Made by a program: the position numbers and the translations under genes. DNA of 64,000 nucleotides. Origin: Hericium rajendrae. Taxonomy: Eukaryota > Basidiomycota > Agaricomycetes > Russulales > Hericiaceae. The stretch is from NCBI GenBank assembly GCA_033439255.1, contig CM065883.1, positions 2,542,001 to 2,606,000 of the forward strand, written 5' to 3'. Below are positions 1 through 64,000 of this stretch, piece after piece (within the stretch, counting starts at the first letter, position 1; each line of letters starts with the position of its first letter). Under the pieces are notes generated by a model. The model saw only the letters and a program-made list of their open reading frames with translations. It was not told where the DNA came from and ran no database searches.

Positions 1-825
1 AGTCCAAGACATGCGATGGCGCCGTGGCCGACAGACAGAGCATCGGTGTTCCGTCTCGAAGTGCAACGCGCAGATCCCAGAGCTGACCGTAGGCCGGTCG
101 AAAAGCCTCCTGGTTGCCAAGAGCGAGTCCCCATAGTGTTATCATATGAGCCTCATCGCATACCGTCCCTGCAATGCTATGAGACCATGGCTTATTCTTG
201 AGAAGCAAATCGTGCAGCGGCGTCGAGTGACCTTCGATTGTCTTACACTGTTCCGGAGACGTTATGATGATATTATATGCGCCTTGTTCTATGGCCTGCG
301 GGCTATTTTAGACAAGTAAAGGTCATGAAACATTGGCACTTGCCTTCCACGTTGCGGTATCATGGCGTAGCTCATGGTTGATCGCAATCGCGTTGATGCC
401 GGCGAAGTCGCTATTGAGCTCGGCGACCTACGATCAAGTCAATGAAGAACAGCGGCGCAAGGCCAGCAGAGAAAGATTACCATTGAGTCTTGGAGCTTCG
501 TAAGGGGAGATAGAACGAGTATCATATGGCGCGGATTCATCAAAGCCGCGATAACAATTTGCATTGTCTTCCCTGAGCCTGTTCTTGCGACTTTGACGAC
601 ATCTCGGCCTTCGTGAAAATGTACAGCAGCAAGAAGTTGATCTTCCCGAAGAGTAATCTTGCCTTGAGTCGACGAGTAGACAAGCGCATAAGAGAGTAGA
701 GCATTGTCGATAGCCGTTTCAGATATTGTTCCGAGAGCTTGAAGAAATCCCAAGGAGAGAGGTGGTATAAGTGTATTATTGTTGATTACAGTCAATAAAT
801 TGCTTCGACTTGATCCAGGATCCAT
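1..825 (-). CDS. RecQ/DEAH-type helicase, N-terminal part (runs off the left edge)
   Basis: The N-terminal end of an ATP-dependent nucleic-acid helicase, truncated by the window edge. Three exons join in frame: 825-481, 427-344 and 295-1. The protein shows a Walker A motif (TGSGKT, about residue 85), then DEAH in VCDEAHMI (motif II) and LSATAP (motif III), the order expected for a RecQ-like superfamily 2 helicase. The first intron is GT-AG; the second appears to be GC-AG (GCAAGT donor, 343-296) and is needed to avoid a stop. The conserved C-terminal half lies outside the window, so intactness cannot be judged. RecQ-like helicase genes and fragments are common in Agaricomycete genomes, often near mobile DNA. 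The specific cellular role is not known. Confidence 0.72.
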
Positions 826-1377
826 AGAAGAAGAATAAAACAGGTATAACTACATAAATAGGGACTGCAGGATGGGAGGAGGGAGACAAGGACGCGCCGC
901 GGCGAACTCATAGTACAGCGATCAGAGACGCGTCGCGGTCAGGTGAGTACGTTTCACGTGCAAGCTGAATCAGCATGGCTCGCTCCTATTGCGCCACTCC
1001 GAATTCCACCAGTCTCTATACACAACCCCTCCCCCCCTCGTTGTGTACTAGAGACTGGTCACCAGTCTAGGAACTCCGAGCAAGGGCTCCGCCGCCCCCG
1101 GCGGCACTCGAGTGATTGAAAGCCTATCGTATTCCGAGGCCAGATCAGAGGAAAAAATCTACGGCGCGCCGCCGAGTTATCTCATCCCGATCCAAAGCCG
1201 AGCAAGACAGACACATGTACCACGCGTTCAATTGCTCATCGTTGGGATGGCTATATTAGCTGGCCATTCGTCCACTGAGTCGCTGCTCTACAATCTGACC
1301 GGACTCACGAAGCATGGTGAGCATGATCATCTCCTATGTGCACTAGCAGACTGATGACTTTCAATTCTTGGATATAG
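826..1377. other. intergenic, possible 5' exon of the amine oxidase gene
   Basis: No supported gene. A short open frame at 1112-1354 ends near a GTGAGC donor at 1317, but that frame does not join in phase to the amine oxidase exon starting at 1378. The true first exon of the oxidase is therefore unresolved. A C/T-rich stretch around 1025-1045 is the only compositional feature. Confidence 0.4.
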
Positions 1378-3108
1378 CCGTATAACATCGCCATCGTTGG
1401 CGGCGGTATCGCTGGTCTCTATTCAGCCCTTCTGCTACAGAGAGAAGGGCACAAGGTCCACATATTCGAGGCCAGCAATCGCGTTGGCGGGCGCATTTTC
1501 ACGCACTACTTCACCGGCGAGAAAAACCAATTCGTCGATGCAGGCGCCATGATCATACCTGGCACCAATCTACACCGCATTGTCTCCAGCCTCACATCGT
1601 ATATCAACTCGAGCCCTAGCCTTCCCAGAGATATGCAGCTCTCATTTCTGAAGTATCCCGAGACCTGGTGGCGCGTGCGTACGCTTGTCAATGGATACCG
1701 ACAGGACTGGTGGAACCCAGGCATTTTGACCCCTTCGATGGTAAATTGGCCAGTCCCTGACACCTGGGAATCCGAGAGTGCAGACGACCGTCTCACTCAG
1801 GCCACGGACAGCTACATCGCAGATCTCTACAAGAACTTCGACGATACGTTCGACACCCTCCTCACACTTGACGCGCAGTATGGCTCTTTCCGCAAGTTCG
1901 TCGGCTCAACGCGCGGGAGCGACCGCGCCTGGCCCGATGCTTTCATTGACTTCGTCGAGACCGTCTGTTTTGAGACTAATGCATTTGAATTGAGCTGCGC
2001 AGAGATCATACTGCGGAGGATGGAGTACAGTTTGTCCACGTCATGGAAGATCGTCAATGGCGGCGCGGATCGTTTAACGGAGGCCATGGCAACCCTTGTA
2101 GGTTGGGATAGCATTACTCTCGGAGCTCGTGTCAACAGAGTACAGCCTTTGGGCAACAAAGTCAGACTTGCTGCCGAAGGCTATAATGGGACTATACAGG
2201 GTTCATTCGACAAAATCATTCTCGCGATTCCGCCAGCGGCATTAGAGATGATCTATGACAGGCCGCGCTGGAGTCCAGACAAGGAAACCGCCCTGCGTGC
2301 GATGCACTTCGAGCCGGCCTACAAGATGGGACTGCGCTTCAAGACACGCTGGTGGGACCGCGTGGACGCGCCGAGGGTCAAGGTTGGCGAGTCGATCACG
2401 GACCTGCCCGTGCGCCTGATCCACTATCCACCCATCCTTGACGAGCAGAACCTGAAGGACGAGCCTGGAACGCTCGTCATTGCTGCCACAGGCGCAGATA
2501 CCCGCTTGTGGCTCCCGCTTTCCCCGATCGCGCGCCGTAGCCTCGCGCTGCACTGTCTCGCTCAGCTATACAGCGACAAGCCGGATATCGACGTCTACGC
2601 GGAGCTCATCGACACCTTCGATGTCGTGTGGTCAGAACGGTGCGCGACGGGCACTGCCGCGTTCCTCCCAGGCCAGTTCGCGCGATACCTGCAGCCTGCC
2701 AAACGCGCGGAGGGAAACATATTCTTCGCGGGCGAGCATCTTTCCCGTCGTCACGGATGGATGACGGGCGCATTGGAATCTGCACTGGATACAGTCCGCG
2801 ATCTTCTCGGAAATCCCGACCTTTCGCCGCTCAGTCGCGATGATAATAAAACCAAGATGGACACCCAGTCAGCGACTACCATAGCCGCCACCGTTCTGAC
2901 CGCAGAAGTAAACTTCAATGACATACCACCGTTTGGGCTCCCCTTCGAGTTCTATCCAAACGACCCTATGTTCCCCGGAGGTGTGGGAGTGCCGGCGCAC
3001 AAGGGATGGGGTGCGCATCGAGGAGCCAGGGTTTTGAAGGACCTAGGAACCCATGACGGTTTCGCAAATGGGGTCGAGGTTGCGTATCTCGTTGGTCCAA
3101 ATGCTTGA
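1378..3108 (+). CDS. FAD-dependent amine oxidase (monoamine / L-amino-acid oxidase type), first exon unresolved
   Basis: A flavoprotein expected to oxidise amines or amino acids to the imine with release of hydrogen peroxide. The open frame from the acceptor at 1377 starts with the dinucleotide-binding signature [16 protein letters not shown], followed by an acidic residue ending beta-2 ([11 protein letters not shown]), the GG-doublet region typical of amine oxidases. Near the C-terminus [21 protein letters not shown] matches the FAD-binding end of the family. About 90 extra residues follow, ending at a TGA. The part shown is about 576 residues, close to fungal L-amino-acid oxidase-like proteins. 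The start codon is not placed: a stop lies in frame just before 1378, so at least one upstream exon is needed. No signal peptide can be assessed. Substrate is unknown. Confidence 0.75.
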
Positions 3109-3363
3109 AGAGTCGAAACATCATTGTTGAAACTAGCATGTGATTTTGGGGTTCAATGTTGAATGAATGATCTGTAACTTACTTATATCTTGGCCTGTTA
3201 CGAGACTCCTGCGAGTGTGTAAGAACAATGCAGATAAGGAAAACAAAGCCTACCTTTTCACTGATCAGAGGAACTGTTCCCATCGAAGATCCCTGGCCGG
3301 TGTTTTAACTTTTCTAAAGGCAAGGTTGGCCCTGCATTTTTGCGAAATTCAGGGAAAAAAAAG

Positions 3364-3448
3364 AGACGAGATAAAGAATCGAACCCACGTACTATTCAAT
3401 ACCAGTCATAATCCAGACAAACGTGGTAGACCGCTAGACCATAAAGAC
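3364..3448 (-). pseudogene. tRNA-derived remnant (tRNA-Glu-like promoter boxes)
   Basis: On the minus strand this stretch has a perfect RNA polymerase III A box (TGGTCTAGCGG, complement of 3431-3441) and B box (GGTTCGATTCT, complement of 3375-3385), 45 nt apart. The A-box wording resembles tRNA-Glu. The acceptor stem and the outer T-stem pairs do not form, so it is not a working tRNA. It is either a decayed tRNA or the head of a tRNA-derived SINE. The open frame covering 3167-3622 is not supported as a protein gene. Confidence 0.35.
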
Positions 3449-3688
3449 AATTTGAAGAGTTCTCTAGCAAATTATACAGCGGATTGCACTGTCCAAGGAT
3501 TGTCCAAGATACCCCCGCGATCGTGTGGGCCGGGGGGGCATCGCTTTTCCTATGAACCTTTGGATTCTACACTGAAGAAAAAATCAGCCAAAATATCACT
3601 CTGCAGAGAAGTGGCATGGTGAGTTTACCGCTATTCTCGGGTCACTTACCAACTAATCTGCAATCGGAGGAGGCGCAGCCTGGTCAGT

Positions 3689-6600
3689 TCACAAATACAG
3701 AGACGCAGCGAAAACGACCGAGTTGGGCCTCTCGAGCATCTCCAATGCCCTCTCAAATTTCTGCTGGAGCTCGACGTTACCTATGACTTTAGAAGCCTGC
3801 GCCATTTGACGAAGCAGCTCTTGCAATCTGCGGAAGACGCGGACTATGCTGCCCTCAAATTGACCGGTCATCTGCAAGCAACGTCAGTCAGGATAGTCAA
3901 AGAGGTTGCTCCAGAATGAACGCACGTCGCATATGTCGGAGAAAGAGGCACCGTGACACCATTGGACCACGGCATGCATGAGGTCGATCTTGAAAGTCTG
4001 GACGTATTCATCCTCGATGATTGGCAATTTTGATTCTCTTGCGACCTTCGCTATCCGTCGGGCGATCTCTTGCAAGACCCGCACGGGCGCGCCGAGCTCC
4101 TCCGCCAATATTATTTCTTTTTGGCTCTGCTTGTGGTACATGAGGAATGGCACCCATACAGGTAACGAACAAAGCCCACCTTTTCAGCGAATACGAAGCA
4201 GCTCAACAAGCCCGCGCATTGTTCCGGCGACAAAGGATTGAAGACGCCATTGAACATCAACTCCGTTAAGAGGAGCTCATCGCCCGTACTGATTTCGCAG
4301 GCGACTCTCCCCTTGACGTCCACGATATCATCTGCATTTGTAAAGCCGAGTCTGCGCAAGACGCGTTTACGGGTCTTCAATTCTTCCATCTGGAGAACGT
4401 CCCTCGTAGCTTGTACTTGCTGTTTCAGAGAGCGTATTTTGTCCTTCATTTCCACCTTTTCCATGTATCGTGAATATAGGTTGGGAAGACCTGGATCTTC
4501 ATGAAGGGGACTCGTAAACATTTTCTGTTCGATCACCTGGATTTTCTGGTGGAAGGTATCAGATAAGTGAGGAAAACTTGGATGAAGCAGCGTCATACAT
4601 CAACGAGAGATTTGAATTGTTCATCTTGAATCTTCATGTCTTCGATGGGGTCGAGGAGCGTGATGCCGTCGGGAAATCGACGCTGCACCTCCAGCAAGGA
4701 CTTCCAAGCTGTTTTGCGTGCCGTCGAGGATCTCAAGTCTTTCGGAAGGAACACTCGAAGATGGCTGATGCCTTCGACGGCGGAGAGAAGGGTGGGGACG
4801 ACGGCAGGTTCGCCTTTCTGACGAGGAGGGCATGGTTGGACATTACTAGGTGCAGTGGAAAGGAGATGTCGGCCCTGAAGAACAGAGCCTGGTGCGCAGT
4901 TGAGAAGGACATCGAGGACATACTGCCCATGCAGGGAGAATTGGTCTGCCTCCGAAGTCCAGCTGTCCTTCTATGCACCGTTTAAATATGAGACTCAGAG
5001 AAGACATGACGTAGCTTACCTTTGCACGCTTCTGGCAGTTGACAAGTATACCCCAGCCGAAGTCTAACTGTCCATATTTCACTTTGATCAATCGTCCGGA
5101 ACACAAGAACGGCAGACAATAACTCGGATGCGTTATGACTTCGCGGAAGTTGGCAGACATTTGATCTAGTAGGCGGCGAAAGTCGTAGTATTGAGCGACA
5201 AGCTCTTCGTTGGGGATGTCTATAAAATTCTCGAACTCTTCTAGACGTGCCACTTCTGGATACAGATAGTTAGAATAAAGGCAAAGGAGGATTCGTAGAG
5301 CACTCACCATCTTCTAATTTGGGTAAGCTGGAGCCGCTTTGAAACTGGAGAAAACAGTGTTCCAGCATATACTCCGGGCTGATCGCCTCGATTTTCAGTA
5401 AATTAAGCACCATGTTGTACCCAATATGAAATGCCGAGTCGAGCCTATCCGCCTCTCCTTTGATCATGTCCTTCGCAGCTGCTGGCTCGAGCTTTTCATC
5501 GCACATCATGATGACCAGTCCTCTGTCATCAAGTCCACGGCGGCCCGCACGTCCAGACATCTGGATATACTCGCCTGAGGACATATTACGAAACTCTTGG
5601 CCATCGAATTTACGGACGGAGGTGAAAACGACGGTCTTCGCGGGCATATTTAGACCGATGGAGAAAGTCTCTGTTGCGAACAGCACTTTGATGAGACCTT
5701 CCTGGAACAGAATCTCGACGACTTCCTTGATGATTGGAAGCAAGCCACCATGGTGAAAGCCAATACCACGCTTCAGTAGCGGCAATAGAGCCACAATGTT
5801 TGGCAAGGTCCGATCTGCAGGCGAGAGAGCGGCAATGGCATTGGAAAAGATCTTATCTGTTAGGTCACATTCCTCCTGGGAATTGAAGTCGAGCTTGGAT
5901 AAGGTCAACGCTAGCACCTCGCACTCGTGCTTTCCAAATGCGAAGACGATAACGGGATTAGCGTTTTTCAACATCAGCATGCGGATGATTTTCGATATGT
6001 CCGAAGGCCCTAGTGTATATCAACATCGAGTATATAAGAGACTTCTTCTGGCTTACCTTTCTTTGCCCCTCCCTTCTTGGATTTGCCCTTGCTGCCCTTT
6101 CCAGTCCTTGGATCCGCCGGATCATCACCTTGGCTTTGTTGTAATAATCCCATGGCTTTCGTGAAATTGTCCTCCCTGAACTCTCCTTTTTCGTTAACGA
6201 CTAGATATATACCCTCTCCACCGGCGGGAAACAGATAATGCTGCAGTGGAGTCGGCCGAAAATCGGTGTAGACGACATGGCATGGCTGTTCATGGACCTT
6301 GCAGATCCATTCGCAAAATTGCATGGCGTTCGGTATTGTTGCGGAGAGGAAGACGTAGCGCACAGAGTGAGGAAGCAAGATGATGGTCTCTTCCCAGACG
6401 ACGCCTCGTTCTTTATCGCGCATATAGTGGATCTCGTCGAATATGACCCAAGCGACCTCCCTTACGATCTCGGAGCCTTTGTAGAGCATGGATCGGAGAA
6501 TCTGTTGATATTTTCAGTAATCAAAGATTGAGAGGGTCACGGCGGTCGCACCTCCGTGGTCATCACCAAACACGATGCTGAGAGGTTACGCGTGACATCG

Positions 6601-7364
6601 CCTGTCATGAGACCAACGTCTCCAAATTCAGCCTCCAGTTCACGGAATTTTTGATTGCTGAGTGCCTTAGACAAGAGTTAATTGCGCCCAAAGCATTCGT
6701 TCTGTATGCTCAGTGCTCACCTTGATCGGGCTTGTGTATATTACACGTTGCCTATTCTGCAACGCCTGTGCGATAGCATACTCTGCGACGACAGTCTTCC
6801 CGGCACTAGTGTGAGCTGAAACAAGGACACTCTCGTTGCGTTGTATCGCGCAGATGGAAACCTGCTGGAAGGGATCCAGCGTAAACTTATATTCGCGGGC
6901 GGGCTTTGCAGGAGGAACGTGCTGGGAAATTGGAACATAGCCATAACCCGGAGGGACAGCGACTTGGTGGCGGACCTGCGAATGGTGAATTGTCAGTCAA
7001 ACATCTACAGTTCATATGCATGTATCTAGTCTCTTGTGAGTACCTGATGTTTCAGCTCAAGGCGAGTTCCAATCGTCTCCACTGAACTAGTCAATCCCGC
7101 GCTGCCAACAACTTCTCGTTTGGCTTCGGTCTCAAACTCATCAATGAGTGCAGGTTTGTCACTGCTTTCGTCGCGTGCTTTCTTGATGGATGGCCTGTCC
7201 TCTGGCACAGCTAGAGACTCGGAGAGAGGGCGAGGAGGCGTGATCGATATAAATCTGCGCTTTCTGAGTGTCGCCGGGGCATTAAGAATACCAGAAAGGG
7301 GCGGGTCGACGTCCATACTGAGATCATTATCGTCGAGAAACGAAGATAGATGAGAAGAGCTCAT
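3689..7364 (-). CDS. MTR4: ATP-dependent RNA helicase Mtr4/Dob1 (nuclear exosome cofactor)
   Basis: Ski2-like DExH helicase that feeds RNA to the nuclear exosome, alone and in the TRAMP complex, for rRNA, snoRNA and tRNA surveillance. Ten exons join cleanly: 7364-7044, 6975-6721, 6665-6552, 6501-6057, 6009-5308, 5255-5020, 4970-4599, 4545-4180, 4126-3926, 3871-3689, giving 1064 residues, very close to the yeast protein. Visible motifs: a disordered acidic N-terminus, SAHTSAGKT (Walker A), TSPIKALSNQ, FDEIHYM (DExH), LSATIPNA, the Mtr4-type block [25 protein letters not shown] (motif VI), an arch/KOW-region insert, and the C-terminal DSH domain ending AASLYL. All introns are 47-68 nt GT-AG. 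It diverges from the cyclin C gene over about 320 bp, which must hold both promoters. Confidence 0.96.
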
Positions 7365-7685
7365 GTCGAGAATGCGAATGGGGATGAGCTTGCTCGTGAG
7401 GCGCGGCAGTCACTAGGCGAAGAGTTTCGCAGGTTCTTGCAGACAGACAACGTACTGATTCTTGCGGCTGGAGTCGATTTGTCGTCCGCGTAGTAGGCAG
7501 GCTATCGGCGAATAGAAGTAGTGGACTTTGAGAGTAGTTATCAACCTTTGTGGATCCTTGAAGTTGTAGGTCTAAGGTTAGTCGTATAGGGCTGGTCTTG
7601 GGGTTAGGGTCCGGGTGCATCTACTGCAAACACTTCAAGAACCGGCACGGTATTGTGTTTCGTGATGTCTTCGAGTTAGCATGTA
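7365..7685. promoter_or_regulatory. divergent promoter interval between MTR4 and cyclin C
   Basis: The 321 bp between the two start codons contain no supported coding sequence. Promoters for both divergent genes must lie here. No clear TATA box was recognised. Confidence 0.4.
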
Positions 7686-9027
7686 ATGGCTACCGACTTC
7701 TGGGCCAGCTCTCACCAGTACGTGCTCAGTATATGAATAAGCCCAGAACTAACCTCGGAGTATTCTATAGCAAACGATGGCAGGTTGATCGCGCTACACT
7801 CAGACAAGCGCGCACCGATGACCTCCACTATGTCGGCGACCCAGAGCTGATCGACTTCTTCTACATTTTCTTTGCGAATTGTGAGTGCTCCAGTGCTCCT
7901 CTTATGCTGTTATGCTGAGGATGGTCAGTAATTTCGAAGCTGGGCAAGCAACTCCAGCTTCGTCAGCGTGTCATCGCGACCGCGACCGTCTTCTTCCTGC
8001 GCTTCTACCTCAAGAATTCAATCTGCGAGACGGACCCGTATATCGTCATCGCCGCATGCTGTTATGTTGCTGCCAAAGCCGAAGAGGCACCAGTGCATAT
8101 CAAGAATGTCGTTGCGGAGGCGAGATCTGTGTTCAGCCGTAAGCATCTCCTCACTGTAAAAAGCCACCCATGATCCCTTGCTAACACCGCTGTAGAGGAA
8201 CCGTATAATATGAAATCCTTCCCCACAGACAACTCAAAGCTCGCCGAAATGGAGTTCTACCTCGTTGACGACCTGGAATGCGATCTCACCGTCTTTCACC
8301 CTTACCGCACTCTCATGGCCCTGTGCTCTTCATCCTCATCCTCCAGCGGAGTGGAAGCAGGCGAGCTCGGTGTGGGCATTAGCGCGGAGGAAGGCGAGCG
8401 CTACTGGGGCACCGGGGAAGGACGCCTCGAGCTGGGCGAAGGCGCACTGCAGATGGCCTGGTTAGTCCCCGCAATGCCGCCTTCACGAAGTTCGCTCTGA
8501 CAGATTCACCCAGGCTCATCATCAACGACACGTACCGCTCGCCCCTCCCGCTCCTGCACCCGCCCCATCTCATCGCCATCGCCGCCATCTACCTCACACT
8601 CATCTACAACTCCGACATGCGCGCGTCCCTCGCCCTGCCCTCCTCCCTCACCGCCGCCGCATCCGCCGCCTCCACCCCAGCAAAACCAACTTCGTCCGCG
8701 CGCCGCTCCGCCCGGCACGGCGCACCCAAGAAGCAGGACGCCGTCGCGTTCCTCGCGGGGCTGAACGTCTCGCTCGAGCGCGTCGCCGCCCTCGCACAGG
8801 AGATCATCGCTCTCTACGCGCTGTGCGAACGCTACCGCGACGAGGCACCCGCCACGTTCGGCGGGCGCAGGCAGGAGGAGCGGGCGGGCGCGGGCGAGGG
8901 GGTGGTCACGCCGGGGATGATGACGCGGTTGCTGTTCCAGATGCGCAAGGAGCGGCTCGAGGATTTGATGCACCCGCCGAGCGGGCGGCCGGTGGTGGTC
9001 AATCGCATGCTGGAGCGGACGGGGTAA
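7686..9027 (+). CDS. SSN8: cyclin C (Mediator CDK8-module cyclin)
   Basis: Partner of the Mediator-associated kinase CDK8/Srb10, acting in transcriptional regulation in the nucleus. Five exons join in phase (7686-7717, 7771-7880, 7929-8138, 8196-8460, 8514-9027), giving 376 residues. The N-terminus MATDFWASSHH.RW is diagnostic of cyclin C. LRQRVIATATVFFLRFY is the first cyclin-box core, and EFYLVDDLECDLTVFHPYR followed by WLIINDTYRSPLPLLHPP forms the rest of the cyclin fold. The protein is longer than animal cyclin C (about 283) because of a Ser/Gly-rich insert near residues 150-190 and a long linker in the second cyclin repeat, both usual in fungi. Four short introns. The first exon is only 32 nt. 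Confidence 0.93.
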
Positions 9028-9805
9028 AGCGACATTGTTATTTATGGATTCCTGTTACCTTGGGTCCGGTCACGTATGTTCATTTTTGTACTTTTCTCAT
9101 AGCGTTCGCTGAATTTCTTCGCAGATTTCCCCGTTCGCCATGTTCAGGCTAATCCACCGAGCTCGTGTCTTTATCTCCTCGATTTTCCTGTTCGTTATTT
9201 GGTCAAGCTTCCTGTCTTGGACTCTCGCTAGAACCTTGCCCGCGCAGATCTCCCTCCGCAAGCTCGCACTCCCAGGACACTTCGATTCATCGCCTATACG
9301 TGTTCAGACTGTCTACAATTACGCGTCTAATCGGTCACGATCTGTACCACCGCGGCCCGCAGCCGTCGGTCGAGATCTCGCAGTAAGTCTTGCGTTCACA
9401 ACCGGCTCATCTTTCTTTCTCGGATGGATTTGGAGGTTAGACGCATTGCGGCTGTCGTTCGTCGCATCGAGCCTCTGCGTCCACGTTTCCACATATACTG
9501 GTGCTTTGGATATCCTCTTAGTCCTCGACTTATGCGCGAGGACGGTCATATCCTACGCTATCTTCGATGTGCTGCAAGACCTGCTATTTCAAATGCGCCT
9601 GGCCGCTTGGCGAACCCCCGTCCAGAACACAATCGCCTGTCAGTGGTTACCATCTGAATCCCGTCCGCCCGTCTGCGCAGCAATCGTCATGTCCTCTAAG
9701 TCCCCGGCGGCCGCACTCCTCTTATCCTTAACATCAGCTCACACACCCCTCTCATCCCCTCTTCCTGCCCACACCCGCTCCACTCCACTGCCCACCCGCA
9801 CACGC
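9028..9805. other. intergenic, no supported gene
   Basis: An open frame runs through from 9140 into the next gene, but its N-terminal 180 codons show no recognisable domain and the tandem paralog downstream lacks this part. It is treated as non-coding. An alternative in-frame ATG for the next gene lies at 9689. Confidence 0.4.
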
Positions 9806-10453
9806 ATGCCTCTGCACAGCATCTCGAGCACCGACCTGCTCTTCGACCCGCCCGCGTTCGACACGAGCATCGAGGCGTGGGAGGGCCAGCTGGACTACGT
9901 GCACGAGAAGGTCGCGGAGTGGAAGGTCTGCGGCGCGCGCGGTGCGCCGGGCGCAGCGCGCGACGAGAGCGGGCTCTACCCAGACCTGCGCGCCTTCCTC
10001 ATGAAGGCGATCCGCGAACACATGGTGCTCGAGAAGCAGGTGCGCTTCCCCCTCCCTCCCCAATCGCGCGCGCGCGCTCACGGCGCACAGGTCTTCTCGT
10101 CCGTCGAGGACGCGTACAAGTACATCCGGCAGCGCATCCCCGAGGACCGCCGGCGGAAGCTGAACGTCGTGCTCGACAGCATGAGCTCGGGACACGCGGT
10201 GCGGCTGCAGCACCTCGACGAGTGGGAGCGCTACGCGCGCGAGCAGCAGGGCCGCGGCGACGGGCGCGAGCTCGGCGCGATGTACGGCGTCGTCGAGCGC
10301 ATGGCGTGCGAGATCACGCGCCTGAAGGTCATGGAGAAGAACCTGCTCCGGATGAAGAACGAGCTGCAGGTGTATGTCGAGGACGCGCGCGAGCGCGGGG
10401 TCCTTGACGATGGCCCGCGGGGCGAGGTCGCGCCGGAGGAGAAGGGCGATTAG
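9806..10453 (+). CDS. unrecognised protein, first of two tandem paralogs
   Basis: Function unknown. With an intron at 10040-10090 removed (51 nt, GTGCGC..CACAG), the product is about 198 residues. The intron is a multiple of three without a stop, so it would also read through. It is recognised because the neighbouring paralog (10814-11550) has an intron at the same place, right after the shared block EHM..E.K/Q. The shared core reads W(E/D).(Q/E)L.Y(V/L)..(K/R)(V/I)AEWK..G, then LR.FL..(A/K)I.EHM. The C-terminal half is helical and charged (ERMACEITRLKVMEKNLLRMKNELQ), a likely coiled coil. No membrane segment or signal peptide is seen. The start was chosen because it gives the same offset to the shared core as in the paralog; 9689 is an alternative. 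Confidence 0.6.
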   Translation: MPLHSISSTDLLFDPPAFDTSIEAWEGQLDYVHEKVAEWKVCGARGAPGAARDESGLYPDLRAFLMKAIREHMVLEKQVRFPLPPQSRARAHGAQVFSSVEDAYKYIRQRIPEDRRRKLNVVLDSMSSGHAVRLQHLDEWERYAREQQGRGDGRELGAMYGVVERMACEITRLKVMEKNLLRMKNELQVYVEDARERGVLDDGPRGEVAPEEKGD

Positions 10454-10813
10454 AGGCTGATATCAGGCGTGTTCTGCCGGTGTTGTGCGTCTCAGCCTTT
10501 CTGTTTCCGGTGTCGCGCCTCTTGTATCGCGTTGAACGTGCATGCATTGTCATTCTTTTTACTTTTTGGTACCAACACTGCTATTCTATCGCTGAGGTCC
10601 TGGTGATTGCCTCTTCTTGCTTCGTCTGAGGTCTCAGTCCGATGGCCTGACCTATGATTGGCGCAAAAGACGATGTACGCTCTAATTTCTCCAACTTGAA
10701 ACTGTCTGCACTGATTCTGTTCCAGCGACCAGTCTTGTCTCATAGTCTGAGCTGAAACAGCTTCGGTGAGCTGGATCTACTTACTTTCTCTGCAGGCTTG
10801 TCACAAATGCACC
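10454..10813. other. spacer between the tandem paralogs
   Basis: 360 bp with no supported coding sequence. It should contain the terminator of the first paralog and the promoter of the second. Confidence 0.4.
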
Positions 10814-11550
10814 ATGCCGCGCTTTGCATCTCCCGGACGGATTCTCCCTCTCGGGGACATCCACAAGAACGGCGGCACAGTGCTCCTCACTCGCCTCGAC
10901 GAATGGGACCGCGAGCTGAACTACCTCAACTTCCGCATCGCCGAGTGGAAGGAATTCGGCACGTGCGAGGAAGACGCATACTACGACCTGCGCGACTTCC
11001 TTCTGAGTAAGATCCTCGAGCACATGCGCTTCGAGCTGAAGGTGCACTCTCGTTCCGCAGGCTGCGTGTCGACATAAGGCTGACACGAGCACAGACGCTG
11101 TCGTCGATCCTCTACGGCTGCGAGCGCACGGTCCGAAGTGCGGATGTGCCGCGGCAGCACGAGACCACGCTGCGCGTCTTCATCGAGACGATCGCGCCGG
11201 GGGAGATCACGCGCCGGATACACGCCGAGGACTGGCGGCGCTACGTGGGCGAGCGGGCCACGGAGTACGACGACGAGGCGGCCATGACGGCCCTGTTCGA
11301 CCGCATGCGGGCGGAGATCAAGGTCCTGCAGCAGAGGAGCCGGGACTTTAGGAAGATGGTGGGCGATTTATCCGATCTGGTGCGCCACCTGCGGGAGATT
11401 GCTGGCCAGGCGCCGTGTGAGGAGGGGGCAGCGGACAGAGAGGCGGCGGCGAAGGAGTGGACTCCACGAAAGCTGATTTTTAAGAGAGGCTCAGTGGTGA
11501 CGCCGCTGATATCGTCTTCTAGGACGAAACTGCCTCCGCTGCCGCCGTAG
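10814..11550 (+). CDS. unrecognised protein, second of two tandem paralogs
   Basis: Function unknown. Two exons (10814-11041 and 11095-11550) give about 227 residues. The start ATG sits in a good context (CACCATGCC). The N-terminal half aligns with the preceding gene (LDEWDRELNYLNFRIAEWK, then DLRDFLLSKILEHM), and the intron falls at the identical codon, so the two arose by tandem duplication. The C-terminal half carries a charged helical region (DRMRAEIKVLQQRSRDFRKMVGDL), probably coiled coil, then a basic/Pro tail ending PPLPP. No catalytic motif was recognised. A structural or protein-interaction role is possible but is only inference. Confidence 0.65.
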
Positions 11551-12016
11551 GATCTGCGTTGCAGTGGTTTCGACCGACTCTTGACAATGCTAATATGCCT
11601 ACAGAGACCTTGTTGATTTACTGTACACTCTCCTACACAATACCCGATTTGTACGACGTCACTATCTTCTCGCTGTACGCAGCGTGTCATTTGCAGTCCA
11701 TTCATGTCCGGTGCGCGCGGGGCTTGTTGTGCGGCGCACGGATGCATGCTAGGAAGAGCTCGAAGCTCAGACATTCCATCCAAATGACTAATAGCGCACT
11801 TCGCTCACGATGACGAGCAAGACCCCGCCTTCGTTGTCGCGGGCGTTGTCGTTGTCGTCGTTGTCGTCGACGTCAGAGATCTAGACGCGCCGAGCCTCCG
11901 AGGCGTCCCGGGCTCTCACGCTCGCTACAGATATTCCCCAGCCCGTCCGCATCCTGTACCTGTTGTCCCACCACCACAACCAAACCACCACCACCACATC
12001 CTCCACGACACTCACG
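11551..12016. promoter_or_regulatory. malate dehydrogenase 5' region with GTC/GTT microsatellite
   Basis: No gene seen. A (GTCGTT/GTC)n microsatellite lies at about 11834-11873. A short block just before the ATG, TCCTCCACGACACTCA (11999-12014), recurs at 25779-25794 and 47758-47773 and marks the left edge of the tandem duplication units. Confidence 0.55.
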
Positions 12017-13626
12017 ATGCTCGCCCGCACCGCCCTCCGTACCTCTCTTCGCGCCCCCGCTCGCGCGTTCTCGTCCTCGTCTGCGCGCCAGACGAAGGTC
12101 GCAGTGCTCGGTGCCGGCGGAGGCATCGGGCAGCCCCTCTCGCTCCTGCTCAAGCTCGACCCCCACGTCACCGAGCTCAGCCTCTACGACATCCGCGGCG
12201 CACCTGGTGTTGCCGCCGATGTGAGCCATGTTGATACCGACAGCAAGGTGCGTGCATTTAGTCAGTAGGGACGGAGGGTATGACGTGGTACGCGTCGCGG
12301 GTCAGGAGCGTGGACTGCGCGTTTGTTTGGGACTCCTGAATGTCTGCTTGGATGGTTTATCATAATATCGAAGGTGTTGGCCATTATCTCCAAGCAGATT
12401 TTGGCCTTGGATGGAAGTGACCTTTCACTTCAGGCTCACCCGCCTGCCTAAGTGGACCACACCTCAACAGATTTGTTTCCGCGCGTCAGGAACATCGGCG
12501 AATCTCACGGCCCTCGCGCTCGCGTCGCTTTTGCTTTTCCGTCTCCGAATGACGGAATGCAAGTCCTTCCGAATTTATTCTCATTCTTTCGAAATCTTTA
12601 TCTGCCGCGATTCTGACCTTTTCCGATACTGCTTAGGTGAAGGGCTTTGCTGCCGACCAGCTTGACGCTGCTCTCGAGGGTGTCGAGGTTGTCGTCATCC
12701 CCGCCGGTGTTCCCCGCAAGGTACGCTCCTCCATCGCTTCGTCTTTATCCGTATCCTGACTTTTCGCCGCAGCCCGGAGTAAGTTTCTAAGTTTTTATAC
12801 CGTGTATTCCCGCTCTAACCCCACCCAAGATGACCCGTGATGATCTCTTCAACGTACGTCCGATCTCATTTCCCCTGCACGTCACCTGACCGTCCCGCAG
12901 ACCAACGCCTCCATCGTCCGCGACCTCGCTGCCGCCGTCGCGCGCGTTGCCCCCAAAGCGCACCTCGCCATCATCTCCAACCCCGTCAACTCGACCGTCC
13001 CCATCGTCGCGCAGACCCTCGCCAAGGCCGGCGTCTTCGACCCCCGCCGTGTGTTCGGTATCACGACGCTCGACGTCGTCCGTTCCGCCCGCTTCCTCTC
13101 TGAGATTACGAACGCGGACCCGAAGGAGACCACCGTGACCGTCGTCGGCGGACACTCCGGCGCGACGATCGTGCCGCTGCTCTCACAATCGCCGTTCGGC
13201 AAGAACATCACGGGCGAGGCGTACAAGGCGCTCATACACCGCATCCAGTTCGGTGGTGATGAGGTCGTCAAGGCGAAGGATGGCGCGGGCAGCGCGACGC
13301 TTTCGATGGCGTACGCTGGCGCGCGCTTCACCAACGCGCTTCTCCGCGGCCTTGCCGGCGAGAAGGGCGTCGTGATCCCGACATTCGTCAGGAGCCCGCT
13401 GTTCGAGGACCAGGGTGTCGAGTACTTCTCGTCGAACGTCGAGCTTGGCGTGCGTAGTGTCCCTCGTGTCCTTCTGAGTTTTCTTGCTGATATTGTGATG
13501 CAGCCCAACGGTGTTGAGGAGATCCTCCCGCTCGGTCCCCTTTCCGCTGAGGAGGAGAAGCTCCTCGCAGCGTGTCTGCCTGACCTCAAGAAGAACATTG
13601 AGAAGGGCAAGGCGTTCGTCGCCTGA
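12017..13626 (+). CDS. malate dehydrogenase, mitochondrial
   Basis: Interconverts malate and oxaloacetate with NAD in the citric acid cycle. Six exons: 12017-12247, 12637-12720, 12773-12778, 12830-12853, 12901-13449, 13504-13626, giving 338 residues. An Arg/Ser-rich, acid-free N-terminus (about 25 residues) is a mitochondrial targeting sequence. [11 protein letters not shown] (about 31-40) is the NAD-binding loop, PRKPGMTRDD the mobile substrate loop, SNPVNSTVP the central strand, and [10 protein letters not shown] holds the catalytic His. Exon 3 is a microexon of 6 nt coding Pro106-Gly107 inside the active-site loop. The first intron is 389 nt, long for this locus. The last intron (13450-13503, 54 nt) has no stop and could be read through. 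A decayed copy lies at 25.8-27.2 kb. Confidence 0.95.
12773..12778 (+). other. 6-nt microexon of malate dehydrogenase
   Basis: CCCGGA between a CAG acceptor and a GTAAGT donor encodes Pro-Gly. Without it the conserved substrate-loop sequence PRKPGMTR cannot be made, which supports the call. Confidence 0.85.
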
Positions 13627-13806
13627 GTGCAGCTTGGACTAGTTGCAGGCAAAATACATGTGCTGTAGTAGATGCGATGTTTTATTCATCTGTTTACTTC
13701 TGTCCGTTGTGAGGTGAATCAATTGTAAGACCACGAAAACGAAAGCAAACGCATAGCTAGAAATATAAGAATGCTCGAGATACAGCATCCCATGCAGTTG
13801 TGACCG

Positions 13807-14454
13807 TCATCGCCTGCCCTTTCCCTTCTGCACCATCGTGAACCCGTCCTCATCAACCACCGGTCCCCGCGGCTCCTCGTCCTTCCTCCCCGCATCCACC
13901 AACATCGGCGCCTCCCCCTCCCCCTCCTCCCCATCATCACTCTCCCACTCGCCCCCACTCCCATCCTCGCCCCCCGTCTCATCCACAACCCGCACATCCA
14001 CCTCCTTCCCCTGCATCCTCTCCACCCGCTCCTCCCACTCCGCCACAAGCGCCTCGCCCTCGCCCCACCGCCCCTCCGCACTCGCCGCCGCCCACAGCCG
14101 CACAACGTCCGCCGCGACAGCATCAACACTCCCGTCCTCCAGCAGCACCTCGAACTCCTCCTCCATCGCCTGCGCCAGCGCCAGCGCGACGTCCTCCGCG
14201 TCCGGCGGCGCCCACTTCCCCCTCCCCGTTTCGCCCGTGCCTGTGCTGACGACTTGTGAAGTGGCCGCGGACGCATCGAAGAGATCGACGACGCCCGACG
14301 CGATCCACACGCGCTTCTTCTCGCCGACGGCGCGCGGGCCGCCCCAGCCCTGCGCGACGGCCGCGCGCATCGCGGGCCAGAGCGCGAGGCGCGCGAGCGC
14401 GCCGCGGGCGAGGAGGACGAGGGCCGGTGCCGGGGCTGGTGCTGTCGTGGACAT
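13807..14454 (-). CDS. TSR2: pre-rRNA-processing protein Tsr2
   Basis: Tsr2 is an escortin-type chaperone that carries eS26 (Rps26) and is needed for late 20S pre-rRNA processing. The single-exon frame gives 215 residues, the usual family length. Diagnostic blocks are LFARG-like LLARGALARLALWPAMRAAV.QGWGGP near residues 12-40, and MEEEFEVLLEDGS.DAVA near residues 90-110, where the acidic central segment binds eS26. A long acidic tail rich in Glu/Asp/Gly precedes VVDEDGFTMVQKGKGRR. The gene is convergent with malate dehydrogenase. A frameshifted copy lies at 27.3-27.9 kb. The start at 14454 was chosen because the family similarity begins directly after it, although the frame is open further upstream. 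Confidence 0.88.
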   Translation of the reverse strand: MSTTAPAPAPALVLLARGALARLALWPAMRAAVAQGWGGPRAVGEKKRVWIASGVVDLFDASAATSQVVSTGTGETGRGKWAPPDAEDVALALAQAMEEEFEVLLEDGSVDAVAADVVRLWAAASAEGRWGEGEALVAEWEERVERMQGKEVDVRVVDETGGEDGSGGEWESDDGEEGEGEAPMLVDAGRKDEEPRGPVVDEDGFTMVQKGKGRR

Positions 14455-15832
14455 GGTGTGTCTGTGTGGGTAGGGTGTGGTTTGGGTGCGGTGGGTGTGG
14501 GTATGGTGGGTGGGCAGGGCGGTGAGCGGGAGTGTTTGCGGGTCGTGAAAATGGCGGGCTGGACTTGGTGAGATTTGGGCGCCAATCGGGCGGGCCGGGG
14601 TTTGCCGTGTGTTCAAGTTGAACGTTGAACGTCGATTCACCAGTGCATGCATGAACATCGGCTCACTGGACCGCGAGTAATACCCTTCTGCAGAATTCAA
14701 CATGTCCATAAGGCTCTATGAGGACCCTCCGACAACCCACCCAAATGTCTGTTCCGCCACAATGGCCTGTATGCGACATTCTATACGGGCTGCCCTGATC
14801 CTCCCGTATACGCATCTCGGAACAGACCTGGCTTTGGGCGGATTGTAACCGCACATCGGAACATACATCTGAAAATCACGAAATCCTCCTAGAATTCCAC
14901 AACTTCTCCTCGAGGCATTTCTGGCATGGCTTTGATATGCCATGCCCATATTTGGCAGCCAGGACAACTCTTTCACAAAAAAATCTATGGAGAGCATGTC
15001 AGCACATCGAACATCCCTAACATTTCGCATCGCCCATTGCGTCGGGGTGGCCTCCATCCTCGACGAAACAGATCTCACCTATTCCCGAATCCGCAGACTT
15101 TGACAATTCACAAAATGCAACGTCCTCGCGCCCTCGCAATCGTCAACAAGCTGGTCAGAAGTGGATGTGAGCACGTATGCTCAGTGCTGCGCCGCTCACT
15201 ATCGGTGCTCACTCATCATGGTCCAAAATGCAAGTAAAACTGGAATCGGGTGAAAAGCGGCCGAAATGACGGCCAGATCATTGGCAATGCCTGACTCGTG
15301 AGGCCTTGTCAATGTGACTCCTGCCTGAGGAACACCTGGCCGGCTGGCCCATCAGTATATGCACGGCGGAACAGATCCTTACCGAAGTGGGTTGGGATAC
15401 ACCCCAAGAACATAGATCTTGGCCAAATTTTAGCCTTTTGTATGCGCGATTTCCACAGACCTCAGGCGCAAGCGCCGTTTGGTATACGATCCGGGATGCG
15501 ACATTTAGGTTGGTTGTCGGGGGTCCTGCTCTATGTAAGTCCTGTTGCCCTCGTCGAGCTGAATTACTCTAACACTGTCTATTAATAGATACGCTGAGAA
15601 CACTCACCCGAGATAGGGCGAAGTTCGAACCAGCGTCTCGAGAGCCAGTGCCAGGCTATCTTTAGTCGACCCTCGACCCTCCCTCTCTGGGCGCCAGATC
15701 CCATCGATGATCGATACGAGGACAGCTACTGCGCTGGCTTGCTCTGTGCTCTCACCAGCTCTCGCTTGCTCTCAAGCTCTCATCGACGCTCAGTCTTAAC
15801 AGACCTACAATCAACTCAATTCACCTTGACTC
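14455..15832. other. duplicated intergenic segment upstream of NACHT-WD40 gene A
   Basis: No supported gene. The block matches 27856-28232 plus 36637-37654, the same segment in unit 2 split there by the transposon. The unoccupied target site CTTTGGGC is at 14832-14839. Remnant open frames on both strands (for example 14716-15078 minus) carry stops in the other copy and were not accepted. The promoter of gene A must be in the last few hundred bases. Confidence 0.6.
14832..14839. other. empty target site of the 8.4-kb transposon
   Basis: CTTTGGGC occurs once here within sequence that continues on both sides into the two flanks of the 28233-36636 element. It is the unfilled version of the site, so the element jumped after the segment duplicated. 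Confidence 0.85.
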
Positions 15833-18800
15833 ATGGCCGAGGAAACTCATAACTCTCGCGGTCGTCTTCGCTTCAGACGACTCTTTTGTTGTTCTTGTAT
15901 CCCTTCGCGTGACAACAGTCCCGCGTACTCTCTCCCCCCAACCAGATCAGCCTCTGAGCTGCGCGTTTCCGACCGCGCTGATGTTCCAGACCCGTCTTCC
16001 AGCATGGGTCAAGGTCTGCGTGGCGAAGCCGCTCTCGAGTCTCCTGCAGTCCCAGCCACAGAGGAGCATACTAGTGTTGTCCATTCGCGCGATACCAGTC
16101 TCGCGTACGTCCCTCCCCCCGCTAGATCAGCCTCTGAAGCGCCTTCTCCCGCCCGCTCTCGTGCTTCGGATGTATCTCCCAGCATGGATCAAAGTCCGCG
16201 TGGTGCATATGCTTCGGAGTCTCATGTGGTCTCAGCCATGGAGGAGCATGTTGGTTTAGCAGCTTCGTGCAATACCGCTCCTGTGTATGCTCCTTCTCCC
16301 ACCCGATCAACCTCTGAGCCACCTTCTCCCACCCGTGCTCGGGGTCCAGATTTATCTTCCAGCGTGGATCAAGGTCCGCGTGGCGAAGCTGCGGTTCCTT
16401 CCGAGTCTGATACAGTCTCGGTCACAGGCAAGCAATCTACCCTAACGACACAGCAAGGCACATCCTCGGGCACGGCTGAGAAACTCAAGTCTCCAATCGG
16501 ATCTCTCGTGTGGACAGGTTTCAAAGAAGCCTTGAAAGCGGTCGAAAAGGCATCCGATGCATTCCCTCCTCTGAAATCGGCTGTTGCCGGTGTGAATGTC
16601 ATTCTTGATCGCGTCGAGGTGTGTCCCCGAATACTGCTTGCTCGGATGATCACTTATCCTTGCACAGATGGTCCGCGATAATGCCGTGGCTTTTGAAGTT
16701 GCGAACGAGAGACTCAAGCAGCTTGAAAACATACTTCATGAGTACGAAGACTCGACTCCGATTATTCGGCGTACAATTAAGGACTGCATGGAAAATCTTG
16801 CCAAGTATGTCTAGCGATAAGATGCTCATATTCTAGATCACTGATTAGGCATCCAGAGAAATTGCTGAGCAGCATGTTTTCATCGAGCGCAAGGACAAGC
16901 AGCAGCGTGGCATCACGAGGCACACCATCGAGGCTTCGGATGATCAGATGGAGATGATAGGCTTTGCCCGCAAAATCGGAGATTTGATAAATGATCTAGT
17001 GGCATGTAGCATGTCACTTGTATAGTTATGGACTAGGGCTAATTTTCTGATTACAGCTGGCTGGTGTCTTGAATACACAAAGAGGTGTTGAAGACTTGCT
17101 TAAAGTATGTGTATATCTGTACATTGCTATTTCTTGCTTGCTAATTGGATCTGTATGACAGGATGGTAAGCTGCATTGACATCTCCAGAGCTATGACTCA
17201 GACACTTCTTCAGCCAAATTCAACAAGCTAAAACATGTTGCAAAGGCAGCTTTCAATGGCCCTCACTCTTTTAACAAAGGATGCATGGAAGGCACTCGAG
17301 AGACTATTCTTGCAAAACTGATGACATGGGCTCTTGATCCTGATGCTTCCAGTCTTTACTGGTTGACTGGTCTGGCTGGAACTGGCAAATCTGCTATTGC
17401 TTATACTCTATGCAGGCATCTGTATGAAGAGAATATTCTTGGTGGCAGCTTCTTCTGCTATCGTCAGGATACTCTACAGCAAGGAAATGTGCTCTGTGTT
17501 CTGCCAACACTTGCTCAGTTTATGGCTAGAGCCTCTTTCTGTTATGCAGAAGCATTGTCTCAGAGTCTTGACAAAGTACCTGATGCTGCAGAACTATCTA
17601 TTGATGTGCAATTTAAAACTTTCATACTGGATGCCTGCAGAATATCTGGTGCTAATTCAAATATGCATGTGCTAGTCATTGATGCATTGGATGAATGTGA
17701 AGATATTGAAAAGACAGCCACACTGGTTGAGCTTTTTATGCAGCATGCTCAGAAGCTTAAAGAGCTCAAAATTAAAATCTTTATGACTAGTCGTCCAGAA
17801 AAAGATTTTAGACTTACACTTGATGAGATTGATTCAAAACTGTATCTTCATCATGTTGAAGACAGCTTTATCAGATCTGATATTCAGTTATATCTTCAGA
17901 GGCAACTATCTGATATTTTTAAAAAGCATTATAAATCAGAAAAGCCAACACCATCTTTAAGTCAGATTGAAGCACTGTGTACTCAGGCAGGCAAATTATT
18001 TATATATGCATTTACAGTTATACAATATGTAAAAGTAGGAAATGCAGATCCTGAAGAACAGTTAAATACATTGACAAATGTAAATCACATTGAATTATTC
18101 TCAATAAACAATCAGATGAGAGCATTATATCAATTTATACTCTCAAGTGCATTTCAAGGACTTCATAAGAATGCAATAACTCATCGTCAGCACTTTTTAG
18201 CTTGTATCTTGTCACAGATTCAACCAATGTCAGTAAATATAATAAGCAAGTTTCTTGATGTACAAATTTATTACTTGCAGTCAATAATGAATAAATTTTA
18301 TTCTATACTTGACATTCCATCTGACATACACAAAGGCTATATTACTGCATTTCATGCATCATTTGAAGACTATATTATAAATAAGAATCCAAAAAATAAG
18401 TCTGCTTGGCATATCAATAAAATTACACAACATGATTATATGGTACAAAGATGTTTTGAGATTATGAATGACCATCTTTGTTTTAATATCTATAAATGCA
18501 AAACATCTTACCTTCCTAATGATAAGCAAGCCTTAGCCAGAATACCTGAAGAATTAAATTATGCTTGTTGTTATTGGCCTGAACACTTTTTACGTTCATC
18601 ATACAAGAAAGATATTTTAAATCAGTTTTTAATTTGGATGCAAAATCAGTTTTTATATTGGCTAGAAGTAATAAGTGTTAGATCTATAGTTACTCAAGGT
18701 GCAATTATGCTTAGAAAAGTGTATCAACTTGTATGCAGCAAGGTATGTAAATTATAATTGCAAAATTTGAGTCAATTAAAAATTATATTTTATATATCAG

Positions 18801-20308
18801 AAGTATGTCAAATCTAAATTACCATTATTAAATGATATATTGCATTTTTTAAACACATATAAAGAGCCTATATCTAGAAGTGTAGCTCATATCTACATTT
18901 CAGCTCTAGCATTTGGAAAAATAGACTTCAGCCACTTTACCATTTATAACAAATTATTTCCCAGACTTTTATCAGTATACATCAATTATGAAAGCAATTA
19001 TTATAATAATTTTTTAAGAACAATTGAACAAAAAAGACCTATAAACTCAGTTGCATTTTCACCAGATGGAGAGCACATTGCATCTGGCTCTTGGGATAAA
19101 ACTATCAGACTATGGGACTCAAAATCTGGTACATCACAATGGTTAATGAAAGGACATAAGGATGATGTAAATTCAGTAGCATTTTCACCAAATGGACAAT
19201 TTATTGTGTCTGGCTCTTCTAATCAAACTATCAGACTTTGGAGCTTAAAAACTGGTAAAGTTATAGGAAATCCCATGAAAGGACATACATCTCATGTATC
19301 TTCAGTGGCATTTTCACCAGATGGAAAATATATTGTCTCTGGCTCCCATGATGAAACTATCAGACTTTGGAGCTCAGAAACTGGTGAAGCTATAAGAAAT
19401 CCAATAGAAGGACATACTGATGATATAAATTCAGTAGCATTTTCACCAAATGGACAATTTATTGTGTCTGGCTCTTCTGATGAAACTATCAGACTTTGGA
19501 GCTCAGAAACTGGTAAAGCTATAAGAAATCCAATCAAAGGACATATCTCTAATGTATCCTCAGTAGCATTTTCACCAAATGGAAAATACATTGTTTCTGG
19601 CTCTTATGATGAGACTATCAGACTTTGGAGCTCAGAAACTGGTGAAGCTATAGGAAATCCAATGAAAGGACATACTTCTAATGTATTCTCAGTGGCATTT
19701 TCACCAGATGGAAAATACATTGCATCTGGCTCTTCTGATCAAACTGTCAGACTTTGGAGCTCAGAAACTGGTAAAGCTGTAGGAAACCAAATGGAAGGAC
19801 ATATTTCTCATGTGCTCTCAGTGGCATTTTCACCAAATGGAAAATACATTGTTTCTGGCTCTCATGATGGATCTATTAGACTTTGGAGCTCAAAAAACTT
19901 TAGTCCTGTAGAAATTAAAAAAAAACAAGACATATCATACATATCATCAAGCACCTTTGGTAAGCAACATACAATATCTATAATATATTGATCTATGCTT
20001 ATAGCTTTTATACAGATGCTCATCAAAAGCTAATATATAACATAAAAACATCAAAAAATCTTGATCTTGTAAAAATTGAAGAGGCTATTAAAGCAGCTAT
20101 CAAAGCAGCTGTCTCTAAATACAAAGATAATTCATGGATCCTTGGTCCAGATAAAGAACTTCTATTCTGGATTCCACATCATTATTTTCAATATCTCTAT
20201 TGGCCACATAATGCTTTTATTATTGATGGCAATATATGTACTCTTGATTTGAGCAAATTCGAGCATGGAGAGACATGGACACATTGCAAATCTTCTAGTT
20301 TAGCTTGA
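15833..20308 (+). CDS. NACHT-WD40 STAND receptor (fungal NLR-like), copy A
   Basis: A STAND-class signal NTPase of the type used by fungi in non-self recognition and programmed cell death. Eight exons join in phase: 15833-16618, 16668-16804, 16857-16998, 17057-17104, 17162-17165 (4-nt microexon), 17214-18742, 18801-19959, 20016-20308, giving 1365 residues. Order: basic N-terminus with a Cys cluster (FRRLFCCSC), three tandem Ser/Pro-rich repeats of about 60 residues, a helical N-terminal region, NACHT with GLAGTGKS (425-432) and VLVIDALDEC (Walker B), a helical linker, seven WD40 repeats of 43 residues (about 960-1252), and a C-terminal tail with WILGPDKELLFWIP and DLSKFEHGETW typical of Agaricomycete WD40-STAND proteins. 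Exon 1 is GC-rich; everything after is AT-rich. The ligand is unknown. Confidence 0.9.
15899..16430 (+). repeat. three tandem ~60-residue Ser/Pro repeats in receptor A
   Basis: Within exon 1 the motif (S/R)(D/N)(T/N)..AY.P.P(T/A)RS.SE...S...R..D.S.S.(D/G)Q..RG..A.ES recurs three times at about 180-nt spacing. The same array is in copy B at about 37721-38252. The repeats look unstructured. Confidence 0.7.
17162..17165 (+). other. 4-nt microexon of receptor A
   Basis: GATG lies between a CAG acceptor and a GTAAGC donor. It restores phase between the exon ending at 17104 and the one starting at 17214, producing DAKFNKL. The same four bases and splice sites are kept in copy B (38981-38984). Confidence 0.75.
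19032..19905 (+). repeat. WD40 repeat array, receptor A (7 units of about 129 bp)
   Basis: Seven direct DNA repeats of about 129 bp encode SVAFSP(D/N)G..I.SGS...TIRLW. Units differ mainly just before TIRLW (WDK, SNQ, HDE, SDE, YDE, SDQ, HDG) and after the GH dipeptide, the usual variable positions of fungal receptor WD40 repeats. Confidence 0.85.
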
Positions 20309-20521
20309 GATCTTAGTGTGTATATATGATTGCTATTGAAAACTTTCATCTTGCCTTGCTGTGATGTTGTAAACTGTTACAAATACTATGATTTTTTCTC
20401 ATTATTGAAAGCCTTTCCATTATGCTACAAAGAAGATTGCTTTCATGCTTATGCCTTAGAATTAAGTGAACTTTTGTCTGATACAAGCATTACTTTTGTA
20501 CTACTACCTTGTCAGAATATA

Positions 20522-22626
20522 TCATGATTTTTTTACTTCATAGTTGTCTCATCCAATCTTCTCTAGCTTTCTCACTTTGTTGATAACCTTTGTCTCTAAT
20601 AATGCAAGATAAGCCTTCATGTTTATCACACACTGCCTGCATGACACATTTTTTTCTATGATATAGTGCAGAAGATATTTTGAAAATAGTTATTCTTTCT
20701 TCCCCACTTCTGCAAGCTAGGAACCAAGAATAACTATTTCTAGAATATTTTCTGCACTATATTATGGGAAAAAGTGAGTCATGCAGGTAGTGACAAGCCG
20801 ATGAATCCTAGCTGCCAATATCTGCACAGCAAGAAGCCCCACATTTGTCCCATTGTTGATGGCCACCGTCGCGACAGAGATCCCCCTCTGCAGCACAATA
20901 CATCAACAGCACAAAGTACACCACAGGTAAGCGACGTACCGGCATCTGCACGATGCTCTGCAACGAATCGACACCATCGAGGGTGCTGCCTTTCACGGGC
21001 ACACTAACAACAGGCAGCGCGGTCATCGCCGCGACCATGCCCGGTAGATGTGCCGCATCCCCCGCGCCCACGATAATCGTTTGCAGGCCGCGGGGCGGCT
21101 GCACGCGCATACTCGACGAGCCGATCAGGCATGCGGTGCGTCGACACGATCCTAAGCTCATATGGGATCCGGAAGCGGTCGAGGATGTGTGCGGCGGGGA
21201 GCATCATGGGCAGATCTGACTCCGAGCCCATGATGATGCCGACGAGCAGCTGCGCATGCGAGTGGCCCTCCCGCGGCGCAGGCGCGTAGAGCGTGAGCTC
21301 CTCGGCGGAGCGGCCGCCGGGAATGCGCTCAAGGAGCAGGCACAGGCGCTCGCGCAGCTGTGCGTCTGATTCCGTGACGAGCATGATGTGGCCCATCTTG
21401 CGGCCCTGTGGCAGTCGGCTTTGCCATACAGGTGCACACTGGCGCCGGGGACGGTGAGTGCGAAGTGCGTGAAGGCGATGATTTCAGATAGGTCGGGAGA
21501 GGCACCGAGGACGTTGAGCATGGCGGCGGAGGGGACTTTGAGGGTCGGTGAAGTCGAGCGGGAGGGAAAGGATGGCGCAAAGATGGTTTTCATATTGAGG
21601 TGTCTCGCAGGCTTCGATGGTATACTCTAATGGCCGGAGTTGTGGGGACGGGGTGCGATCTCGTTGACTAGGATCTCTCCTGTAAAGTCTAATTAACATG
21701 TAACGTGCACCTAACCCGGAGCGAACATACCGTTGTCTAGGAGGAACATATCTACGCCAAAGACTCCCGCACCGTCCAGCGACTTGACAGCCTTCTCCGC
21801 GACGGCCCGAGCTCTTGTGGACAATATCGCATCTTGTGAACGTAGCGGTGCGAAGACAACATGGCAAATACTGTGTTTGTAGACAGTCTCCATGGCCGGG
21901 TAAGATCTCACCTCACCCGATGTCGTGCGAGCAACCATCACCGCAATCTCCTTCGCCAACGGGACCCAATGCTCAGCAAATGATGGCCTATCCCCGAGGT
22001 AGGTCCATATGGCCTTTTGGGCTTGAGATTCCGCGCGGACGACAGGATCTCCGCGACTTCATAGGCCAGCATTCTGTTTTTAAGCATGAGCGGCAGACCA
22101 AAGTTGCGACAGCGGTGTTGATCCCTTCTATTGACGACACGACAGGCACGGATTCTGCTACTGGGATATCGTGCGAGAGGTGCTGCTTCTGCAGGAACTT
22201 GTCCTGGATGGTGCGGATGGTAGACGGGCTTGGGTGGACCAGCACACTGCCCGAGTTCTGGAGCCCTTCCAAGACATCGACGTTGACGTGTTCGATCTCC
22301 ACGGTCAGAATCTTCATTTCGATACCAGCTCCTTGATCTTCGCTGGGTCGGAGAAATATCCATCTATGTGGGCAAGCTCAGGCGTCATGGGTGCGAGTAT
22401 TTGCTTCGCGCGGCTATGGCTGATGTCGAGAATGACGATATTGACATTGAGAAGGGATGCTGAAGCCGCGAGCATACGGCCCAACTGACCCTCGCCTGCG
22501 AAAAATCGTCATTGAGGCAACAATGAGCAAAGCACTAATGGACTGTGCCGTGGTCAGCTGGACTGCAAGGACAAAGAAACAAGCAGACACATCCTGACCT
22601 AGAATACCCACTATCTTCGGTTCCAT
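20522..22626 (-). pseudogene. ADE2: ADE2 pseudogene 1 (AIR carboxylase), with MITE insertion
   Basis: A full-length but dead copy of the intact gene at 47935-49875. It starts MEPKIVGILG at 22626, and PurK-like and PurE-like blocks follow in order ([62 protein letters not shown]). Frameshifts break it; one, in the stretch that reads [12 protein letters not shown] in the intact gene, is shared with the copy at 42.4-44.5 kb. The last exon is split by a 162-bp foldback element (20631-20792). Beyond the insert the C-terminal remnant still reads ALLETKVINKVRKLEKIG then a stop. The 3' end has drifted to AT-rich sequence. Confidence 0.9.
20631..20792. mobile_element. 162-bp CACTA-like foldback MITE, copy in ADE2 pseudogene 1
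   Basis: Ends are CACTGCCTGCATG and an inverted counterpart. Almost the whole element is one inverted repeat: arms of about 70 bp include ATATAGTGCAGAA and AATAGTTATTCTT with their complements, around a short loop. It is flanked by a 3-bp ACA duplication (20628-20630 and 20793-20795), where the intact ADE2 has a single ACA (CCACCACAAGCC). CACTG ends with 3-bp duplications point to the CACTA superfamily; no coding capacity. Confidence 0.8.
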
Positions 22627-25019
22627 ATTGAGACGGCAAAGACGGATAACATCTGAACACGCTGCGACGAAGCATGTAAAATGACGGGGCCAAGATTGGG
22701 TAAGATCGAGTCCAATGTCGGACGGCACGACCCTGAGGTTGAATAACCGGCAACTCAGCCTTTTGGAGACTAAGTCGAATACGAGAAAAGGGCCCCGCGT
22801 GCGTGTTTCCTGCTTGGAGGTGCGGAACTCTTGCGGAGACGACCGAGCATATCAATCGAGAAAGAAGAAGGGAAAGTACAGAAGTTAATAATTACAGAAC
22901 CTATAGAAAAGATCGAAAATCCTTACGATTAGACTCGCCTCCCCCGCCACAAGGCTCGCCTTTGCGCATCTGGTCCGCCCCTCCTACTAGTTCGAACACA
23001 CAAGGGTCAAATTTCTACTTGGTACAAACACAGCGCATTGGACACCATGCCTGGTTTTTGCTTGCTCAATTTTCACCTACTTTGCAGACCTGCTCAGACG
23101 GCTGGTCGCTCCGATGTTGACCGTTTTCCCTCTTTCCCCAGCCTTCTTCAAACCATTGTCGACCCTCTACAGTCCCCAGATTACCTGCATGCTTCACGTG
23201 TACAACCCGCTGCCGCTCTCCAGTACCTCACCCTGCGCCCCTCCTGGTTCCGAATCTCTGATCCCGAGGACCTCTCGGATCGTCCCAAAATCAGTTTGCA
23301 CTTGCCACGCCTTACGTGGAAAGCCCGTTCCCGCATCCTGGCGTCATAACTTGACGAGAACGTGTCTGCTGTCAATGATTGCGAGGTCGGCGGCAGCGCG
23401 ACAGTCGAGCGACAGCCGGGACTGGTAGACTAGACACGTGAGGGTCCGCGAAGAGCCCCGACACCTCCCAGACGGCGCATACATGGACCCATAATGTGCG
23501 CTGGAGTCCTGCATATTAGTGAGTACATGTTCGAATTTACACGAACAAGGAAGACTCACCGACCGCGTTCCCGTGACAGCTTGACAAGGCCCCTCTACGT
23601 GCTCTGCGCAGCGCGCACCACCAATTCCCTGACCTGACGCCTTCCTTAATGGCGGAGAAGCAGAATTCGACGACAACGCTCCATCTCAGTCCTGAAATGC
23701 TGTGAATAGACAGCTCCAACTTCGCAAGGTACTACATATACTTACCGCTGGCGCAGCATCCGCAGGGCTATGTCTTTGACGCTTCACCGTCGATATGAAC
23801 CCGCCCGAAGAAACACACCCACGAGCCCACCCTGAACGAGCAGCGATCGCGAACCCCAAGGGACATCCAGGCGCGTGATCGTGACGGACACGCGCCAAGG
23901 CAACGCGGCGGTCACCACCGATTCCGTCCTTACGGCAACCTAACGACGCACGCCTACAGCTCAATAAGTCACCATTGTAATCCACATGCGCGCAACACTC
24001 ACTCATTGAGACCAGGCAGCCTGCCCACATTCCCATAACCGGACGATGATGCCCGTCTGCGATGCGCGAGAAGGACGAAACACGGGCGGGGGACTCCGAT
24101 GGCAGGCCGACTTCTTTACCATGGGACGTAGCGCAGCTACAAGGCCCGTTATCGTTCCTACTAGACTTGCGGACACCGGTCACGATCGAGAGGCCAGGAC
24201 AGCCTGCATCGGCCGCGAAAGTCATGTTGCAAGTCGATTGAGTAGATAGTCGCAATTCTATACGAAGAGGAGACTCACAGCGCGCACAGCACCACAATTG
24301 AATGCCGGGAGGCTACGCTGTTGGTCTGCATACCATGCGAGCCCCTCGCATAAGCGGGCAGGTTTCCTGGCGCAAGGGCGAAGCGTGATCGAAGGCAGCT
24401 ACGGGTTTCACCAGCATCGCGCGCGCGAATGCGAATGGTCGGGGCAATAGGCGAGGATGAGTATCCACAGAGCCAGAGTCAGAACGCGGACGTTGAGCGC
24501 ACATCTGTGGAAAGAGCTAAGTTCGGGCTCGTTCTAGGTCTTCGCATAGTACTCACCCATCGACGCAAGAGCAACAACAAGCCTCAAACTTGCCGATGAC
24601 GCCTACCGTCACCCGTGCGACCGGACACAGCACGGGACATCCTCCAGAAGAAGCCTGAAACGGCTATAACACTTGCCACGCCTCGTGATGCCCGAGACAG
24701 CGCATCGTCAAAGTTGACCACGACACCCTCGTCCAGATACCACGCCGCGACGAAAAGGAGGCAGCCCCCAGGCGAGGTGCACTAGTTGCAGGCTGCACAG
24801 CGCATGGCATCGGGAGGGCGCGATGGGAGGGCGTCGTCGAACTTGGCGATGGCTCCCTCGCAACGCCAGACGGCGTGAAGATGTCCGGCAGAGGCCGCAG
24901 GCAGATCGCGCTTGGGAACTCGAGCCGCACTCCCGCATCTGCGTCAGAAGCGTCCAGCTGCGTGACTGTCAGTTGTCGCTCGACGTCGGCATCCGCGGCG
25001 CATTCACTCGACTCCAAAG
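22627..25019. other. decayed spacer of duplication unit 1
   Basis: The first 300 bp are the former ADE2 promoter region, recognisable against 49876-50200. The rest matches 44.5-47.0 kb in unit 2 but with many indels. Open frames on both strands (for example 23686-24297 minus, 24664-25089 minus) are not conserved in phase between the two copies, so I regard the block as decayed coding or intergenic DNA of unknown origin. Confidence 0.5.
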
Positions 25020-25700
25020 AGGCCCGCGCCGTCCGGCGACTTGACAGCCTTCTCCGGGACAGCCCGAGCCCGCTTAGACAACGTTGCATCTTGCGAACGT
25101 GAGGGTGCAGAGACGAGGTGGCAGATGTTGTGTTTATGGGCGGTCTTCGCGAGCAGGTAAGACCGTGCTTCGCCTAACTTCGTGCGGACGATCGTCGGCG
25201 CCATCTCCTCGAATGGTCAGCCTGCGCATTGCCGAGTTCTGTGCCTCTTCCAAAACATTGACATTGACGTATCAATATCGACAGGCAAGATGGACGCCCT
25301 CGATGCGAGCGCCGTAGTCTGTGCTGGATGAGGGGAGGATCCATCTATGCAGGCAAGCTCCAGCATTGTGGGTGCGAGAGCATGTTTGCAGGGCTATGGC
25401 CGACATCGAAAATAACGATGTTGACGTGGAAAAGTGGCGTGGAAGCCGCGAGAGTATGGCGTGCCCGACCTCCGCCTGCGAGGAAACGTCAATTAGGCAA
25501 CGGCGACGGAAGGATTAACGATCTGTGCGGTGGTCGATCGAGCTGCGAGGACGAAAGGAAATACGCAGATGCACCCTGTCCTATACTAATCCAAGAACAA
25601 GAGATGCAGCCCCGCGTACGATTCCTGCTTGGAGGTGAGAAAATTACTGCAACGTCGAGGGTTGGTCGAGGGAGACGAGGGACGGAGACAAGTCACAGAT
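25020..25700 (-). pseudogene. ADE2: ADE2 5'-half fragment (pseudogene 2)
   Basis: A second, more decayed relic of ADE2 in the same unit. The block [47 protein letters not shown] corresponds to the end of the PurK-like half of the intact protein. Upstream, pieces of exon 2, the first intron and the promoter follow to about 25700, where the sequence passes into MDH 5' sequence. There is no PurE half. The same fragment is at 47041-47700 in unit 2. Confidence 0.75.
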
Positions 25701-25778
25701 AAGATCTAGATTAGATCACCGGAGGCATCGAGTTGTTGGCCGGATCAATCGGGCTCGTCGTCCGCTTCCCGCACCTCG

Positions 25779-27190
25779 TCCTCCACGACACTCACTGCCC
25801 GATCAAGGTTGCGATTCTCGGTGCCTTCGGAGGCGTACGCAGCTAATACCGCTTCTTCTCAAGCTCAATCCCCATCACCCGGGTCCCTCTATGATATCTG
25901 CAACGCACCTGGCGTCGCCGCCGATGTGAGCCACACCAATACCGACAGTAAGGTGTGTGCATCTACTTGGCAGTGGGGACGGACGTATGACATGGTGCAT
26001 GTCGCGCGTTGGGAGCGTGGGCCGCGCATTTGTCTGGTCTCTGCATCCACATTATGGTTCCTCGGTCCAGCCTTTGGTCGCTTTTCCTGCCTATACAAGG
26101 GTTTTCAGGGCTCTCATGCTCGCGTCGTTTACGCTTTTACTTCTGCATCTCCGAGCGATGGAAATCAATCCATGACGGAATGCATGTCCTTCCGGATTTA
26201 CTCGCATTCTTTCGAAATCTTTACGTACCCCGATTCTGACCTTTCCCTTGCAATTCTGCTTAGGTGAAAGGCCTTGCTGCTGCCCACCTTGATGCCGCTG
26301 TGGAGGGTGACAAGGTTGTGATTGTCATCCCCGCCGGTGTCTCCCATAAGGTATGCTCCTTCGTCGCTTCATCTTGATCACTGTCCTGACTTTTCTCTGC
26401 AGCCGATTAAGTTCCTATCACACCCTATAGTCCTATTCTCAGTCAATCCATGACGACATCTTGAACGTATGCCTGGTTTCATCTTTGCGTACATCTCCCT
26501 TGACTGCCGCGCAGACCGACGCCTCCATCGTCCGCGACTCCGCCGCCACGGTTGCGCGCGTTACGCCCGAAGCCCACTTCTCCACCATCTCGAACCCGTC
26601 AATCCGACCATCCCCATCGTCTCGCCAAAAGCCGGCGTCTTACCCGTGACGCGTGTTCGGTATCACGACGCTCGATATCGTGGGCACCGCCGGCTTCCTC
26701 GCAGGGCTCACCGACGGGGGTTTGAAGGAGAGCACCATCGCCGTCGTCCGCGGGTACTCCGATGCGACGATCATGGAGCTGCTCGCAATCGTCGTTCTGC
26801 AAGAACATCACTGGCCCGGCGTACGACCAGCTCGTGCACCGCATGCAGTTCGGTGGTGATGAGGCCATCAAGACGAAGAACGGAGCGCGCAGCGGGTCAT
26901 TCACGATGCCTTGCGCCTGCGCATGCTTCACCGACGCATTCCTCCGCGGCCTGAACAGCGAGAAGGGCGTCGCGACTGCGACACTCGTCGAGCGTCCGCT
27001 GTTCGGGGACCAGGGTGGTGAATTATTCTCGACTTGGCGTGCGTAACACTGCTCATGTTCTTCCGAATTTTTTACTGATTTCGTGATGCCGCCCAACGGC
27101 TTTGAGCAGATCTTCCTGTTCGGTCCTCTCTCCGTCATGGAGAAGCTTCTGGCAGAACATCGACAAGAGTAATATGTTCGTCGCCCAAGC
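25779..27190 (+). pseudogene. malate dehydrogenase pseudogene
   Basis: A decayed copy of 12017-13626. The exon order, the long first intron and the splice sites can still be followed ([14 protein letters not shown], then VKGLAAAHLDAAVEGDKVVIVIPAGVSHK, then FGGDEAIKTKNGARSGS). The targeting sequence is deleted, the NAD-binding loop is ruined (LGAFGGVR), and several frameshifts occur from 26600 on. It cannot make a working enzyme. It begins at the duplication-edge block 25779-25794. Confidence 0.88.
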
Positions 27191-27344
27191 GCAGCTTCGA
27201 CTAGGCGCAGGCAGAGTACTTATATGCTATCCATCTCTTTATTTCCGCATCTATTGTAAGGGAAATCAACTGTATGACTACGAAAGTATGGCCGAAAACG
27301 CAAGAATGCTCGACATACAGCAGATATAAAACCTCGTTCGGTCG

Positions 27345-27855
27345 TTGTCGTCATCTGCACCATCGTGGGCCCATCCTCATCAACCACCGGCCTCCGTGGT
27401 GCTTCATCTTCTTCTCCGCATCCACCAGCGTCGGTACCTCGCCCTCGTTCGCCTCGCCGTCTTACTCTTCCACCCCCTCACTCCCGCCTTCTCCCGCCTC
27501 ATCCACAACTGCACTCCCGCATCCTTTCCCTTGATCTTTTCCGCCCTCTCCTCCTCGCTCGCCGCCGCCCACAGCCGCAAAGCCATCGGCACTACCACCC
27601 TCCAGCAGCACCTCGAACTCCTCCTGCATCGCGACAACACGATGCCCTCGGCGTCCGACGGCGCCCACTTCCCTTCCGTACTCGCGCCCGAGGACGCGGA
27701 CGCATCGAACAGATCGAGGACGCCCGACGCGATCCAGACGCGCTTCTTCTCACGGACCGCGCGCGGGCCGCCCCAGCCCTGCGCGACGGCCAGAGCGCGA
27801 GGCGCGCGAGCGCGCCGCGGGCGAGGAGGACGAGTGCCGGCGCTGTGTTGGACAT
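27345..27855 (-). pseudogene. TSR2: TSR2 pseudogene
   Basis: A damaged copy of 13807-14454. It starts MSNTAPALVLLARGALARLALW and then suffers a deletion and frame changes; AVAQGWGGPRAVREKKRVWIASG continues in another frame. The acidic tail is partly lost. It sits next to the MDH pseudogene in the same convergent arrangement as the intact pair. Confidence 0.88.
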
Positions 27856-28232
27856 AGTGTGGTTTGGGTGGGGTAGGGTGTGTGCGTGTGGTGGGTGGGC
27901 TGGCGCCGTGCTCGACGGTGAGCGGAGTGCTTGCGAATCGGAATTGTGAAAATGGCTGGCTTGAGATTTGGGTGCCCGTGCGCCGGGCCGGGCTTTGCCG
28001 TGTGTCCAAGCTGAACGTCGATTGATTCACCCGTGCATGCATGAACATCGACGCACTGGAAGACCGCGAATAGTACCCTTCTGGAGAATTCGACATGTCC
28101 ATAAGGCTCTATAAGGACCCCCCGACAACCCACCCAAATGTCTGTTCTGCCAAAATGGCCTGTATGCGACATTCTATCCGGGCCGCCCTGACCCTCCCGT
28201 ATACGCATCTCGGAACAGACCTGGCTTTGGGC
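27856..28232. other. left part of the duplicated TSR2-NLR intergenic segment
   Basis: Matches 14455-14839 with small changes and ends in CTTTGGGC (28225-28232), the left target-site duplication of the transposon. No gene. Confidence 0.7.
28225..28232. repeat. left 8-bp target-site duplication
   Basis: CTTTGGGC directly abuts the left terminal inverted repeat; the same eight bases follow the right end at 36637-36644. Confidence 0.92.
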
Positions 28233-28273
28233 CAAGGGGCGTCCGCGATCAGAATTCACTAAAATGACTACCC
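28233..28273 (+). repeat. left 41-bp terminal inverted repeat
   Basis: Perfect reverse complement of 36596-36636. Identity stops exactly after 41 bases (next base T versus G). A shared AGGACCCC lies a little further in on both sides at different spacing. Confidence 0.95.
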
Positions 28274-28538
28274 TCAAGCGCAGGACCCCATAAGACCGCT
28301 ACCATGACTATAAATGGAAAGGTGTCATAGTCAGTGACGTAAAAATTCCTCGAGCGTTAGAGTCGTCGTCGAAATACGAAGTATCTGTACCGTAATTACA
28401 CTGCGCAGAATAATGATTAGTTGCTTAAAAAAGGGATATATGGAATGAGGTATAAATGTCGAGAACTATAGTGCAAGGATTAAGTATGGTCCGTTGTCGT
28501 GAGGCTTTTAGCTTTAGGAGAAAAGTAGGGTATGGAAA
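28274..28538. other. subterminal non-coding end of the transposon
   Basis: 265 bp between the left inverted repeat and the stop codon of the transposase C-terminal half. No gene seen. It should include the transposase 3' UTR and transposase-binding sites. Confidence 0.4.
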
Positions 28539-30145
28539 TTACTTCGACTTCGGCCGCTTTGAGGTACTAGGAGCATTGGAGTTCTTGCGGGGACGAGATG
28601 GAGCCTTGCGCTTCGAAGGAGCGACAGGTGGCGCCGGCGTCGTTTGGCATCCCGTGAACGGAAAGACGACGGAGATATCACTGAGCGGGACTGTGAAGAT
28701 TTGATCCTTCACGATCCTGGAGAACTCCTCGCTCGATAGGATGAGCTTTGCATTGAGATCGTGGTCGAGGCCTTGTGGGGCACGCTTGAGAGGGTCCCAG
28801 TGGTGGGGATGGTTCGTTCGAATATGGTCATACATTGCGTACTTCCAAAAGGTCGGGGTTAGCTTCGAGAGCGGATCAGGACCGCAGAGTGAGCACGAAA
28901 CTGGCACATTTGTTGATGCCGTTCGTTCAGATGATACCAGAGCCATGTTGTACTTGAAAGGATGCTGACGAGGACAGTTTGTGATGGTCTGAAAAGACTT
29001 GGAAGTTGTCTTCTTCAACGCGATACTGCAGCCACTTCGACCACAGAACCCGCACGCCACGCTAGGAACAACCTGTGAACAATGAGGCCATGAGGATGTG
29101 CAGATAGTATAGAAATAAAACACGCACCTGCTCTCTTAAACCGGGCTCAATGATCCCTACGAGTGCACGTAGTATGTGAATTCCGACGTGCGCGCGAGCT
29201 CGGTCTTGTGCAATCAGTACGCCGCACTGATAGCAAGCAACCTTGCTAGTATCTGAACTGTTTCGCTCCGTGAGGATTTGAGTAGCACTACTAACGAGGA
29301 AGCATCGAGAGCCTTTTATATCGAGAACATCACTTTCAGTACGAAGTAGGAATCGGAGAGAGTAGGATGTACGCACCTTCACTGTCCCGATACGGTAAAG
29401 CATCGCTGTCGCCATACTTTGTCAGCTTCGTTAACAATTCTGTGGGATCTGTAGCGGCATAGAGCATGTCGACAAGCTCTACATAATCATCGTGATTTAC
29501 AGCCCATGTACGATCGACTTGCTTTGCATCCAGGGTACCTCTTGCTTCAGCAGGAAGGGCTGAGGTGGGCTGAGATTCGGCGGTGATGGGATAGAGAAGA
29601 TCGCCCGTGATACGAACCAGATGATCTTTACGAGAGGTCATCTCTTGAGCTTGGGAGGAGGCTGCTAAAGCGGATGCCGGTGAAACATTTGCGAAGTTAC
29701 CTGTCCAGGCCCATTTGCGTGACCATGTCAGTGGCGCAGCCAGCTCGCTCGCTGAATCAAAAACGGCCGATGACGAAGGGAGTTCTGAATCTGCAATAAG
29801 AACTTCCCTCATAGTGAGGACCTGTGCTGTAAGCTGAATGTCTGATCCAGACGCTTGACCGAGATCTTCGAAATCAATCTTCGTAAGTCGACTCCCCTTT
29901 CGGTCAATTGTGCTGACTTTGACGAGGACCACGGCAACTGAATCCTGTAGATGTATAGGGCAGATTGCTAGGTCGCCTGTGAGGAAGGCCTTCTTGCCGC
30001 AGAAGCTATCGTCGCTAGGGTCAAATTTTCGCCAGTCCTTAGAATAGCAGCGCACTCGAAGCAAGCGATCGACGGACAATCTTGAGTAGTCTGAGTGAAA
30101 GAGGGAGCTTAGAATGGATGCTTTATGGAGAGATTTTTTTTTCCC
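28539..30145 (-). pseudogene. transposase-like protein, C-terminal half (separated by nested insert)
   Basis: Three exons (about 30145-29377, 29312-29128, 29072-28539) join in phase. The piece begins ...LHKASILSSLFHSDYSRLSVDRLLRVRCYSK, which appears to continue the broken end IEHLRKS of the other half, and has no start codon of its own. It carries a C2H2-like finger (CYQCG...RAHVGIH), the block CGFCGRSGC and a third Cys/His cluster (CSLCG...MYDHIRTNH), then a basic Lys/Arg/Pro/Ser tail ending SKRPKSK, a likely nuclear localisation signal. Introns are 64 and 55 nt. From memory, related Agaricomycete proteins have both halves in one gene; that recollection is unchecked. Confidence 0.65.
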
Positions 30146-30559
30146 TGTATCCAGAGTACACTCATCTGAAAAATCTCAAATTTATATAGCTACCAGTCAC
30201 AATTATCTAAGCTATGAGAAGCTATATACATGACTTCTATAGATATATAGGTCTATAGTAGCTATATAGCTTATATAGCCATCTATGCCATCTATGTAGG
30301 TCTATATAGCTAGTTAGCACAGCTATAGGAGCTATAGATATGTCTCTACCTGCTATGTAGCCTATGTAGCCTATATCCACTATATCACATTGTAAGTGTA
30401 AGCTATGTGCTATGTCATCTATGAGATACACACCAACTATAGACATTATCCAGAGTATACATATAATATAGGTCACACCAAAGGTAGTCAAACACACTTA
30501 TATTATTTGAATCAAAATTAGGTACAAAAGTTCAGGAATTCTAATTATAACTGTGTCGA

Positions 30560-31590
30560 GCGCCGGCGCGGGTGCTGATGCCGTTAAGCGCCATCAAGCG
30601 CCAGCGCCTGTTAAACACGCCGGCGCCTGTTGAGCGCAGGCGCGGAGGGCGCGCGAATGGGCGTGCATGGGCATAAGCGCGAAGACGCACGGCGCGCGTG
30701 GGCGGGGCATGGTCGTGGGTGCGAGCACGGGGATAGGACGCGTGTGCGCATATGGCGCGCGCGAGCGCGCGGTGTTCGACACGGGTGCGGGGCATTGGGC
30801 ACAGGCACGGGGCGGTGGGGCGTGGCGCGCATAAGCGAAGCGCTGGGCACGCGGGCGGAGCCATGGGGGTTGCACGCAGGGCCATGGGATGCGCATGCGG
30901 GGAAGGCGCGGGGCATTGCGCGCAGGCTGCGGGACATTGCGTGCGCGTTGCCGCGAGACGGGGCCGTGCGGGGGCATGCGCGTGCGCGGACGGCCGTGCG
31001 GGCGGGGCGTTGCGCAGACAGCCGGGATGTAACGCAGGCGGCCGTGGGTGTGAGGTGCGGGCGCGAGGCGTTGCGCGCACATACAAGGCGTGGGGCACGC
31101 GGGCGCAGGGTCTTGCGGGCGCAGGGTCTTGTGGGCTGTGTTGCGGGCGCGAGCGCGGTGTGGGGGGCGAGCGCGGTGTGTGAGGGGCGAGCACGTACCG
31201 TGACGCGAACGTGCAGGCCCGTGGGTCGTGCGCACAAACGACGTCCCGCGTCCCGTTGCCGTGGCAACGGGACTCTACGGCGGGCGGACGTCGACGGTAC
31301 GGGCGGTGACGTGGCCCACGCGCGCGTCGTTAACACCGCGCAGACAGCGTGGAACGCCGCGGGTGCGTAGTCCGTCGCCGTGCGCGCGAAGGTGGGTGCC
31401 GGGGTGCCGGTGACGGGGTGGTTTGGGCGTGGGGCGTTGGGGATGCGCGCGGGGGGCAGTAGGTGGGGGTTGGCGGCGTTGTTGGAAAGGCGGAAGGGGG
31501 AGTTGACGGCGAAGACGGCGAAGGTGGCGACGGGGACGTAGGACGGGCAACGGGCAGCGTGCGGGTGTTGATGGAGGGCGTGGGGGCGTC
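30560..31590. repeat. G-rich low-complexity minisatellite-like core
   Basis: Strong G over C strand asymmetry on the plus strand, with short degenerate units such as GGGCGCAGGGTCTTG repeated in tandem near 31105-31135. Long open frames here are Arg/Pro/Ala-rich and come from composition alone. Confidence 0.6.
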
Positions 31591-31598
31591 AAGAGAAC

Positions 31599-31626
31599 GA
31601 GTGTCGCTCGTTTTCGAGCGACACTC
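31599..31626. terminator. perfect 12-bp stem hairpin with TTTT loop
   Basis: GAGTGTCGCTCG is followed by TTTT and its exact reverse complement. It sits at the right edge of the G-rich core. Its role is unknown; the terminator label is only the nearest category for a hairpin. Confidence 0.5.
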
Positions 31627-31947
31627 TGTATTAGCACGAAGAACTGATTAGAAAAGCATGTTTTACTTACCTGCACCCTCTGCTGACTCCGAACCCACTC
31701 CTGCCGTATTGACGCTCGATAGATGACAAAAAGAGGAAGGGAGGGAGGGAAGACGGAGGAGAAAGGAGAGTATTAGTGAGGGAGAGTAGTGAGAGGGAAC
31801 AACTTCAACAAGTCTCGACGCGTTAACTCGGTGCTTCAGCCACCGAATACGCGAAGAGACTCAACAAATCGAATAAAATAGCTAGAAATACGAAAAAAAG
31901 ACGTTAACTATGGATTATGAATCCGACTAAGATACATGAGCTACTTC

Positions 31948-32240
31948 TGTAACACGCGTACGGTATACTACTAGGTAGCACGGTTAAGATAGCCAGATCT
32001 AATACTTAGCCTTTGACGCGGCACTCGGCAGCACCCGGCAGCCACGATTCTCGGCTTCGCCCGAGACTCGTATATAAGGCTCGCGCAGACGCGCCTTGCC
32101 TCTTGCTCTTTATCCCCACTATGTCTTGCCACGTCGATGCTTCGTCGTCGTTGGTTGCTCGCTCGTCGTCGTTGGTTGCTCGCTCGTCGTTGCTGGTTGC
32201 TCGCTCGTCGTTGGTTGCTCATCGTTGCTATCTCTATTAA
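31948..32240 (+). promoter_or_regulatory. promoter-like block, possible solo-LTR piece
   Basis: Starts TGTAACACGC, has TATATAAGG at 32071-32079, then a C/T-rich start-like stretch and about four tandem units of roughly 21 bp (GTCGTTGGTTGCTCGCTCGTC, 32140-32228), followed by a GTAAGT. A candidate LTR end TTACA exists near 32482, but no 5-bp target duplication matches, so the LTR reading is weak. Confidence 0.25.
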
Positions 32241-32999
32241 GGTAAGTTTCTATTCTTTAATCTCTTATGTCTTGTGCTGATGTTTTCATACTTGTATCAG
32301 TACCTTTGTATACTTACTAGGTAAGGTTTGTTATGTCTTATACTGATGTGTTATGAATTGTCTAGTAGATTTTCGCTTTTCTATTAGTTTGTTAACCTTT
32401 ATTATGTTTTCTTTGATCTTTCAATACTAATATATATTTGTTTTAGAAATTTTCCGCTTTTTATAGTGATGGTAAGTCTTACAATATTCTATATGTATCT
32501 TGATTAATGCTTATATTGTCTTAGATTGTTCTTACTATTTAATATATTATATAGTATAATGTTGTAGTATATTGTGATGTTGTAATTAGTCAATGAATAT
32601 TTGTTATCTTTTATCTTTTGTGTGATCTTTGTAGATGGTTTACTATATCAGTATATAGATATTTGTATACTTTTACTAAGTCTGGTATGACTATAAATAC
32701 ATATCCTAACATTATAATCTATTGAAAATATGTAGAATATTTAGCTGATTGTCACCATCAGAGTATCTATAGTATTTGTAGTGAATATCATCTACATAGC
32801 TACCCTTATAGCTTCATAGCTATGTCTTGTAGCTCTATAGCTGTCATAGCTATTCCTTATAGCTTTATAGCTATCATAGCACTCTATAGCTATCCTAAGT
32901 AGCTCTATAGCACTCTATAGATGACCCCCTTCTATGGCCATCTATAGAATAGGTGGCATAGCTATGGCCCTATGACATTTATATAATCTATATAGAGCT

Positions 33000-35900
33000 C
33001 TATAGCCATGTGGATTTTCTCAGATGCTCAATCCAATCACGGTTCTCCGATTGTGAGCTCGATACCACGCCCTGAGAGTCAGGCTCGCCCAGCAAGTCAT
33101 CGAGCTCAATGCTACCAGGAGAATGAGCTTCTTCGGCTTTCAGATGTGTTGCTGTGGGTTCTGGGTTCTCTGCTATCAGAGAGCGATCAGGCTCCGAGCT
33201 GGAAACGCCGGGATATGTATTGCCTCCGAATGGACACATGAAATCAACTCCAGCAGTTGAGAGTGTTGTCGCAAAATCGAAGTGAATGCCATGCACGTGC
33301 AGGTAGTTTGACGCGTCGATTCTTCCCGAATTCCAGACCGTAGTCAAGTAGACATTTTGAACAACGAGATCGCCCTTGAAGTATGTCGGGTTCACATGAT
33401 CCACCCCGTCACTTCCCGAATATGAAGTTCTCCGATGGCCACGATTCCAATCTGGGTGACGACTGTAGATTGCAATGCAGTCCGCAGATGCTGAAAGCCG
33501 GTCACAGAGCTGCAGGGTATCACAGTTACAATCATGGCACATCGTCCGTACTTCGCAAAAGATCTCTTCGAGACGATCTGAGCCGAGCTGATAAAGATAA
33601 AATGGGTTTGTCGGATTGAGGAGAGATTGCCGTGCGACACATATGAATGCTGCTTTCACGAGGGCTTGTGTGTCACTATATAATTGGCCAGTCATGAAAG
33701 ACGACTTATGTCGGGAGAAGAGGGCGAAGCACATATGAGCATATGCAGACAAGGATCGCAGCTGGTCCGACAACGAAAATATCGGGTTGATGAACGCCTG
33801 AAGAAGCAATTTCCACAGCTTTGCAATGACGTTGATAGCGCACATGTCGGACTGGCCTGATGGATCGAGAGATGACGAATCCATATCTGCAAGTGTAGAT
33901 AGCGCGGTAAGTAGACGGACTGCGCGCGGAACATTCTGGTGATCCTTCGGGTCAATTAATGCTGCGACGCTCTGTTCATTCTGACCAGGAAGGCGAGAAA
34001 GATGCCTTTCTAGCATGTTCCGATTGACAATCGTATCGTTAATTAGCATGCCATCCTTGCTGCGAAGTAAAGTAGCAGCCCCTATAAGCAGCCGAGCCAA
34101 AGTCAGTCTTTGCTTTACGGGGCCTGATAGGAAAGCAATATCGTACGCTTTAAGATATGCTTCGGGTCCGGGCACATCACAATTTCGTCTGCGCTGCAAT
34201 TGAGATTCAAGCCCTCCAATGTTGATAGCAGGGAATATAATGGCTTGGCTCCTTGGAATCTACTGTCCATGAGGACTCGAAACATAGCACCTCTGAATGT
34301 CGCATTGCCATCTGTTGAAACGATCCAAAGTGGGCCTGGACCGTGTGCTTTCCATTGCTCGATTAGCAAGCGGACGACGACAGCAAAATCCTCTGATGTC
34401 TCTGACTTGCATGTGCCTGATGCCATGATGGGAATGGGCTCGTACCGCTCTTGTCCGAACGCGCCGACTGCGGCGACCGTAGACTCCCGAGCATAATGGC
34501 ATGACGGTTCAGCACCATGCACTGCTTCAACAATTTTGAGGATCGATTTTAGGTCCGTCATCGCAAGATCGAGTCCTTCACTGTGTTCACGACAAAAGCC
34601 AACAATCTGGTTCGTGGATTTCCACCATCGAGCACGCTGATTCAATGCTAGACCATCAATCATCAAGGCAAAACCACGCATCACGCTCTCGACAGGGACA
34701 GAGATAGCCCGAGTGCAGGAGATAATGTTTTGAGCAATTTCTGATGCTTTGGGGCGTGACGAGCATGGGATGATGGTGGGTGATAACATGCGATTTTGGA
34801 CCGTAGTGGCCGAAGGTAAGCCAAAGGCCTTAGAGAGCGCAAACAAGCCCTTTCGGCCGGAAAGATGTCGAAGGAGCCGTGCAAGATCAAAGTCAAATTC
34901 GTCGAACCCGCGGACCTCGTAAACGCCCTCGACTGCCCGTTCAATGCGGGACAGGATGGCGCGGGGACTCATTCCCTCTTTGAGCGCAAGGTTGAGTAGT
35001 TGACGAACACGCTTCACATCTTTCGTCGCAATCGCCATCATCAATCGCTTGTAGTCATCGATGCGAACGATCAGGCGATGGACTCTAAGAGCCTGGTTAT
35101 TAGCCTAGGAAAACCGGTGAGTTCTATAATTTGTTATGACAGAAAGTGGCCTAACCTGTATTTTCAACCGGGCAATCTCCTCTGCTTTCTGGTCCAGCTT
35201 TGCGACAAGTTGAGCATGGGTGAGCCATTTATATGGCCAATGTCCTGTTTCCGTGGCTTGCGCTCGCAGGTCAGCCAGATGAATCGCCCGTGGAGCCTGG
35301 AGAAGTCGGCAGGCATGGCAAGCATTTAATTGGTCCTTCCACCGCGCACAGCGATCCGATCTTATCCATATGCAGATACCTCCACCGTCACTGCTCCTGA
35401 AACCAGCCAGGCAGAATCCGAGGGTTCCATCGTGATTTTCGAAGATCTGCCATGGGAATGTTGTGAAGACTGACCCTGCACGCCATTCGAGCGGGACGCC
35501 ATCACAGACGTCGTCTACCCTGTCCGAGCCACTCACTTCGCTTCTCGTCTCAGACTCTACCCCATCATCTTCATCTCCGGATAGGTAAGGCTTGTTGCCA
35601 ATTTGGACCGGCACAGATGTTGACCTCCTTGGAATACGAGGTGGATGAAGCAAAATGCTATCTGCAGCAGATGAAAGACCTTGAACTTGGAGAGAGCTAG
35701 TGAAGCTTCCTTCTGACAGAGCTCGAACTGAGGGCAGGAAGCGCTGTGGAGTTGGTGGAATCATTCTGATGACCGGAAGTGAGTGCTCTTGCTCGCTGCT
35801 GGCCATCGTTGTCGACGCTGACATCTGCTGTTGCTTCCCTAGCTTCCTCTGCTGCGCCTTGCATTTCTTGCTGTCGCGATGCAAGGTGAGCGCGTGCCTT

Positions 35901-36265
35901 GAATGCTGCGTTATATTGATAGTGACCCCACATAGATCACATGGAGTAGGAATGAAGGCTGTCGCACTCCTCGCCGTTGCCGGTGAGGTCGAGATGTGGA
36001 GTGATCCCGGGTGTGCGTTCTCAGCGGCGCTGCGTGGCTCAGATGTCCGTTCTACCAGCTGAACGTGTACGAATTGGAACCTGTCCTGCGGACTGAAGTC
36101 TGGGTCATAGAACTCAACCTCCTGAAAGTCTGTATCATCGTCAGTACTGCTTTCCGAGCCACTATCCGCGTCGAAAGAGTCATTTATGATATCAATAGAA
36201 TCTGAGCCTGGAGAAGAACGAAAACAGAGTATGATAGGGCTGCAGTGATCACTGGGTACGTTCAT
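33000..36265 (-). pseudogene. transposase-like protein, N-terminal and catalytic part (3' end lost)
   Basis: Three exons (36265-35156, 35104-34147, 34081-33000) join in phase to 1049 codons. Order: acidic N-terminus; a C2H2-like finger CDLCG...HSRHALTLH (C109, C112, H124, H129); a Cys/Trp cluster CARW...CHAC; a coiled-coil-like stretch (LVAKLDQKAEEIARLKIQ); the block DFDLARLLRHLSGRKGLFAL..AFGLPS; then acidic residues in conserved settings, D520 (LMIDGLAL), D635 (VSTDGNATFRG) and D683 (CPDPKHILKR, followed by KDGMLINDTIVN). These suggest an RNase H-fold DDE/D transposase like P-element/THAP9. The frame ends in the nested insert (STWL, stop), so the conserved C-terminal fingers are cut off. No activity is expected from this copy as it stands. 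Confidence 0.7.
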
Positions 36266-36595
36266 CTATACGCTGAATCCCGTGGCGCAAGAGTTTCGCA
36301 GTGTCGACGCGGTCTGTTGAATAGCGCGACGCGATATTGAGTACGGGCGCATACACGCGCCGCGCCGTAGCACTGGATATTGGAATGATATGCGAATGGT
36401 TTCAAAACGGTGGCAGCACAAATCTTGAAAATATTCATATGTACTCTACACATCAAGTAGATTAGGATAGACATGGAATTGCACCACTTTGTAAGAGCGA
36501 GAACGAGTCTCCGAGAGCGATTCACTAAGCAAGGCAAGGATAGTGCAGATTGTGGCGTTAGCGTCCGGGGTCCTCGATTTTCATGTCATACCACC

Positions 36596-36636
36596 GGGTA
36601 GTCATTTTAGTGAATTCTGATCGCGGACGCCCCTTG
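36596..36636 (-). repeat. right 41-bp terminal inverted repeat
   Basis: Reverse complement of 28233-28273 without a mismatch. The transposase ATG lies 331 bp inside this end, so the transposase promoter is probably between 36266 and 36595. Confidence 0.95.
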
Positions 36637-36644
36637 CTTTGGGC
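36637..36644. repeat. right 8-bp target-site duplication
   Basis: CTTTGGGC follows the right inverted repeat and continues into the sequence homologous to 14840 onward. Confidence 0.92.
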
Positions 36645-37654
36645 GGATTGTAACCGCACATTGGAACATACATCTGAAAATCACGAAAATCTTCTTAGAA
36701 CTCCACAATTTCTCCTCGAGGCATTTCTGGCATGGCTTTGATATGCCATGCCCATATTTGGCAGCCAGGACAACTCTTTCACAAAAAAATCTATGGACAG
36801 CATGTCAGCACATCAAAGATCCTTAACATTTCGCGTCGCCCATTGCGTCGGGGTGGTCTCTGTCCTCGACGAAATAGATGTCACCTACTTATTCTCGAAT
36901 CTGCAGACTTTGACGATTCACAATTTGCAACGTCCTCGCGCCCTCGCAATCGTCAACAAGCTGGTCAGAAGTGGATGTGAGCACGTATGCTCAGTGCTGC
37001 GCCGCTCACTATCAGTGCTCGCTCATCATGCATCATGGTCCGAAATGCAAGGAAACCTGGCATCGGGTGAAAAGCGGCTGAAATGACGGTCAGATCATTG
37101 GCAATGCCTGACTTGTGAGGCCTTGTGACTCCTGCCTGAGGAACACCTGGCCGGCTAGCCCATCAGTATACGCACGGCGGAACAGACCCCTACCGAAGTG
37201 GGTTGGGATATGCCCCAAGAACATAGAGTTCTTGGCCAAATTTTGGCCTTTTGTATGCGCGATTTCCACAGACCTCCGGCGCAAGCGCCGTTTGGTATAC
37301 GATCCGGGATGCGGCATTTAGGTTGGTTGTCGGGGGTCTTGCTCTATGTAAGTCCTGTTGCACTCGTCGAGCTGAATTACTCTAACCCTGTCTATTAATA
37401 GATACACTGAGAACACTCACCCGAGATAGGGCGAAGTTCGAACCAGCGTCTCGAGAGCCAGTGCCCTATCTTTAGTCGACCCTTGACCCTCCCTCCCTGG
37501 GCGCCAGATCCCATCGATGATCGACACGAGGACACTGTTCCTGTGCTCTCGCTACTGCGCTGGCTTGCTCTGTGCTCTCACCAGCTCAAGCTCTCAAGCT
37601 CTCATCGACGCTCAGTCTCAACAGACCTACAATCAACTCAATTCACCTTGAATC
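36645..37654. other. right part of the duplicated segment upstream of receptor B
   Basis: Matches 14840-15832 closely with small indels. No gene supported. It should contain the promoter of receptor B. A box-B-like GTTCGAAC is present near 37437 (and 15623) but no tRNA fold was found. Confidence 0.6.
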
Positions 37655-40600
37655 ATGGCCGAGGAACCTCGTAACTCTCGCGGTCGTCTTCGCTTCAGAC
37701 GACTCTTTTGTTGTTCTTGTACCCCTTCGCGTGACAACAGTCCCGCGTACACTCTCCCCCCAACCAGATCAGCCTCTGAGCTGCGCGTTTCCGACTGCGC
37801 TGATGTTCCAGACCCGTCTTCCAGCTTGGGTCAAGGTCTGCGCGGCGAAGCCGCTCTCGAGTCTCCTGCAGTCCCAGCCACAGAGGAGCATACTAGTGTT
37901 GTCCATTCGCGCGATACCAGTCTCGCGTACGTCCCTCTCCCCACTAGATCAGCCTCTGAGGCGCCTTCTCCCGCCCGCTCTCGTGCTTCGGATGTATCTC
38001 CCAGCACGGATCAAAGTCCGTGTGGTGAATATTCTTCGGAGTCTAGTGCAGTCTCAGCCACGGAGGTGTATGTTGGTTTAGCAGCTCCGCGCAATACCGC
38101 TCCTGCGTATGCTCCTTCCCCCACCCGATCAATCTCTGCGCCACTTTCTCCCAACCGTGCTTGTGTTCCAGATTTATCTCCCAGCATGGATCAAGGTCCG
38201 CACGGCGAAGCTGCGGTTCCTTCCGAGTCTCATACAGTCCCGGTCACAGGCAAGCAATCTATGCTAACGACACAGCAAGACACATCCCCGGGCACAGCTG
38301 AGAAACCCAAGTCTCCAATCAGATCTCTCGTGTGGACAGGTTTCAAAGAAACCTTGAAAGCGGTCGAAAGGGCATCCAATGCATTCCCTCCTCTGAAATC
38401 AGCTGTTGCCGGTATGAATGTCATTCTTGATCGCGTCGAGGTGTGTCCCTGAATATTGCTTGCTCTGATGATCACTTATCCTTGCACAGATGGTCCGCGA
38501 TAATGCCATGGCTTTTGAAGTTGCGAACGAGAGACTCAAGCAGCTTGAAAACATACTTCGTGAGTACGAAGACTCGACTCCGATCATTCGGCGCACAATT
38601 AGGAATTGCATGGAACATCTTGCCGAGTATGTCCAGCGATAAGATGTTTATATTCTAGATCACTGATTAGGCATCCAGAAAAATTACTGAGCAGCATGTT
38701 TTCATCGAGCGCAAGGACAAGCAGCAGCGTGGCATCACGAGGCGCATCATCGAAGCTTCGGATGACCATATGGAGATGATAGGCTTTGCCAGCAAAATCG
38801 GAGATTTGATAAATGACCTAGTAGCATGTAGCATGTCACTTGTATAGTTATGGACTAGAGCTAATTTTCTGATTACAGCTGGCTGGTGTCTTGGATACAC
38901 AAAGAGGTGTTGAAGAATTGCTTAAAGTATGTGTATATCTGTGCATTGTTTGTTGCTTGCTAATTGTATCTGTATAATAGGATGGTAAGCTGTATTGATA
39001 TCTCCAGAGCTATGACTGAGACATTCTTCAGCCAAATTCAACAAGCTTAAACATGTTGCAAAGGCAGCTTTCAATGGTCCTCACTCTTTTAACAAGGGAT
39101 GCATGGAAGGCACTCGAGAGTCTATTCTTAAAGAACTGATGGCATGGGCTGGAGATCCTAATGCTTCCAATCTTTACTGGTTGACTGGTCTTGCTGGAAC
39201 TGGCAAATCTGCTATTGCTTATACTCTATGCAGGCATCTGCATGAAGAGAATGTTCTTGGTGGCAGCTTTTTCTGCTATCGTCAGGATGCTCTACAACAA
39301 GGAAATGTGCTTTGTATTCTGCCAACACTTGCTCAGTTTATGGCTAGAGCATCTTTCTATTATGCAAAAGCATTGTGTCAGAGTCTTGACAAAGAACCTG
39401 ATGCTGCAAAACTATCTATTGATGTGCAATTTAAAACTTTCATACTGGATGCCTGCAGAATATCTGGCACTAATTCAAAGACACATGTGCTGATCATTGA
39501 TGCATTGGATGAATGTGAAGATATTGAAAAGACAGCCACACTGGTTGAACTTTTTATGCAGCATGCTCAGAAGCTTAAAGAGCTCAAAATTAAAATCTTT
39601 ATAACTAGTCGTCCAGAAAAAGATTTTAGACTCACACTTGATGAGATTGACTCAAAACTTTATCTTCATCATGTTGAAGACAGCTTTATCAGATCTGATA
39701 TTCAGTTATATCTTCAAAGACAACTATCTGATATTTTCAAAAAGCATTATAAATCAGAAGAACCAACACTATCTTTGAATCAGATTGAAGTACTGTGTAC
39801 TCAGGCAGGCAAATTATTTATATATGCTTTTACAGTTATACAATATGTAAGAGCAGGAAATGCAGATCCTGAAGAACAGTTAAATATATTGATAAACATC
39901 AATCACATTGAATTATTCTCAATAAACAATCAGATGAAAGCATTATACCAATTTATACTCTCAAGTGCATTTGAAGGACTTCATAAAAATGCAATAACTC
40001 ATCGTCAGCACTTTTTAGCTTGTATCTTGTCACAGATTGAACCAATGTCAGTAAATATGATAAGCAAGTTTCTTGATGTACAAATTTATTACTTGCAGTC
40101 AATAATGAATAAATTTTATTCTATACTTGACATTCCATCTGACATACACAAAGGCTATGTTACTACATTTCATGCATCACTTGAAGACTATATTACAAAT
40201 GAGAATCTAAAAAACAAGTCTGCTTGGCATATCAATAAAATTACACAACATGATTATATGACACAAAGATGTTTTGAGATTATGAATGATCATCTTTATT
40301 TCAACATCTATAAATGTAAAACATCCTACCTTTCTAATGATAAGCAAGCTTTAGCTGAAATACCTGAAGAATTAAATTATGCTTGTTGTTATTGGCCTGA
40401 ACACTTTTTACGTTCATCATATAATAAAGATATTTTGAATCAACTCACTATCTGGATGCAAAATCAGTTCTTATATTGGCTAGAAGTGATAAGTGTCAAA
40501 TCTATGGTTACTCAAAGCACAATTATGCTTAGAAAAGTGTATCAACTTATATGCAATGAGGTATGTAAATTATAATTGCACATTTTGAGTTGAATTAAAA

Positions 40601-42111
40601 ATTATATTTCAGAAGTATGTCACAACTGAAGTACTATTATTAAATGATATGTTGCATTTTTTAAACATATATCAAGAGCCCATATCTAGAAGTGTAGCTC
40701 ATATCTACATTTCAGCTCTAGCATTTGGAATGACAGACTTCAGCAGCTTTACCATTTATAGCAAATTATTTTTCAGACTTTTATCAGTATACACCAATTA
40801 CAAAAGCAATCTCTATAATAATATTCTAATATTGTCTGAACACAAAGATTCTATAAGCTCAGTTGCATTTTCACCAGATGGAAAATACATTGTGTCTGGC
40901 TCTAATGATAAAACTATCAGACTTTGGAGCTCAGAAACTGGTGAAGCTGTGAGAAATCCAATAGAAGGACATACTGATTATGTAACTTCAGTGGCATTTT
41001 CACCAGATGGAAAATACATTGTATCTGGCTCTGATGATACAACTATCAGACTTTGGAGCTCAGAAACTGGTGAAGCTATAAGAAATCCAATAGAAGGACA
41101 TACTTCTTATGTGTCTTCAGTGGCATTTTCACCAGATGGAAAATACATTGTGTCTGGCTCTGATGATAGAACTGTCAGACTTTGGAGCTCAGAAACTGGT
41201 AAAGCTGTGAGAAATCCAATAGAAGGACATACTTCTTATGTGTCTTCAGTGGCATTTTCATCAGATGGAAAATACATTGTATCTGGCTCTTGGGATACAA
41301 CTATCAGACTTTGGAGCTCAGAAACTGGTGAAGCTGTAGGAAATCCAATAGAAGGACATACTGATTATGTATGTTCAGTTGCATTTTCACCAGATGGAAA
41401 ATACATTGTGTCTGGCTCTTTTGATGACACCATCAGACTTTGGAGCTTGGAAACTGGTGAAGCTGTGATAAATCCAATAGAAGGACATACTGGTTGTGTA
41501 TGTTCAGTGGCATTTTCAACAGATGAAAAATACATTGTATCTAGCTCTTGGGATACAACTATCAGACTTTGGAGCTCAGAAACTGGTGAAGCTGTAGGAA
41601 ATCCAATAGAAGGACATACTGATTATGTATGTTCAGTGGCATTTTCACCAGATGGAAAATACATTGTGTCTGGCTCCTATGATAAAACTATCAGACTTTG
41701 GAACTCAAAAAACTTTAGTCCTGCAAAAAAAATAGAAGAAAGAAACATGTCATACATATCATCAAACACCTTTGGTAAGCAACATACAATATTTATAATA
41801 TATTTATCCATGCTTATAGCTTTTATACAGATGCTCATCAAAAGCTAATATATAATACAAAAACATCAAAAAATCTTGATCTTATAGAGATTGAAGAGGC
41901 TATTAAAGCAGCTGTTATTGAATACAAAAAAGATTCATGGATCCTTGGTCCAGATAAAGAACTTCTGCTTTGGGTTCCACATCATTATTTTCAATATCTC
42001 CATTGGCTACACAATGCTTTTATTATTGGTCACAAGATATGTACTCTTGATTTGAGCAAATTTGAGCATGGAGAGACATGGATACATTGCAAATCATCCA
42101 GTTTGGCTTGA
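37655..42111 (+). CDS. NACHT-WD40 STAND receptor (fungal NLR-like), copy B
   Basis: Paralog of 15833-20308 with the same eight-exon plan: 37655-38440, 38490-38626, 38679-38820, 38879-38926, 38981-38984 (4-nt microexon), 39032-40560, 40613-41774, 41831-42111, giving 1362 residues with no frameshift or stop. It keeps the Cys-cluster N-terminus, the three Ser/Pro repeats, NACHT with GLAGTGKS and VLIIDALDEC, seven WD40 repeats and the C-terminal tail. Changes concentrate in exon 1 and the WD40 units, whose variable triplets are NDK, DDT, DDR, WDT, FDD, WDT, YDK. Adjacent units within B are more alike than the matching units of A, pointing to repeat homogenisation. The second-to-last unit has weakened motifs (STDEKYIVSSS). 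The likely role is non-self sensing, by family. Confidence 0.9.
38981..38984 (+). other. 4-nt microexon of receptor B
   Basis: GATG between a TAG acceptor and a GTAAGC donor, identical to copy A. Confidence 0.72.
40850..41705 (+). repeat. WD40 repeat array, receptor B (7 units of about 129 bp)
   Basis: Seven near-identical 129-bp direct repeats. Long runs such as ACTATCAGACTTTGGAGCTC recur almost unchanged in every unit, more uniform than in copy A. Confidence 0.85.
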
Positions 42112-42381
42112 GATCTTTGTATGTATATATGACTGCTATTGAAAACTTTCATCTTGCTTTGCTATGATATTGTTAATTGTTACAGATACTATAATTTTTT
42201 TTCATTATTGAAAGCCTTTCCATTATGCCACAAAGAAGATTACTTTCATGCTTATATAAATTAATTGATTTGTGTTTTAGAGAGTATATTTTTGTTTTAT
42301 TTAATTTATTATACCTTAGAATTAAGTGAACTTTTGTCTGATACAAGCATCTCTTTTGTACTACTACTTTGTCAGAATATA

Positions 42382-44489
42382 TTATGATTTTTTTTACTTT
42401 ATAGTTGTTCCATCCAATCTCCTCCAGCTTTCTTACTTTGTTGATAACCTCTGTCTCTAATGACACAAAGTAAGCCTCCATATCCATTACACACTGCCTG
42501 CATGACACATTTTTTTCTATGATATAGTGTGGAAGTAATTTTGAAAATAGTTATTCTTTCTTCCTCACTTCTGCAAGCCAGAAACCAAGAATAACTATTT
42601 CTAAAATATTTTTTACACTACGTTATGGGAAAAAGTGAGCCATGCAGGCAGTGACAAGCCGAGGAAACCTAGCTGCCAATATCTGCATAGCAAGAAGCCC
42701 CACATTGGTCCCATTGTTGATGGCCACCGTCGCGACAGAGATCCCCCTCTGCAGCACAATACATCAACAGCACGAAGTACACCGCAGGTAAGCGGACGTT
42801 CCGGCATCTGCACGATGCTCTGCAACGAATCGACACCATCGAGGGTGCTGCCTTTCACGGGCACACTAACAACAGGCAGCGCGGTCATCGCCGCGACCAT
42901 GCCCGGTAGATGCGCCACACCCCTCGCGCCCACGATAATCATCTGCAAACCCCGCGCGGCGGCTGCACGCGCATACTCGACGAGCCGATCAGGCACGCGG
43001 TGCGTCGACACGATCGTAAGCTCATATGGGATCCGGAAGCGGTCGAGGATGCGCGCGGCGGGGAGCATCGCGGGCACATCTGGCTCCGAGCCCAATGATG
43101 ATGCCGACGAACGGCTGCACATGTGAGTGGCCCTCCCGCGGCGCAGGCGCGGAGAGCGTGAGGTCCTCGGCGGAGCGGCCGCCGGGAATGCGCTCAAGGA
43201 GCGGGCACAGGCGTTCGCGCAGCTGTGCATCTGATTCCATGACGAGCGTGATGTGGCCCATCTTGCGGCCCTGTGGCAGTCGGCTTTGCCATACAGGTGC
43301 ACACTGGCGCCGGGGACGGTGAGTGCGAAGTGCGTGAAGGCGATGATTTCAGATAGGTCGGGAGAGGCACCGAGGACGTTGAGCATGGCGGCGGAGGGGA
43401 CTTTGAGTGTCAGTGAAGTCGAGCGGGAGGGAAAGGATGGCGCAAAGATGGTTTTCATATTGAGGTGTCTCGCAGGCTTCGATGGTATACTCTAGTGGCC
43501 GGAGTTGTGGGGACGGGGTGCGATCTCGTTGACTAGGATCTCTCCTGTAAAGTCTAATTAACATGTAACGTGCACCTAACCCGGGGCGAACATACCGTTG
43601 TCTAGGAGGAACATATCTACGCCAAAGACTCCCGCACCGTCCAGCGACTTGACAGCCTTCTCCGCGACGGCCAGAGCTCTTGTGGACAATGTCGCATCTT
43701 GTGAGCGTAGTGGTGCGAAGACAACATGGCAAATTTTGTGTTTGTGGACAGTCTCCATGACCGGGTAAGACCCACCTCACCCGACGTCGTGCGAGCAACC
43801 ATCACCGCAATCTCCTTCGCGAACGGGACCCAATGCGCAGCAAATACTGGCCTATCCCCGAGGTAAGTGATGGCCTTTTGGGCTTGAGATTCCGCACGGA
43901 CGACAGAATTTCCGCGGCTGTCATAGACCAGCATTCTGTTTTTAAGCACGAGCGGCAGACCGAAGTTGCCGACAGCGGTGTTGATCCCTTCTATTGACGA
44001 CACGACAGGCACGGATTCTGCTACTGGGATATCGTGCGAGAGGTGCTGCTTCTGCAGGAACTTGTCCTGGATGATGCGGATGGTAGAGAGGCCTGGATGT
44101 ACCAGCACGCTGCCCGAGTTCTGGAGCTCTTCCAAGACATCGACGTTGACGTGTTCGATCTCCACGGTCAGAATCTTCATTTCGATACCAGCTCCTGAAT
44201 CTTCGCTGGATCGGAGAAAGATTCATCTATGCGGGCAAGCTCAGGCGTCATGGGTGCGAGTATTTGCTTCGCGCGGCTATGGCTGATGTCGAGAATGACG
44301 ATATTGACATTGAGAAGGGATGCTGAAGCCGGAGCATACGGCCCAGCTGACCCTCGCCTGCGAGAAATCGTCATTGAGGCAACAATGAGGAAACCACTAA
44401 CGGTCTGTGCGGTGGTCAGCTGAACTGCAAGAACAAAAGAAACAATCAGACGCACCCTGACCTAGAGTACCCACTGTCTTTGGTCCCAT
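42382..44489 (-). pseudogene. ADE2: ADE2 pseudogene 3, with the same MITE insertion
   Basis: Counterpart of pseudogene 1 in unit 2. It begins MGPKTVGTLG at 44489, then [20 protein letters not shown], and a long open stretch to [25 protein letters not shown]. It shares the frameshift that turns [12 protein letters not shown] into KADCHRAARWA, and has further frame breaks. The last exon is split by the foldback element at 42492-42653; beyond it the C-terminus still reads VMDMEAYFVSLETEVINKVRKLEEIGWNNY, but the original stop is lost. GGGQLGRM of the nucleotide-binding start is also damaged. Confidence 0.9.
42492..42653. mobile_element. 162-bp CACTA-like foldback MITE, copy in ADE2 pseudogene 3
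   Basis: Same length, ends and ACA duplication (42489-42491 and 42654-42656) as 20631-20792, at the same codon of ADE2. The insertion therefore predates the tandem duplication. Confidence 0.8.
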
Positions 44490-47040
44490 TTTGAGAGAAC
44501 AAAAGACGGGGTGACATACGAACGCGCAGCGGCGAACGATGTGACGGCGGGGAGTTCAGTGTAGGAAGGAACGATCCCGAGGTCCGATGGTTGAGTGATC
44601 GTCTACTCAGCCTTTGGAGACTAAGTTGAATCCGAGAGAGCGTATCTTTCCTGCATGGAGATGACCGAGCGTTTTAATCGGGCTAGAAGAACGGAAAATA
44701 CAGAAGTGACGGTAGACGCACCATAAACTCCGCACCATAACCTCAGAGGATATCATTCCACGTACGTAGGGTCGATTCATTGCGACGAGACAAAGAGGTT
44801 GGTGAGATGGTGTCCAATTGCGGTCGCCCGACCGTCTCGCTTCCAGACCCGCCGTGCCTTTCCTCCGCCAAAGATGCCCCACCCCGCCGCATCCCTGGTG
44901 TCCACGCGTCTGCTCCGTCCCTTCCACCAGTTCGAATGCACCCGGGGCAATGTAGACTTGATATGTGTTCTGCTTGCTACAAGCACAGCCTCTTGGACGC
45001 CACGCTGCCTGGTTCTTCAGTTTTCACTTAGCTTGCAAGCTTGCTTACACTGCTAGCTGCTCCGATGCTGGCTCTTTCCTCTCTTTTCCCAGGCTTTCTT
45101 CGAGCCGCTTACAGCCCTCCACGATTCCCGGAACGCCTGCATGCTCCAGGTGTACAAATCCGCTCCCTCGCCCCGCTCCCACTCTGATTCTCGGAACGCA
45201 TGCGAGTCGAAGTCAAACGGTGGCGCCAGGACAGTACACCTGACGTGCCAACGCTGCAACGCGGGTTCCAGAACTCTCGCCCCGGCGACCTCCCAGACCG
45301 TTCAAAAGTTAGCGTAGACCGTGGCGCAAGGAAAGTCCATCTCCTCCACCCTGGTGTCGTGACCTGACGACGATGCCTCTACTGTCGATGATCGCGAGAT
45401 CATCTGCGCCGCGACAGTCGTGCGCGGTATTGCGATGGCCAGGACTGGTACATTGAGCGCGTTAGGGCCGTATGAAGAGCTATAACACTTCCCCGACGGC
45501 GCATACATCGACCCATAATGGATGCAGGGCGCACGGCGCATCCAACTTCTGCATATTGGTGAGTATACTTCAAACTCGAACGACCAAGGAACTCGCCGAG
45601 CGCGCACCGCTCCTGCTCTAATCTGACAATGCCCCGCCGTGGCGAATGTGCTCTGCGCAGCGGGCACCACCAATGCCCTCAGCTGATGTCGTTTTGGACC
45701 ACGTGTAAGTCAGTTCAACGACGCTGCTTGCGGGTCCTGAAGAACAGTAAGCAGATAGTCTCGGCGTCGCACGGCACTATACTTACCGCTGGCACATCAT
45801 CCGCAAGGCCGTAAATTGACAATGACGCTCCGCCGTCGATGCAAGCCCGCGTGAAGAAATTCACCCTCAAGCCCATGCTCGACGACCAGAGGTCACGAAA
45901 CCGGCGGGACAGTCGAGCGCGGGATTGCAACGGACACGCGTCAAGGCAGCGCGGCGGTCACCACCGATTCCGTCCTTACAGCGACCCAACGACGCACGCT
46001 TACAGCTCAATAAGTCACCATTGTAATCCACATGCGCGCAACACTCACTCGTTGAGAACAGGCAGCCCGCCCGCATTCCCTTAACCGGACGATGACGCCC
46101 ATCTGCGATGCGCGAGAAGGACGAAACATGGGCGCGATATTTAGACGGCACGTAAACTCCGCATCGACGTGAGTTCTCATCCCTACTAGACTTGCGCGAT
46201 GCGCGAGAGACCGGGTCGCGATCACAAGCCAGGACAGCTGGATCGGTCGCGAACGCTGCGCTACGAGTCGAGGTGAGTGAAGTCGCAATTCTGCGCCGCG
46301 AAGAGGAGACTCACAGTGCGCACAGCACCTCACAGTCGGCACGCACGGCTGCACGACCAGCGACTTCAGGAAGGCTCCGTAATGTGACGATGACGCCTCA
46401 TAAGCGAGCGTAAGGGCGAAGTGCCGTCCAAAGCAGTGACAGGCTTCATCCAGCATCGCGCGCGCGAAGGCCATTGGTCGGGGCAATATGCGAGGATGAG
46501 TATCCGCAGAGCCAGAGCCAGAACGCGGACGTCGAGCGCACATGTGTGGAAGGGGGTAAGTTCGGGCTCGTTCCAGGTCTTCGCATGTACTCATCTATCG
46601 ACAGAGAGCAAACAAGCCTCAAACTCGCCGACAACGCCCACCGTCACCCGTGCGAGGGACATCCTCCAGAAGAAGCCTGAAACGGCTATCACGCTTGCCA
46701 CGCCTCGTGATGCCCGAGACAGCGCATCGTCAGAGTTGACCATGGCATCCTCGTCCAGATACCGCGCCGCGAGGAAAGGAGGCAGCCCCCAGGCGAGGTG
46801 CACTAGTTGCAGGCTGCACAGCGCATGGCATCGGGAGGGCGCGATGGGAGGGCGTCGTCGAACTGGGCGATGGCTCCCTCGCAACGCCAGACGGCGTGCA
46901 AATGCCCGGCAGAGGCGGCAGGCAGATCGCGCTTGGAAACTTGACGCTGCCCTCCATATCTGCGCCAGAAGCGTCCAGCTGCGTGACTGTCAGTTGGCGC
47001 TCCACGTCCGCATCCGCGGCGCATTCACTCGACTCCAAAG
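44490..47040. other. decayed spacer of duplication unit 2
   Basis: Homologous to 22627-25019 but with many substitutions and indels. Open frames such as 46007-46594 (minus) or 46421-47065 (plus) are not preserved in the other copy. I recognise no protein. Confidence 0.5.
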
Positions 47041-47700
47041 AGGCCCGCGCCGTCCGGCGACTTGACAGCCTTCTCCGGGACAGCCCAAGCCCGCGTAGAC
47101 AATGTTGCATATTGCGAACGTGAGGGCGCGAAGACGAGGTGGCAGGTTTTGTGTTTATGGGCGGTCTTCGCGAGCAGGTAAGACTGCACTTTGCCCAACG
47201 CCGTGCACATCCCCTCGAATGGCTCGGGTGGGCCTGTACGTTGCCCGAGTTCTCCACATCTCCTAGAACATCGACATTGGCGTGTCAATATAGATAGGCA
47301 AGATGGACGCCCTCGATGCGAGCGCCGTAGTCTGTGCTGGATGAGGGGAAGATCCATCTGTGGGAGGCAAGCTCCAGCGTTGTGGGTGCGAGAGCGTGTT
47401 CGCAGGGCTATGGCCGACATCGAGAATGATGGTATTGACGTGGAGAAGTGCGCGCAAGCCGCGAGGATATGGCCTGGCCGAGCTCCGCCTACGAGGAAAC
47501 GTCAATTAGGCAACGACGAGAGAAGGACTAACGATCTCTGTGGTGGTCAATCGAGCTGCGAGGATGAAAGGAAATAAGCAGACGCAACCTGTCCTATACT
47601 ATAGAAGTACGGCCCCGCGTACGATTCCTGCTTGGAGGTGAGAGAATTACTGCAACGTCGAGGGAGAAGAGGGACGGAGACAAGTTACAGATAAGATCTA
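47041..47700 (-). pseudogene. ADE2: ADE2 5'-half fragment (pseudogene 4)
   Basis: Unit 2 version of 25020-25700. LLAKTAHKHKTCHLVFAPSRSQYATLSTRAWAVPEKAVKSPDGAG.FGVE is again the end of the PurK-like half, followed by broken exon 2 and promoter sequence. Confidence 0.75.
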
Positions 47701-47934
47701 GATTAGATCGGCGGAGGCATCGTCAATCGGGCTCGTCGTCCCGCTTCCCGCACCTCGTCCTCCACGACACTCAAGCTCCTTCGAGTTTGCTTTGCACGAC
47801 GTCTCCCTGCACGTCATGGACATCGGTGCAACATATTTTTTACCTTCCTAGCTAAGCTTGTAATTTAAGTCAAGTGCTCCATTTTTCCGGCATGCCGATT
47901 ATCCCTTTCTGTATTCCTACCTTGTCAAAATACA
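47701..47934. other. junction of MDH 5' flank to ADE2 3' flank
   Basis: The duplication-edge block (47758-47773), which elsewhere leads into MDH, here runs within about 100 bp into the 3' flank of the intact ADE2. This is the right border of the array, where a third unit has lost, or never had, MDH, TSR2 and the receptor. Confidence 0.65.
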
Positions 47935-49875
47935 TCATGATTTCTTTACTTCATAATTATCCCACCCGACCTCCTCTAGCCTCTGCACCTTCTGAAGAAC
48001 CTCCGTTTCCAACGATCTAAGGTAAGCCTCCATGTCCACCACAAGCCGCGGAATCCCAGCCGCCAATATCCGCACAGCCAAAAGACCCGCATTCGTCCCA
48101 TTATTGATGGCCACCGTCGCGACAGGGATGCCCCTCTGCAACACAACACATCAACACCACGAAGCGCATCACAGGTAAACGACGTACCGGCATCTGCACA
48201 ATGCTATGCAGCGAATCGACGCCATCGAGCGAGCTGCCCTTGACGGGCACACCAATGACAGGCAGCGCAGTCATCGCCGCGACCATCCCCGGGAGATGCG
48301 CCGCACCGCCCGCACCCGCAATAACCGTCCGCAGACCGCGCGCCGCGGCCGCCCGCGCGTAGTCGACGAGCCGGTCGGGCGTGCGGTGCGCTGAGACGAT
48401 CGTGAGCTCGTACGGGACCTGAAAGCGGTCGAGAATGTGCGCGGCGGGAAGCATGACGGGCAGGTCCGAGTCCGAGCCCATGATGATGCCCACGAGCGGC
48501 TGCGGGTGCGAGTGGCCCTGCTGCGGCGCCGGCGCGTAGAGCGCGAGCTCCGCGGCGGAGCTGCCGCCGGGGATGCGCTCGAGGAGCGGGCGCAGGCGCT
48601 CGCGCAGCTGCGCGTCCGATTCTGCGACGAGCGTGATGTGCCCCATCTTGCGGCCTTTGCGGCACTCGGCTTTGCCGTACAGGTGCACGCTGGCGCCGGG
48701 GACAGTGAGCGCGAAGTGCGTGAAGGCGATGATTTCGGATAGGTCGGAGGAGGCACCGAGGACGTTGAGCATGGCGGCGGAGGGGACTTTGAGGTCGGTG
48801 GAGCCGAGCGGGAGGGAGAGGATGGCGCGAAGGTGATTTTCATATTGGGAGGTCTCGCAAGCTTCGATGGTATAGTGGCCTGAGTTATGGGGACGGGGCG
48901 CGATCTCGTTAACTAGAATTTCTCCTGTAAAGCATGGTCGGCATTGGTATATACACAAAGCGGGGTGAACGTACCGTCGTCCAGGAGGAACATCTCTACG
49001 CCGAAGACTCCCGCGCCGTCCAGAGACTTAACAGCCTTCTCCGCGACAGCCCGAGCTCGTGTGGATAATGTCGCATCTTGCGAACGTAGAGGTGCGAAGA
49101 CGATATGGCAGACGTTGTGTTTGTGGACGGTCTCCACGACTGGGTAAGACTGCACCTCGCCTGACGTCGTGCGAACGACCATCACCGCAATCTCCTTCGC
49201 AAAAGGGACCCAACGCTCAGCATATAGTGGCCTGTCCCCGAGGTAAGCGATGGCCTCTTGTGCTTGAGACTCGGTGCGGATGACAAAATTTCCGCGTCCA
49301 TCATAAGCCAGCGTTCTGCTTTTCAGCATGAGTGGCAGACCGAACTTGCCCAGCGCAGCGTTGATCCCATCTATTGACGATGTGACAGGAACGGAGTCTG
49401 CGACGGGGATATCGTGCGACAGAAGGTGCTGCTTCTGCAGGAATTTGTCCTGGATAACGCGGATGGTAGACGGACTCGGGTGGACCTGCACATTGCCTGA
49501 TTTCTGCACCTCTTCCAAGACATCGACATTGACGTGCTCGATCTCCACGGTCAGGATATCAACTTTCGATGCCAGCTCCCTGATCTTTGCTGGATCAGAA
49601 AACGATCCGTCTACATGGGCTAGCGCGGGCGTCGCAGGTGCGACAATCTGCTTCGCAGGGCTATTGCCGACGTCGAGAATGACGATGTTGATGTTGAGAA
49701 GCGATGCTGAAGCCGCGAGCATACGACCCAGCTGACCTCCGCCTGAGAGAAACCGTCATTGAGGCAACGATGAGCAAGATACTAACGCTCTGTGCGGTGG
49801 TCAGCCGAGCTGCGAGAACGAAAAGAAACAAACAGACGCACTCTGACCTAGAATACCCACTGTTTTCCATTCCAT
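47935..49875 (-). CDS. ADE2: phosphoribosylaminoimidazole carboxylase, intact copy
   Basis: Converts AIR to CAIR in purine synthesis; fungal enzymes fuse a PurK-like ATP-grasp domain to a PurE-like mutase. Four exons (49875-49848, 49742-48975, 48924-48188, 48135-47935) give 577 residues, almost the yeast length. [19 protein letters not shown] is the PurK start, created across the 105-nt first intron; [18 protein letters not shown] and VEMFLLDDG belong to the ATP-grasp part. In the PurE half, [13 protein letters not shown] is the nucleotide-binding signature, followed by [11 protein letters not shown] and [13 protein letters not shown]. The C-terminus is [11 protein letters not shown]. This is the only copy here that can be functional. 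RSA3 is divergent, 393 bp away. Confidence 0.96.
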
Positions 49876-50175
49876 TTTGAGGGAAAAGAGCCGACGGGTA
49901 ATGTCTAAGTACGCTGCAACAACGAATATAACGATGGGGCCGAGATATATAGGCAAATGGAGTCGAATGTCAGACGGGTGAGGTATGGTGGTTGAGTAAG
50001 TAGATTTAGCCTGTTGTTTGGGTAAGTCAGATACGAGCAAAGCAGTCCCACCTACGTTTTGTGCTTAGGGGTGCGTAAATCCTGCAGAGACGACAGGGTG
50101 TTTCGAGGTAAGTTAGAAGATGGACGGAGAGTAAGTACTCGGAGAGTACAGAAATGAATTGCAGGACCTATAGAT

Positions 50176-50204
50176 AAGATCTAAAATCCTTACGATTAGA
50201 TCTT
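50176..50204. promoter_or_regulatory. 29-bp quasi-palindrome in the ADE2-RSA3 intergenic region
   Basis: Nine-base arms AAGATCTAA and TTAGATCTT flank AATCCTTACGA. Close relatives are at about 22909-22933 (old ADE2 promoter of unit 1) and 52882-52906, a locus not obviously related. It may be a binding site or a short mobile footprint. Confidence 0.45.
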
Positions 50205-50268
50205 CGTTCAATCAATTCAAATTCGAACCCAGGCTTGCTCTCATCCTTATACCACTCGCTCGCCCAAC

Positions 50269-50919
50269 ATGCCGGCAGCCAAACCACCTGCACCAAGGAA
50301 GCGCAACAGAAAACGCAAGCGGCGCGTCGCGTCGTCTTCCTCGTCATCTTCGGATTCATCCGACTCTTCGTCCGACGACGAGAGGCCGAAAGCCGTGGTC
50401 AAGAAGATTGTCCCTCAAAAGAAGCAGGCAGAGGCATCGTCCTCCGCATCCACATCTTCATCAGACGAATCGTCTTCATCATCGGAGTCAGAGACAGCGC
50501 CTCCAATAGCTGCTGTACCCGCTCCCGCACCGAAGAAGGCAGAACGCGAACGGCGGCGTTCACCTTCGCCAACACCTCCCCCAGCACCGATCCCCTCATT
50601 TTTACCCTCAGCATCTGATGGAGATCGGACTCGTGATGAGCAGCTGGTGAAGGAGAAGTTTCGCAAGTTCTGGATGGCATCTGTGGCAGACGGGTTTCGG
50701 GACGATCTGGAGCAGATACAGAAGGTAACGTGTCTCGCCACGACTTTTGTCTCTCGAGGCTTTCTGAACTGTGCATTCTAGGAGCCTAATATGACTAATT
50801 CGCGGTTAACGCTGCTTATTGACTCGTTAGCCTCGGGAGCAGACGTCTTCAAGGCGTCTTCCACCGACCCCAAAAGTAACGACATGAATGACATGGACGT
50901 AGTAATGAATAGCCTTTAA
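50269..50919 (+). CDS. RSA3: ribosome assembly protein Rsa3
   Basis: Rsa3 is a nucleolar factor of early 60S subunit assembly. Two exons (50269-50724 and 50782-50919) give 197 residues. A long N-terminal half is basic, then Ser/Asp/Glu-rich and disordered, with a Pro/Ala-rich linker. The conserved domain follows: FRKFWMASVADGFRDDLEQIQKEPNMTNSRLTLLIDSLASGADVF, the signature of the family. The intron is 57 nt. The ATG follows CCAAC. The domain is split by the intron directly before EPNM. Confidence 0.9.
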
Positions 50920-51611
50920 TACCAGGTGCGTTCTGTTAGTGCTTATTTACATGCTTGCTTATCTGAGTTGACATGCGTTTTTTAGTATCTTATAATATTG
51001 TCTTTTCACTATATCATAGGCGCATGTCGATAAAGGGCGCTGAACAAGGTGTTCGGACTTCGCAAATGACCTAGTCCATACAGAAAGCTTGCCTGACGGC
51101 CGGAGAACGTGAACTCATAGGAAATCAACGTGATATTGGTCGTCTCTCCATCGGAAGTCTCACTGTGCAGTGTCACCGTTGGTCTTCGACTTGTTTCATT
51201 TCTTAACTGAACGGCCGTAGTGCTCTCGAGTCTCTGCATCGACCAGTTGTCGACCAGTGCAGAAATTCATTTTGTCTCTGTATCTCACGGTATCCGTAAA
51301 TGCGTGCATGAACTGCTAATACCAGCTGACGCAGTCAAGGTATTTGCGTAAAGGTGTCAGCGATACGGTAGCGGGCATTGCTGCAAAGACGGCCCTACGA
51401 GTTACTACAGAACCTATAATGCCCAATGTCATGCCGATCGCGGGATCGAAACTCCGGTATGCATCCACACTAGGATGACCACTCCTAAGTTAACAGCTCC
51501 CGAGTCGCATCCTGCCTTATCGACATCCCTCGCACAGGTTTGTCCTTCCGAGTCCGCCTTCTATCACTCTGATATAGACAAAAGAACAAGAAGCATACAC
51601 CGCGCAACGAC
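50920..51611. other. intergenic, no supported gene
   Basis: A 76-codon minus-strand frame at 51009-51239 has no recognisable domain or splice partner and was not accepted. Confidence 0.4.
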
Positions 51612-52035
51612 ATGCTGCGTTCCATGCGCGAGTACCTCGCCAAGTCGGCCGCGCCCGTATACGGCGCGTGGACCGACTCGTATCTGGTACGACTGCAGCA
51701 TCGCAGGATAGATAAATACTCATGGACCGCAGCATGCATGGCTCGCTGCGCGCGGCCTCGCCCACCCCGCGCGCCCCGCCCCGCCTCCTTACACGCCGTG
51801 CCCCAGCCTCGTATTCGCCGCCCCCGGCCCCGCCCCTGTCCCCACGCTGGATTTCTGGCAAATGCACGAGTTAGCGCTTCAGGCGCGGCAGGAGGCGCGG
51901 GCTGAAGTGCTCTTGGTGGCGGACCAGATGATGACGCATATCATCGTGCTTGCGGTGTGGATGATGGCGATAAATTGCACGTTTTTTACGGGTTTGTGCA
52001 TCTTCGACCGTCTGATGCTCATCAAGGCCGTATAA
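51612..52035 (+). CDS. small membrane protein, unrecognised (inverted paralog pair, plus copy)
   Basis: Function unknown. Two exons (51612-51686 and 51733-52035) give 125 residues. It starts MLRSMREYLAKSAAPVYGAWTDSYL, continues HAWLAARGLAHP with a Pro-rich linker, then a charged helix (MHELALQARQEARAEVLLVADQ), and ends with one hydrophobic segment of about 25 residues (IIVLAVWMMAINCTFFTGLCIF) before DRLMLIKAV. The gene at 52584-52167 on the other strand has the same exon plan and shared blocks, so the pair is real and arose by inverted duplication. A C-terminally anchored topology is likely. The two genes converge, their stops 131 bp apart. Confidence 0.72.
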
Positions 52036-52166
52036 CCACTGGCGATGGAAGGGACACACAATGCATCGTCGTTCTTGACAGGCTACTGTCAAATGCTTGT
52101 ACCTTCGTGAGGGGCATCAAAGGTGGACATGTTACGGCTGTGTATCTACAGCTACGACCGGGATAC

Positions 52167-52584
52167 CTATGCCGAAGAGTTCTTGATACGCATCAAGCGG
52201 TCGTAGACGAGAAAAGCCAGGATGAAGAGCCAATTGATCAAGAAAGTGTACATCAGAACAACAAAGGCCCGCAGCACCTTCATGTCCGACTCGAGGAACG
52301 CCTCCTGCCGCGCCTCCTCCCGCAACTGCAGCTCCAGTTCGTGCATCCGGACATAATCCACTGCCGGTGTGGGTGCGTCGACGGCTTGCTCTGCGGGTGA
52401 GCATGACGTGTATGGGGGGCATGTGGGGCGTGCGAGGCCCCGCGCGGCGAGCCACGCATGCTGCGGTCACTCCATGAGTACCCTTCCTCGCGCGATGCGG
52501 CAGTCATACCAGATACGAGTCGGTCCATGCACGGTACACAGGCGCGGCCGACTCGGCCAAGTATTTGCGCATGAAATCCAGCAT
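52167..52584 (-). CDS. small membrane protein, unrecognised (inverted paralog pair, minus copy)
   Basis: Function unknown. Two exons (52584-52510 and 52460-52167) give 122 residues. MLDFMRKYLAESAAPVYRAWTDSYL and HAWLAARGLARP match the plus-strand paralog, and the intron sits at the same codon after SYL. The charged segment MHELELQLREEARQEAFLESDMKVLR leads into a hydrophobic stretch (FVVLMYTFLINWLFILAFLVY) and DRLMRIKNSSA. The protein could anchor in a membrane by this C-terminal segment with an amphipathic or coiled-coil helix before it. Confidence 0.72.
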
Positions 52585-53102
52585 TTTGCTCTACGACGTG
52601 TGCAATTTTTTGGCATGCGTTGAGAGCGACAGGGACGAGGTTTTGAAACAGGGTACAAGTCAGGAGCTGCAGGTTAAAACTCAAGAATGATCTTAGACAT
52701 TATGTAGTGCCGATTCACGGTGCGGATGCGTACCGGAGTTTCAATCCCGCCAAGACATCGCAGCCTGCTCTTCGAGGTAGGCTCGGCAGTGTACAGCGGT
52801 GTCCGCGCCGCGGCGCGCCGCAGGCAATCAGAGTTTTCGAGGAGATGAGAACCGGTCATAAGTAGAGGAATAGTAGAGGAATAAGATCGAAATCCTTGCG
52901 ATTAGATTCCTCACTGTAACTAGGCCAGTACATTGAGATGAATTCAGAAAATATTAATAGAAGATCCCAAGGCAAATGGTACAACGGCCATGGGGACACT
53001 TGCAAATAATACCCAAGAAGAATAAGACCGAAGAGACAACATGGCAGGAGAGCATATGAAAACAGTCGCAAGCAACACAGATTGAATGGTCCAATCGTAA
53101 AA
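52585..53102. other. intergenic, no supported gene
   Basis: A hydrophobic 71-codon minus-strand frame (52856-53071) was judged chance. A copy of the ADE2-RSA3 palindrome-like motif lies at 52882-52906. Confidence 0.4.
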
Positions 53103-54455
53103 TTACGCGCTGAAAGACCTTATGGAGCCGAAAGTCTTCATCTTGCCAGTGACCTTCCCGACCCAGGATCCAACCCTCTTCGACACGGCGAACTCCTGCT
53201 GCCGCAGGGGAGCGCTCGAGCTGCCACCCGCAGAAGTCCTATCCCGCATGAACGGGCTCAAAGCTCTCGCGATCGGCGACGGTGCACCCGACGCAGGCGA
53301 CGACGAGCTCGAATGGAACGACTTGACCGACGCGGAGAGGTCCAGCCTCGGCAGCGCCGCGTTGCCGGGGGTGATTGCGATCGCATTCTGGTCCTCTGAG
53401 ACGCTGAGGGGCGTGAGCACCTCGTCCTCGTCTTCCGTAGAGTCCGACCACCGCGAGACCTCGTTTTCGCCGTCCAGGTCGGCATGAGGCGGCGCGAACA
53501 GGCGGACGCGCGCGTTAACCGGGCTCGGGCTCTCGGACTGGATTCTGAAACCGGTAGGCGAGCTCATCCTGCGGTCCGGGCTGGGCGACGTCGTGTAGTG
53601 GCTTGCGGAGTCGGAGAAGGACGGCGACATGGGGAAGATGTGGGCCATTTGCGATGGAGTCGGCGGCGTGTTCGGAGGAGGAGCCGAAGGTCGGGCATAA
53701 GGGGACACCGTAGTCGGATGGAGATAAAGAGATGTCGCAGAGCGCGATTCGAAGAGGGACAAAGTGGTGAGAAGATCCGGGGATGAAGGAGAGGATGTGA
53801 CTTCGGCTGCTAGAGCGTTGTCCATGTTGTCGTCTGCTTCCTGGTCTGAAACATTGACATCTGAATTGGTGCATGTCTCCGGACAAGTTTCCAGCGATGG
53901 AGGCAAAGTGAGACCCGAGACGTCGAGCGCGGAGAAGATTCTCGCATTCCGGAAGGATTTCTTCATGCTATCCGTTCGACCTATAGCTGGAACGGGACTG
54001 AGAGAGCGCCCAAGGGCGATAGAGAACTGAACATAATCGTGGATTTGGCTGAAGACCTGGGATTAGTAACGATGAGTGACTCTGCGTCGAAGAAAGGTCA
54101 CAGATCATATACCACTTGTGTCAAGTTGTTACTGTTGAGGAAGAATGGCATTGCGCGCCGTACATCAAGAACATCAGGGTCATGCCAGGCGTCGTTGAGG
54201 GCTGACATATATCTGTCTTCAGCGGTATCCTTCGCTGTAGCGACCCCCTGTCCGTATGACATTAATAACAAAAGGATGCATAAGGAGAGTTGAACTTACG
54301 CCATCAGTTGTTGCGACACTTAGAGCCGTGGACTTATCAGAGCCATTCGTGGCCTTTGCCAGGAGCTTGTGAGCGGAGCCGAAGGCTGGCGCAGGGTTCG
54401 ACTTCCGAGGGGAAGAGGGACGGAAGAGGGTCGACATGGTCACTCTTGTAGCCAT
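53103..54455 (-). CDS. Ser/Pro-rich protein of unknown function
   Basis: Not recognised. Three exons (54455-54300, 54247-54164, 54056-53103) join in phase to 397 residues. The N-terminus (MATRVTMSTLFRPSSPRK...) is basic and Ser/Pro-rich. A compact helical piece follows (AEDRYMSALNDAWHDPDVLDVFSQIHDYVQFSIALGR), then a long low-complexity region rich in Ser, Pro and Thr with acidic patches. The C-terminus is basic and possibly amphipathic (FAVSKRVGSWVGKVTGKMKTFGSIRSFSA). No catalytic motif. The composition suggests a phosphorylated scaffold or cell-periphery protein, which is only inference. An ATG seven codons further in (54437) is an alternative start. Divergent from the oxygenase gene. Confidence 0.65.
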
Positions 54456-55144
54456 GAATTGCGGCCTTGATGGAAGGGCGAAGGGGCTCTGAATCTAGCC
54501 ATTGCGATCACCCCAGAGTTTTAATGGCAAGCACGACGTCTCAGACGGCAGTGATTGTTGGTCTGAGATGCAATAGTCTGTATGAAAAAGAGCTCGTCTC
54601 AGTCCACTGGTCAAATTTATGTGTCTCATGAAAGTTGACCAAATACCACGAGCAAACGCGCATTACATGCCGACACATCCGCGGTGGTATACGCCACGGC
54701 ATCGCAACCATCTCTTAGTCGAAGAAAAATGCCGCGTACCATTACCGAGTCCTAAGCAGCTTGACGGATTCCATGACAAGGTCATGTTGTAGATTTCTGG
54801 ATGCTGGCTACCTGGACGTGTTTTGAAGATGCCCTGGTCGATTTCGCAACACAGAGTGTGCGGTCCGGCTCAACGAACTTAAAGGATACCGATTCGGCTG
54901 TTTCCGAGCTCCGCGTCGTCTGGATTTGATTTTGACATCCCGACACTTATCGCTTCGGTAAGTTCCTGTAAGTTCAGTTATCATGACGTATATGTCCTGA
55001 CGATAAGGACAGAAATAGTCCAGAATCTCCTCTGAATTCCTCCCAACCCACTCGAGAGACCATCGTGTCGCCTCGATATTCTACGCTCTTCTGTCTCACG
55101 CAGTTTTCGACCAGTGCATTTATTTCGCAGTCGAAAACCCCACG
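54456..55144. promoter_or_regulatory. divergent intergenic region
   Basis: 689 bp between divergent genes with no supported coding sequence. Promoters for both should be here; no specific element recognised. Confidence 0.4.
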
Positions 55145-56663
55145 ATGACCACGATTTTAACCCCCAAAGCCTTTCCAGAAGCAGCCAGCCTACCTATCAT
55201 CGACATTGCTCCATGGCTACGTGACGGGGATAAGAAAGGACGTCTCTCTACGTCCGCTGCTCTGCACGCCGCATGTCTTGAGTACGGGTTTTTCTACTTG
55301 AATATTTCCTCGTACGTGGATGCTGCAGAGCCGCTCGAGCTTGCGAGACTAGCGCATGAATTCTTCGCGTTGCCGCAGGAGGAGAAGGACAGCATTTCGC
55401 TGAGCAAGCAAGATCGTGCTCGAGGTACGCACGGAACACAGGACCGCCTTTCTGGTTATTTCACCGGATTGACTCTTGGTTCAGGCTATCAACGTCTGAA
55501 AGAGAATGTGACACAGGGCAAGGGAGACAGTCATGAGGCGCTCGATTTCTATCGCCCCGTCGAAGAGCCAGATAAGACGAAGCCCCTATGGGGAGAGAAC
55601 CAATGGCCGACAATACCTACATTCAAGGAGAAGTATGAAAAGTGGGTAGACAAGATGAAGAATCTGGGCTTAATTGTCATGGAAGCGTGCGTCGATTTTC
55701 CCGTGCCTCGCGAAGTTCACGCGTTTAAATGGTGTTTCAAAGTATGTCCGTTGGCCTTGGAATGACTCCAGAGGAGTGGCAGGAGCTGCGTCGCCAGGTG
55801 GACGATAGCTTCTGGGTTATGCGAGTTATAGGTCGGTATATTTCAGGCTTCACGCAACCTGTATCCTTCAAGGAAATGACTGTTGATAAAGGCTATCCTC
55901 CACTTGCGGAAGATGACGAAGGGATCTCATGTGGTGAACACAGGTATCGGTGACTTCCTCCTCTCTACCTATCATTTCTTACAGGTATCCAGAGATTACG
56001 GCTGCCTAACGTAGGTTCTCTTTACGTGAAATGTCGCTCACAGTCCTTAGCCGAACGCCCGCAGGTTCCTTTGGACAGATCCCACACGCGGCGCATTACA
56101 AGTATTTAGATCGCAGCCTGCAGCTGCCCCCGAACATATTGGCGAATGGATCTCAGCCGATCCCATCCCAGGGTGTATAGTCTGCAACATCGGAGAGAGT
56201 ACATAACTTTGCCTCTTCATTGGACGTGCACGCTGATCTTACATTGCCACAGTGTGGGAGATTTGGACGAATGGCCTCTACCAGAGCACTCTGCATCGCG
56301 TCATCCACAAAGGCAGCAATTATCGGTAAGCGGTATCTCATAATCCTCGCTCAGGTATGACTCCCTCATTCCAATATTCTCGAACCAATGCAGCGTTTCG
56401 TAAGTCTATCTTCGTATTCTGAGAATACCAGGACTCAAACTCTGCCATTCAGCATCCCTTTCTTCTTCGAGCCCAACTTTACTGCCCTCGTCAAGCCTTT
56501 GTCAGCTGCGCTACGCATACAAGAAAGCCTCGGCGAAGTTTCTCACAAGATACCAGGAACTTTGCCACAGCCGCAGAAGAAGTACGAGCCCACCGTTTAT
56601 GGTGAATTCCTCAAGGCCAAAGTCAGCGGCAATTTCGCGACAGGGAAGGGAAAGTATGACTAA
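55145..56663 (+). CDS. 2-oxoglutarate/Fe(II)-dependent oxygenase (isopenicillin-N-synthase-like)
   Basis: A non-haem iron oxygenase of the IPNS/flavone-synthase superfamily; the substrate is unknown. Nine exons (55145-55424, 55485-55686, 55743-55831, 55892-55943, 55993-56010, 56065-56198, 56253-56325, 56394-56399, 56453-56663) give 354 residues. LPIIDIAPWL is the usual DIOX_N start. The iron ligands are HRD in GEHRDYGCLT and the His of STLHRVIHKG. The 2-oxoglutarate-binding RxS is in NYRVSIPFFFEPN. Exon 8 is a 6-nt microexon (CGTTTC) that completes Arg-Val-Ser, and exon 5 has only 18 nt. The first intron (60 nt) lacks stops and would read through. A metabolic or secondary-metabolism role is likely by family. 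Confidence 0.88.
56394..56399 (+). other. 6-nt microexon of the oxygenase gene
   Basis: CGTTTC between a GCAG acceptor and a GTAAGT donor. Only with it does the conserved 2-oxoglutarate-binding RVS motif form, so the call is well supported. Confidence 0.85.
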
Positions 56664-57322
56664 GCATGATGTATGGGAGGCTGGCAAATCTTGGACTTGT
56701 TTAGGAAGAATAGAAGATCTCGGAGTATGTGTATGATTTATCGCAATTTCAAGTGATGTTGGCTGTGTACTCTTTTCTTATTCACTCACAGACAGCAGAA
56801 TTTGGATGCTGGGAGACTAGCAAAAGACGTTCAAAGAGCATACGGAGAGAGCTGCATAACATACGCAACGTCACGCGATGCGGCAACAAATTCGCTGTGA
56901 TCCCACTCCAGCACGGATTGCACCCAAGCTTTCGCCGACGCGTCGTCTCTGAGCCGTCACAGGAAGAATGAACATGGGCATCAACCTCACCACACCAAGG
57001 CTTACCTGGAGATCAAAGGCATCAAGGACGGCAAGAAGAGCGCGCCCAAGAAGAGCGCATCCAAGGCCACCCTGCCGGCTGCCGTACGTGCAGAGAAGCG
57101 AGACGAGAGGCATGCGTCCCCATACTGTGTTCCTGCACCGGCAGCAAGGAGCGCTGCGAGGGCCAAGAAGACCGCGAAGGAGAGCCCGAGCGCCTTTGCC
57201 GACGCTGGGCTGTTCTACGCCCCATCCAACGATGCTTTCTCAACCTCCGCCCTCTCGGACCTCTCGGAGCTCCTGCGCTCTCTTTCGCACCTCAGCCCGA
57301 GCTCTGATGGCCCAAACTTTTC
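56664..57322. other. intergenic, possible gene debris
   Basis: A plus-strand frame near 57000-57320 reads KAYLEIKGIKDGKKSAPKKSA and then an Ala/Ser/Leu-rich stretch, without a placed start or known domain. It may be a fragment of a basic nuclear protein; not accepted as a gene. Confidence 0.3.
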
Positions 57323-58050
57323 CTATTCTTCGAGCTCGTCCACCACTGCCGGCGGCCCCGCCACCCCGGAGAAGCTCTCACCTTCCTTCTCTAGCTCTTG
57401 GAATGACTTCAGCTCGCCCCGGACGGTATCAAGCGTGCGTTTCAGCCCCACGCGCTCGTTCACGAGTGCGACCCGCGCAACCTCGAGCGCACGCCGCTCC
57501 TCCTCAACGAGGTCCTCTAGCTCCTCGAACTGCGCCATCTTCAGCTCGAGCTTCGTCAGCGTGAACTTGATCACCGCCGCGAGCGTCGAGCGGACCTGGC
57601 TCTCCTCCGCATCCGCAAGCTGCGAGGTGGCGCGCGCGGACGACTTGAGCGCGAGGGATGCGGCGCGGACGACCTTGGAGTGCGGGATGCCGGGGACAGG
57701 GGTGGCTTTTGAGGGTCCCTCGATGGACATGTCCTCGGTGCTTTGCGGCGCTGGGGTTGCGGGCTTACTTGACGGACCAGGTGCCGAAGGCTCGACGTCC
57801 TCATCCATTCTGTCCTCGCCGTCTCTCTTCTCTTCCCCATCTTTAGCCGGCTCCTTCTCTCCCTCGGCAGCACCCTCTTTCTCCTCCTTCTCCTTCTCGC
57901 CTTCCTTTTCGCCCCTCGTCAGCTCATGCAGCGCCGTCTTGGCCGCGTCGGCAGCGATGCCCGGACCCACGACACCCGCGAGACACGCGACGACATGTCC
58001 GCAGTGATCCGCGGGCCCTGATGCATGATGCGCAAGTATCTGATCGTATA
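57323..58050 (-). pseudogene. SWI3/RSC8-like (SMARCC) C-terminal fragment
   Basis: The frame encodes only the C-terminal part of a SWI/SNF-RSC core subunit. It has VVACLAGVVGPGIAADAAKTALHEL, an acidic Lys/Glu linker, then SLALKSSARATSQLADAEESQVRSTLAAVIKFTLTKLELKMAQFEELEDLVEEERRALE, the leucine-zipper-like coiled coil of the family. The SWIRM, zinc-finger and SANT domains are absent: upstream lies the 3' end of the P450 gene on the same strand, with no room for them. It is therefore a 5'-truncated copy, most likely non-functional. If expressed from the MGPG start at 57970 it would give a 215-residue coiled-coil protein. Confidence 0.65.
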
Positions 58051-58224
58051 CAGTATGCCATTGTCATGGGAAAGTACATTATCGTTCTAGACTTGAAGGA
58101 ATTCCGGGGTGGGGTACTGGCAACAAGGTAAATAGTAACTTGAAAGTATGTGAAGAGTACGGACAACATAGGATCTGCAAGCCAGCATCCATTATATGCG
58201 TCCCAGGGTACAGCAATCTCTGCC

Positions 58225-60733
58225 CTAATACCTCCTTGTAAACACAAGCGGGACGCGAACCGGCCTACAACCAACATCAGCGTCGCAAGAGCACAACGGA
58301 AAGAGCACATACGTCAGCGTCAGACCCGGCTTGCATGCGGTAACCCGCGCGCGGCGCTGCTCGAACGTCTCGCCTGCAAATTGCGGCTCCTCCTTCACGG
58401 CCACGCTGTACTGCGACATGAGCATTGTCAAGATTGCGATGCCCTCTGTCTCAAAGAACCTGTGCTGCGTCTCAGCCTCCGCGTGTATAACGCAGGGAAG
58501 GGGGGGAGACGCACCGGCGCCCGAGGCACGCGCGCGCACCCGCGCTGAAGGGCAGGAAGGCGTCCCGGTTCCAGTCACCGAGGAAGCGCTCCGGCCTGAA
58601 TTCGTGCGGGTTCTCCCAGTAGCGGGCTGATATAGTCGTCGGCGTCAGTCGTAATAACCATAGAAACATCCAGCGGAATGAAGACGCGTACGGTTGTAGT
58701 GCAGGCCTGGCGTGTGGATGGAAAGCGTTGTGCCCCGCGGGACGGGGATCGTCGTCGTCTCGCCGGCGGCGTTGCTGACGTTGAGCGAAGTGTCTTCAGC
58801 GCTTTCTTTTAGGATGCCGACGACCTTCGAATTCACATTGATGTGAGGACGAGGACCTTTTCGAATTGATGTAAAGCGAACGTACCGGAGGGAACATTCG
58901 GAGAGTTTCGTAGAACACGCTAACGGGAAGAGCTCGAATAAGATAAACAGTATGGGCAGTCGGAGCACATATGCCATAGAATAGGTGTATTTCGGCATCT
59001 CATCGTATGTCTGTAGGTAGTGATGTCAAATAGCTAATTCTTTCAGAAGAAAAGACTGCGCGTACAGGAAGCCGGGCAGGGTCAGACATCAGGGTCTTGA
59101 TCTGCTCATACAGACGATCTTGAATCTCAGGATATAAAGCAAGCAAGGCGAAGGTGAAGCACAAGGTGTGCGCCGTAGTCTGTTGAATGGGTCCTCAGTG
59201 ATTCTCGCACATTGATCCGCAGACACTCTCATGTACCTCATGTCCAGCCACCAAGAAGATGAAGATATTTCCTGTTGTGCGTAAGAAATCAACACCCTGC
59301 CACCAGCAGGAGTCGTACCTAGGAGAAATATGTCGAGGATACTGACCGACCAGTTCACTATCGGTGAGCCCCGGTTCGCCATCGGCCGCGTCGGCCTCGC
59401 TTGCTTCTAGCAAACTGCTGAATAGATCATATCGCTCTTCCGTCTTCTCCGCATTCCGGCGTGCCCGAATCATCTCGAGCATGTATACCTGCGCGATGGG
59501 ATATATATTAGCTAAAATAAGACCGGATCAGTATATAGGGATGTCGCATTAAGACACGCACATCGAGCTCTTTGAACGCCAGGCGAACATTGCGTAAGCG
59601 TTCTGTGAGACCTGTAGCAAACTCGGGAACAACGAGCTTGAGGAAGATGTTTGTAGAGACAACGTGCAGTGCATCTTTGAATGTCATCTTATGGCCCGGG
59701 GGGACCTTGAGGTCATCGTTCCACGAGATTCTGCGGCCGAAGCCTAGATGCTGCTATCAGATATCCCAGGTGTCAAAAGCGATGAAGAGACACGAACCTG
59801 CAACGCCAATGATGAAAAGCGCAATCTATAAAATCGAACCTTAGTGTAGATAGCCAGGACCGGAGATGGAGCGCACAGGCAGTGTTATGTCGAGACAGTG
59901 GTCCACGGCAACTTCCTGCTTGTTCTTCCAAACGTTATCAAACAAGTCAATCATGATCTGGACTGTCTCATCCCAAACGAGTTTGTTATTTTTCTGTTCA
60001 TTCCCGATGAGCCCTCAGAATCAGCTTGAGAATCAAACCCAGAATGCATACCTCAGAAAAAGCCGGTGCCGAGATCTTCCTGTAGCGCTTCCATTCTTCG
60101 TGCTCAGAGGCCACAATATTATGCCCGAAGAACATCAGAACGGTATATTGCTGCACGGGTTTAGGGAAACGGGACCGCGACGTGGTAATCTCCTGTTCAA
60201 AGCGACCGCCTGGTAAGAAAACATGCGTAACGACGGACGGTATGTGATGCTTTCCTTAATGGCAGCCGCATCGGCGAAGTTGATGACTATCTTGGGTTGC
60301 GGCCACGCGCTGACCTGTGTATATGGCAATCAGTCCTAGAACGGGGCCACGATACTTACAACTAACGTTGGCGTACGCATCCCAGCCGGCCTCGTCGAAG
60401 TCTGCATTGTAAACTATGAAGATCACAGTGGACGTGTGAAGGATGAGATTGCTTACCCGCACGCTTTCGGCGCATGTGCCTGTTGAATCCCGACGCGACG
60501 CCACGGATGGGAGGCAAGGCGTTTCCAAGGTACGAAGCACTGGTGATGAGCGTGCGCAGTCCAGGGTGGTCTCTATATTGTAGAAGCGAATGAGCTCCTG
60601 GCTTGACATGATATCCACGTCGTCGCACGCACCCAATATCCTTAGATGCCCTGCGCATCCCCAGGTAGAGGTTGATGCAATAAAGAGCGACGGTCGACGA
60701 AACCACCAATACTACGGTGTTCATCGACGACAT
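58225..60733 (-). CDS. cytochrome P450 monooxygenase, 17 exons, one non-canonical splice donor
   Basis: A membrane-bound haem monooxygenase; substrate unknown. Exons: 60733-60633, 60572-60457, 60401-60367, 60314-60239, 60209-60052, 59993-59877, 59825-59798, 59743-59562, 59488-59347, 59271-59237, 59179-59066, 59010-58973, 58919-58886, 58824-58692, 58626-58515, 58459-58313, 58264-58225, giving 535 residues. An N-terminal anchor (VVLVVSSTVALYCINLYLG) is followed by EHEEWKRYRK (C-helix W..R), FLVAGHETTAHTL (I-helix oxygen site), FYETLRMFPP (ExxR), PERF, and FLPFSAGARACLGRR with the haem-ligand Cys. The intron between exons 12 and 13 begins AT (58972-58971) where GT is expected, so splicing may fail. 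Every other donor is GT. Confidence 0.88.
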
Positions 60734-61313
60734 GGTGGAGGTGAAGCCAGGGGCACGTAGCTGACGCCGTCACTAGTCGTCTATTCAAGGTAGCGGTAAA
60801 TGAAGAGAAACAGGGAAAGCGCGATGCTTCCGTGTCGCACGATGAGTAGCTCTCTTTTCATGAAATACCCTTGAAATACCCTTCGTGCCGACCACAATTT
60901 TAGAGCAGACGAGTCGTCTCGGCTGCCAAGGACTAGCAGGGAGCCGCTTATCTGAGATTTCCTCGTAACTGAGGCCGCCGGGCATCTTGGGACACGCATT
61001 CTCATGCCCTCGCCGTCGGCTGTTCCTGGAGGTTCCTGGTCATTTGTATCATATCAAAGTAAGTTAGCAGTCAGTCGGGCGCGTAATTCTCATGCGCAGA
61101 CATACCGTACGACGACGACGGCATACCGACATCGGCAGACACTTCTGCAGAGACGCTCACCCACCACGGTCAGGTGCAGCCTAGGTGCGAGCAAGGCTCA
61201 TTGATATGAGCCAAGGCGCAGATCGCATAAGCGCAGTTAAAATAGACGCGCATACAAACGCAGGTGCATACAATTAGATGTCAAGGTGTAGTTGACCTCT
61301 CCGACCCAAGCCG
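60734..61313. other. intergenic, no supported gene
   Basis: Promoter region of the P450 (minus) and 3' region of the PPR-type gene. Short minus-strand frames at 60781-61005 have no recognisable content. Confidence 0.4.
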
Positions 61314-62999
61314 TCACGCATCTCCCTTCTTCTCTTGCGTCTGCTTCTCTAATAGTTTTTCTAGCGCCTCCAGCACTCTCGGCCCGACCTTGGGAAGCAT
61401 CTCTGCCTGCGCTTCCTTGACCGCTGCGAAAACAGCCTCATCTTCGCTGCATTCCATGTCCTCCATTCGCGCCAGCATCGCCTTGCGCAGAAGATGTTCC
61501 AAGGGAGCAGTATCCCATTTCGTATTCTTTGACGGTTCGACCTCGCCCAGCATCATAGGGAGTGTAGGAACCTTCCCTTTCCCCTTACTCTTGCTACCGG
61601 TTTCCTTCTCTTCCTTGTCTTGCGGGATGAAGCCTGGCACAAAGATCGTACCGGAGCGTAACAGGTGATCAATCATGTCGTCACCGATATCACTGGGCTT
61701 CAGCCTCGCCGCAACATCCTGTCCCAAGAACTGGTCGACCCAGCGCACGTTGCCACCTTCTTCTGGCCCCCGCATATAAAGATCCGCGCGCACCTGCGAG
61801 AGCAGCGTGACCACGACGACGCGGAACGTCTTTATGTCCGGCTTGAGCTTGAGCGCCGTATACGCGTGCAGCGCGACGAACGCCGCACTGTAGTCGGACA
61901 GGTCCATGAACGTCCGCATCGCGACGTTCAGCGTCGACGTGCGCGCCGCGGCGTGGTTGAGCAGATGCGACGCCAGCATGTCGCAGAAGAGCACGCGCGG
62001 CGGCCGCACGTTCTCCGGCACCCTCGCGCGGCGCGAGCGCGGCCCGCGCGCCTGCGCGAGCACCTGCAGCGCCTTGAAGAGGCTGCCGAACGTGAACGCG
62101 TCGGGCACGAGCTCCGCCTGCGCGTGCAGGCGCGCGTACAGCGCAAACGCGGTGTAGAAGTCCTGGTTGCGCACCGCGCCCGCGATGAGCGTGTTGAAGA
62201 GCGCGAGGTCCGGCACGACGCCGTGGTGCTCCATGCGCGCGAGGATCGCGTCCGTCGCGGCGGGCGTGCGCGCGCCGGCGGCTGCGAGCTCGCTGAGCAG
62301 GGTCGTGAATGGGCTTGCGTCGCGCGCGGTGGCGTCCATTCGTTGGGCGGCGGCTTTGAGCGAGCCCTCGCGCGTGTAGAGCGCGATGACCTTGTTCACG
62401 GTTGCGATCTCCAGGTCATGCCCCGGCTTGCGGGTGGCGGCGTAGTGCTCGACGAGTCTTGTGAGGACTTTGGATGGGACATGCAGCGTCTGGAGGAAAT
62501 CAAGGAGCCTGCGGAGGTCGGCTTCGCTGAATGATTCCAGCTCCAATAGGGGTACGAGTGTGTCGAAGAGTGCCTTGTGTCCATGGACGTTCTGGACGAT
62601 AGGTATTGAGGCCATCATGGCACGTAGACAACTTGTAGGGTACAGCCCGTCCTTCTGCATCTTTTCATAGAGATCATGCGCTGCGATGAACAGTTCGTGG
62701 TTCAGAAACAGGGGGATCGCGGCCTCGTATGCGGCCAGGCGGGCATTGCGACTGAACGTGGGTGACTCCATCTGCTTTAACAGATACTGCTTGGCAGCGT
62801 CCTCTCTCCGATGTGACAAAAGTCGCTTAATGGAGAACCGAATGTGATTCAGCCTGCCATTTAGCACCTGTTGTTCCTTTGCATCAGGGGAAGCGATGGA
62901 CTTTCGGCTGACATGGCGGTAAAACCAATGGGTGGGGGTCACTCGGCGCGATGTACACTGGCGAATTGTGCATCCCAGCAGTGTGCGCATCCAGCACAC
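61314..62999 (-). CDS. mitochondrial pentatricopeptide-repeat-type protein
   Basis: A single-exon frame of 561 residues. The N-terminus (MCWMRTLLGCTIRQCTSRR...) is basic with few acids, a likely mitochondrial targeting sequence. The body is all-helical, with PPR-like units such as AAHDLYEKMQKDGLYPTSCL, DAILARMEHHGVVPDLALFNTLIAGAV and TAFALYARLHAQAELVPDAFTFGSLFKAL, about 35 residues each. The C-terminal third is less repetitive, with a Lys/Gly/Ser-rich insert (KETGSKSKGKGKVP) and an acidic-helical end. Proteins of this type bind organellar RNA; the specific target is unknown. Very GC-rich in the middle. Confidence 0.78.
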   Translation of the reverse strand: MCWMRTLLGCTIRQCTSRRVTPTHWFYRHVSRKSIASPDAKEQQVLNGRLNHIRFSIKRLLSHRREDAAKQYLLKQMESPTFSRNARLAAYEAAIPLFLNHELFIAAHDLYEKMQKDGLYPTSCLRAMMASIPIVQNVHGHKALFDTLVPLLELESFSEADLRRLLDFLQTLHVPSKVLTRLVEHYAATRKPGHDLEIATVNKVIALYTREGSLKAAAQRMDATARDASPFTTLLSELAAAGARTPAATDAILARMEHHGVVPDLALFNTLIAGAVRNQDFYTAFALYARLHAQAELVPDAFTFGSLFKALQVLAQARGPRSRRARVPENVRPPRVLFCDMLASHLLNHAAARTSTLNVAMRTFMDLSDYSAAFVALHAYTALKLKPDIKTFRVVVVTLLSQVRADLYMRGPEEGGNVRWVDQFLGQDVAARLKPSDIGDDMIDHLLRSGTIFVPGFIPQDKEEKETGSKSKGKGKVPTLPMMLGEVEPSKNTKWDTAPLEHLLRKAMLARMEDMECSEDEAVFAAVKEAQAEMLPKVGPRVLEALEKLLEKQTQEKKGDA

Positions 63000-63620
63000 A
63001 GAATTCTGGCCTCTGCACGAAGCAAGAAAGAGACGGCTGTGGAAAGTTTACGATGTAAGAAGTCGCGAACGTTGGAGTGAGTGTATAACGTCGTACCAGT
63101 CAAACCGTTATCTTTCCGACGAAATGGACTCAGCCCTCTCCACAAAGTCCTTTACACAAGCTCTGGCTACGCCTGCAAAAGATATGTCGTTCTAAAGACG
63201 TGGTGGTCAGCGCCCAGGGGCGCTCGGGCCGTGACAGGAAATTCACACCAAGGAGTCCGCTGCCAAGAGATTATTAGTATTACGGCTGGCAACTTCAGCG
63301 CTTCAACTTCCACTTGCCTTCAACCTCCACGTTCGATTTGTGATCTTGAAAATGTCCTCGATACGAATGGTATGTTTGTTGTTGCTAGCCGGTTGAAAGT
63401 TTGAAACGGCAGCTCCAAGCGACGAGCGTTAACGACGACGACGCGCCGGAATTTGGAATCACCTTCATCCTCCTACCGTCACTTCTCACATCTTGACATC
63501 GTCCCCACCGGCCGTCACAACCTTTTCAACTCTGGACCGTTGGTTCAAGCCTTCGCGTTAGCGAAACTCTGATGTTGTGGTCGCTGGTCCAAGTTGGCAT
63601 ACCCCCCTCGCATTCCCTCA
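63000..63620. promoter_or_regulatory. divergent promoter region
   Basis: 621 bp between the PPR-type gene and the next plus-strand gene. Short frames on both strands have no recognisable domain. No clear TATA box. Confidence 0.4.
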
Positions 63621-64000
63621 ATGGCATCACCTCAGAACATCGAGTCTACGCCGCCCCCTGCCGTGAGCAGTCTGCGCTCTAGGTTCGAGAAGCTGGCATT
63701 GGACACGTCCCAGACATCGTTGTCGAAGCACCATAACCCCAACGGTCGAGATCACCTCTTACCACAGGCAGGCAGCCCACGCCCGCGCGCCTTGTCCAAC
63801 CCGGACGAGATGTCTGCTCCGCACCATCACCATTCCCCCAGTTCATCTGTATCATCCGACGTTCGAGTCCCTGCAAAGAGACCTCCACCACCACCGCCTC
63901 CAGCTCGTTCGTCCAAACGATCCGTTTCCCCGGGATTATCGCCTTTGCTGCGTCCCGTTCCTGTCTCCGCATCCGGCTACGCCTCCGATGCGTCGGGTTC
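63621..64000 (+). CDS. Pro/Ser-rich protein, N-terminal part (runs off the right edge)
   Basis: Open from ATG 63621 to the window end, about 126 codons without a stop. It begins MASPQNIESTPPPAVSSLRSRFEKLALD, has a His-rich patch (HHHHSPSSS) and a run of prolines (KRPPPPPPPARSSKRS). Such regions are seen in fungal cytoskeletal or endocytic adaptor proteins that bind SH3 domains. No folded domain lies within the visible part, so the function is unassigned. Confidence 0.6.
   Translation, partial: MASPQNIESTPPPAVSSLRSRFEKLALDTSQTSLSKHHNPNGRDHLLPQAGSPRPRALSNPDEMSAPHHHHSPSSSVSSDVRVPAKRPPPPPPPARSSKRSVSPGLSPLLRPVPVSASGYASDASG

Follow-up and report, generated by a model that had tools for sequence, protein, structure and literature searches.

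P elements are a founding model of transposition, but outside animals their deep history is sparsely documented. Elements of the hAT superfamily make 8-bp target site duplications, as P does, and their transposases have one Trp in the interval from D(2)H to the final catalytic E. Zisupton, grouped with Kyakuja and Dileera as KDZ, is described as making duplications of the same length (PMC12730594), and both hAT and KDZ elements occur in the genome analysed here. The signature given for P transposases is D-D-[C/D](2)H-E (PMC8230255). Galileo, within the P superfamily, is described with 7- or 8-bp duplications (PMC4168063) and, compared by description only, differs from the present family in its long repetitive terminal inverted repeats (TIRs) and its GTANTAC preference. 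The rust fungi Puccinia and Melampsora, which also belong to the Basidiomycota, were reported in 2011 to carry P elements (P-1_PSt, P-1_MLP and P-2_MLP); in that account (PMC3164196) the Melampsora elements have 8-bp duplications and none of those in Puccinia is intact, and here too our comparison is by description only. The family described below is therefore not the first fungal P lineage, and the idea, drawn from a first-pass annotation of this DNA, that a fungal P branch as such would be new is not supported. Our literature search found no paper on P elements in Agaricomycetes.

The locus lies in a 64,000-nucleotide stretch of the Hericium rajendrae genome (contig CM065883.1, positions 2,542,001 to 2,606,000; hereafter the window) and is a genuine cut-and-paste transposon that was recently mobile. 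Its 41-nt TIRs are perfect, and CTTTGGGC flanks it on both sides as an 8-bp duplication. A paralogous flank at 14700-15000 provides the empty site, where a single CTTTGGGC stands without the element. When the two flanks of the element are joined they align across that site with 14387-15283 in a single alignment of 920 columns at 86.8% identity with 54 gap positions. The inverted repeats, the direct duplication and the empty site had all been claimed in the first-pass annotation and are confirmed. The features, in window coordinates, are as follows.

14832..14839, no strand: empty paralogous site outside the element, with one CTTTGGGC and the element absent
28225..28232, no strand: left target site duplication CTTTGGGC, present as a single copy at the empty site
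28233..28273, plus strand: left TIR, 41 nt, 100% complementary to the right
28539..29260, minus strand: C-terminal transposase exons, Cys-rich, bounds approximate, severed by the insert
29377..30162, minus strand: continuation of the exon 3 frame past the insert, continuous in the 648-aa frame of the sister copy L046
30163..33026, no strand: nested element of 2864 bp with its own inverted ends, duplication CT and no coding evidence
33027..34081, minus strand: transposase exon 3 up to the insert, spanning the region from D(2)H to the last catalytic residue, with a D.LE..F motif that includes E861
34147..35104, minus strand: transposase exon 2, with an HTH-like LPS..TV region, D520, D635 and D683-P-K-H686
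35156..36265, minus strand: transposase exon 1, with start codon, C2HC finger, a second Cys-containing region and, by eye, a coiled stretch
36596..36636, minus strand: right TIR, 41 nt, 100% complementary to the left
36637..36644, no strand: right target site duplication CTTTGGGC

The transposon sits between two tandemly duplicated units of about 13.4 kb, at about 14263-28232 and 36645-49881 of the window. These units form an NLR-like cluster of NPHP3_N/NACHT and WD40 repeat genes with a 129-bp repeat unit. Frames of the first unit match NPHP3_N at 4.4e-24 and WD40 at 4e-93, and NACHT at 1.6e-4, a match that falls short of the model's cut-off.

The 8.4 kb between the outer TIRs had been described as one complete element; it is two, a P-like transposon and, inserted within it and disrupting it, another transposon. 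The nested element begins with CATCTGAAAAATC and finishes as the inverse of CATCTGAGAAAATC, ends of the form CATCTG..CAGATG, with the 2-bp duplication CT on either side (30161-30162 and 33027-33028) and a GC-rich core between AT-rich CTATAG-type flanks. The sister copy L046 (C14:155129-160658, 5530 bp, duplication GCTCCGAC) lacks it: its identity to the window is 99.6% for 28232-30164 and 99.3% for 33027-36636, and no sequence separates the two matches. Exon 3 of L046 runs on as one 648-aa frame into the region equivalent to window 30162-29377; in exon 1 the L046 frame is shifted. The frame is thus uninterrupted past the insertion site in L046, and the window transposase is therefore cut short inside the insert, at 33000; since the stop at 33000 falls within the insert, the coding pieces at 29377-28539 belong to the same gene, as its cut-off C-terminus. 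The native size of the P-like element is most probably about 5.5 kb, a judgement that we make jointly with the classification argued below.

Genome-wide, the end motif of the nested element was counted 409 times and the reversed control motif 8 times, which suggests some 200 genomic copies. Similar inserts lie in two further P-like copies, at a different position in L047 with an AA duplication and in L050 with a CA duplication; the window copy, L047 and L050 thus each show the insert with its two ends and a 2-bp duplication, and L053 shows a single end. Stretches resembling the nested element occur at L047, L048, L050, L053 and L054, at differing positions. The nested family may possibly prefer P-like transposons, or the two may share TE-rich neighbourhoods. 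No transposase was recognised within 30163-33026. Plavaka-B is described with CATCA..TGATG ends and 2- or 3-bp duplications (Kojima 2025, PMC12730594), and the ends and 2-bp duplication of the insert would fit a non-autonomous relative of it, a likeness in the ends only.

Exons 36265-35156, 35104-34147 and 34081-33000 join at GT-AG boundaries into a 1049-aa product, in which the previously claimed D520, D635 and DPKH at 683 were all found. Its N-terminal finger, read by eye, has the form C-x2-C-x(16-17)-H-x(4-5)-C. The THAP model PF05485 matched neither the window protein nor the N-terminal piece of L055, whereas P itself matches at 1.2e-6, so that as far as tested the idea of a finger in place of the THAP domain stands, with the finger of C2HC type. 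Towards the C-terminus, the frame at 29072-29421 matches zf-C2HC_3 at E 6.9e-5 with 23.1 bits, under the model's 24-bit cut-off. Downstream frames of L051, L052, L054 and L055 carry an extra Cys-rich tail, C-x-C-GE..C..CETQWV, with a PHD-like look to the eye, and a Pfam scan of the L052 and L055 tail pieces gave no match.

The family to which this protein belongs is spread through a genome of 46.8 Mb in 19 contigs. Searching with the exon 2 protein gave 18 matches that group into 13 transposase-bearing loci, at 23-100% identity over the matched stretches, and several subfamilies are present. We scanned 16 copies, the window and 15 fetched loci, for ends; 10 of them (the window, L046, L047, L049, L051, L052, L055, L056, L059 and L060) have CAAGRGG ends with a perfect 8-bp duplication, and the duplications are mutually different, with no consensus by eye. 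L048 has both ends and no 8-bp duplication was found there. Five copies were not judged, L053, L054, L057 and L058 having one end and L050 none by the scan of the fetched DNA. Two of the 10 are short non-autonomous derivatives with both ends and perfect 8-bp duplications (L059:1192-1648, 457 bp; L060:7837-8605, 769 bp). The near-identical pairs, the window with L046 and L053 with L051 (99.0-99.5% identity), point to recent movement or duplication. Searches for related loci with the family alignment gave 169 pattern matches in viral contigs and 35 in genome contigs, none confirmed as a relative, and viral contigs searched with part of P gave no pattern match.

In an alignment of six family members (A1), D150, D265, D313-x-K-H316..K319 and E491 are invariant in all six; D150, D265, D313, H316, K319 and E491 correspond to D520, D635, D683, H686, K689 and E861 of the window protein. 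The order D-D-D(2)H-E is that of P (6P5A) and THAP9, and the distance from the second D to the E, 221-227 residues, is close to the 228 of P and 239 of THAP9. An LPS..T segment ahead of the core, the D..H..K motif and, for P, the 8-bp duplications are further likenesses. The differences lie in the spacing of the first two Asp residues (115-121, against 73 in P and 70 in THAP9) and of the second D and D(2)H (48, against 36 in P), and in the C2HC finger and Cys-rich C-terminus in a protein that matches neither the THAP nor the other Pfam models. The GTP-binding D444 of P also has no aligned partner here, where the D(2)H motif and E are 173-179 residues apart.

The element is most probably a cut-and-paste DNA transposon from a branch of the P superfamily that is divergent and THAP-less. 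Neither Pfam nor NCBIfam, P models included, matched the window protein or the family; in particular, PF12017, PF21787, PF21788 and PF21789 failed to match six members, a majority-type sequence and its pieces, whereas Drosophila P itself, as positive control, matches these four and PF05485. PF21787 also found nothing in the Hericium genome, a weak result because 0 of 14 control genomes matched either. We treat the P models of Pfam as detection models and not as the definition of the superfamily. Because none of them matches, P membership rests on remote homology, and is probable rather than proven.

That homology appears when P and THAP9 are combined into one profile. With P alone, hhalign finds its best stretch in the D..H..K region at a score of 24.0 and a probability of 1.1%, which one of 150 shuffles reaches, and at default settings just the D(2)H region aligns. 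The combined P and THAP9 cores score 33.9 (probability 13.2%), which none of 120 column shuffles reaches (mean 16.1, sd 2.6, max 24.3), in an alignment that extends from LPS..T as far as the first catalytic D; a further collinear stretch covers D(2)H. Full-length P (1-569) with THAP9 scores 32.4 (probability 8.3%), again above all shuffles (0 of 30), with three collinear stretches, from LPS..T to the first D, at D(2)H and in the vicinity of the final E. Over all comparisons the hhalign probabilities are 1-13%, the range of remote similarity. Single sequences and controls score lower: THAP9 alone 20.2, Tol2 alone 21.4, Hermes alone 19.6, and the mixed pairs P with Hermes and THAP9 with Tol2 16.6 and 20.3. 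That THAP9 by itself does not exceed Tol2 and lies near Hermes counts against the P reading. The hAT pair reaches 20.5 at full length (equalled by 3 of 40 shuffles) and 20.4 when trimmed (4 of 60), and KDZ, represented by a 143-aa piece only, 14.7 (15 of 40).

The catalytic register gives a second line of comparison, read from hhalign alignments with a lowered confidence threshold so that long alignments are drawn. At three settings, P residues D230, D303, D339, H342, K345 and E531 sit on the six invariant family residues, a set that includes the residues whose importance in P and THAP9 was demonstrated by mutation, according to PMC8230255. All six are thus in register with P, against a maximum of four in 100 trials with shuffled P, 16 of which gave three or more; THAP9 has four of six in register, Hermes two, Tol2 one and the hAT pair none. 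Across all invariant columns, 26 of 59 aligned with P are identical, which is inside the shuffle range (mean 17.1, max 33). We infer that the core around D520, D635, D683-x-K-H and E861 has an RNase H fold.

Of the features that mark the P superfamily, 7- or 8-bp duplications in 10 of 16 copies, the D, D, [C/D](2)H, E string in six of six members and profile homology beyond shuffles (0 of 120 and 0 of 30 with P and THAP9) were found, and matches to the P models of Pfam and an N-terminal THAP domain were not. The first-pass proposal of a P-like transposase stands in so far as the catalytic register, the combined P and THAP9 score and the 8-bp duplications bear it out, and not in any match to P models. 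A related reading, possible though doubtful, would make the family a sister lineage of P at superfamily level, one that either never had the THAP domain or exchanged it.

An improbable alternative is a separate, undescribed RNase H-type superfamily that makes 8-bp duplications and resembles P only in its D-D-(2)H-E layout. Such a lineage would account for the empty Pfam and NCBIfam searches, for the missing THAP domain, the longer spacing of the first two Asp residues and the unpartnered D444, and for single-sequence scores that are marginal for P (1 of 150 shuffles) and at hAT level for THAP9. Matches to the PDB are also chance-like. Exon 2 gave a hydrogenase maturation peptidase at E 0.024 and THR2 (8g9k) at E 5.1e-4, the latter over 65 residues of the helical part that precedes the core, and the family profile gave ZCCHC8 at 0.033 to 0.15 and lipases at 1.5 and 2.4; we take these as chance because THR2 was not recovered with the profile. 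However, a P-like layout by coincidence sits poorly with a P and THAP9 profile that scores above 120 of 120 core shuffles and 30 of 30 full-length-P shuffles over two to three collinear stretches, and with the in-register alignment of all six key P residues.

A divergent hAT or KDZ element is very unlikely. The 8-bp duplications, which hAT and Zisupton share, and a short C2HC finger that could pass for the BED-like finger of hAT are compatible with it. Yet the models for these superfamilies work in this genome, the hAT dimerisation-domain model matching 33 times with none at loci of the P-like family and the KDZ model PF18758 at least 172 times, among the matches listed none at P-like loci, and no hAT or KDZ model, Dimer_Tnp_hAT included, matches any of the six family members. 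The first-pass annotation had asked for a profile search and named a clear best match to hAT or KDZ as its refutation; none appeared. Neither the hAT pair nor the KDZ piece rises above its own shuffles. Hermes D180 and D248 fall on A1 positions T336 and D398, neither invariant, and its E572 has no aligned partner. Between D(2)H and E no Trp is common to all A1 rows, and the sole Trp common to the five rows that reach there comes after E. With no profile match, hAT catalytic residues out of register and controls at shuffle level, hAT and KDZ membership was rejected.

Finally, that the 8.4 kb is a single complete element, with a 2.9-kb intron in its gene, as TIRs and a duplication bracketing the entire length might suggest, is ruled out almost beyond doubt by a 2.86-kb stretch with inverted ends and a 2-bp duplication of its own, boundaries that are not GT-AG, an end motif found 409 times against 8, a similar insert elsewhere in L047 and its absence from L046.

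For the divergent P branch that we favour, the predicted protein suggests how the element may move. A multi-exon gene would encode a DDE transposase that starts with a C2HC finger at the N-terminus and continues through a coiled stretch and an HTH-like LPxxTV segment. These would be followed by a presumed RNase H core, in which an insertion separates D(2)H from the final E, and by a Cys-rich region at the C-terminus. The enzyme may bind the CAAGRGG ends through its fingers, cleave by a two-metal DDE site and join the ends into the target with a stagger of 8 bp. As for the window copy, its C-terminus has been lost to the nested element.

If this classification is correct, a recently active, THAP-less fungal branch missed by current Pfam would bear on when the THAP domain was recruited, on what in the P core is indispensable and on whether the need for GTP is ancestral. 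A transposon family left unlabelled by these profiles would also gain a class. Should the family instead be a sister lineage of P, its C2HC finger and Cys-rich C-terminus would read the CAAGRGG ends, and such transposases may explain part of the long proteins that lack annotation in mushroom genomes.
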